Below, in pieces: positions 1 through 40,739 of a stretch of DNA of 40,739 bases; the first letter of the stretch is position 1, and each line of letters begins with the position of its first letter. Made by a program: the position numbers and the translations under genes. The notes beneath the pieces were generated by a model. That model made no database searches. It was given only the letters and a program-made list of their open reading frames with translations, and was not told the DNA's origin. The DNA is from Gracilaria domingensis (Eukaryota > Rhodophyta > Florideophyceae > Gracilariales > Gracilariaceae): NCBI GenBank assembly GCA_022539475.1, contig VCMS01000218.1, positions 1-40,739 of the forward strand. The letters run 5' to 3'.

Positions 1-893
1 GGCTTCCTCGAAGTCGTCGCTAATCGGAGCTCACGAGTCCATTTTCTCGCACGAGATGGGGTGGGGCAGACTTGTCGCAGCACGGTTCGGCATTACCTGA
101 ACGTTTTAGGAGTTTTCGTCAGTTCAATATCCGGTTTCGCGTGAATGCCCACATTGAACCCTGCCGCATGACTCATATCCGATATCGGTTTCTATAGCAC
201 TCCGAAAAGTTCTGAATCGTGCAGGCAACTCACCGGAGTCAGAATTAGATACAGTATCCATCCGTATCTCATAAAACTCTATCCAGTTCCGCATCTGATC
301 AACCCGTAATCTATAGAGGCTATCGTGGGTGCATATGGTTTCGAGGTCTGTCAAAACTTCCTAGCCAGTATTCGGAGGTTTGTATCGCATTCATCGCCCA
401 AGGTCTCCACCAATTTAGTAGTACTGCTCTGTGCCACATCTTGTGTGTGGAATCGAGTACTCTGGCTTGGCCGGCATAAGCGAACTGCCGTGTCTCTAGG
501 GCTGTATACTTCAACGTGTGCATATTCATGTAAATGTATGGTTTCACCATGTGCTGAACGTTTTTGTATCCAAGATGAGCCGCAAAACAATTCTATGCCC
601 ATACGACCTCACTGATAGCAAATCCAGTTGATTGCAGTTGTCTTTGGAAAACGACGTAAAGTGGGTATGTACACAGATGGTGCATGGTTCAGTTTTCGTT
701 TCTTTTTCGGTTGTTTCTTCTTCATCATTCTGATCTTGTGGTTCTCTCCCATTATGTGGCCAAGGTATGATAAGTATATAACGACCCCAAATGGGTCCAC
801 AGCTGTTGGTGGGATAAACACTGTCGTCTTCAGAACCTGCTTTTTCCTGGTCATGAAATATCCAACCAGGAATCGCACCGGTAGGTATATACC
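1..893. other. Flank without recognisable gene
   Basis: No reading frame here has a recognisable domain, and overlapping frames on both strands are of similar length, which is typical of non-coding DNA. The frame of the reverse-strand ORF ending at 894 continues past its stop codon to about 609. That continuation includes a lysine-rich stretch, so it could be a decayed 3' extension of that ORF. I see no repeats or RNA genes. Confidence 0.4.
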
Positions 894-1280
894 TTATCCA
901 TGGAGAGAGGAAATAATCGCGGGGTCTTTGGTCATCATCTCCGTCCTTCTTGTCAGAAGCTTCGTCACAAGGTAACGTTGCTCTACAGGTTTGTTATTCA
1001 CCACACTGTTTCGCAGCTGCTGCCGTGTCAAGTTCTGCAGGTTCTTGGAATTAGTGGCCTCCTCAAACATCTGCCTTGCCTCCGGAATATCCTTATAGTT
1101 CTCGGCGCAGAACTCTATAAGCCCTCTAAACCCCACGTCCCCTGGCCGATCAGGGCCTCCATCGCTGTTTGCCAAAGCATCGCGAAGAACCAAGAAAAGT
1201 GTCACATATGTATGGAACGCCGGAGGCGGAGCACTCATGTCGATAGGATTTATCTCCTCTCCATCATCGATGGAATCCAT
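894..1280 (-). CDS. Hypothetical acidic/amphipathic protein, 128 aa
   Basis: I do not recognise this protein. The frame encodes 128 residues with an acidic start (MDSIDDGEE), a mixed hydrophobic and charged centre, and a basic C-terminal third rich in K, R, N and Q. There is no signal peptide, membrane segment or known motif. Its start lies about 20 bases from the inverted end of the foldback element beginning near 1303, so an insertion may have cut it from an upstream exon or promoter. The frame stays open for another ~95 codons after its stop, which may mean a nonsense-broken longer gene. Overlapping forward frames are equally long, so this is only a weak coding call. Confidence 0.3.
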   Translation of the reverse strand: MDSIDDGEEINPIDMSAPPPAFHTYVTLFLVLRDALANSDGGPDRPGDVGFRGLIEFCAENYKDIPEARQMFEEATNSKNLQNLTRQQLRNSVVNNKPVEQRYLVTKLLTRRTEMMTKDPAIISSLHG

Positions 1281-1659
1281 CGCTTCAGCGCAAAGAACGG
1301 AGGCGAGACTTTAAATGGCGACTTAGGCTGGGCACCCCCGCTTTTGGCAGCTCCTCCTAGCGCACTGCCAGTCTCGCCCGTGTCTGTGTCCGCTCCCTTC
1401 TGGGGTCGGTGTCCGTGCCGCTTTGAGCGGGTGCGATAGCGTCGCGTGTCGGCCACGTCGCGATTCGGAGCTATTGCAAAGGTCGCGTATTGTGCTAATA
1501 GTCGCGGACTAAGTGGATGTGAAGTGCTAGTTTTCTCTAGTTTGATATATGTGCACGGCGTGTGCAGCGAAATCACTGCCGGAAGTGCCGAGGGGAGTCT
1601 TTTGGGAGGTCTCCGGAGGGTGCCAGAATGTGGCCAGAACGTGCCCACGGGCGGGGGGT

Positions 1660-1693
1660 CGGTCGTGTTAGGGTAGGTACCCTAACACGACCG
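1660..1693. repeat. Perfect 16-bp palindrome containing TTAGGG/CCCTAA
   Basis: CGGTCGTGTTAGGGTA (1660-1675) is followed after GG by its exact reverse complement (1678-1693). A second, imperfect version lies at about 1764-1799. Both sit within the central spacer of the foldback element. The TTAGGG hexamers are single, not tandem, so this is not a telomere array. Confidence 0.75.
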
Positions 1694-1799
1694 GACCCCC
1701 CCGCGGGCATAGAATCGCGCAATTTTCAAAAATCGCCCAAAACGTGCCCGCGGGAGGAAGGTTCCGGTCGTGTTAGGGTACCTCCCCTAGCACGACCGA

Positions 1800-1816
1800 C
1801 CCCCCCCCCCCCCCCC
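1800..1816 (+). repeat. 17-base cytosine homopolymer
   Basis: An unbroken run of 17 C follows the second TTAGGG-bearing palindrome in the foldback element. Long C runs are prone to replication slippage and to sequencing error, so its exact length is uncertain. Confidence 0.85.
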
Positions 1817-2926
1817 GCCCGCGGGCACGTTTTGGGCACATTCTGGCGCCTTTTCGGAACCTCCCAAAACACACCCCCCGGCACTTCCTGTACCCACTGC
1901 GTCACCTCAGTGGACCATCCCGTCTTCTCCACCCTCCAGAAACTCCCTAATTTTCACGCGCATCACACCTACCCTAGGGAAGAGGATGGTGTCGAGAGTC
2001 AATGATGTGGGGGACTCTATGCATTCTGCGCTATGTTCCATGACGAGGGCTGATATACTGGATGCACCGCCGATGTCCCGGAGGCCGCCCCTGGCGCAGC
2101 AATACTTAAGAGCGCCATCGATAGCAGTCTTTTGTAGTCTAGTGGTAAACTATGAAGCAACTTATCACTTTCAGTAAACTGATCTTTACGGCAGTCATCC
2201 ACTGTACATGACGCAATTCCATCCCGGAGCCGTAAGTTCGTTACGCGCATGCAGCCCATCGGAGGGCCGCCGCTGTGCTCGCCAGCGACCGCGCGCAACA
2301 ACAGTCTCACTCCGAACCCACGACACCGACCGCTGCTGACACCAGGGAGTTAGGGAGCATTGCAAGGATGGAGAAGACGCGTTGGTGCATTAAGGTGAGG
2401 CGGTGGGTGCCGGAAGTGCCGGGAGGAGTGTTTTGGAAGGTCTCCGGATGGTGCCAGAATGTGCCCAAAACGTGCCCGCTGACGAAAGCGGGGGTGCCCA
2501 GCGTGAGTCGCCATTTAAAGGCTCGCCTTCGTTCTTGTATCGTCCAGAGCGAGCGTATTGTTGATATACACCTTTCACTGCAAAAGCTGTTCAACATGAA
2601 CCAGACTTGTGTTCGAAAGCGTACGCAAAGCGTGACTCCTCGCACTCGGTGGAGCACTCGATCATTGCAAGGTGGAATGCCGGTTTCTCTGCAGATAGAT
2701 ATTGAGAATGAAGGAAAGGTGATATTCGGGGCGTTGTTGCATGGAATTGGAAGTTTTCTACGTCGCGAGTTGAACGGGAAGCAATTGGACCCAGGTCTTG
2801 TGGTGTATCATTTCATAATATTCTCATCAGTCGAAACGGTCAGACGTTCTACCCTTACCGGGCGGAGGGCCTGGATCTTTCAAAAACATCCAGGATCTCC
2901 GGACGGCCGCTCCTTGGGATGAGAAA

Positions 2927-4114
2927 ATGATGGAACCGGTGGCAGCCAGCATTCCGGCGTCCAAGCGACGAACGCTGAGCGCTATGAGTGAGGTGATGAC
3001 GCCCACAAGCCGCATGGAGCCAATTAGAAGTTCATCAACACCGAGAGGTAGCATATCAGTAGCACCTCCGCGGGCCAGTGCGTCCTCTGTTACGAAGCGG
3101 AAAATGGAGACGAGATCATCCCCAGCTACGAAACGGACAGGCCAAACAAAGTCCGCATCCGCTACGAAGCCCACTGCGTCGAGAAGGGCATCTCCTGCGA
3201 TGAATCAGACCGTGGACACGAGGGAAACTTCTCCGTCAAAACAGACGGTTCAGCACGGGACTGCTGTGCGAGAAGAGGAAGATGAGATCATAAAAGGTCC
3301 CCTTCTAGACGCGGATGCGCAATCCACACAACGAGCTGGTCCATCTGTACCCCAAACTGCACCACAAAGTGCGGAGCAGCAGGACGATGACATTGTGCTT
3401 CTGTCCACAAGAATGGCACGTTCAAGTGTTTCTGGCGAGCGGTCTGGAACACAAGGGACACCTACTCGGAGCAAGATGTACAGACGAATTCGTCAGAAGG
3501 TCCCAAAGGTGAACCTCAATCACTACTGGATGGTTGCTGTTACTGTTGACATCACTCTCGTGGACACTCCGCCCAATTTACTCCGTGGAGTAGGTAAACG
3601 CCACGTTGAAGCCCTTGTGAAGAGTATGGAGGAGCGGGGGATATTGCAGTCGATGGGTTCCCCAGTGGTGGCCTTACAAGATGCTACTACGGGAGAGAGG
3701 GATACTGACAAGGGACGTCTAACAAAGAAGTGCTTCATTGTAGATGGTGTGCATCGTCTGAAAGCTATACAATATTTGGCAGCGACTGGTGCACCGAAGT
3801 GGAAGCGATTAGCCAAGTTTTGGCGTTGCAATCTGCTGATACGAAGAGATGGGAGGCTCATTGGGATGAAGGAATCGTTATGTGTTGCTTCGTACCTCAA
3901 AGCGTCGACGAGTATCATGCGAAGGATGATGTTTGCAGACAAGATACCCTCTATAGTTAGTATGGTCGCCATTCTATTTGAAGATGTTGAGGGGGTGACG
4001 CCGACAGACGTGGATCCTGCAGAAGTGACGGAAGTGTTGAAGGAGAGCCAACTGATTGGGATTGTGACAGTATCTGAGATATGCCAATGTCGCCCTGCGA
4101 CTCATGTCTCGTGA
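2927..4114 (+). CDS. ParB-like domain segment of fusion gene
   Basis: This frame encodes 395 residues. Residues 1-110 are rich in K, R, S, T and A, with recurring ATK-type motifs, and look like a disordered DNA-binding tail. Residues 115-155 are acidic and glutamine-rich. Residues about 203-300 resemble the ParB/sulfiredoxin-like fold: a stretch like RHVEALVKSMEERGIL, as in the ParB helix before the beta strand, followed by VDGVHRLKAI (residues 272-281), matching the family's DGHHRLxA signature. ParB-fold proteins bind DNA or CTP, or act as nucleases or kinases; which applies here is unknown. The last ~15 residues are out of frame because of the deletion near 4065, and the true protein continues in the next frame. 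Confidence 0.6.
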   Translation: MMEPVAASIPASKRRTLSAMSEVMTPTSRMEPIRSSSTPRGSISVAPPRASASSVTKRKMETRSSPATKRTGQTKSASATKPTASRRASPAMNQTVDTRETSPSKQTVQHGTAVREEEDEIIKGPLLDADAQSTQRAGPSVPQTAPQSAEQQDDDIVLLSTRMARSSVSGERSGTQGTPTRSKMYRRIRQKVPKVNLNHYWMVAVTVDITLVDTPPNLLRGVGKRHVEALVKSMEERGILQSMGSPVVALQDATTGERDTDKGRLTKKCFIVDGVHRLKAIQYLAATGAPKWKRLAKFWRCNLLIRRDGRLIGMKESLCVASYLKASTSIMRRMMFADKIPSIVSMVAILFEDVEGVTPTDVDPAEVTEVLKESQLIGIVTVSEICQCRPATHVS

Positions 4115-5168
4115 GGGAATGCTGACCCATTTCGAGGATATATGTGAGACTGTGAGTGACATATGTATCACACATCTGTCCCATACTCCGCTATATGTCT
4201 TGGATGCCGAGGAGTTTTCCTTCATTCTTGATTGTCTTCATATGTTTCTATTGAAGGGCAAGTCGACGAAGACAAAGCAATGGAAAAGCTTTGAGGAGGT
4301 TCAAGGTTTCTTTTATGATAGAGCAGTGTCTCTGTTCCGCGCGGCTCGAGCAGTGAGGAATGAACTGAACGAGGAAGAGTCGATGGAAGTGTTCCTGAAA
4401 CGCGAAGTCAGTCTTTCTGCTCTATCGAATGAAGATGACGTTGAAGACCCAGACATCAACGCAGCTGTGTATCAGTTCTTTTTGGGACAAGTTGTGAACT
4501 TCAACACATTGCCGCGTGTTCGGAGCAGGACGAACTCAATTAGAACTGCCACGACTTCCGTTCAGAATCGATTGCAGACGATGCTCAAGGTAGTTTCGCC
4601 CCCCGCACCAGTGAAGCAGTCCGTGACGAAGAGGAGGACCTCCGCTGCTGCTGCTGCAACATCTGTCAGTGAAGAAGGGGAGCCGCGAAGAAGTGCACGA
4701 GAACGGGCGCAGGTGAGTTATAGAGAAATTGAGCACGGCCGAAATCGAGGCGCCGTAGAAGTTCTGGATAGCTCTGATGAAGAACAGCGGGCTCCGCCGA
4801 GGAAGAAACAGAGAAAGACTTTCACACAACAGATGAGATCTACTCTGAACAGCATGACACCGGATGACCTGATGTCTCAAATAAATGAACATGTGCTGAG
4901 AGGAAGGTCGATGAAGGTTCAGTTCGTGGCATTGGAAGAGAGAGGGAATGCAGAGACCGCAAGCAGTTCTGCTTTTGTGGGTGACGAAGAGCTTCTTGCT
5001 GTGACAGTTCCACGGGTTGTCACCGTCGAGAAAGATGCTGCGCCAGACGATCAGCAAGAGAAAGGTGGGGGGCCAATTGATGACGAGCTACCTACAGCTC
5101 TTCCGGAATCTGAGGAGCACGGACTTATTCGAGGAGACCCATATGATGGCCCACCGAACCCATCATGA
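4104..5168 (+). CDS. Charged linker segment of fusion gene
   Basis: This 354-residue frame has no recognised catalytic motif. The first ~120 residues are mixed helical and probably folded. After that come low-complexity stretches: basic and Ser/Thr-rich, then a basic patch like PPRKKQRK that could be a nuclear localisation signal, then an acidic Glu/Asp/Pro-rich end. The UGA stop at 5166 is Trp (UGG) in the right arm, where the frame runs straight into the oxygenase-like part. The apparent start at 4104 is therefore an internal methionine exposed by the upstream frameshift, not a true gene start. Confidence 0.5.
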   Translation: MSREGMLTHFEDICETVSDICITHLSHTPLYVLDAEEFSFILDCLHMFLLKGKSTKTKQWKSFEEVQGFFYDRAVSLFRAARAVRNELNEEESMEVFLKREVSLSALSNEDDVEDPDINAAVYQFFLGQVVNFNTLPRVRSRTNSIRTATTSVQNRLQTMLKVVSPPAPVKQSVTKRRTSAAAAATSVSEEGEPRRSARERAQVSYREIEHGRNRGAVEVLDSSDEEQRAPPRKKQRKTFTQQMRSTLNSMTPDDLMSQINEHVLRGRSMKVQFVALEERGNAETASSSAFVGDEELLAVTVPRVVTVEKDAAPDDQQEKGGGPIDDELPTALPESEEHGLIRGDPYDGPPNPS

Positions 5169-5198
5169 TGCGGGTATGTCAGGCTGAGACCGCAGGAA

Positions 5199-6506
5199 TT
5201 GCAAGGGAAGAACGTAGTTGAGCACAAGGACCCTTGGCCCAGAGTCATTCACTTGCCGAAGTCACATAGGTCGGAGCTGCTAAGTGTCTCGGATCTCAGA
5301 GATGTACACCATCTTGTGTTTTGGCAAGCTGCAAGGGCTGAACATCACCTACGGGCGGAGATATTTGGTATGCAGTATCCTCGTACTCGGCCGACAGGTA
5401 TGGATGATGAAGAGGTGCTGTGGATTGCTGCGAAGGAGCATGAAGAAGTTGGGCAAATGTTCTTGGCCCGAATGCAAGCTGAGCTTAGGCAGAATGGATA
5501 TTGCGTGCTTGATGGCTTTGCGACGGATAATGGTGTCCCTAAATGGGAGGAGTTAGAAGAAGTTCGGGAGCTCGGAGATGTGTCGGGGAAGTTGGTGGAC
5601 TTCTTCGGGAATGAGTATGGAGCGATGCCGGATATACGGAAAGAAGAGGAACAGAAGTCGTTTGTTCAAATCATCAACGATGATGAAGGATGGAAGGACG
5701 GGAGCGATGGACCATTTGAGGGGAGAGTGATGTCAACACGTTGGGGTACGGTGGAGAAGCCGGAGGATAATGAGGAGCTCAGGTGGGTTGTAAGGTCGCG
5801 TGCTTTACTTGATGTTCGAATGGGTACAATTGCTGCGGCTTTAAGACTATGGGTCAATGAAAGGGAAGCTGTGAAGATGTACACTCCGAAAACTGGTGGT
5901 CGATTTTTGGGGACCACGAGAAAGTGCAAGCGCCAGACGCTGCACACCGACTTCAGTGGTCTAGTTACGAAGGAAACAATGAATACTGGTATCCCCGGAT
6001 TCTTTGTAATGGCTTCTGCGAAAGAGGGCTTTCCTCTCTGGGTGAGCACTGGAAGCCGTCAACTGGTGGGGATGAACAACCAACAGTTGCGAGTGATGTC
6101 GGAGGTGTATCCAGCGAAGAAGATAATCATCCCATCGTACTCTGTATTCGTGGGCCGTGGTGATGTGACACATGCTGGAGCAAATGGGAAGGACAAGTTG
6201 GATAGGCCTGAGTCTATGGATTTGCTTGTTAGATACCACATGTACATGGTACCAGAGGGCTACGCACTACCTGATGCTGTTCATCGGGTACGGGATTTCC
6301 GACCCACGTTTGTCAATGGTGACGAGGAGGAGGAGGCCGAGGATGAACTGTTGTCCGATAAGGAGGGTGGGGCGGTTGACATGGAAGAAGACCAAGTGGT
6401 CGTGGAGATTGGTGTGGAAGCGGACGAAGGTAGAACCGAAGTGCTCGAGAGCAGTATTGATGACGATTTACCAACAATGAGGCTGCGAGCGCCTCGAAGT
6501 GGATGA
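5199..6506 (+). CDS. 2OG-Fe(II) oxygenase-like domain segment of fusion gene
   Basis: This 435-residue frame carries the hallmarks of a double-stranded beta-helix 2-oxoglutarate/Fe(II) oxygenase: an HxD pair (H249, D251, in QTLHTDF), a distal histidine in GDVTHAGA (H325), and an arginine in LLVRYHMYM (R345) where the 2OG-binding Arg is expected. The spacing is plausible, and the PSYSVFVGRGDVTHAGA stretch matches the family pattern of IPxGD-like strand then HAGA. Family members hydroxylate proteins, nucleic acid bases or small molecules; the substrate here is unknown. About 70 C-terminal residues are very acidic. The annotated start is simply the first Met after the UGA at 5166. Confidence 0.65.
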   Translation: MQGKNVVEHKDPWPRVIHLPKSHRSELLSVSDLRDVHHLVFWQAARAEHHLRAEIFGMQYPRTRPTGMDDEEVLWIAAKEHEEVGQMFLARMQAELRQNGYCVLDGFATDNGVPKWEELEEVRELGDVSGKLVDFFGNEYGAMPDIRKEEEQKSFVQIINDDEGWKDGSDGPFEGRVMSTRWGTVEKPEDNEELRWVVRSRALLDVRMGTIAAALRLWVNEREAVKMYTPKTGGRFLGTTRKCKRQTLHTDFSGLVTKETMNTGIPGFFVMASAKEGFPLWVSTGSRQLVGMNNQQLRVMSEVYPAKKIIIPSYSVFVGRGDVTHAGANGKDKLDRPESMDLLVRYHMYMVPEGYALPDAVHRVRDFRPTFVNGDEEEEAEDELLSDKEGGAVDMEEDQVVVEIGVEADEGRTEVLESSIDDDLPTMRLRAPRSG

Positions 6507-6832
6507 GAATGAGATGATTAGTAAATTATGAGTGTCTTGCGAGTATTAAGAGTAGTATACTACTACATATGAACATAGAAAAGGTGCGGCAGGCTGGTAA
6601 TTGAACAAATGTCATACCTCTTTGGTCCAGTTGCGTCTAATTGCAACATGCAACATGCTCGGTATCGTTAACATCATTGGTGGCACCATTCAATTCGCAA
6701 TTGAACATGAAACGCCCTACCACTTCTGAAACTGCACTTAAGGTTGCTTTGAAGAGAAGTATGAAACTGAGAAGTCTATGCAGTTCCTGTCTATGCGGTA
6801 CTTGTGGCAGTATGGTAATTGTATCAGGAAAA

Positions 6833-7672
6833 ATGGCAGAAGAACAGAGAGACTTGGCGGAAATTTCACCCAATACCTTGTCTAAGTTCATATTTGCCAA
6901 TGGTTACGGTATATTAAGTTCCGTTGCTGGAACGTTGAGAAGAGAAGGAGAGTCAATTCCAGAGAAAGTTGTGAAGTGTATGAAGTTCATTGACGAACGT
7001 GTTGGTTTCGGACCTGTCAGAGGGGGTGATGTGGGCGACGTGGAGGAGAAAATGGAAGGACTCGGATACTATAAGTTTGGTGTCTCGGCGAATCATGGAG
7101 CTTTCCTCCGTTTCTCTGACGAGGTAGATATTAAGGCTGCATTCAATGATCACACCTTTGACCACACTGTTGACGGACTACTGTTCCTGGCAAGGGATTT
7201 GAATAGGAGGCATGGTATTGTGAATGATGATGAGAAGGGGTTCGTGGAGACCAGAAGTGATAGTGGCCTTCCAAATTTCGTGTACAACAAACTGTGGCAG
7301 TGGAGAGAAGAAGTGGATTCTGCTATTGGTAACCTGTCGCAGAAGGTGGATGAGTTTGTTTTTTATCCCGGCGATAAAAATTGCGAAATTGTGGACAAGC
7401 GATACACAAAAGGAAGCGGAGGAGCAAATCTTGTGGATAATGAATCGAGATTTACTGATACGGATGACGTCGTGACGTTCGGAAGTGCTTTAAGCGACGG
7501 TCCTTTGCATGAGGTAGGCGTGTATGGCGTTCACGTCAAAGAAGATTGTATCCCGGGTGGAGTACACAACCTGTTCGAAAGCGTGGAGGATGTACATTCT
7601 ACATTTTTGTGGGTGGCTCTGTTGTACGGCTACGAGGAGAAGCAGCACGATAAAAACCACCATGAATCATAA
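6833..7672 (+). CDS. HAD-like protein lacking catalytic Asp, left copy
   Basis: This 279-residue protein is a paralogue of the convergent HAD phosphatase next door and aligns with it end to end. In motif I the neighbour reads SDIDGT, while this copy reads SSVAGT. The nucleophilic Asp is Ser and the general acid/base Asp is Ala. Motif II (TGRD in the intact family) reads RGGD. The motif III lysine (TKGSGGANLVD) and a degenerate motif IV (GSALSDGPL) remain. It should therefore lack HAD phosphotransferase activity but may keep the fold. I chose the Met at 6833 because it aligns with an internal Met of the neighbour; the frame is open back to 6641. It ends 52 bases from the neighbour's stop. Confidence 0.65.
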   Translation: MAEEQRDLAEISPNTLSKFIFANGYGILSSVAGTLRREGESIPEKVVKCMKFIDERVGFGPVRGGDVGDVEEKMEGLGYYKFGVSANHGAFLRFSDEVDIKAAFNDHTFDHTVDGLLFLARDLNRRHGIVNDDEKGFVETRSDSGLPNFVYNKLWQWREEVDSAIGNLSQKVDEFVFYPGDKNCEIVDKRYTKGSGGANLVDNESRFTDTDDVVTFGSALSDGPLHEVGVYGVHVKEDCIPGGVHNLFESVEDVHSTFLWVALLYGYEEKQHDKNHHES

Positions 7673-7679
7673 AAGGGTA

Positions 7680-7718
7680 TTGAGATATATAAGACCCTTT
7701 TATTACTGATATCTCATA
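7680..7718. terminator. Inverted repeat between convergent HAD genes
   Basis: TGAGATAT (about 7680-7687) and ATATCTCA (about 7711-7718) are inverted across the 52-bp gap between two convergent stop codons. The pairing is short, but it lies where both transcripts must end. The right arm has a related sequence. A role in 3'-end formation is inference only. Confidence 0.3.
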
Positions 7719-7724
7719 TCCTAG

Positions 7725-8675
7725 TTAAGTATTACAGTCATCGTAGCACTTGAAACAAATTCCAAGAGCGTTTCTAAACCATTGACACTTGCATTTTCTG
7801 TACCCGTACAGTTCTGCCACTCTTCTGATGGTCTCATGCTCGTCCTCCACCCCATCAACAAGATATGTTACCGCTGGTGGAGGGTCGTCTCCCTTCACAT
7901 GAACTGCGAGGGTTGCCATTTCATATAGAGGACCATCATTGGAAGCATTCCCGAAAGCAACGATTAAATTTGTGTTGAACTGGGGGTCGTTTTCAACCAA
8001 GGCTAGCTCCCAACTATTTTTCTTGAAACGAATGTCCCCTATGTCACAGTTTTCATCTTGAGGGTACGCAACCAGGTTCGGAAAGGATGTCACCACTTTT
8101 GAAATACCGCAGTTAACTTCTGTTTTCCACTTCGACAGTCCATTGTACGTGAAGTTAGGGAGTCCACTGTCTTTTCTAGTGCTCACAACTGCTTGTTGAC
8201 GATCTTCGTGAAGTCCGTGCGATTCATTTAAGGAGAGTGCAAGTCTCTCAAGTTCGGCTGCACATCTTTCGTAGCCTTCCCTGTCAAGGTCTTGATCAAT
8301 TTCGGTACCATTGTATAATCTCACCCGTGCGCCTTGGTTTCCAGAGATGTCAAAATTGTAGCCACCCAGGTGCTCCATGAAACTCTCGGCATCCTCTATA
8401 TCTCGCCCAATAGCAATTCCAAAACCAACGCGTGCATTGATGTACTTCATACATTTGACTGTTTCGGCAGGAATTTTGTCCCCAGCTCTTTTCAGAGTAC
8501 CGTCAATATCACTAATCACGGCGTAGCCATTTTCGAATATTTCGTTAGCCAGCTGCTGAGGAGTTACTTCTTGGGCTCTAACTTCTGAGTTATACATGTT
8601 TTGAAAGCTTTCGAAAGGGTTCGTTTTGCAAATGGGTGTGAGTATACGAATGAGAAGGATGTGATTGATGGTCAC
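7725..8675 (-). CDS. HAD-superfamily phosphatase (Cof/type IIB-like), left copy
   Basis: This 316-residue frame is predicted to be a HAD hydrolase that removes phosphate from a small sugar- or nucleotide-type substrate; the substrate is not predictable. Motif I is SDIDGT (D56 nucleophile, D58). Motif III is a Lys near 219 ahead of ELALVE, as in Cof-type HADs. Motif IV is GNASND (N243 and D247; many relatives have GDxxND). GNQGARV after motif II is also typical. In motif II this copy has IGRD where the right-arm copy has TGRD, so the conserved Ser/Thr is lost and activity may be reduced. An internal Met at residue 27 is an alternative start, because the first 25 residues are poorly conserved in character. 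The C-terminus is Cys-rich (CKCQ...CFKCYDDC). Confidence 0.75.
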   Translation of the reverse strand: MTINHILLIRILTPICKTNPFESFQNMYNSEVRAQEVTPQQLANEIFENGYAVISDIDGTLKRAGDKIPAETVKCMKYINARVGFGIAIGRDIEDAESFMEHLGGYNFDISGNQGARVRLYNGTEIDQDLDREGYERCAAELERLALSLNESHGLHEDRQQAVVSTRKDSGLPNFTYNGLSKWKTEVNCGISKVVTSFPNLVAYPQDENCDIGDIRFKKNSWELALVENDPQFNTNLIVAFGNASNDGPLYEMATLAVHVKGDDPPPAVTYLVDGVEDEHETIRRVAELYGYRKCKCQWFRNALGICFKCYDDCNT

Positions 8676-9217
8676 AAGGTGTTTCGTAGTATAAAAAGAG
8701 TCTAAGAACGACCATATACGGGTATTGTAGTACTGTTTTAAAACATTACTAGGACGAGAAGCTTCTGCATCGATTTGCAGTAAGGAAAGGAAGATTTAGT
8801 CATATATTATATGTACGGGTTCAAGTGGGTAAAGAAAACTATGAATATCTTCAACTTGAGCTTAGAAATCAAGAAAAGTAAAACAACCTCCATTAGGGGT
8901 TGAAACCCATAAAAGGTTTACCTTGCTTTATACGGGTGCCCCAAGTATTGCAAAGGCTTAGTTCTTCAGAAATATCACAATTTTGTACTTGTTTCGTTAC
9001 TAGTATTGTGCACTGTAATGATGTGGAATGACCCTTTTCCATCTAGCAAAAACATAGCCAGGTATTAGTAATAAGGGATGTAGGATTTGAAAAAGCATAT
9101 TTGAACCACAGAAGGACGAAAAATATAAGTAATGTAATAGAAACAGGTCATTTCGATAAAGTAACTTTTATGTTTAACTATCTCTAAAAGGTTTAGAACA
9201 CCGAAACGTCATGTGTT
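8676..9217. other. Intergenic region between HAD and reductase-like genes, left arm
   Basis: About 540 bases contain no credible frame. The region is conserved in the right arm (34155-34702), including short inverted motifs around 8903-8925 (GGTTGAAACC and AAAGGTTTACC). It must contain the HAD promoter and the 3' end of the reductase-like gene. Confidence 0.5.
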
Positions 9218-10126
9218 CTAACCTCGAAGCTGGGGAAATGGGGATGGGGATAACTTTTCCTTAACAACGTTGACGTAGTTTGTATGAAAAGGAGCGGGGT
9301 CACAGCCTACGATGTCTCTTTCTTGGCGGGAAAAGTCATGGAAGTACGCGTTCCTAAACTGAAAGTCGGAGAAAGAAGTAAGGAAGCCAACGAGAGTTTT
9401 CCCATATGAAAGAAGTCGCCAAATGGTCTCTTCCAGGTTGAAAGTAGTACCTGTCTTAAGCGAAACTATCTTCAACAGCTCTTTCATTATTGTGAGCACA
9501 ACCGTACTGCAGTCCGTAGCGACTATGTCCATAGGAATGAAACCTCTGGAGGCCCCGACGATGTTGAACGCTGATAGCCACACGAGCTTCTCATAATAGC
9601 TTGCAAGAAATGTGTCTTCGTCGACAACCCCGCAAGTGAGACCTATAGATCTAAACCTGTCTGCAATGTTGGAGGCCCACTTTCCTGTTGGGAAAGTGAG
9701 ACCATCCGGACTTTGAGGAGTGACACCATCCTGCGGAGCTGCGTTTCTTGAGGGGACACCAACGTATAGGACAACTTTTGAACATTTGTCCACACCGAGT
9801 TTCGAAAGAAATGGTATGATGTGTCCATTCTGAAAGAAAACGAGATTCTCTCTGAGCGAATAAGGACAAGCCTGAATTACGGTCTCCAGGGTGTTCGTTC
9901 TTCCACAAACTAGTATCGGTACATCAGAAAGATGAGAGTTAGCAGCCATGCTGCAGAATTCTTGTGCGGAAATGATTATATCTTGTTCGTTCGCCAGCAT
10001 GGTACCTATACGCCCCCTTCCAACAACAACGGCCCGAGTCCTTCGGGTGGGAGATGAGGCCTGAGGGACTTCAGAGTATCTGGGACTCGGAAACGGAGTC
10101 GGAGGCATGTCGGACTGGGCGTTCAT
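9218..10126 (-). CDS. Ketopantoate-reductase-like oxidoreductase, left copy
   Basis: This 302-residue protein resembles the ketopantoate reductase (ApbA/PanE) superfamily, NAD(P)H-dependent reductases with an N-terminal Rossmann fold. After a Pro/Ser-rich leader (residues 1-30) comes a dinucleotide motif VVVGRGRIGTML (GxGxxG at 36-41). FFQNG (97-101) matches the family's QNG motif, and EKLVWLSAFN (179-188) resembles the C-terminal catalytic KLxxNxxxN segment, although the first Asn is not conserved. Classical family members reduce ketopantoate in coenzyme A synthesis, but the divergence here makes the substrate uncertain. The start Met begins the block conserved in both arms. The gene is divergently placed from the epimerase. 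Confidence 0.65.
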   Translation of the reverse strand: MNAQSDMPPTPFPSPRYSEVPQASSPTRRTRAVVVGRGRIGTMLANEQDIIISAQEFCSMAANSHLSDVPILVCGRTNTLETVIQACPYSLRENLVFFQNGHIIPFLSKLGVDKCSKVVLYVGVPSRNAAPQDGVTPQSPDGLTFPTGKWASNIADRFRSIGLTCGVVDEDTFLASYYEKLVWLSAFNIVGASRGFIPMDIVATDCSTVVLTIMKELLKIVSLKTGTTFNLEETIWRLLSYGKTLVGFLTSFSDFQFRNAYFHDFSRQERDIVGCDPAPFHTNYVNVVKEKLSPSPFPQLRG

Positions 10127-10527
10127 TGCAAGTGTTCGATTGTTTTTGTCTGACGATAAAAATTGGAAGATGGGGCGGAGAACTGCTGGGGTAAAGAGTG
10201 ATACTTAAGTACAAACGGTTGGGGAGCGCGGAACGGGAACATGGTCCACCTTGTGAAAGTGAGCGAAATCTATGCTATGTGATTGTACTGAATGAATGAT
10301 AAAGCTTGTATGAGACGACATGCCTCAAAGTGTGGTGATGTTTTATGAAAACGAGGTGGAAGAGTAGAAAGTGTACAATGAATGAAACAGAATTCGAACC
10401 TGAGTTGTAAAGTACGAGTTACGGGGAACTTGAAAACAGGATAAGGGGACCCATTTTGGCTTCAGAAATGACGTGAACGGGTTCTATAGCTTCACTCGGA
10501 TTGCCATAATCTTCCTTTTTATTGATG
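10127..10527. other. Divergent intergenic region, reductase-like/epimerase
   Basis: About 400 bases separate the divergent reductase-like and epimerase start regions and should hold both promoters. Most of it is conserved in the right arm (about 32870-33251). I see no further gene. Confidence 0.5.
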
Positions 10528-10534
10528 TATAAAA
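10528..10534 (+). promoter_or_regulatory. TATA box of epimerase gene
   Basis: TATAAAA lies 63 bases upstream of the chosen epimerase ATG at 10591, a normal distance for a core promoter with a short leader. It argues against using the in-frame ATG at 10522, which lies upstream of the box. The right arm has lost this box in a deletion. Confidence 0.6.
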
Positions 10535-10590
10535 GGGGGGTATGTCTGGGAGGGACGGGTTTGGCGTTACTGAAGTTATCGATGTTCAGT

Positions 10591-11295
10591 ATGGATTCTC
10601 TTTTAATTATAGCGCCATCAATTTTGGCTTCAGACTTTGCTCGCCTTTCAGATGAAGCGAGTGCAATGGAAGAGGCTGGAGCGGAGTGGCTGCATATAGA
10701 TTTAATGGATGGTCATTTTGTGGCGAACCTTACTGTTGGACCGCCTGTTGTGAAAGCGTTGCGGAGGCATACGAAATTGTTTTTGGACTGTCATCTGATG
10801 GTATCAGATCCTGGGCGATGGATAAAAGACTTTGCAGAAGCAGGCGCAGACGGAGTCACATTTCATATCGAGAGTGTGGCTAAGGGACTAGAAAAGTGCG
10901 AGGTACCAACTGAGGAGAAGAACGTGGTGTTGAAGGAATTATGTAACCGAATTAAAAGGATGGGAATGCAGGTTGGAGTTGTGTTGCGGCTGAATACATC
11001 TATAAAGGTCGTAGAAGCACTTATGAAGGAAGGAGTTGTAGACATGTTATTGTTGATGACGGTGGAGCCAGGGTTTGGAGGACAGACGTTTATGGAGGGT
11101 GTTCTTGATAAGGTGCGACATGCAAGGGAGTTGTACCCAAGAATAGGGATACAAATGGATGGGGGTATTGGACTGAGTTCTGTGAAAGGAGTAGTGAAGG
11201 CCGGTGCAAACATTTCAGTTGCAGGATCTGCCATCTTTGGCTCGAGTAACCCAGCTCATGTCACAGCTGGTTTTCGAAAGCTTGGTTATGGATAG
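10591..11295 (+). CDS. RPE: Ribulose-phosphate 3-epimerase
   Basis: This 234-residue enzyme interconverts ribulose 5-phosphate and xylulose 5-phosphate in the pentose phosphate pathway. As it has no transit peptide it is probably the cytosolic form. Family landmarks are in order: APSILASDF near the start (S10), HIDLMDGHFV (H35 and D37 metal ligands, D40), DCHLMV (H68), MTVEPGFGGQTF (156-167) for phosphate binding, and QMDGGIG (D190). Its length is typical of eukaryotic RPE. Unusual residues are RLNTS where most members have LKPxT, and ANLTVG where PNLTFG is usual, so kinetics may differ. The start at 10591 fits both the TATA distance and family N-termini; the frame is open to 10522. Confidence 0.9.
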   Translation: MDSLLIIAPSILASDFARLSDEASAMEEAGAEWLHIDLMDGHFVANLTVGPPVVKALRRHTKLFLDCHLMVSDPGRWIKDFAEAGADGVTFHIESVAKGLEKCEVPTEEKNVVLKELCNRIKRMGMQVGVVLRLNTSIKVVEALMKEGVVDMLLLMTVEPGFGGQTFMEGVLDKVRHARELYPRIGIQMDGGIGLSSVKGVVKAGANISVAGSAIFGSSNPAHVTAGFRKLGYG

Positions 11296-11358
11296 TAACA
11301 TAAAATTTATGTTTATTACATTGTTACCTTTACGTGTTATCACGACTATATTCTCCGT

Positions 11359-11696
11359 CTCCATTGGAGATGTATTTCTCTTGTGTCACAACCGGGAAAG
11401 GATGTGTGAGAACATCAATATATCCCGAGTGGATGTTAAGAGGGAGGATGAACTACTCTACGTGCTATCATTGTTACCCATCGGGTGTCCAGTGGTGACA
11501 TATTCTTTTTTTGTCACAACCCGCACAGGATGTGACAGAAGAAGAAGATGCTCCCAGTCGAGACGAAGGGAGAGCTACTCTAAGTACAATCACTAGTCCC
11601 CAGCTCACCTCCACTGGCGATATCTTCCTGTTTTGCCACAACCACCGAGTGAGGTTATGGCGGAAGAGAAAAATATCGCCAGTCGAGGCGAGGTGG
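11359..11696 (+). repeat. Three tandem ~80-90-base hairpins, left arm
   Basis: Three related units start at about 11359, 11486 and 11609, a period of roughly 123-127 bases. Each can fold on itself. A 5' arm of the type CCAYTGGxGAYAT...CACAACC pairs with a 3' arm of the type GGxTrTGxxxGAA...CCAGTxGAxG. The linkers between units are also alike (ACTACTCTA/CTACTCTAAG followed by an ATCA-rich stretch). All three units are retained in the right arm. They lie downstream of the epimerase stop and upstream of the coiled-coil gene. Possible roles are small-RNA precursors, 3'-end or processing signals, or a dimer-type non-autonomous element. Confidence 0.7.
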
Positions 11697-11929
11697 GTGG
11701 GGACTATGTGAGCGCGAAAGAGGGGACAGACGGGGGGCGCTTTAATACTGGAAGGTGCGGAGGTGTACAGTAGATGTTTTGGCGGGAAATGGGATGAGGG
11801 AAACAGGGACAATCATGGTGCTGGATATAGCCCGTGTGCTTTGACAGTGTGGGTGGACAGCACAGCTTAACTCGATTGCACTGTATCGCAGCGAAAACTT
11901 CGATCCAACTACTACTTTTTCTTCTGAAG

Positions 11930-12859
11930 ATGTCGAACGGATACGTGAAAGATGAGGAGCTGTTGGCGCTGTTGGAGGGGAAGGAGGTACCGCCGACGCC
12001 GTCACCAAAGCGAGAAGAGGACGTGATTACGGCGGCTGGTCGGATGTCGCAGAAGAAGGAAGTGCCCGATGAAGGAAAGGAGTTTGAAGCGAGGAGAGGG
12101 GATGGTGATGAGGTGGAGAAGGGTGTAGAATTGGAGGTGGAGGGGGGTCGCAATGGAGAGAAGGGGTGCGGTGCATCTGAGTCAGTTAGAGGTTGGGGAC
12201 CAGATAGAGAGTGGGGGCGGAGAGGGTGACAGGGAGATGCGGTTTGTGGGGGAGATGAAGGCGAGGGTGGGGATGTTGGGGTTGGTGATGAAGGAGCGAC
12301 TGGAAGACGGCATTGTGGAGACTGTAACGGAAATTGGCGCTGTGGTGCTGAGTGGGGGTGGTAGTGGTGTTTCGGCTGAGGCGATTTCGAGTCTGCGGAA
12401 TTCGTTGTCGGTATTGGGAGTGGAGATGAGGAATCATGTGTATGGGATAGTGGAGTGTGCGGGGATGGAGGTTGGAGAGTTGCGGGAGGAGAATAGGGTT
12501 CTGAACGAGAGGTTGGACGTGCTGGAGAAGGAGGTGAAGGAGCTGGGCAAGAGGCAAAGATTGGTCGAAGAGAAGACGGTGAAATGAGGTGTGGAGGGAA
12601 AGACGGAGAAGGGAAGTGTGGGAAGGGTGGCGGTGCAGAAGGGGCCCCCTGTGACACCGAAGACAAAGGGTGGTGGGTTGGAGATGGGAACATCCGTCTC
12701 AAGAAGAGGCGTAAGGAGATGAAGAAGGTGGTGGAGGAGGTGCCGCTGGAGGGAGTCGGAGCTCCAGTGGTGACTCGGTTTAGGAGTGCGGCGCAAGTAG
12801 CGCGGACTGCGAAGGGGGTTATGAGGGGACAGGAGGAGAGAAGGATGGGAGGGATTTAA
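11930..12859 (+). pseudogene. Coiled-coil protein gene, left copy, broken
   Basis: Against the intact right-arm copy this gene shows three lesions. One is an extra G in a run near 12141-12146, which shifts the frame. The second is a UGA at 12585-12587 where the right copy has GGA. The third is a base lost near 12674-12690, which knocks the C-terminal basic patch out of frame. The N-terminus (MSNGYVKDEELLALLEGKE) and the central coiled-coil stretch remain readable in separate frames, 11930-12229 and about 12153-12587. The ends of the gene coincide with those of the right copy, 930 bases in both. Confidence 0.7.
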
Positions 12860-13328
12860 AGCCGTTCTGGGGCGAAGCGGGTATACGAGAATGGGGAGAG
12901 TTGCCCACCTGACTTCTACGAAATGATGTTTGCGGAGACAGAGAGGGAGGATGCGAACGCGTGATGGACGGAAAATGGGTAAAGAGTGGGGATGGTGTGT
13001 ACTGGGAAGAAGTGATGGGATGATTGAGGTGGGATGAGTTGCGATTGGCATTGCAACATGGGAAAAAATGGAAACCCAAACTAGCACGAGCGCAGTTTTG
13101 AGAGAGGGTCGCGGAAAAGAGTGAATGGGATGGTGCGGCGAAGTAGAACCTCTACAAAAACTAGGAGACGCAAGAATTAAACTGCGCGAGATCGAATTTA
13201 ATATTCCAAAATTTCTTAATTTTTTGAGTGTCAGCCTCTGCCACCCCCTCGCGCACCCCAAATAGCCCAAAAACTAGCTTAGTTTCTAAAGCGAACAGAC
13301 TATATTTCACTTTGTAGAACACAGACTT
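12860..13328. other. Inner end of left arm, no gene seen
   Basis: This stretch lies downstream of the coiled-coil gene and has no convincing reading frame on either strand. It is conserved in the right arm (30497-30964), which is evidence for common descent rather than for function. Similarity stops sharply after 13327. Confidence 0.5.
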
Positions 13329-14916
13329 CATATGAGATTAATTGAACGCTTTTTCAAGAATTTGAGGGCGTTTGGTAGTGAAATGGATCAATAAAATCGG
13401 CCCATAAGGCCCCATCTAGGGTGCCAAAATGGAAGGCGATAAGAATATGGAAGGAGTGTTGAAGGATAGTGTTGGTGGTACATGACACTCACAATAGCAT
13501 AACGTTCAACGAGAACGACCATAACGCACCCTCCAATGACACTCACAAAATTGAAAAATTGGAAATTTAATATGCACCTGTCAAAAAAGAGGTCGGGCGG
13601 AGGGCTGAACGAGTGTAATGTGAGAGTCCAGCACATCCAAATTCCTTCCAGTTACGTCTACAAAATTTAAAAATTTTCTTATAGGGCGCTAGGGTTCGTG
13701 AGCCAATCCTCCCATTTATCTACAAAGGTTCCTGAAAACGTCTTCGAAATATTACCCAAAAATAGGAATGCAATTCATAGTGTGCGCGACTTCACCCAAA
13801 GAGGCGGTGCTAATTTTGAGATGCATCTTGCGCCGATTACCGGGTCGTGTTTGCTCTACAATATGAAGAAGGATTGTTTTTCGTTTTTCTGAATCCGTTT
13901 TTAACAGGTATCGCGGATTGTTTTACGTACCACATCCTGGCTCTCGTGACTCGGCAAGAGCTTGCTTTCCATCTCAAAATACTTTCGGCCGTAGGAAATA
14001 AATAAACTATTGCCACCATCACGGGCAATCACACTATTGAGCTGGCTAGCAAAGCAGCCACCAATATCTCCAACATTGACGCTAGCATAATGAATGCGCT
14101 CTCTGAATCGGGACACCGTGTGAAAGCGAGATGAAACGAAACAAAACGCTGCGTGCGGCTCGCGCGCGCAACCGACACGAGCTGGTGAATCGTTCAAGCG
14201 GATGCAGTTTGAATGAAGGTACTGCTGGTGATGGTGGCGGAAGCAATGGGGGTGGTGGAGGAGGGGTGAGGGTCCCGTAACTATGCCAAATTAAAACGTC
14301 GACGAATGACAAGGACGAAGACATGGAGATTGAACTCGTGCTGCAGGTGGGGCTGAGGCGCAGCTCTTACGAGCAAAAGCAAAATGGCGACAACGAACAC
14401 GACGGGAAGGATTGGGGTGCGAACGTGCCATGGATGGAACGAAAGACGTTTCTGTGAATATAAATAACAGGTAAATAACGTGGCACAATTAGTAACGTGT
14501 AGAGAACGTTACATAAACGTTTGTCATTTAAAGTACTTTATACGTAACGATTGTGCATCTCGAACAGATTTAAAGAGAAAGAAATTTATAGATTATTCTT
14601 GTTGTGTGTGCTTTTCGCAAGACACGTTCTGAATATCGATGTCCTTGTACGTTTGACATTTTGGCTTTCCACCATGTCTAATGATAAAGCTTTCACAGAA
14701 AAGCGACCCAAATCCACAATTTTTATCCAAGCGAGAGAAGGATTTCTTCATTTCATCTACATTGGCCCATCAAATGGCGAACGGAAAATCATCAGAGCTA
14801 CACAATGCGTTGTTCAGTACCAATAATGAACGATGGGAGCGGACCGCCATTAATGATGCTACCAATTTAAAACAAAATAGAAATCTGTGATGCTGTAGAG
14901 AAAATTTGCCTCTAGT
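13329..14916. other. Spacer DNA with no recognisable gene
   Basis: Frames here are short and overlap on both strands. A reverse frame at 13901-14197 has a protein-like stretch (about 60 residues, ending with VRKTIRDTC) that could be a transposase or other relic, but I cannot assign it. A short purine/pyrimidine-biased GTGG-rich patch lies near 14230-14270. I see no RNA genes. Confidence 0.35.
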
Positions 14917-15433
14917 GTCTATCCGCCCAACCCTTTGGCCTCATATGAGCCGAAAATGTCGCCACCAAAATATTTGAAAAAATTAACCGCCTTGGCCCAA
15001 ATTCAATAATTCACTTGAATAAAGAGCTCCCTAGCTCATCTTCTTCTCTATATACTCGGCTTTCTACCTTCAACACCAACCAGAAGTGCAGTAGCACGGA
15101 TATGTGAGTTCAGGCCTCGCTGAGATCAGTTCGAAATCTCAAAAACTCCTTTAAAACCTCGACTATTTCTTAATCGTTTTATTCTAAGAACGCTTATGCG
15201 CCCATTTAAACAACAGACAGAACAAGGTGAATTCTGTTAAAGGGGTTGTTTCGTCACAGAATAAAACTGCATTTAGCAAGTCAACTGACGCTAATGGAAA
15301 TAGTAGGGGGCAATAGGTACTAGAACTTTTGCTTTGTTTACATATAAAAACCTTCATATAAAAGCTCCAAGCAAAGGTTGATACAAGATACTTCCTTCCT
15401 GTTTACCACTCTGTTTCCACAATGGAGTGACAG

Positions 15434-17695
15434 TCACAAGTGGTTTAAAAAGCAAACCCTTCCAGTCGAATTGTGACAAATATAAACCTGATCCTTCCTA
15501 TTCTGCAAACATTTGGAACAAATAAACTTTGACTTAAAGGTAGATTTGTAAATCTTGCAGCGACCTTGATAAGTAGCAGCGGTAAGAGTTCCATCCTTCT
15601 TCATTCTCTTTCTATTTGTTTGCATCAAATGTATACCAGTTCCAGCTCTTTTAGGGTCAGCATTTTCTTTTTCGGAGTCCTTAAAACCCTATGAGAAATT
15701 TTTGGAAAAATGGCAGTGCAATTTGAGGTTGGACGGCACCAATGGATGATACATGGATGCCAAACGGATGGCGCATTGAGTGCGATCAAAGTGCAATTGC
15801 AGCCTAATTTTGCGATGTGACATTGGAGGACGCCCACTAAGCACATGGAGCGCACTTGGAGTGCACGCGATACATGTTGCACTCCATCTGCGCCCACATT
15901 GTCCGCAATTGGAGCCCCACGATCTCAGTTTGCACTCCACGCGCACTCACAATAATGAAATAAACTATTAAAAACTTAAAATGCCCTGCCAAGGGTGTCA
16001 CATTGGAACGCGGATGGCCTACAGGCGGAGGGCAGTTGGAGACTAAACACCACGAAAGATGCACTCCATTTGCACTCACAAAAATGAAAAAAAGGTCTTG
16101 TAATGAAAGCACGAGTAACCAGTTTTCTAGAGTCCCATTTGTTCTGGATTAACTGATCTGCAAGTTGGCAATAAAAATGATGCCGCGTAAGAGCCTTCCG
16201 ATATTCAATAGAGCACTTGTAAAGATTCCAGGCATCAACCACAAAAATTGCAAAAAGAGATGTATTGATTCGAAAAGACCACTCCTTGACTTCGAACTTC
16301 TTCTCAAGATTCAAATCATATTGGCGGCATCGATTATGCCTGTCAATTTTAGAGCAGCAGTCATAATAACTTTCGCCAACCTCTGTAATTGGAATAGATA
16401 GAGATAAGTTTTTGCAGTTTCCATTAACCATTCGCCAACGGTCTCTCGAAATCGGGATTCCGGGATTCATGGACCCGTAACTGCTTACAAAATACCTTCT
16501 TTCTCTGTCGAACCACAAAACAGCCATTACACGCTGGTCAGAATCAGGAACGTTTTCAACCATAGAATAGTGTTCTCCACGTTGTGTCATTGTCAGTTCT
16601 GACAGATGCTTCATTGGAAACTTCCTCGTCGCCGTTTTTATCACCCCAATAAGCCGAAGTCCTTTCTCCAAAAGCTTCACCGCGGTGTCAACGGATGCAA
16701 AATATGAATCAGCACAGACGAGTCTATCCGTTCCAAACCAATCCTGAACAAGTCGCATCAGACGGAAGTACCATGTGCGTTATCCGCAGTATAGTCGAGT
16801 TCAGATTCGACAGAAGTTCCCATAGAAATTTCGGCATTCAACATAATTCCGGGTTTTCCGGCTTTCGATCTAAAGCAACATAATGAGGTGAGCCAACACC
16901 AATTCAATCTAATCTAAGTCCATAACAACGTGAAATACTTTTATCAACACATAAAGTGCTACCTGGTGTGACAAAAGCCCTCATATGATTGTTAATTGCC
17001 TTTAGAAATCCAGTAACGAGCGACCATCTTGCTTCGTCCTCCACTTCATCTTCAGAGTCCTCACTGAAAACAAGAAACCTCCTTAATATTTCAAATCTGT
17101 TACGACCCATTGCTTTGCCCAATTTTGGTGGTTCAATATATTCAGAGTATGACTGAGAACTCCATAGTGATCGGCGGTCAGGAAATTGAAAGCGGGGTAT
17201 AAGAATCATAATCCCGGAAAACCTCAAAATATCTCCACCCGCTGTTTCCTTCAGTCCATGTCGTGACAGTCGTTGATTAGGAGCAAATACCATGGTGGAG
17301 AGCTGAGACATTGGTAACATCCACAGGAAAAAGTCATAGGGCTCTAAACCACTTGGAGCGTGACTCTGCGAGACCAAACCTCTGGCTGGCCCAATGATCT
17401 TCCACCGGTGCATTTGCACTGAACCATTCATGTTCAGAGGTACATCATGTGACTTCAAGTTCATCGAATGGGCAGACACCACCTCACTCTGTGCCTCACG
17501 ATCGGCACCAGGAGGGTGATGGCTGTGCCCATCTGTCACTATATTGTCACTGGTTATATTGGATGGCTGAACGGTCTCATCGGTACGGTTATCAGTTTGA
17601 GCCTCCGTACTTTGCGCCATAGTAACGTTTTCTGCTACATCTTGTTGATTTGCAACCATGACATGATCGTCAACTTTGAGACTACATATTTTCAT
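15434..17695 (-). pseudogene. piggyBac-type (DDE_Tnp_1_7) transposase relic
   Basis: The N-terminal piece (17695-16904, 263 aa) has an acidic leader and then the family's conserved stretch around MGRNRFEILRRFLVF and LCVDKSISR, close to the first catalytic Asp region. The central piece (16758 to about 16100) contains CADSYFASVDTAVKLLEKGL, a strong piggyBac signature, and IDRHNRCRQYDL further on. The join near 16760-16904 contains readable family sequence (GVGSPHYVALDRKPEN) interrupted by frameshifts and a stop. The C-terminal Cys-rich zinc domain survives at 15628-15434 (RCKIY, CSKC, CHNS, CFLNH). It is separated from the core by about 400 bases of unrelated repeat-bearing sequence. The gene is certainly non-functional. 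Confidence 0.8.
15690..16100. repeat. Repeat-bearing insertion inside transposase relic
   Basis: Between the core and the zinc domain of the transposase lie about 400 bases with no transposase similarity. They include two imperfect direct copies of a unit ending in GCACTCAC followed by ATGAAA (near 15943-15960 and 16070-16087), and recurring TTGGAG/CACTCCA words. This looks like an insertion with an internal duplication; the boundaries are approximate. Confidence 0.4.
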
Positions 17696-18120
17696 TTCAG
17701 TCCCCTTGAAACGGCCTGGGAGCTCGAAGTTAACCGTGACAATTGCCTTTTTATGCCCATTGGTTACATTAGTGTTGACTGCAGTCGTTGTTCCACTGAC
17801 TAGTTTGGTTTTCCAAAGAATGTCAAAGAAACTTTTGCAGTCACTCTCGGATGTAACAAGGCGCGCGTGTGCATGAACTCGAGTGCCAACCTTTTTACGA
17901 AGGTCAACTTGTTGACAACTTTTTTGCCGAAGGCGGCAATTGACGGTGTTTTTTCTCGGTTGATTGTTGACAGAAAGGAAATTAACGTTGATCTCTCGAC
18001 AGAGAAGACTGTGAGCAAGCGTTTACAACTAATTACGTGAAATGTTGGCAAAGATTATTAAGTTTAATGTCAATTATAATTCTGGCCTCACATGAGGCCA
18101 TTTGTCGAATAGACTCTAGT

Positions 18121-19359
18121 GTAAAAATAGTTCTAGTATATCAGAGGTGGAAGGCAGGGGCCTATTTGTCACTGACTAAATTCTGTTTCCCTTAGTCACT
18201 AGTCACAACAAAAATCAGTTAGTCAGTCATGGTAGTCATTAAAAGCTTTTAACTATTTGTTGCTCAGTTTCATCAACCTAACACGCAAGGACGTCCACCA
18301 AAGAACCTTTGGTGCATTTAGCCAGATTTACAAGAATTATAAGAGTAGTCTGTGCTACATAATCGTCTTTAAGCTTACTTGTAACAAAAAAATAGAAATA
18401 AAATGGATGTTTTCAAAATGTTTTTGAAAACCATTGAGTTTAAGTTTGTGCAATAGAGCAGATAAAGCCTCTCATTTTTGTGAATATGCTCGTAATTCGG
18501 TATCACAGTAGACTTCCGCGTTTAATAAAGAATCTTAAAGAACATAAAGTTTGCTATAACTGAAATGACTAAATATTATTTTACCGTCGAAGTCAGTCAG
18601 TCAGGCGTTATTCACCTATGTTTGATTCTAGTCAGACACAAATACGGCCATGGTGGAAAGAGATGTACGTTTTTCTCGTTAGCTTTCGTTTGTTTTGTAA
18701 TGAATGCTGTTGGTGTACGGCCATTCTTGTGCACTAAAAAGCAGCAAATGAGTGTCTTCCATCAATGTGTCTTTTTAATTTGGCGGACGAGATAAAATTT
18801 TTTTTGTCGTTTGAATGAAGGTATGCTGCTGAGGTGTGCGTTTCTATCATTTTTGGAATGGAGCAGATTTTGCACCATCTCTTACGCCGATTTGTGAGGT
18901 TAGTGTTTAGTTCGTTGCTTGGGGATGCTGAGAACGACCCAAATTATTGTTATCACAGCCATTGATTCACGTCCTCCAAAACTTTTCTCGTGACCCCTAC
19001 CGTGACTTGTCAAAGTACAAAACCTTTGTCAGTGGCGATCGTCTGTACCGTTTTTCATCTACTTTGGAGAACAAGTTTTAAAGAAGTTCGAGTTTTCGTC
19101 TTTTTTTCATCTAGAAATGGTTCTTCGTAAGTCCGGTCAACATTGGTGGCACCAAACATGAAATACGCCGCTAGTATGACCACGTAAGATCCACAATCAT
19201 CGTCTGCTTCGTTGACCGTTTGTTAGTGCCCGAATTTCTTGCACGCATGACACTACTGACAGCAATCTGCCACCAGACTCATCTACACAAGCGTCGGTGA
19301 GTTGAGCGCATGTGTAGCTCAGCTTATTAGCACTCCAGTCCAACAACTCGAACGCGTGT
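18121..19359. other. AT-rich spacer, no gene recognised
   Basis: There is no credible coding frame. Near 18170-18240 and 18590-18605 the pentamer AGTCA/TGACT recurs many times. CAGAGGTGG at 18142 resembles the outer end of hAT-type inverted repeats, but no matching opposite end was found. The last ~250 bases probably contain the upstream region of the ORF at 19428. Confidence 0.35.
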
Positions 19360-19366
19360 TATAAAA
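19360..19366 (+). promoter_or_regulatory. TATA box upstream of ORF at 19428
   Basis: TATAAAA lies 68 bases upstream of the ATG at 19428. The spacing matches that of the epimerase TATA box in this window (63 bases). Confidence 0.45.
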
Positions 19367-19427
19367 GCGCTTTCAACTTTTCGTACACATCTCTTGATCA
19401 TTCTATTGTTTTCGTTGCACAAAAGCC

Positions 19428-19892
19428 ATGCGTGAACTGAACAGAGACAGAATCATTTCGAAACGCGAACACCGATTACATTCTCCGCGTCCACTCGGCT
19501 ACAATACCCGTCTGCTATCCACCACGAGCCCCAATGTACCCGCAAACAGTCCTCTTTACGAAAGAGGTTTTTGTGCAACCAATCGCTGCACATGCTCTTC
19601 TGGTAGATTCTCGGTATCATGCCCCAATCCTGGCGGGTACCTAAGCAAAAATACCGAAACCTTGCCGCCGCTTCCCAGCTCAGCTCAGAAAATTCAGCTC
19701 TGGCAGCAACAGGTAACGTTCATAACGCCGTCTACTAACAAGGAGCAAGATGTTGGCTCGCTTTCAAACACGACATCTACTTCCTCTTTGGTGCTGAGCT
19801 CCTCGTCGTTAGTCACCGCTTCCTCCAACGCCCTAAACGGCGGGGCCGAAACGTCACATTCGAGCACCAATTCACGGCAACAAGGATCTTAG
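19428..19892 (+). CDS. Small Ser/Thr-rich hypothetical protein, 154 aa
   Basis: I do not recognise this protein. The first 30 residues are basic (many R, K and H). Residues 44-70 contain a Cys cluster (C-x3-C-x-C, then a further Cys). Residues 85-100 are Gln-rich (QKIQLWQQQ), and the last 50 are dominated by Ser, Thr and Asn, as in a disordered tail. There is no signal peptide or membrane segment. The TATA box at the expected distance and the single open frame in an otherwise gene-poor stretch support a real gene, possibly a regulator, but this is a composition-based guess. A strong inverted repeat lies 39 bases after the stop. Confidence 0.4.
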   Translation: MRELNRDRIISKREHRLHSPRPLGYNTRLLSTTSPNVPANSPLYERGFCATNRCTCSSGRFSVSCPNPGGYLSKNTETLPPLPSSAQKIQLWQQQVTFITPSTNKEQDVGSLSNTTSTSSLVLSSSSLVTASSNALNGGAETSHSSTNSRQQGS

Positions 19893-19930
19893 CTTAGGGG
19901 GCACATTTGCCGGGACTTCTGTTTTAACAG

Positions 19931-19962
19931 TGCGTACGCAGTGCGTACTCACTGCGTACGCA
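19931..19962. repeat. Perfect 12-bp inverted repeat downstream of ORF
   Basis: TGCGTACGCAGT (19931-19942) and ACTGCGTACGCA (19951-19962) are exact reverse complements separated by 8 bases. Each arm contains the smaller palindrome TGCGTACGCA, so the site could be a hairpin in RNA or a paired binding site in DNA. Confidence 0.7.
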
Positions 19963-20105
19963 TTGCGTAGTATCCTCTATTGGCCCCTAGCAAAACTCAT
20001 GGTCATTGAATCATCATGCGGCGGTAAATGAAATTGATGCCTTTCAATAAAATGTAAGGGCACTTTCGAGGAATTTAATTTTTTCAAAAAATCACACTCA
20101 TAGAT

Positions 20106-20500
20106 ATGGCAGTGAAACAAGAACTTACTTATTTTTCAATAACGTTGGTCATATTATCTTACTACACCAGTCATCCTGCATGCAAGTCTACTGGAAACCC
20201 TTTTAGTTTTCCCTTAACGAGTTTTGCCTTTGGGCCTTCGGTCCCGTTACGGAGTAGGAAGAAGTTGTGGCAACGCAACGTGCTGGATAGTGCTGGCGGA
20301 TGCTTGGTCACAACCCATAAGGGTATCGCCTGTGGCGCAAGGCTCCTTTGCCTGTCACTGAAGAGGGCTCCGAGTGCTCCTTACGATACATCCATCTGCA
20401 TGCAGTCTCGAGGACGATTCGTATCACAGGAATCCCCATCTTGATCGCTGTAGACAATAAATTCTTCGTCGCAGTGACTCACATTTCAAATAATTCAACA
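20106..20500. other. Region upstream of VPS39-like pseudogene
   Basis: A forward frame at 20106-20444 has no recognised features and overlaps others. The region presumably holds the former promoter or leader of the VPS39-like gene. Confidence 0.3.
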
Positions 20501-22936
20501 ATGGCTACTCTAAGTCGATGCCGTCCACTTCCCAACGTTGACTCTCGAGGGGCACATGTTTTGTGCGCGACGACGGTCCCGGATACTGGATGCATCATTA
20601 CTGCTACAGATGGCCCCGAGCTCGTGTGTGGCGAGGAGCAACGAATTACTACCGAAGATTATGCGCGGGAGATTGCTTGCGTGCGATATGCGACCTTTGC
20701 AACCAACTCCCTGCCAGAGCAAAAAGCTGTTGTATTGGCTCTTATAAATGGCGTAGGTTGCGTCTGCATTCATTCCCAAACGCCGAAAAGCTAGACAGCG
20801 AGCTTGCCGATGAGTTGCAAGCGATGTGCAATAGAGCGCATATGTTCTCGGTTGCCACTCTTGGATCGGATCTTGTTGCGGAATCGTTTCGCGTAGCACT
20901 TGCAAAAGAGGCGACTGTTTTTCTGCATGATATCGATCCAGTTCGCGAAAAGGTCAGGATGTTGGGCGACTATGTACTCCCAGAACGAATTGCTTTAGTT
21001 GAGTTCTCTAAGATGACCATTGTCTTGTATCTACGTCCTCAGTTCATCATTTGTTAAGAATATCTAGAGGTGGAGTCTTCGCGGTTGAGGCAACTGTGGA
21101 ACGTTCCGAGAATCAAAAGAGACAATCCTCTGCAGCAGATGGTGGCACTGCGGTGCTGTCTTTGATAGGAGGGTTTTTTAAGAGGCTACGTTTATCTGCA
21201 GTAGGCGAGTTGTTTGTAGGGTTTGCCCTTCCTGAGAACAGATGGGTACTCAGGGCTGATGAGGAACTGGTTACATACTCTTCTTTTGGCGAGAAACTGG
21301 AAGAATTGGAGAACGTCTTCAAGAGCAGGAGCGGCATGGACATTTCTGATTCAATTGTCTCTTTGAGCACTACAGAGGAAACCTCATCTCAACAGGTTCG
21401 AAGAAAAGAGAGGAGCAATTCTATGTCTCTGCTCGCATCCGTTGCGACGGGTAAAACTAATCGAACGGTTCTAGATGAAGCTCTAGCCAAGAAAGCAGAG
21501 AGGTCTCCGCAAAGCACGATATTCTCGTCACCCTTTGTTCTATCTATATCTGCGAATAACGAAGTCATGGCCTTCACAGCAAACGGTTCGGTTCAAGGAG
21601 TCATAGAGCAAATAAGACTCTTTGAAGACAATGATGAAGAGCCTCAAGTGAAACATGAGCAGGGGGCAAGGCTTCTCATCTGTCAATACGGTCGAAATCT
21701 TGCCATTGTGTTTTGGCCAAGCTGTTGAATCGCGGCCTAGGAGCTCGTGGATGATCTTGAAACCCTAATTGAAGAGAAGGGGGCTGCGAATGAGTTGCGC
21801 TTAGCACTTTCTCTCGTTCTTGCTGAGCAAGTGGATCGCATGCTGAGTTTACGTCGACTTCTGGCTGTCGAATCCAGAAATCAAGACTGGCACGATGCCG
21901 CGATCTATCTTATGCAGAACATTGTAAATACTGTCATTAAACGCGAAGGGAAGGACCCTGAACTCATATCAGAAGCAGTAGAGTTACGTGGAGATTCTGA
22001 ACGTTCCTGGCAGGCAGACGACGTAATAGCAACGATGTGGGCCGACTTCTTGTTTAGGCTGAGCCGGCAGATTATGCGGCTGAGCAAAGCCGACGTTGAT
22101 GTCTTGGAAACTTTGTGGCGCGCAGATGCGTCTGCTTCCAGAGTCAGGTCTTTGCTACAGTCTAAGCATGGAATTCCGCTTTCGGTAGTTGAGAGCTTGA
22201 TAACCGAAAGAGAATCCATACTACGTCAAGAAGAACAAATTGATGCTCTTGTCGCGCTTTATACCTCACTGCTGGTTCATGAGAAAGCCCTTACTCTACT
22301 GGAAAAATCTGATGTGCCAAACAATTTTAACGGCGTAAGTAGCTTTCTTTCAGCCGGTATGCGGCCCAGTGACAATCCGGACGTGTATTTCACCCAATAT
22401 GGCTTGCGCATAAAGCTCCCAGCGAAGCTCAAGGACCTGAAAAACTGCAAAGTCTGATTCAAAAACTCGTCCGATAAGTATAAGATTCGGATGATCTTCT
22501 CGGTAGAACCTTTGTGGTACTTTTTGAAGAAGCAGATGTTTTACTCGAAGAGGTCGTTGACGAAGTTTGCAAGCTATTCCTCGGTGGTTCTGGGGATAGC
22601 ATCACCGAAGCTGATACAAGCGATTTTGAACACACGGAGAAGTTCTCAGGTGATGTTATTGAGCTGGCGCTTCTTGCAGGGATGGCAAGAGCAGACTTTA
22701 CATCAAGAGACGATGTGTTTCAGAGTCTCAGGTCAACTTTCGGAACAAGAATCCTTTATCATCCCGATGCGACTTATCACTCGTACACATTACTGCAAGC
22801 ACTACAAAAAGCGGAATACAAGGCGCTCGGGCTTCGGGAATGGCTCGCATATCTGCTTGGAAGACAAGGACGACATGAAGCGGCAGCTGATGACCATGCT
22901 GCAGAGGTAAACCACTGGAGGCTCTCACGAGAGTAG
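20501..22936 (+). pseudogene. VPS39/TGFBRAP1-like (HOPS/CORVET subunit) pseudogene
   Basis: Pieces in successive frames match this family in order. First comes a CNH (citron homology) domain from Met 20501: a stretch ending RVALAKEATVFLHD, then LLRISRGGVFAVEATV, then SPFVLSISANNEVMAF, the usual end of CNH. A helical region with LVALYTSLLVHEKALTLLEK follows (about 22240-22310). Last is REWLAYLLGRQGRHEAA (about 22835-22885), matching the family's LLGRxGxHExAL. Family members tether vacuole/lysosome membranes through Rab GTPases. The gene is dead: frameshifts near 20760, 21035 and 22455, and stops at 21726, 21738, 22475 and 22481. It stops short of the usual C-terminal zinc region, as if truncated by later insertion. 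Confidence 0.7.
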
Positions 22937-23311
22937 TGAGTATATCCTCCGGTTCAGACCGTGCGAACTCTGTGGAGTCATTTGTAGCAGCTTACCTTCG
23001 TGGTCATTCACCCACTCCACTCCACTCCGCACCCCTTCGTTGTTCAACCTGGTTCGTCATCATGTCGCGCCCGCTTATATCTTCAGACATCACTCTCTGC
23101 CAAGATTATTTGTGGTCCTCCTTCACCGTCGTTTACTTTCCACCCGTATGCTCATGCTTACCTATGAAGTTCCTGATAGTCGGGAGCTGACCAGGACAAC
23201 ATCAGATACCAGAAAGTGCTCGGCACAGTCTTCCTATTGGTTATCTTCGTCATCAAACAGGGTACGCATTATACTAGCCTCTGGGAGATCATCATCTTCC
23301 TCACCAATGTC
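22937..23311. other. Short gap between VPS39 relic and hAT relic
   Basis: About 375 bases with a small CACTC tandem near 23008-23028 and no credible gene. One terminus of the hAT element probably lies here, but I could not identify inverted ends or an 8-bp duplication. Confidence 0.35.
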
Positions 23312-25488
23312 CTAGTCCACAATATCCTCCTTTGGAGTCTTTTCTTGGTCGAATGCTATCATATTTGTGTCTTCTTCAAAGTACGAAACAATGTTTGCCG
23401 AAGAAGAAGCAGCTCCTGGCGATATTGTTACGTTTGGAGTGTAGCACCGAGATACCTTTTCCCGGGGTGCTTCATCTTGAGATATAAATGCGTCATTGAA
23501 GGCGCAAAGTATCATTTTCTCGACTTTCGAAGGGTGTAGTCTGTTTCGCGTTCGGGTACGAATTCTATCCTGAAGGCTAAAGCTCCATTCGGCACTGGAC
23601 CATGATGAACTGACAGACAAGATTCAAAGTTCGAATTCCCTCAGAGTCGGATGTCCTTGATACTGTATCCAATAAACGACTGGAATTTTCATGAATGGCA
23701 TCAAAACCTCACGCGTTTCAGGATATTCCACCTGCGATTTCCATGAAAGCCTCGCAAAATTGAACTGTTCAAATAGGTTCATAACTGCACCGGTCTCCCC
23801 GCCAGAGTTTGGTAGCTTCTGAGTCGGAGGAAACACCGAGGAGTTCACGAACGTCTTCATGTGCTTGACAATCTCAGAGTAGTAGTCCGAACAGTCAATA
23901 TTGACGCTGCTGATGTCCAAGAAATAAGCCACGGAGTGGAGGTAGGTAAGAAGGGATATCTTGCGAGCTTCCCAGACCAATCGTCGCTGAAAAACACTGA
24001 GAACCTGGGCTCTTCTTTCCAAAGTAAAGAAGAGAGTGACGGGGAGACTGGAGAGCTGTTGTTCTAGTTGTTTCGTAGCTGGGTAAACCTCCGATATTAG
24101 GGAGTTATCGTCATCAAAAGTACGGAGATACTGACGAATGAGGCGTAGGAGATGGTAAATGTCCAAGCATATGTTAAAGAAGGAGTTGTCTTTCACAGTG
24201 GACTCGAACATTTCACGCTTCTGGTCGTTCCTACCTCCGTACAGATTCGAACAGAAGTCCAAGCACTCTACCAAGCTTTGGAAAATTGATTTTCCTCGGA
24301 TAAACCACTGTAAAATCCCCTCTGAGCTCGCAGACCGAGTAGTTGCCATTCGCATTGGTAGCACTGCTGTCTCCAATGGCTTAGGACGTCCGTACTCGTC
24401 ATGTTCCCGGTTCGATGTAACGTACCCCCTGTTACGCAAGCTGCAGTTATGTTGTTCCTTAATTTGTTTGAAACGTAAGTGCAATTTCGAGTGCTTCCAG
24501 AGGTCATTAGCAATCCCAACAACAGATGATAATACGTCTCTCGCCCATGGTAGCTCGCAGATGTCCTGCATCAAGAGATTCGCCACATGGGTCTGATCCT
24601 GGCCCGATATAATATGATTAAAACTTTGTGAAAGCTCTTCTTTCGCCCTTACGCACGAGCTGGCGTTATCACTAACGATCGCACAAATGTTTTTCATCTG
24701 TCCAAACTGCGAAAACACAGACCTGACCTCTCTGGTGTAAAGCTCCGAATCGCAGCTTTCCGATCCTGTATAAATGGAGCGCAAGAAAAATGTCCTCCGC
24801 GAGCGATTAACACCGGTAATCGTCAGTAGAATGTTAACAACATTCTCTGAATTAATGTCGGTCCATCTGTCAAAAACCAATTTCCCCTACGTCTGTCGCA
24901 AGGACGCTGTTATTAAAGACTTTAAAGAATTAGGTTTCGTCTCGTAATAGCTCTGCAAGCGACTTCCACCAACCTGAGCAGCAGTAGGCACATGAGGCAC
25001 ACACCTCTTATCCAGCAACCTAACGATCTCGAGCAACTCATTACCACGTTTCCTCTTCATCAAAATGCTGAAAGAAAGCATATTATTGATGACTAGACGT
25101 GTCACCAGCTCGTTCAGCTTGGAGACCTTTTGACGAAACTCGATTCTCTCTTGCTCTACCCTTGAAACAGAGAGATCCATCGTCGACACGCCTCCAATGT
25201 TCGATTTGTTTTGTCGCTTCGATTGCCATTTTGACTCCTCGTTAACACGCGAAGTTCATTTCGACGTGGTGATTGCCTTTCCGAAGCACTCGGCAGGATT
25301 GCCGTGTTTTTGGTAGGCGCGCAAGAGGGATGGGTTTTTGAGAAGTCTTGCCAAAATTTCGGGACAAGTGAAAGAACACTGCAACAGATGGTAGCCCAGC
25401 TGAGTGGCGTTGGGGGTAGATGCTTTCGTGTGCCATCCACAGCCGTTGCAAGTAGTGTAAAGATTGTCACCATTGCTTGGTTTCTCAT
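23312..25488 (-). pseudogene. hAT-family transposase (BED finger, DUF659, C-terminal dimerisation)
   Basis: One reverse frame can be followed from about 25488 to 23312. It begins with a BED-type zinc finger (TCNGCGWHTK...QLGYHLLQC, about 25480-25390). A linker follows, then the DUF659 start VFDRWTDINSENVV near 24880. SDNASSC and a long helical body come next. It ends in the hAT dimerisation block, SSAEWSFS followed by RTRNRLHPSKVE (about 23600-23520). Three in-frame stops interrupt it: UGA at 25256-25258, UAG at 24887-24889 and UGA at 23624-23626. I see no frameshift between 25480 and 23312. No start Met precedes the finger in this frame. It is probably a fairly young pseudogene. Confidence 0.8.
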
Positions 25489-26274
25489 TACTTGGCTGGA
25501 GAGAAAATCACTCTGTAGGCCACCAGCTGCGTTTCCGGCCTACCTTACGCGACGTCGTAGATTGAGAGCTCTGCGAAGCTCGGTAATTGTGGGATGAAAT
25601 GTTCGCTTTGAAAACCCATAAAGGTCGTTTCACAGTGAAGGAAAGACGCCTATAAAATCGAAAGATATTGGCGTTCACGTGAGCAAACAGCAAAGCAAAA
25701 TGCGTTGTGAGCAATCTGATTGATTTAAAGCAGTCACAGAAATAGCAGATTGGTGAGGTGAAAGGGAGAAAAAGACGTCGCAGTTGGTGATCTTTGCGTA
25801 GGACTGGGCGGAAAACAGGGAACTCAGGAGGGCAGAGCGACGGCGGATAACTTGGTTGAGTTTGTGGCAGAGCAGTGCCTCAGTTTTCGCAGTGTAGAAT
25901 GCAGCGGAAGTTGACTTTGAGCGATTTGGGTACAAATTTGGCGCTCCTTGGCGCACCCGCGCCAAATTATTCTGTTGTATGATACTTTCCATTGTCAAGT
26001 TGGCAAGCTGTCTGTATAACAGAAGTTACAACCATGAATGCTTTCTGGATAGTACCAAGTTGGTAGCAAGAGAGCATGCAAGGGTCGTATTACGAGCCAA
26101 TGGGTTGGGTGCTCCCAGTGGAAGTCATCAATACTGCTGCCTACACGTACATCTTGTAACCTACAAGTTGTAGGCGTAAGTTTCGGCTCTGCTTTGGTAG
26201 GACTGGTTATAGTGCACTGAAATTAACTTTTAGTCGACAACTGGAATACTTCTACGCGTGTGATGATTATTGCG
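25489..26274. other. Spacer with no recognisable gene
   Basis: Mixed-composition DNA without a supported frame. Around 25936-25970 there is a short perfect palindrome, AATTTGGCGC and GCGCCAAATT, separated by a GC-rich loop. The outer end of the hAT element may lie in this interval. Confidence 0.35.
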
Positions 26275-26900
26275 GTCTCGGGGTAGGTGTCGCAGGGATC
26301 TTCTGGACCACCCCCAAACGTTTTTCGCCAGCCCACTAAAATCAGGATGAGAGCGCCGGTCAGACGCTGCGCCCTCATCCGGATCAACAACCCGCCGCAG
26401 CAAAGACGGCCAATACTTTACGCAATATGCACACGTAATGTTAAGAAGACTGGCTCGAAGATTGCATCCGCAAATGAACAGGCTTGGCGCGGACAGGACG
26501 ATCTTCTTTCTTTATCACTACATCATAGGAAAGTACGGACATTTACCACCCGCAGCCAAATATGAAGAACAAGTCGAACAGTACATACGTCGTATTGAAC
26601 GATATGAAGATTTCTCTGTGGAGTTCGAACCGGATCCCGAGTACCCAGAACCTCTTTATCCTTTCAGGTATACTACCGAGGAAATTTAGAGAAACAGACC
26701 GATTCCTCCGGTAGCATAGGCTACATTCTTGGTCGCCCAGACGTAGCGATCGCTAAGTGTGGGAGTGTGTGGAGGCGGTTTCGGGGTAGGTGTCGCAGGG
26801 ATCTCCTGGGACACACCCAAACGTTTTTCGCCAGCCGACTAAAATCAGGATGAGAGCGACGGTCAGACGCCGCGCCCTCATCCCGATCAACAACCCGCCC
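26275..26900. repeat. Direct repeat pair of ~125 bp, ~500 bp apart
   Basis: Copies at about 26275-26400 and 26776-26900 are nearly identical. They share GGGTAGGTGTCGCAGGGATC, CGTTTTTCGCCAGCC and GATGAGAGCG. Each ends with a local inverted repeat (GGATGAGAGCG with CGCCCTCATCC). A third, weaker copy of the first part occurs near 27310-27370. Between the two main copies is a forward frame (26438-26689) with an acidic C-terminus that I could not identify. The pair brackets the edge of the GC-rich arrays and may be ends of one repeat family. Confidence 0.65.
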
Positions 26901-26904
26901 CGGC

Positions 26905-27315
26905 AAAGACGGCGCGCCCGTTGGCGCGGCGCGTCACAAAGAAACGCCGCGCCCGCTGGCGCGGCGCGCCGCAGCAAAGACGCCGCGCCTGCTGGCGCGG
27001 CGCGTCACAAAGAAACCCGGCGTGCGCTGCCGCGGCGGGCCTCAGGACGACGCGGCGCCGCCGGCGTGGCGCATGATGAAGACGCCGCGCTGCCGGCGTC
27101 GCGCATCAGGAGAATCGCCGCGCCTCTTCGGCGCGTTGTATCAGAGTGTGGCCGCGCCGGTGGGCCTGACTCATCAGAGACACGACGCGCCAACTGCCGC
27201 GGCGTGTCAAGGAGATGCCGCCCCGCGCTGGCACGGCGCAACTGGGAGTCGCCGCGCCTCGCCGGCGCAGCGCAACTGGAAGTCGCCATGCCTCGCCGGC
27301 GCGGTGCATCGGGGT
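26905..27315. repeat. About 12 tandem 33-38-bp hairpin units
   Basis: Each unit holds a short imperfect palindrome of the form GCCGCGCC-loop-GGCGCGGC followed by an A-rich spacer such as AAAGAC or AAAGAAAC. Units degrade from left to right: the first three are close to identical, the later ones share only the palindromic plan. Long frames across this region on both strands arise from GC composition. Confidence 0.7.
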
Positions 27316-27490
27316 GTCGCATGTGTGGAGGCGTTTCTAGGAGGTGTGTCCTGGCACTCCCTAGGACACCCCCCCGATTTGTTTCCTGATCTCGGCCTGA
27401 TGATAAGGAAAGTGCAGCGTCGAAGCTGCAATTTCCTGTCCCGCCTCTGAAAACCCTCAACGCGCGTGACGCCATGCGCGGCGGCGCGCC

Positions 27491-27634
27491 AGAGAAGAAC
27501 GGCGCCGCCCCGCGAGGCGGCGTTGCAGAGAAGAACGGCGCCGCCCCACGCGGCGACGCGCCAGAGAAGAATGGCGCCGTCCCGCGCGGCTGCGCGTCAA
27601 GAAAGAGTGGCGCCGTCTCGCGCGCCGTCGCGCG
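27491..27634. repeat. Four tandem 36-bp repeats
   Basis: Units starting at 27491, 27527, 27563 and 27599 read AGAGAAGAACGGCGCC followed by a GC-rich arm. Period 36 equals 12 codons, so a forward frame (27474-27731) reads as a repeat of the type EKNGAAPRG. I regard this as coincidental, since the next array has a period of 46. Confidence 0.75.
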
Positions 27635-27637
27635 GCC

Positions 27638-27798
27638 GAGGCGCGACGGCCGCGTCAAGTGCAAGTTGCGCCGTTGCGCGGCTGAGGCGCGACGGCCGCG
27701 CCAAGTGCAAGCTGCGCCGTCGCGCCGCTGAGGTGCGACGGCCGCGCCAAGTGCAAACCACGACGTCGCGCCGCCTAGGCGCGACGGCCGCACTAAAA
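27638..27798. repeat. 46-bp tandem repeat, 3 full copies plus partial
   Basis: GAGGCGCGACGGCCGCG followed by AAGTGCAAG recurs at 27638, 27684, 27730 and (as TAGGCGCG) 27776. The exact 46-base period is not a multiple of three, so it is not preserved as a protein repeat. GC-rich DNA without clear periodicity continues to about 28250. Confidence 0.75.
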
Positions 27799-30496
27799 GG
27801 AGTGCAGCGCCGCGCGGCACTGCGCGGGCAAGGAAAAGAAGAAACCTCGCCGCGGCCGCGCCACCGCATGAAGAAGCGTCGCCGCCGCCGCGCCGCCGCA
27901 CGAAAAAGCGTCGCCGCCGTCTGCGCTCGCTGCTGGGCGTGGTTGAGCCGCTCTGTGGGGCTGCCTCGACCCGCCGCTACGGAAGGAAGGGTGCGCCATT
28001 AGAGCGTCCCTGCCGCCGCGTCGTCGGCGGGCGGCAAAGACGACGACGCTTGTATTACCGCTGCACCGCCGTCGCCACCACCGCGCTGCTGGGCGCCGCG
28101 CATCATGACCTTGGCGGGTGCCATGAGCCTCCGCTGCGCGTTGCGTGCTGCCCGTGCGAAGCCACGGCACACCCGCCGTCTGCCGTGACGCCACTCGCAC
28201 GCTGCCCGCGGCGGCACGTTTTGACGAAGGAGATGGTTGGGATGCCTTGGAAGGCGCCGCTGGGTCAGGGAAGGACACCGCAAGGCACAAGCACTTTATG
28301 GATACGCTAGATTTGAACGCATTACTTGCGTTGCATCGCGTCCAGCGCTACTGAAGCAACGCATCAAGGTCGTTCAGGAGCAAATGGACGTGGTTCAGAT
28401 CTCCGTGGTGACGAGCGGCAAGGACGAATGAGATACCATCTTACAATCCACGGAGATAGTGGTAAGGGACCTCGCGCAAGCATTCGCGCAACTCCGCAGA
28501 GGCCTCGACGGTACCTGTCGCCAAACTGGGAAGCAACATAGTCACACTTATCATCATGTCAATCGGAAGCTCCACTTCGACGTCATATAAGCCACTGTTA
28601 GTGGTCGTCCTAGAAGCATGGTCATCCTCATCTCGATTCGGGGTATCGACCTCGTTGGCCGTTTCGACTGCCTCTAAATCCAAAACACTTTCCGCTGGCG
28701 GTGGTGATGGTTCCAGGCTGGAGGCAGCAGGACTAGAGTCGTCCGTCATCGCTGCGATTTGTTCAGTCACGGTCAGCTTCTTGTCACTCATGGTGAGATG
28801 GAACGACCGATGCGATGTCCAAACTGGTCCAAGCAATAGGTCACTCATATATCAAAGCCAGAGAGAAGCCCTGAAGAAGGAATTATCCACTACGGACCCA
28901 AGACCCCGTTAGCATGCTATCTCAGGAGAAGCTCGTTACAAATGAAGGCCACTTTAACGCATCTATACCCGAAGCCTTCCTCTACTGCACCACCCCGCCT
29001 AGGGATGAACGAGTACGCGGAGTGAATATTCAGTCTATTCGATGATGCGAGACTTAAGGAGCCTCACCAAGCGCATGATGCACTTTCGGGGACCTGGATT
29101 CCGACTGAGACACTGAACGACACGCGCAACCCCAGCAACACTCCACGGAGATAGACCGTTGGCAGACGGCTGACCAGGATGCCCAGCACATTATCAACGG
29201 AATCGAAAGAGACGACCCCTCCCGCGACGTCACGCAGTATTGCTTCAAATTCACCCATTAGCATTGGCGACCAAGTGATGTCTGGAACTGCCCCGTATGA
29301 AGACGAGAAGCGATTCATGACCTCTGAAACTTCATCACTAATCGGTGAGCTGCCAGCCAGGGTGAGGTATTCGGGGTCGAAAGTGGCGGCTTTAGCAACG
29401 GATTCTTCAACGTTTGGCATGACCAATGACATGGCTTCGATCGGAGTCCTTCCTGATGAACAACGCGAATCACCATAAAGCAAACAGGACCTTCAGAGTT
29501 GACAATAACCGCCAAGGATATACACCGCTGCAGAACAAGAGGAGAAGAAAGAGCTTCGGCCGCGACTTCGAGATGGCATCTAATAGCGAGAACGAACACA
29601 TTATCACCCCAATGTGAATATGCCTAAGACGCCCCCCCACATGACTGAAGCACCAGATCACCAGCGGCCAACCATCGACCTACATAATGGAGGATTCTAA
29701 GTCGACATCACTACATGCTATGGATGATGAGCAGCACTAGGGTATTTATGACTAGACGGTGAGCAAGTTACAACTTAGGGAATACGAGCTACAAGGATTG
29801 TAGATATAAACCCCCCGAGTTCGAGGCTTTGCAGCCAACGTAACTTGGGCAGACCACTTCTTCCCTCACGACGACCCCCCAACCCTCTCTCATCCCTTTC
29901 CCTCTCTTTCGTCGACCCTGTCCTTTAGCATCCCCAATTTCCTTTAGTACGGTCTGTGCTTTGTAGAGCAAAACGTGCTTGCCCGATACACGGGGATTGT
30001 TTTCATAAACCGCTGGTAAGGATGGTTCCGGGTACTCGGAAGGTATGAATATTGGCCCACTGATGGGGTACCTTTTGGCCGCATTGAGGTATGGCAACCT
30101 GAGGGGTCGGCCATGACGTGGCGCGGATGAGTATTGGTCGCGTGTACGCGTGTATAGGAATGGGTGTGTTCACACATGTTTTGTTATGATTGTCGAATAG
30201 TTTACTGGCCGCTGCCGCGGGTTGCACACCTTCCACGTGTGTGGACCTGCACAAGCGTGCAATTTATTTATTTAATTTAGTTTAACTAAGTAATCGGTTA
30301 CGATATAAGGAGGCGACCTCGCGGCCACCTCCGCCCCTCAGTAAAGGGTAACCCAGTTCGGCTCTGAACTGTTTCGCCATCGCAAAGTGTACAACTCCCT
30401 CCGGAGAAACACCGCGTACGGTACGACTCAGCTTCATCCCTCGGGATTATTCAGGCAATACTGACCATTGTGGCCTTGCCCTCGGGCTGTTTTATT
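27799..30496. other. GC-rich then mixed spacer; weak reverse-strand ORFs
   Basis: GC-rich sequence fades out near 28250. Two reverse frames, 28848-28441 (135 aa, acidic Ser/Pro/Glu-rich then a leucine-rich end) and 29483-29064 (139 aa, helical and leucine/valine-rich), have protein-like composition. Both end in related PxxYLRG-like strings. They could be pieces of one decayed gene, but I recognise no domain. From 29800 to 30496 I see only short frames and an AT-rich patch near 30260-30290. Confidence 0.3.
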
Positions 30497-30964
30497 CGTC
30501 TGTGTTCTGCAAAGTGGAATATAGTCTGTTCGCTTTGGAAACTAAGCTAGTTTTGGGGCTATTTGGGGCGCGCGAGGGGGTAGCAGAGGCTGGCACTCAA
30601 AAAATTAAGAAATTTTGGAATATTAAATTCCATTTCGCGCAGTTTAGTGCTTGGGTCCCCTAGTTTTTGTAGAGGTTCTACTTCGCCGCACCACCCCATT
30701 CACTCTTTTCCGCGACCCTCTCTCAAAACTGCACTCGTGCTAGTTTGCCTTTCCATTTTCTCCCATGTTGCAATGCCAATCGCAACTCATCCCACCTCAA
30801 TCATCCCATCACTTCTTCCCAGTCCACACCACCCCCGCTATTTACCCATTTCTCGCCCATCACGCGTTCCCATCCTCTCTCTCCGTCTCCGCAAACGTCA
30901 TTTTGTAGAAGTCAGGTGGACAACCCTCCCCCTTCTCGTATACCCGCCTCGCCCCAAAACGGCT

Positions 30965-31894
30965 TCAAATCCCTCCCATCCTTCTCTCCTCCTGTCCCCT
31001 CAGATTCCCCTTCGCAGTCCGCGCTACCTCCGCCGCACTCCTAAACCCAGTCACCACCGGAGCTCCCACTCCCTCCCGCGCCACCTCCTCCTCCACCTTC
31101 TTCATCTCCTTACGCCTCTTCTTCAGACGGCTCTTCCCATCCCCAACCCCACCACCCTTTGTCTTCGGTGTCACAGGAGACCCCTTCTGCACCGCCACCC
31201 TTCCCACACTTCCCTTCTCCGTCTTTCCCTCCACACCTCCTTTCAGCGTCTCCTCTTCCACCAATCTTTGCCTCTTGCCCAGCTCCTTCACCTCCTTCTC
31301 CAGCACGTCCAACCTCTCGTTCAGAACACTATTCTCCTCCCGCAACTCTCCAACCTCCCTTCCCGCACACTCCACTATCCCATACACATGATTTCTCATC
31401 TCCACTCCCAATACCGACAACGAATTCCGCAGGCTCGAAATCGCCTCAACCGAAACACCACTACCACCCCCACTCAGCACCACACCGCCCATTTCCGTTA
31501 CAATCTCCACAATTCCATCGTCCAGTTGCTCCTTCATCACCAACCCCAACATCCCCACCCTCGCCTTCATCTCCCCCACAAACCGCATCTCCCTGTCACC
31601 CTCTCCGCCCCCACTCTCTATCTGGTCTCCAACCTCTAACTGACTCAGATGCACCGCACCCCTTCTCTCCATTGCGACCCCCTCCACCTCCAATTCTACC
31701 CCCTTCTCCACCTCATCACCATCCCCTCTCCTCGCCTCACACTTCTTTCCTTCATCAGCCACTTCCTTCTTCTGCGACATCCGACCAGCCGCCGTAATCA
31801 CGTCCTCTTCCCGCTTTGGTGACGGCGTCTGCGGTACCTCCTTCCCCTCCAACAGCACCCACAGCTCCTCATCCTTCACGTATCCGTTCGACAT
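30965..31894 (-). CDS. Coiled-coil protein with basic patch, intact copy
   Basis: This 309-residue protein has no family that I recognise. From the shared Met (MSNGYVKDEE) it has a charged N-terminal third, then a Gly-rich stretch (SGGGSGVS). A clear heptad region of ~45 residues follows (EVGELREENSVLNERLDVLEK onward), expected to form a parallel coiled coil. Then comes a Lys/Gly linker and a strong basic patch, SRLKKRRKEMKK, that would serve as a nuclear localisation signal or nucleic-acid contact. The frame is open further upstream (to 31990), but the left copy supports starting here. A structural or chromatin-associated role is inference. Confidence 0.6.
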   Translation of the reverse strand: MSNGYVKDEELWVLLEGKEVPQTPSPKREEDVITAAGRMSQKKEVADEGKKCEARRGDGDEVEKGVELEVEGVAMERRGAVHLSQLEVGDQIESGGGEGDREMRFVGEMKARVGMLGLVMKEQLDDGIVEIVTEMGGVVLSGGGSGVSVEAISSLRNSLSVLGVEMRNHVYGIVECAGREVGELREENSVLNERLDVLEKEVKELGKRQRLVEEETLKGGVEGKTEKGSVGRVAVQKGSPVTPKTKGGGVGDGKSRLKKRRKEMKKVEEEVAREGVGAPVVTGFRSAAEVARTAKGNLRGQEERRMGGI

Positions 31895-32130
31895 CTTCAG
31901 AAGAAGAAGTAGTAGTTGGATCGAAGTTTCCGCTGCGATACAGTGCAATCGAGCTAAACTGTCCTGTCCACCCCCACTGTCCAACCACACGGGCTATATC
32001 CAGCACCATGATTGTCCCTGTTTCCCTCATCCCATTTCCCGCCAAAACATCTACTGTACACCTTCGCGCCTTCCACTACTTAAGCGCCATCTCTCTGTCT
32101 CCTCTTCGCGCTCACATAATCCCCACCCAC

Positions 32131-32460
32131 CTCGCCTCGACCGGCGATATTTTTCTCTTCCACCATAACCTCACTCGATGGTTATAGCAAAACAGGAAGA
32201 TATTGCCAGTGGAGGCAAGCTAGGGACTAGTGATTGCACTTAGAGTTGCTCACCCTCTGTCTCGACTGGGGGCATGTTCTTCTTCCGTCACATCCTTTGT
32301 GGGTTGTGACAAAAAAAGAATATGTCACCACTCGACACAGGATGGGTAACAATGATAGCACGTAGAGTAGTTCATCCTCCCTCTCAGCGTCCACTGGGGA
32401 TATATTGATGTTCTCTCACATCCTTTCCCGGTTGTGATACAAGAGAAATACATCTCCAAT
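32131..32460 (-). repeat. Three tandem hairpins, right arm
   Basis: This is the mirror copy of the left-arm array, with units near 32131-32215, 32255-32345 and 32383-32460. Hairpin folding is kept despite scattered substitutions in both arms. The array lies between the remaining 3' end of the epimerase gene and the coiled-coil gene. Confidence 0.65.
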
Positions 32461-32533
32461 GGACACGGAGAATATAGTCGTGATAAAACGTAAAGGTAAC
32501 AATGTAATAAACAATAAATTTATGCTACTATCT

Positions 32534-32870
32534 CTAACAAACCTTTCGAAAACCAGCTATGACATGAGCTGGGTTACTCGAGCCAAAGATGGCAGATCTT
32601 GCCACTAAAATGTTTGCACCGGCCTTCACTACTCCTTTCACAGTACTCAGTCCAATACCTCCATCCACCTCTATCCCTATTCTTGGGTACAACTTCCTTG
32701 CATGTCGCACCTTATCCAGAACACCCTCCATAAACGCCTGTCCTCCAAACCCTGGCTCCACCGTCATCAACAATAACATGTCTACAACTCCTTCCTTCAT
32801 AAGTGCTTCTACGACCTTTGTAGACGTATTCGGGCGCAATCCAACTCCATCCTTTTAATTATGGCAATCC
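32534..32870 (-). pseudogene. Ribulose-phosphate 3-epimerase, truncated copy
   Basis: Only the C-terminal ~105 residues remain, from NTSTKVVEALM through MTVEPGFGGQAF and EVDGGIG to the end. Compared with the left arm, everything from just before the TATA box (left 10511) to codon ~121 (left 10952) is missing, removing promoter, start and the metal-binding HID and DGHF segments. The junction falls at a shared AAT. The remnant cannot encode an active barrel. It keeps RPNTS where the left copy has RLNTS, so it preserves an older residue. Confidence 0.85.
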
Positions 32871-33251
32871 GATTGAAGCTATAAAACCCGTTCACCTCAT
32901 TTATGAAGCCAAAATGGCTCCTTTCATCCTGTATTCAAGCTCCCCGTAACTCGTACTTTACAACTACTTTACAATTCAGGTTCGAAATCAGTTTCATTCA
33001 TGGCACACTTTTTACTCTTCCACCTACCTTTCATAAAACATCATCACACTTTGTGGCTTGTCGTCTCATACAAGGCCTATCATTCATTCAGTACAATCAC
33101 ATATCATACATTTCGCTCACTTTCACAAAGTGAACCATGTTCCCGTTCTGCGCTTCCCAACCGTTTGTACTTAAGTACCACTCTTTACCCCAGCAGTTCT
33201 CCGCCCCATCTTCCATTTTTATCGTCACACAAAAACAATCAAACACTTGCA

Positions 33252-34154
33252 ATGAACTCCCAGTCCGACATGCCTCCCACTCCGCCTCCGAGTCCCAGAT
33301 ACTCTGACGTCCCTCAGGCCTCATCTCCCGCCCGAACGACTCGGGCCGTTATTGTTGGAAGGGGGCGTATAGGTACCATGCTGGCGAACGAAGAAGATAC
33401 GGTCATTTCCGCACACGAATTCTGCAGCATGGCTGCTACCTCTCATCTTTCTGATGTACCGATACTAGTTTGTGGAAGAACGAACACCCTGGAGACCGTA
33501 ATTCAGGCTTGCCCTTATTCGCTCAGAGAGAATCTCGTTTTCTTCCAGAATGGAGACATCATACCATTGCTTTCGAAGCTCGGTGTGGACAAATGTTCAA
33601 AAGTTGTCCTATACGTTGGTGTCCCCTCAAGAAACGCAGCTCCGCAGGATGGTGTCACTCCTCAAAGTCCGGATGGTCTCACTGTCGCAACAGGAAAGTG
33701 GGCCTCCAACGTTGCAGACAGGTTTAGGTCTATGGGTCTCACTTGCGCGGTTGTCGACGAAGACACATTTCTCGTAAGCTATTATGAGAAGCTCGTGTGG
33801 CTATCAGCGTTCAACATCGTCGGGGCCTCAAGAGGTTTCATTCCTATGGACGTAGTCGCTACGGAGTGCAGTACGGTTGTGCTCACAATAATGAAAGAGC
33901 TGTTGAAGATAGTTTCGCTTAAGACAGGTACTACTTTCAACCGGGAAGAGACCATTGGGCGACTTCTTGCATATGGGAAAACTCTCGTTGGCTTCCCTAC
34001 TTCTTTCTCCGACTTTCAGTTTAGGAACGCGTACTTCTACGACTTTTCCCGCCAAGAAAGAAACATCGTAGGCCGTGACCCGGCTCCTTTTCATACGAAC
34101 TACGTCAACGTTGTTAAGGAAAAGTTATCCCCCTCCCCATTCCCCCAGCTTTGA
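33252..34154 (+). CDS. Ketopantoate-reductase-like oxidoreductase, right copy
   Basis: This 300-residue counterpart of the left-arm gene is open throughout. The GxGxxG motif (VIVGRGRIGTML), FFQNG and EKLVWLSAFN are all kept, and about 28 of 300 residues differ from the left copy. The frame extends upstream to 33000, but the start at 33252 matches the left copy's Met, and the extra sequence is the conserved intergenic DNA. The upstream promoter region survives, although the divergent epimerase has been lost. Confidence 0.65.
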   Translation: MNSQSDMPPTPPPSPRYSDVPQASSPARTTRAVIVGRGRIGTMLANEEDTVISAHEFCSMAATSHLSDVPILVCGRTNTLETVIQACPYSLRENLVFFQNGDIIPLLSKLGVDKCSKVVLYVGVPSRNAAPQDGVTPQSPDGLTVATGKWASNVADRFRSMGLTCAVVDEDTFLVSYYEKLVWLSAFNIVGASRGFIPMDVVATECSTVVLTIMKELLKIVSLKTGTTFNREETIGRLLAYGKTLVGFPTSFSDFQFRNAYFYDFSRQERNIVGRDPAPFHTNYVNVVKEKLSPSPFPQL

Positions 34155-34702
34155 GGTTAGAACACATGACTTTTCGGTGTTGTAAACCTTTTAGAGATAG
34201 TCAAACATAAAAGTTACTTTATCGAAATGACCTGTTCCTATTACATTACTTATATTGTTCGTCCTTCTGTGGTTCAAATATGCCCCTTTAAATCCTACAT
34301 CCGTTATCACTAATACTTCGCTAAGATTTTGCTAGATAGAAAATGGTCATTCCATATCATTAAAGTGCACGATACTAGTAACGAAACAGGTACAAAAATT
34401 GTGATATTTCTGAAGAACTAAGCGTTTGCATTACTTGGGGCACCCGTATAAAGTAAGGTAAACCTTTTATGGGTTTCAACCCATAATGGAGGTTGTTTTA
34501 CTCTTCTTGATTTCTAAGCTCATGTAAAGATATTTACAGTTTTCTTTACCCACTTGAACCCGTACATATAATTTATGACTAAATCATCCTTTCTTTACTT
34601 CAAATCGATGCAAAAACTTCTCCTCCTAGTAACGTTTTAAAACAGTACTACAATACCCGTATATGGTCGTTCGTAGACTCTTTTTATACTACGAAACACC
34701 TT
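34155..34702. other. Intergenic region between reductase-like and HAD genes, right arm
   Basis: This is the mirror of left 8676-9217 and has no credible frame. It should contain the HAD promoter. A TTTTATAC string at 34683-34690 lies too close to the first ATG (34703) for a normal leader, which favours the second Met at 34781 if that string acts as a TATA box. Confidence 0.4.
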
Positions 34703-35653
34703 GTGAACATCAATCACATCCTTCTCATTCGTATACCCACACCCATTTGCAAAACGAACCCTTTCGAAAGCTTTCAAAACATGTATAACTCAGAAGTTAG
34801 AGCCCAAGAAGTAACTCCTCAGCAGCTGGCTAACGAAATATTCGAAAATGGCTACGCCGTGATTAGTGATGTTGACGGTACTCTGAAAAGAGCTGGGGAG
34901 AACATTCCTGCCGAAACAGTCAAATGCATGAAGTACATCAACGCACGCGTTGGTTTCGGAATTGCTACTGGGCGAGATATAGAGGATGCCGAGAGTTTCA
35001 TGGAGCACCTGGGTGGCTACACTTTTGGCATCTCTGGAAACCAAGGCGCACGGGTGAGATTATCCAATGGTACCGAAATTGATCAGGACCTTGACAGGGA
35101 AGGCTACAAAAGATGTGCAGCCGAACTTGAGAGACTTGCACTCTCCTTAAATGAATCGCACGGACTTCACGAAGAGCGTCAACAAGCAGTGGTGAGCACT
35201 AGAAAAGACAGTGGACTCCCTAACTTCACGTACAATGGACTGTCGAAGTGGAAAACAGAAGTTAACTCCGGTATTTCAAAAGTGTTGACATCCTTTCCGA
35301 ACCTGGTTGCGTACCCTCAGGATGAAAACTGTGATATAGGGGACATTCGTTTCACGAAAAATAGTGGGGCGCTAGCCTTGGTTGAAAACGACCCCCAGTT
35401 CGACACACATTTAATCGTTGCTTTCGGGAATGCTTCCAATGATGGCCCTCTATATGAAATGGCAACCCTGGCAGTTCATGTGAAGGGAGAAGACCATTCA
35501 GCAGCGGTAACATATCTTGTTGATGGCGTGGAGGACGTGCATGAGACCATCAGAAGGGTGGCAGAACTGTACGGGTACAGAAAATGCAAGTGTCAAAGGT
35601 TTAGAAATGCTCTTGGAATTTGTTTCAAGTGCTACGATGCCCTTAATACTTAG
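34703..35653 (+). CDS. HAD-superfamily phosphatase (Cof/type IIB-like), right copy
   Basis: This 316-residue protein has a complete set of HAD motifs: SDVDGT (motif I), ATGRD (motif II, with the Thr that the left copy lacks), a Lys ahead of GALALVE (motif III) and GNASNDGPL (motif IV). It is therefore the better candidate for an active enzyme. The internal Met at 34781 is an alternative start. About 24 of 316 residues differ from the left copy. It is convergent with the degenerate HAD paralogue that follows on the reverse strand. Confidence 0.75.
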   Translation: MNINHILLIRIPTPICKTNPFESFQNMYNSEVRAQEVTPQQLANEIFENGYAVISDVDGTLKRAGENIPAETVKCMKYINARVGFGIATGRDIEDAESFMEHLGGYTFGISGNQGARVRLSNGTEIDQDLDREGYKRCAAELERLALSLNESHGLHEERQQAVVSTRKDSGLPNFTYNGLSKWKTEVNSGISKVLTSFPNLVAYPQDENCDIGDIRFTKNSGALALVENDPQFDTHLIVAFGNASNDGPLYEMATLAVHVKGEDHSAAVTYLVDGVEDVHETIRRVAELYGYRKCKCQRFRNALGICFKCYDALNT

Positions 35654-35705
35654 CTATGATATGAGATCTCAGTAATAAAAGTGTCGTGTATATCTCAATA
35701 CCCTT

Positions 35706-36583
35706 TTATGAATCTTGGTGGTTTTTATCGTGCTGCTTTTCCTCGTAGCCGTACAACAGAGCCACCAACATAATTGTCGAATGTACATCCTCCACGCTTT
35801 CGAACAGGTTGTGTACTCCACCCGGGATACAATCTTCTTTGACGTGAACGCCGTACACGCCTACCTCATGCAAAGGCCCGTCGCTCAAAGCACTTCCGAA
35901 CGTCACGACGTCATCCGTATCAATAAATCTCGGTTCATTATCCACAAGATTTTCTCCTCCGCTTCCTTTTGTGTATCGCTTGTCCACAATTTCGCAACTT
36001 TTATCGCCGGGATAGATAACAAACGCATCCATCTTCTGCAACAGGTCCCCAATAGCAGAATCCACTTCTTCTTTCCACTGCCACAGTTTGTTGTACACGA
36101 AATTGGGAAGGCCACTATCACTTCTGGTCTCCACGAACCCCTTGTCATCATCATTCACAATACCATGCCTCCTATTCAAATCCCTTGCCAGGAACAGTAG
36201 TCCGTCAACAGTGTGGTCAAGGGTGTGATCATTGAATGCACCCTTAATTTCCCTCTCGTCAGAGAAACGCAGGAAAGCTCCATGATTCGCCGAGACACCA
36301 AACTTATAGTCTCCGAGTCCTTCCATTTTCCCCTCCACGTCGCCCACATCACCCCTGTGACAAGTCCGAAACCAACACGTTCGTCAATGAACTTCATACA
36401 CTTCACAACTTCTTCTGGAATTGACTCTCCTTCTCTTCTCAACGTTCCATCAACGGAACTTAATATACCGTAACCATTGGCATATATGAACTTAGACAGG
36501 TATTTGGTGAAATTTCCGCCAAGTCTCTCTGTTCCTCTGCCATTTTTCCTGATACAGTCACCATACTGCCACAAGTACCGCAT
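35706..36583 (-). pseudogene. HAD-like protein lacking nucleophile, right copy, frameshifted
   Basis: This is the counterpart of left 6833-7672. Motif I reads SSVDGT: the nucleophile position is already Ser, but the second Asp is still present, unlike the left copy (SSVAGT). Two single-base losses break the frame, one near 36500-36515 (start of the conserved block) and one in a G run near 36352. The C-terminal 213 residues stay open from 36347 down. The nucleophile loss in both arms shows that it preceded the duplication. Confidence 0.65.
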
Positions 36584-36879
36584 AGACAGGAACTCTATAG
36601 ACTTCTCAGTTTCATACTTCTCTTAAAAGGAACCTTAAGTGCAGTTTCAGAAATGTTAGGACGCTACATGTTCAATTGCGAATTGAATGGTGCCACCAAT
36701 GATGTTAACGATACCGAGCATTTGGCATGTTGCAATTAGACGCAACTGGACCAAAGACGTTTGACATTTGTTCAATTACCAGCCTGCCGCACCTTTTCTA
36801 TGTTCATATGTATAGCCTTGTAATAGTATACTACTCTTAATACTCGCAAGACACACATAATTTACTAATCATCTCATTC

Positions 36880-39800
36880 TCATCCACTTCGAGGCGCTCG
36901 CAGCCTCATTATTGGCAAATCGTCATCACTACTACTCTCGAGCACTTCGGTTCTACCGGCGTCCGCTTCCACACCAATCTCCACGACCACTTGGTCTTCG
37001 TCCATGTCAACCGCCCCACCCTCCTTATCGGACAACAGTTCATCCTCCGCCTCCTCCTCCTCGTCACCATTGACAAACGTGGGTCGGAAATCCCGCACCC
37101 GGTGAACAGCATCAGGTAGTGCGTAGCCCTCTGGTACCATGTACATGTGGTATCTAACCAGCAAATCCATAGACTCGGGCCTATCCACCTTGTCCTTCCA
37201 CTTGCTCCAGCATGTGTCACATCACCACGGCCCACGAATACAGAGTACGGTGGGATGATTATTTCTTCGCTGGATACACCTCCGACATCACTCGCAACTG
37301 TTGGTTGTTCATCCCCACCAGTTGATGGCTTCCAGCGCTCACCCAGAGAGGAAAGCCCTCTTTCCCAGAGGCCATTACAAAGTATCCGGGTTGCCAGTAT
37401 TCATTGTTTCCTTCGTAACCAGACCACTGAAGTCGGTGTGCAGCGTCTGGCGCTTGCACTTTCTCGTCGTCCCCAGAAATCGACCACCAGTTTTCGGAGT
37501 GTACATCTTCACAGCTTCCCTCTCATTGTCCCATAGTCCCAAAGCCGCAGCAATTGTACCCATTCGAACATCAAGTAAAGCACGCGATCTTACAACCCAC
37601 CTGAGCTCCTCATTATCCTCCGGCTTCTCCACAGTACCCCAACGTGTCGACATCACTCTCCCCTCAAATGGTCCATCGCTACCGTCCTTCCATCCTTCAT
37701 CATCGTTGATTATTTGAACAAACGACTTCTGTTCCTCTCCTTTCCGTATATCCGGCATCGCTCCATACTCATTCTCGAAGAAGTCCACCAACTTCCCCGA
37801 CACATCTCCGAACTCCCGAACTTCTTCCAACTCCTCCATTTAGGGACACCATTATCCGTCGCAAAGCCATCAAGCACGCAATATCCATTCTGCCTTAGCT
37901 CAGCTTGCATTCGGGCGAAGAACATTTGCCCAAATTCGTCATGCTCCTTCGCAGCAACCCACAGCACCTCTTCATCATCCATACCTGTCGGTCGAGTACG
38001 AGGATACTGCATACCAAATGTCTCCGCCCGTAGGCGATGTTCAGCCCTTGCAGCGTGCCAAAAGACAAGATGGTGTACATCTCTGAGATTCGAGACACTT
38101 AGCAGCTCCGACCTATGTCCCTTCGGCAAGTGAATGACTCTGAGCCAGGGGTCCTTGTGCTCAATTACGTTCTTCCCCTGCCATTCCTGCGGTCTCAGCC
38201 TGGCATACCCGCACCATGATGGGTTCAGTGGGCCATCATATGGGTCACCTCGAACAAGTCCGTGCTCCTCAGATTCCGGAAGAGCTGTAGGTAACTCGTC
38301 ATCAAATGACCCCCCACCTGTCTCTTGCTGATCGTCTGGCACAGCATCGTTCTCGACGGTGACAACCCGTGGAACTGTCACAGAAAGAAGCTCATCGTCA
38401 TCCACAAATGCAGAACTGCCTGCGTTCTCTGCATTAGCTCCCTCTTCCAATGCCACGAACTGAACCTTCATCGACCTTCCTCTGAGCACATGTTCATTTA
38501 GTTGAGACATCAGGTCATCCGGTGTCATGCTGTTCAGAGTAGATCTCATCTGTTGTGTGAAAGTCTTTCTCCGTTTCTTCCTCGGCGGAGCCCGCTGTTC
38601 TTCTTCAGAGCTATCCAGAACTTCTATGGCACCTCGATTTCGGCCGTGCTCAATTTCCCTATAACTCACCTGCGCCCGTTCTCGTGCACTTCTTCGCGGC
38701 TCCCCTTCTTCACTGGCAGATGTTGCAGCAGCAGCAGCGGGAGTCCTCCTCTTTGTCACGGACTGCTTCACTGGTGCGGGGGACGGAATTACCTTGAGCA
38801 TCGTCCGCAATCGATTCTGAACGGAAGTCGTGGCAGTTCTAATTGAGCTCGTCCTGCTCCGAACACGCGGCAATGTGTTGAAGTTCACAACTTGTCCCAA
38901 AAGGAACTGATACACAGCTGCGTTGTTGTCTGGGTCTTCAACGTCATCTTCATTCGATGGAGTAGAAAGACTGACTTCGCGTTTCAGGAACACTTCCATG
39001 GACTCTTCCTCGTTCAGTTCATTCCTCACTGCTCTAGCCGCGCGGAACAGAGACACTGCTCTATCATAAAAGAAACCTCGAACCTCCTCAAAGCTTTTCC
39101 ATTGCTTTGTCTTCGTCGACTTGCCCTTCAATAGAAACATCTGAAGACAATCAAGAATGAAGGAAAACTCCTCGGCATCCAAAACATATAGCGGAGTATG
39201 GGACAGATGTGTGAGACCTATGTCACTCACAGTCTCACATATATCCTCGAAATGGGCCAGCATTCCCTCACGAGACATGAGTTGCAGGGCGACATTGGCA
39301 TATCTCAGGTACTGACGCTCTTGCACAGTCCCAATCAGTTGGCTCTCCTTCAACATTCTGTCACTTCTGCAGGATCCACGTCTGCCGGCGTCACCCCTCA
39401 ACATCTTCAATTAGAATGGCGACCACACTAACTATAGAGTGTATCTTGTCTGCAAACATCATCCTTCGCATGGTACTCGTCGACTCATTGAGGTACGAAG
39501 CAACACATAACAATTCCTTCATCCAATGGGCCTCCATCTCTTCGTATCAGCAGATTGCAACGCCAAAACTTGGCTAATCGCTTCCACTTCGGTGCACCAG
39601 TCGCTGCCAAATATTGTATAGCTTTCAGACGATGCAAACCATCTACAATGAAGCACTTCTTCGTTAGGCGTCCCTTGTCAGTATCCCTCTCTCCCGTAGT
39701 AGCATCTTGTAAGGCACCACTGGAGAACCCATCGACTGCAATATCCCCCGCTCCTCCATACTCTTCACAAGGGCTTCAACGTGGCGTTTACTTACTCCAC

Positions 39801-40739
39801 GGAGTAAATTGGGCGGAGTGTCGACCAGAGTGATGTCAACAGTAACAACAACCATCCGGTACTGATTGAGGTTCACCTTTGGTACCTTCTGACGAATTCG
39901 TCTGTACGTCTTGCTCCGAGTAGGTGTCCCTTGTGTTCCAGACCGCTCGCCAGAAACACTTGAACGTGCATTCTTGCGGATAGAAGCACAACGTCATCGT
40001 CCTGCTGCTCCGCAGTTTCTGGTGCAGTTTGGGGTACAGATGGACCAGCTCCTTGCGCGGATTGCGCCATCCGCGTCTGGAAGGGGACCTTTCATGATCT
40101 CATCTTCCTCTCTTGCACAGCCGTCCCCTGCTGAACCGTCTGTTTCGACGCAGAAGATCCCTTGTGCGACGGTCTGATTCATCGCAGGAGAAGCCCTTTT
40201 CGACGCAGTGGGCTTCGTAGCGGAGGTAGACTTTGTTTGACCTGTCCGCTTCGTAGCTGGGGATGCTCTCGTCTCCATAGACCGTTCGTACAGCGTAGGA
40301 TGCCGCGGGAGGTGCTACTGTGTGCGCTACCTCTCCGGTGTTGGATGAACTTCGATTGGCTCCGTGGCGGCTTGTCGGCGTCATACTCACTCATAACGCT
40401 TCACCGTTCCTCGCTTCGCGCCGGAATGCTGGCTGCCAACCGGTTCCATCATTTTCTCATCCCAAGGAGCGGCCGTCCGGAGATCCTGGATATATTGTGG
40501 AAGATCCAGGCCCTCCGCCCGGTAAGGGTAGAACGTCTGACCGCTTCGACTGATGAGAATATTATGAACCACCACAAGACCGGGTCCAATTGCTTCCCCG
40601 TGCAACTCGCGGCGTAGACACTTCCATTCGTGCACAAGCTTCCCCGACTATCACCTTTTCTTCATCTCATATCATCTGCAGCAGAACCCGCATTCCACTT
40701 GCAATATCGAGTGTCGCCGAGGTGGAGGAGTCACGCTTT
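36880..40739 (-). pseudogene. ParB-like/2OG-oxygenase-like fusion gene, right copy, broken
   Basis: All parts of the left gene are present in mirror order, but cut by many single-base changes. Losses relative to the left arm lie near 37200, 37262, 37380, 37838, 39358, 39397 and 39712, with more around 39540; there is an extra base near 40437. Between 39410 and 37710 a 566-codon frame is open. It joins the linker to the oxygenase part across the site that is a stop in the left arm, proving the fusion. The ParB half-motif FIVDG-HRLKAI is readable near 39620-39660, and HTD and GDVTHAGA in the oxygenase part. The N-terminal end runs off the window. Confidence 0.7.
37710..39410 (-). CDS. Longest open piece of right fusion gene, 566 aa
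   Basis: This frame covers the end of the ParB-side helical region, the whole basic and acidic linker and the first ~110 residues of the oxygenase part. The residue at the left-arm stop is Trp (NPSWCGYARLRPQEW). The last ~35 residues are out of frame because one G is missing near 37838. The methionine at 39410 is not a real start, since family sequence continues upstream in another frame. Confidence 0.5.
   Translation of the reverse strand: MKMLRGDAGRRGSCRSDRMLKESQLIGTVQERQYLRYANVALQLMSREGMLAHFEDICETVSDIGLTHLSHTPLYVLDAEEFSFILDCLQMFLLKGKSTKTKQWKSFEEVRGFFYDRAVSLFRAARAVRNELNEEESMEVFLKREVSLSTPSNEDDVEDPDNNAAVYQFLLGQVVNFNTLPRVRSRTSSIRTATTSVQNRLRTMLKVIPSPAPVKQSVTKRRTPAAAAATSASEEGEPRRSARERAQVSYREIEHGRNRGAIEVLDSSEEEQRAPPRKKRRKTFTQQMRSTLNSMTPDDLMSQLNEHVLRGRSMKVQFVALEEGANAENAGSSAFVDDDELLSVTVPRVVTVENDAVPDDQQETGGGSFDDELPTALPESEEHGLVRGDPYDGPLNPSWCGYARLRPQEWQGKNVIEHKDPWLRVIHLPKGHRSELLSVSNLRDVHHLVFWHAARAEHRLRAETFGMQYPRTRPTGMDDEEVLWVAAKEHDEFGQMFFARMQAELRQNGYCVLDGFATDNGVPKWRSWKKFGSSEMCRGSWWTSSRMSMERCRIYGKERNRSRLFK

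Follow-up and report, generated by a model that had tools for sequence, protein, structure and literature searches.

A ParB-like/oxygenase-like fusion gene is carried by a giant Plavaka-type transposon in the red alga Gracilaria domingensis

The fusion gene belongs to a high-copy transposon

Analysis of a 40,739-bp window of the Gracilaria domingensis genome (contig VCMS01000218.1, assembly GCA_022539475.1) showed that a gene joining a ParB-like part to an oxygenase-like domain is a real fusion. Instead of being one gene of the host, it is accessory cargo of a giant transposon present in high copy number. Its carrier is a Plavaka-type (CACTA/EnSpm-related) DNA transposon of about 23.7 kb, two copies of which reach into the window (Table 1). 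With a 566-residue piece of the protein as query, 77 of 870 candidate places were scored, and all 77, the query's own place included, had at least 86% identity. The element has one fixed right terminus with 10 distinct flanks among 16 matches. Its left terminus lies 23,746 bp away in the right-arm copy, and the two ends pair as an imperfect inverted repeat (CGTCTGTCTCTTGCAGA / CGTCTGTGTTCTGCAAA); 40 of 620 candidate left ends were scored. Comparison with uninterrupted versions of three insertion sites showed that the terminal CG is part of the element, and a target duplication of CG was ruled out because these sites lack it. Neither C218 nor C99 showed a target-site duplication, and the ends compared at C250 may stem from different copies.

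The accessible text of PMC12730594 gives a target-site duplication of 2-3 bp for Plavaka, and TGT..ACA or CATCA..TGATG as the termini of fungal PlavakaA or PlavakaB. Because the termini here (CGTCTGT..ACAGACG) are unlike these, the element is filed as Plavaka-type by its transposase and not as fungal PlavakaA/B. The Plavaka transposase profile (PF18759) matched L045 with an E-value of 4.9e-20, and the right-arm element holds a DNA stretch 98% identical to the L045 Plavaka and, outside the window, a 1,100-codon open Plavaka frame. A Plavaka match lay 9.8-11.3 kb upstream on the same strand in at least 7 of 77 fusion copies; at the other 70, none was found at the expected place among the matches listed, many copies being near contig ends.

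The initial annotation had implicitly read the gene as a single-copy host gene duplicated with an inverted repeat, and inside the window only the two arms are visible. The 77 scored places ruled this out, and the fixed terminus with its diverse flanks and the transposase within the same element also speak against it, leaving it practically no probability. A chance inverted repeat was ruled out as well, the arms being two element copies in opposite orientation with different flanks.

Table 1 Features of the window
Feature	Position	Strand	Details
Left-arm element copy	1..13327	+	Truncated at contig start; ends on the right at 13327 with ...ACAGAC(T)
DNA N6A/N4C methyltransferase-SET gene, part	51..1307	-	Damaged left-arm copy; residues 2-423 of L046 ORF, 60% identity
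34-bp palindrome, perfect	1660..1693		Half-sites of 16 bp around a 2-bp centre; candidate target of the ParB domain
Second palindrome copy	1765..1798		2 mismatches
ParB-like/oxygenase-like fusion gene, left-arm copy	2596..6506	+	Disrupted, spread over three frames with an in-frame TGA (tblastn of P0001, ORFs)
ParB/sulfiredoxin-like domain with DGxHR box	3480..4066	+	About residues 305-486 of P0001; borders approximate
Helical domain after ParB-N part	4068..4448	+	About residues 494-620; from model of relative P0005; borders approximate
Poorly conserved linker	4449..5075	+	17% mean pairwise identity; basic patch PPRKKRRK at about 4794-4817
Oxygenase-like domain	5076..6314	+	Candidate metal ligands H (5943), D (5949), H (6171)
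Gene resembling by eye the neighbouring HAD phosphatase-like gene	6641..7672	+	No Pfam match of its own
HAD-IIB phosphatase-like cargo gene	7725..8795	-	Pfam Hydrolase_3 7e-10; HAD-SF-IIB 6.1e-8, below cut-off
Cargo gene without recognised family, 328 aa	9218..10204	-	ORF
Ribulose-phosphate 3-epimerase cargo gene	10510..11295	+	Open in left arm; Pfam 2e-64
Right-arm element copy	30497..40739	-	Full element to C218:54241, 23,746 bp, of which 2,410 bp masked
Fusion gene, right-arm copy	36883..40620	-	Residues 55-1305 of P0001, frameshifted (tblastn, ORFs)

Intact copies and distant relatives share one domain order

Full-length intact frames were found in the same genome at L013 and L014. The natural copy at L013 (2495-6409) reads as one frame encoding P0001, a protein of 1,305 aa, which bears out the proposed single ancestral frame and corrects its estimated length of about 1,200 codons. 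The start at 2596 in the initial annotation coincides exactly with the position where translation of the intact protein begins. By tblastn, P0001 residues 1-78, 88-490 and 494-1305 correspond to 2596-2826, 2837-4066 and 4068-6503 in the left arm, where the in-frame TGA lies at 5166-5168; residues 55-466, 480-986 and 987-1305 correspond to 40620-39394, 39356-37836 and 37836-36883 in the right arm, in differing frames. As had been argued from the two arms, each reads through damage in the other: the right arm crosses the left-arm TGA, and also the left-arm frame change near 4066, in frame, and the left arm does the same at the right-arm frame change at 37836.

The suggested order, basic tail (33% K+R in residues 1-30 of P0001), ParB-like part (VDGVHRL/VDGLHR), linker with PPRKKRRK and HxD...H...R, was borne out. 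Another 13 proteins, 898-1,456 aa long, align over this order with 23-30% overall identity to P0001. The ParB box is covered and kept in 12 of these 13 (P0015 begins after the box), and the oxygenase-like motif is kept by all of them. Judged from these alignments, with 13 distant proteins sharing the order, the fusion is not a chance arrangement. Intact homologues with the parts always in separate genes had been named as evidence against it; searches covering proteins 0.55-1.75 times the query length turned up no relative in which they are separate. No relative appeared in the phage tblastn, the viral contigs or the prokaryotic genome contigs, a profile search using A1 recovered nothing beyond the two Gracilaria proteins, and Rfam gave no match. 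The relatives come from probably metagenomic records.

Pooled pN/pS over 14 natural copies was 0.72 overall, 0.56 for the ParB part, 0.72 for the oxygenase part and 1.27 for the C-tail. This set comprised 14 of 20 loci; L012, L022, L023, L024, L027 and L028 were excluded for shortened or masked frames, and L025 was included despite 879 masked bases. These ratios weakly indicate selection within the Gracilaria domingensis genome.

The ParB-like part and the C-terminal domain

In a fold search, with assignment restricted to the folds listed by VIA-align, residues 113-430 of a relative matched ParB, Noc and sulfiredoxin. This supports the ParB/sulfiredoxin assignment that had been proposed from the sequence, and the part has a DGxxR-type box in a ParB-N fold, as in that superfamily. 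In the P0005 model, helices occupy residues 251-451 and the ParB chain 5k5a aligned over 108..431. The suggested profile check turned out differently: Pfam ParB_N (PF02195) had 0 matches in the genome and 0 in the 14 fusion proteins, and the same profile matched in 10 of 14 control genomes. Because this profile is unmatched, we call the part ParB-like and not ParB. The AFG1_ATPase profile scored over it in 3 of 14 proteins, below the cut-off (best E 0.015). DGQHR-type proteins of the DndB/GmrSD_N kind share a DGxHR-like box, with one weak match each at that place (DndB in P0017 and GmrSD_N in P0002, both E 0.21), but both matches are under any cut-off.

Conservation is highest in the C-terminal domain (residues 1061-1242), where mean pairwise identity reaches 45% vs 28% for ParB. 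The earlier H249/D251/H325 correspond to P0001 H1119/D1121/H1195, and the candidate 2-oxoglutarate-binding R lies at window position 6231. The HxD...H...R motif is invariant in 14/14 proteins with spacings of 70-81 and 12-20, which agrees with the motif of the 2OG-Fe(II) oxygenase superfamily, the standard being the usual HxD...H...R spacing of these enzymes. Among the 14 proteins, Pfam gave no match inside the oxygenase part at E up to 1 and no 2OG family even at E<=10. The PDB profile search gave six weak matches (E 0.51-2.8), none inside this part, and NCBIfam, run on 2 of the 14 proteins, gave none there. TET/JBP membership by profile was ruled out, since Tet_JBP (PF12851) had no match at E<=10 in the 14 proteins or in the genome; the control genomes were uninformative for this profile (1/14 matching, none over the cut-off). 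The structure model of the window piece, built from 4 sequences, reached a pLDDT of 35.5, and residues 434-1050 of the P0005 model were below 50. Thus the motif behind the proposed oxygenase-like domain held and the profile check gave it no family; because no Pfam family matched and the structure models are unusable, we infer a candidate oxygenase from the invariant motif.

A palindrome array and a divergent methyltransferase gene

The two palindrome copies in Table 1 sit between the fusion gene and the divergent methyltransferase-SET gene. Exact copies numbered 785 genome-wide, compared with 0 for the reversed control. Conservation was 0.94 in the palindrome vs 0.73 in other columns over 55 gapped windows, a difference given without a formal test because windows of the same array overlap and the copies are related. 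In a survey of the left arm and 18 loci, half-sites lay at most 3 kb upstream in 15 of the 16 copies with a start motif found; L012, L018 and L026, without a start motif, stand outside these 16. Among 50 palindrome places listed, 16 lay more than 10 kb from any element feature listed. The palindrome is a plausible parS-like candidate target of the ParB-like part.

The methyltransferase-SET gene is a 1,055-codon open frame at L046 (N6_N4_Mtase 3.9e-15, SET 1.4e-7). In at least 29 of 77 copies, a match to it lay 3.5-6.6 kb upstream of the fusion gene and divergent from it, on the other strand; C109 was excluded because its match shares the fusion gene's strand and is 12.5 kb away. For 48 of 77 copies, many near contig ends, no methyltransferase match was at the expected place among the matches listed. 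This divergent neighbour hints at an element that writes and erases its own DNA marks.

Proposed role of the fusion protein

Taken as a joint reading, we think it fairly likely that the fusion is an accessory transposon gene whose ParB-like part recruits the protein to the element and whose oxygenase domain erases marks. The ParB-like part would bring the protein to the DNA of the element, with the palindromes as the probable landing sites, while the C-terminal domain would work as an Fe(II)/2-oxoglutarate oxygenase. The substrate would be a base mark, either 5-methylcytosine of the host or the methyl that the transposon adds through its methyltransferase; a chromatin mark would be a less likely target. 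Mark removal could then keep the element expressed and mobile, in control of its own epigenetic state. A further-reaching form of this proposal, possible yet doubtful, is a self-addressed module in which a methyltransferase-SET writer and a ParB-oxygenase eraser diverge around a parS-like palindrome array. The ParB part would load at the palindromes, perhaps as a CTP-gated sliding clamp, and spread, letting the oxygenase reset marks across the element itself. If true, a eukaryotic transposon would be reusing bacterial centromere logic to steer its own chromatin.

The divergent arrangement of writer and oxygenase genes would also suit hypermodification, in which the methyl becomes a stable base modification, shielding the transposon or marking it, like phage TET/JBP or base J. 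We regard this as unlikely: for the TET/JBP enzymes of transposons, the accessible text of PMC12730594 discusses modification instead of removal, but the element ORFs scanned included no recognisable glycosyltransferase or other partner of that kind. That no oxygenase family was recognised, together with the low pLDDT of the model, would fit a DNA-binding accessory of transposition only, perhaps a regulator, with a dead C-terminal domain or another fold there; the conservation of precisely this domain and its invariant candidate ligands argue against this, and we hold it to be quite improbable. The SET domain of the partner protein raises the question whether the oxygenase domain acts with it on histones or other proteins. 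JmjC histone demethylases use cofactor residues other than R, whereas a candidate cofactor ligand R stands 12-20 residues past the second H in 14/14 proteins, and the ParB part points to DNA, which makes a protein target quite improbable as well.

The favoured reading, recruitment followed by mark erasure, touches an open question, by what means large transposons of eukaryotes evade silencing or bring it under control. It describes a transposon with its own DNA writer, a probable DNA-recognising eraser and a conserved candidate address in hundreds of copies, so that two purified proteins and a single oligonucleotide would make the question open to experiment.

Comparison with known systems

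Bacterial ParB/Noc and sulfiredoxin share the DGxHR box and the fold matched by the relative's residues 113-430, but the protein here is eukaryotic and joined to an oxygenase-like domain. The giant elements of the red alga Bostrychia are reportedly Plavaka. As giant EnSpm elements (Petroll et al. 2025, known from its citation in PMC12477816), they resemble the present one in having accessory genes in a red alga, and may already contain a ParB-oxygenase protein. According to the accessible text of PMC12730594, fungal DNA transposons (KDZ, Plavaka and others) encode TET/JBP dioxygenases thought to counter silencing by DNA methylation, a precedent that favours the erasure reading. Theirs are TET/JBP proteins, with 0 occurrences of ParB in the main text, whereas here a ParB-like fusion without a Tet_JBP match stands beside a methyltransferase-SET gene in a red alga.

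The initial annotation knew of no described eukaryotic family with this order. A ParB-oxygenase fusion was not found among the literature matches listed, which covered titles and abstract starts, subscription papers being mostly outside coverage. The general kind is not unheard of, because accessory proteins combining ParB and a methyltransferase are reported, in the text available, for algal transposons. These are likewise giant algal transposons whose accessory protein pairs a ParB-like part with an epigenetic enzyme; there, however, ParB is joined to the methyltransferase, whereas here it is joined to the oxygenase-like domain and the methyltransferase, joined to SET, is a separate gene. 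The ParB and oxygenase combination is a protein architecture without a scoring Pfam domain. Of the cargo genes in Table 1, ribulose-phosphate 3-epimerase was found at no fewer than 150 places in the genome.

A fusion gene carried by a Plavaka-type transposon

As the initial annotation had it, a broken gene joining a ParB-like part to an oxygenase-like part is present in the two inverted arms, whose sequences match each other at 91-98% along most of 2812-13326 and 30498-40568. An intact natural copy (L013) was found in the same genome, and since its product, P0001, maps onto both arms, the observation was right, while the protein, at 1,305 aa, is longer than had been guessed. On the left arm P0001 runs exactly from 2596 to 6503, split over three frames; on the right arm it lies in frames other than those of the left arm.

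A 566-residue piece of the fusion gave 77 scored places among 870 candidates, all with at least 86% identity. Comparison of 20 fetched copies showed that the repeat extends beyond the fusion gene on both sides. Its right end is constant (...TTTGCAGAACACAGACG), and 16 matches to it led into 10 distinct flanks. At the other end the element has CGTCTGTCTCTTGCAGA in the window's contig and in locus L030, and again at contigs C99 and C250, with 40 left ends scored of 620 candidates. In the right-arm copy the end-to-end distance is 23,746 bp. Three insertion sites in uninterrupted form showed that the terminal CG is part of the element, and no target duplication was seen. The fusion gene is a transposon gene. 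The first reading of it was partly borne out, but its placement as a host gene gives way to that of a transposon accessory gene.

Plavaka gave 123 scored matches of 672 candidates in the genome. PF18759 (Plavaka) matched a fetched stretch at 4.9e-20, and because this stretch is 98% identical to the right-arm element over 1,301 bp, in which a 1,100-codon frame is open, the element is Plavaka-type by its transposase. A same-strand Plavaka match lay 9.8-11.3 kb upstream of the fusion in at least 7 of the 77 copies; eight further pairs within 25 kb showed scattered placement. The termini differ from the ones described for PlavakaA and PlavakaB of fungi. Giant Plavaka elements have reportedly been found in a Bostrychia study.

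The element's cargo comprises, among others, a HAD-IIB phosphatase-like gene and one for ribulose-phosphate 3-epimerase. Roughly 460 bp found at window 10510-10970 are missing from the right arm, including the 5' half of the epimerase gene, and about half of the 150 scored genome places of the epimerase match only from residue 121-128 onward. Close to the element's left end, at L044:3533-5122, a 415-bp unit is repeated in tandem 3.8 times.

Conservation of the fusion protein

Protein searches returned two Gracilaria proteins and 13 others, 898-1,456 aa long. The two annotated proteins of Gracilaria domingensis matched at 89-92% identity, and their labels, SasA (LPXTG) and Med15-like, look like misannotation. 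When P0001 was aligned with the 13 others, the DGxHR box was found in 13/13 sequences that cover its position, while H1119, D1121, H1195 and R1215 were kept in all 14, with 70-81 residues from the first H to the second and 12-20 from the second H to R. Mean pairwise identity falls from 45% for residues 1061-1242 and 34% for residues 830-1060 to 28% across the ParB part and 17% across the linker. By eye, one relative (P0016) has a cysteine-rich N-terminus at residues ~30-115 where other members share a different stretch, which suggests an exchange of targeting modules.

Among 14 natural fusion copies, pooled pN/pS was 0.72 overall (median dN/dS 0.70). By region, the two values were 0.56 and 0.51 for the ParB part, 0.72 and 0.68 for the oxygenase part, and 1.27 and 1.12 for the C-tail. 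The copies thus appear to be under mild constraint, as expected if they decay after insertion. Conservation over the 14 distant proteins is stronger evidence than this within-genome pN/pS.

A divergent methyltransferase-SET gene and a repeated palindrome

Oriented divergently from the fusion is a gene whose single frame joins an N6A/N4C methylase to a SET domain, a predicted writer-type pairing. An opposite-strand methyltransferase match lay 3.5-6.6 kb upstream in at least 29 of the 77 scored fusion copies, and one further copy had a same-strand match 12.5 kb away. The other 47 had no methyltransferase within 20 kb among the matches listed; many fusion copies lie near contig ends. TET/JBP dioxygenases are encoded by DNA transposons of fungi and have been proposed to lift silencing (PMC12730594). 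Accessory proteins of algal transposons that join a ParB-like part to a methyltransferase have also been reported. Here ParB is joined with an oxygenase-like domain and a methyltransferase with SET, so that themes of known transposons are recombined.

Features of the divergent gene pair
Feature	Position	Strand	Remark
Palindrome, first window copy	1660-1693		chance expectation in the window 0.00
Palindrome, second window copy	1765-1798		2 mismatches
N6A/N4C DNA methylase + SET fusion	L046:52-3219	minus	open 1,055-codon frame; N6A/N4C domain 3.9e-15, SET 1.4e-7
Damaged part of methyltransferase-SET gene	window 51-1307	minus	match to the L046 frame

Between the two divergent genes sits a 34-bp palindrome, CGGTCGTGTTAGGGTA-NN-TACCCTAACACGACCG, often in arrays with ~110-bp spacing. 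Exact copies numbered 785 genome-wide, versus 0 for the reversed control. At least 34 of the 50 places listed (contigs C2 to C18) had an element feature within 10 kb; contigs C16 and C17 hold elements with the left end, a Plavaka gene and a palindrome array ~5 kb from that end. Half-sites were scanned in the left arm and 18 loci, allowing up to 3 mismatches. Where the fusion start was recognisable (16 copies), they lay within 3 kb upstream in 15, often ~480-500 bp away; the sixteenth, L019, in which none were found, has no more than about 350 bp of sequence ahead of the start. Among the three loci without the start motif, L012 and L018 had half-sites and L026 had none at up to 3 mismatches. 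Conservation was 0.93 at the palindrome versus 0.56 elsewhere in 59 site-centred ungapped windows, and 0.94 versus 0.73 in 55 gapped windows picked by an outer motif, both descriptive figures, as array windows overlap and copies are related.

The obvious proposal is that the palindrome is a candidate target of the fusion's ParB-type domain, which, we infer, would bind upstream of its own gene. The binder could instead be the transposase or the methyltransferase.

The spacer between the arms

The 17-kb spacer contains transposase fragments matching DDE_Tnp_1_7, which we take to be piggyBac-like, and fragments of a DUF659 protein, presumably hAT-associated (window 15976-18022 and 23624-24886). 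A gene-like stretch at 19398-22910 has a weak Vps39_1 match slightly under the cut-off. It gave nine scored genome matches including the window, and because three of them, at 87-90% identity, lie in long open frames, the copy in the window is perhaps a duplicate that has decayed. Tandem repeats with units of 46 bp and 71 bp occur in window 26200-28000, a GC-rich stretch (71% in 27001-28000).
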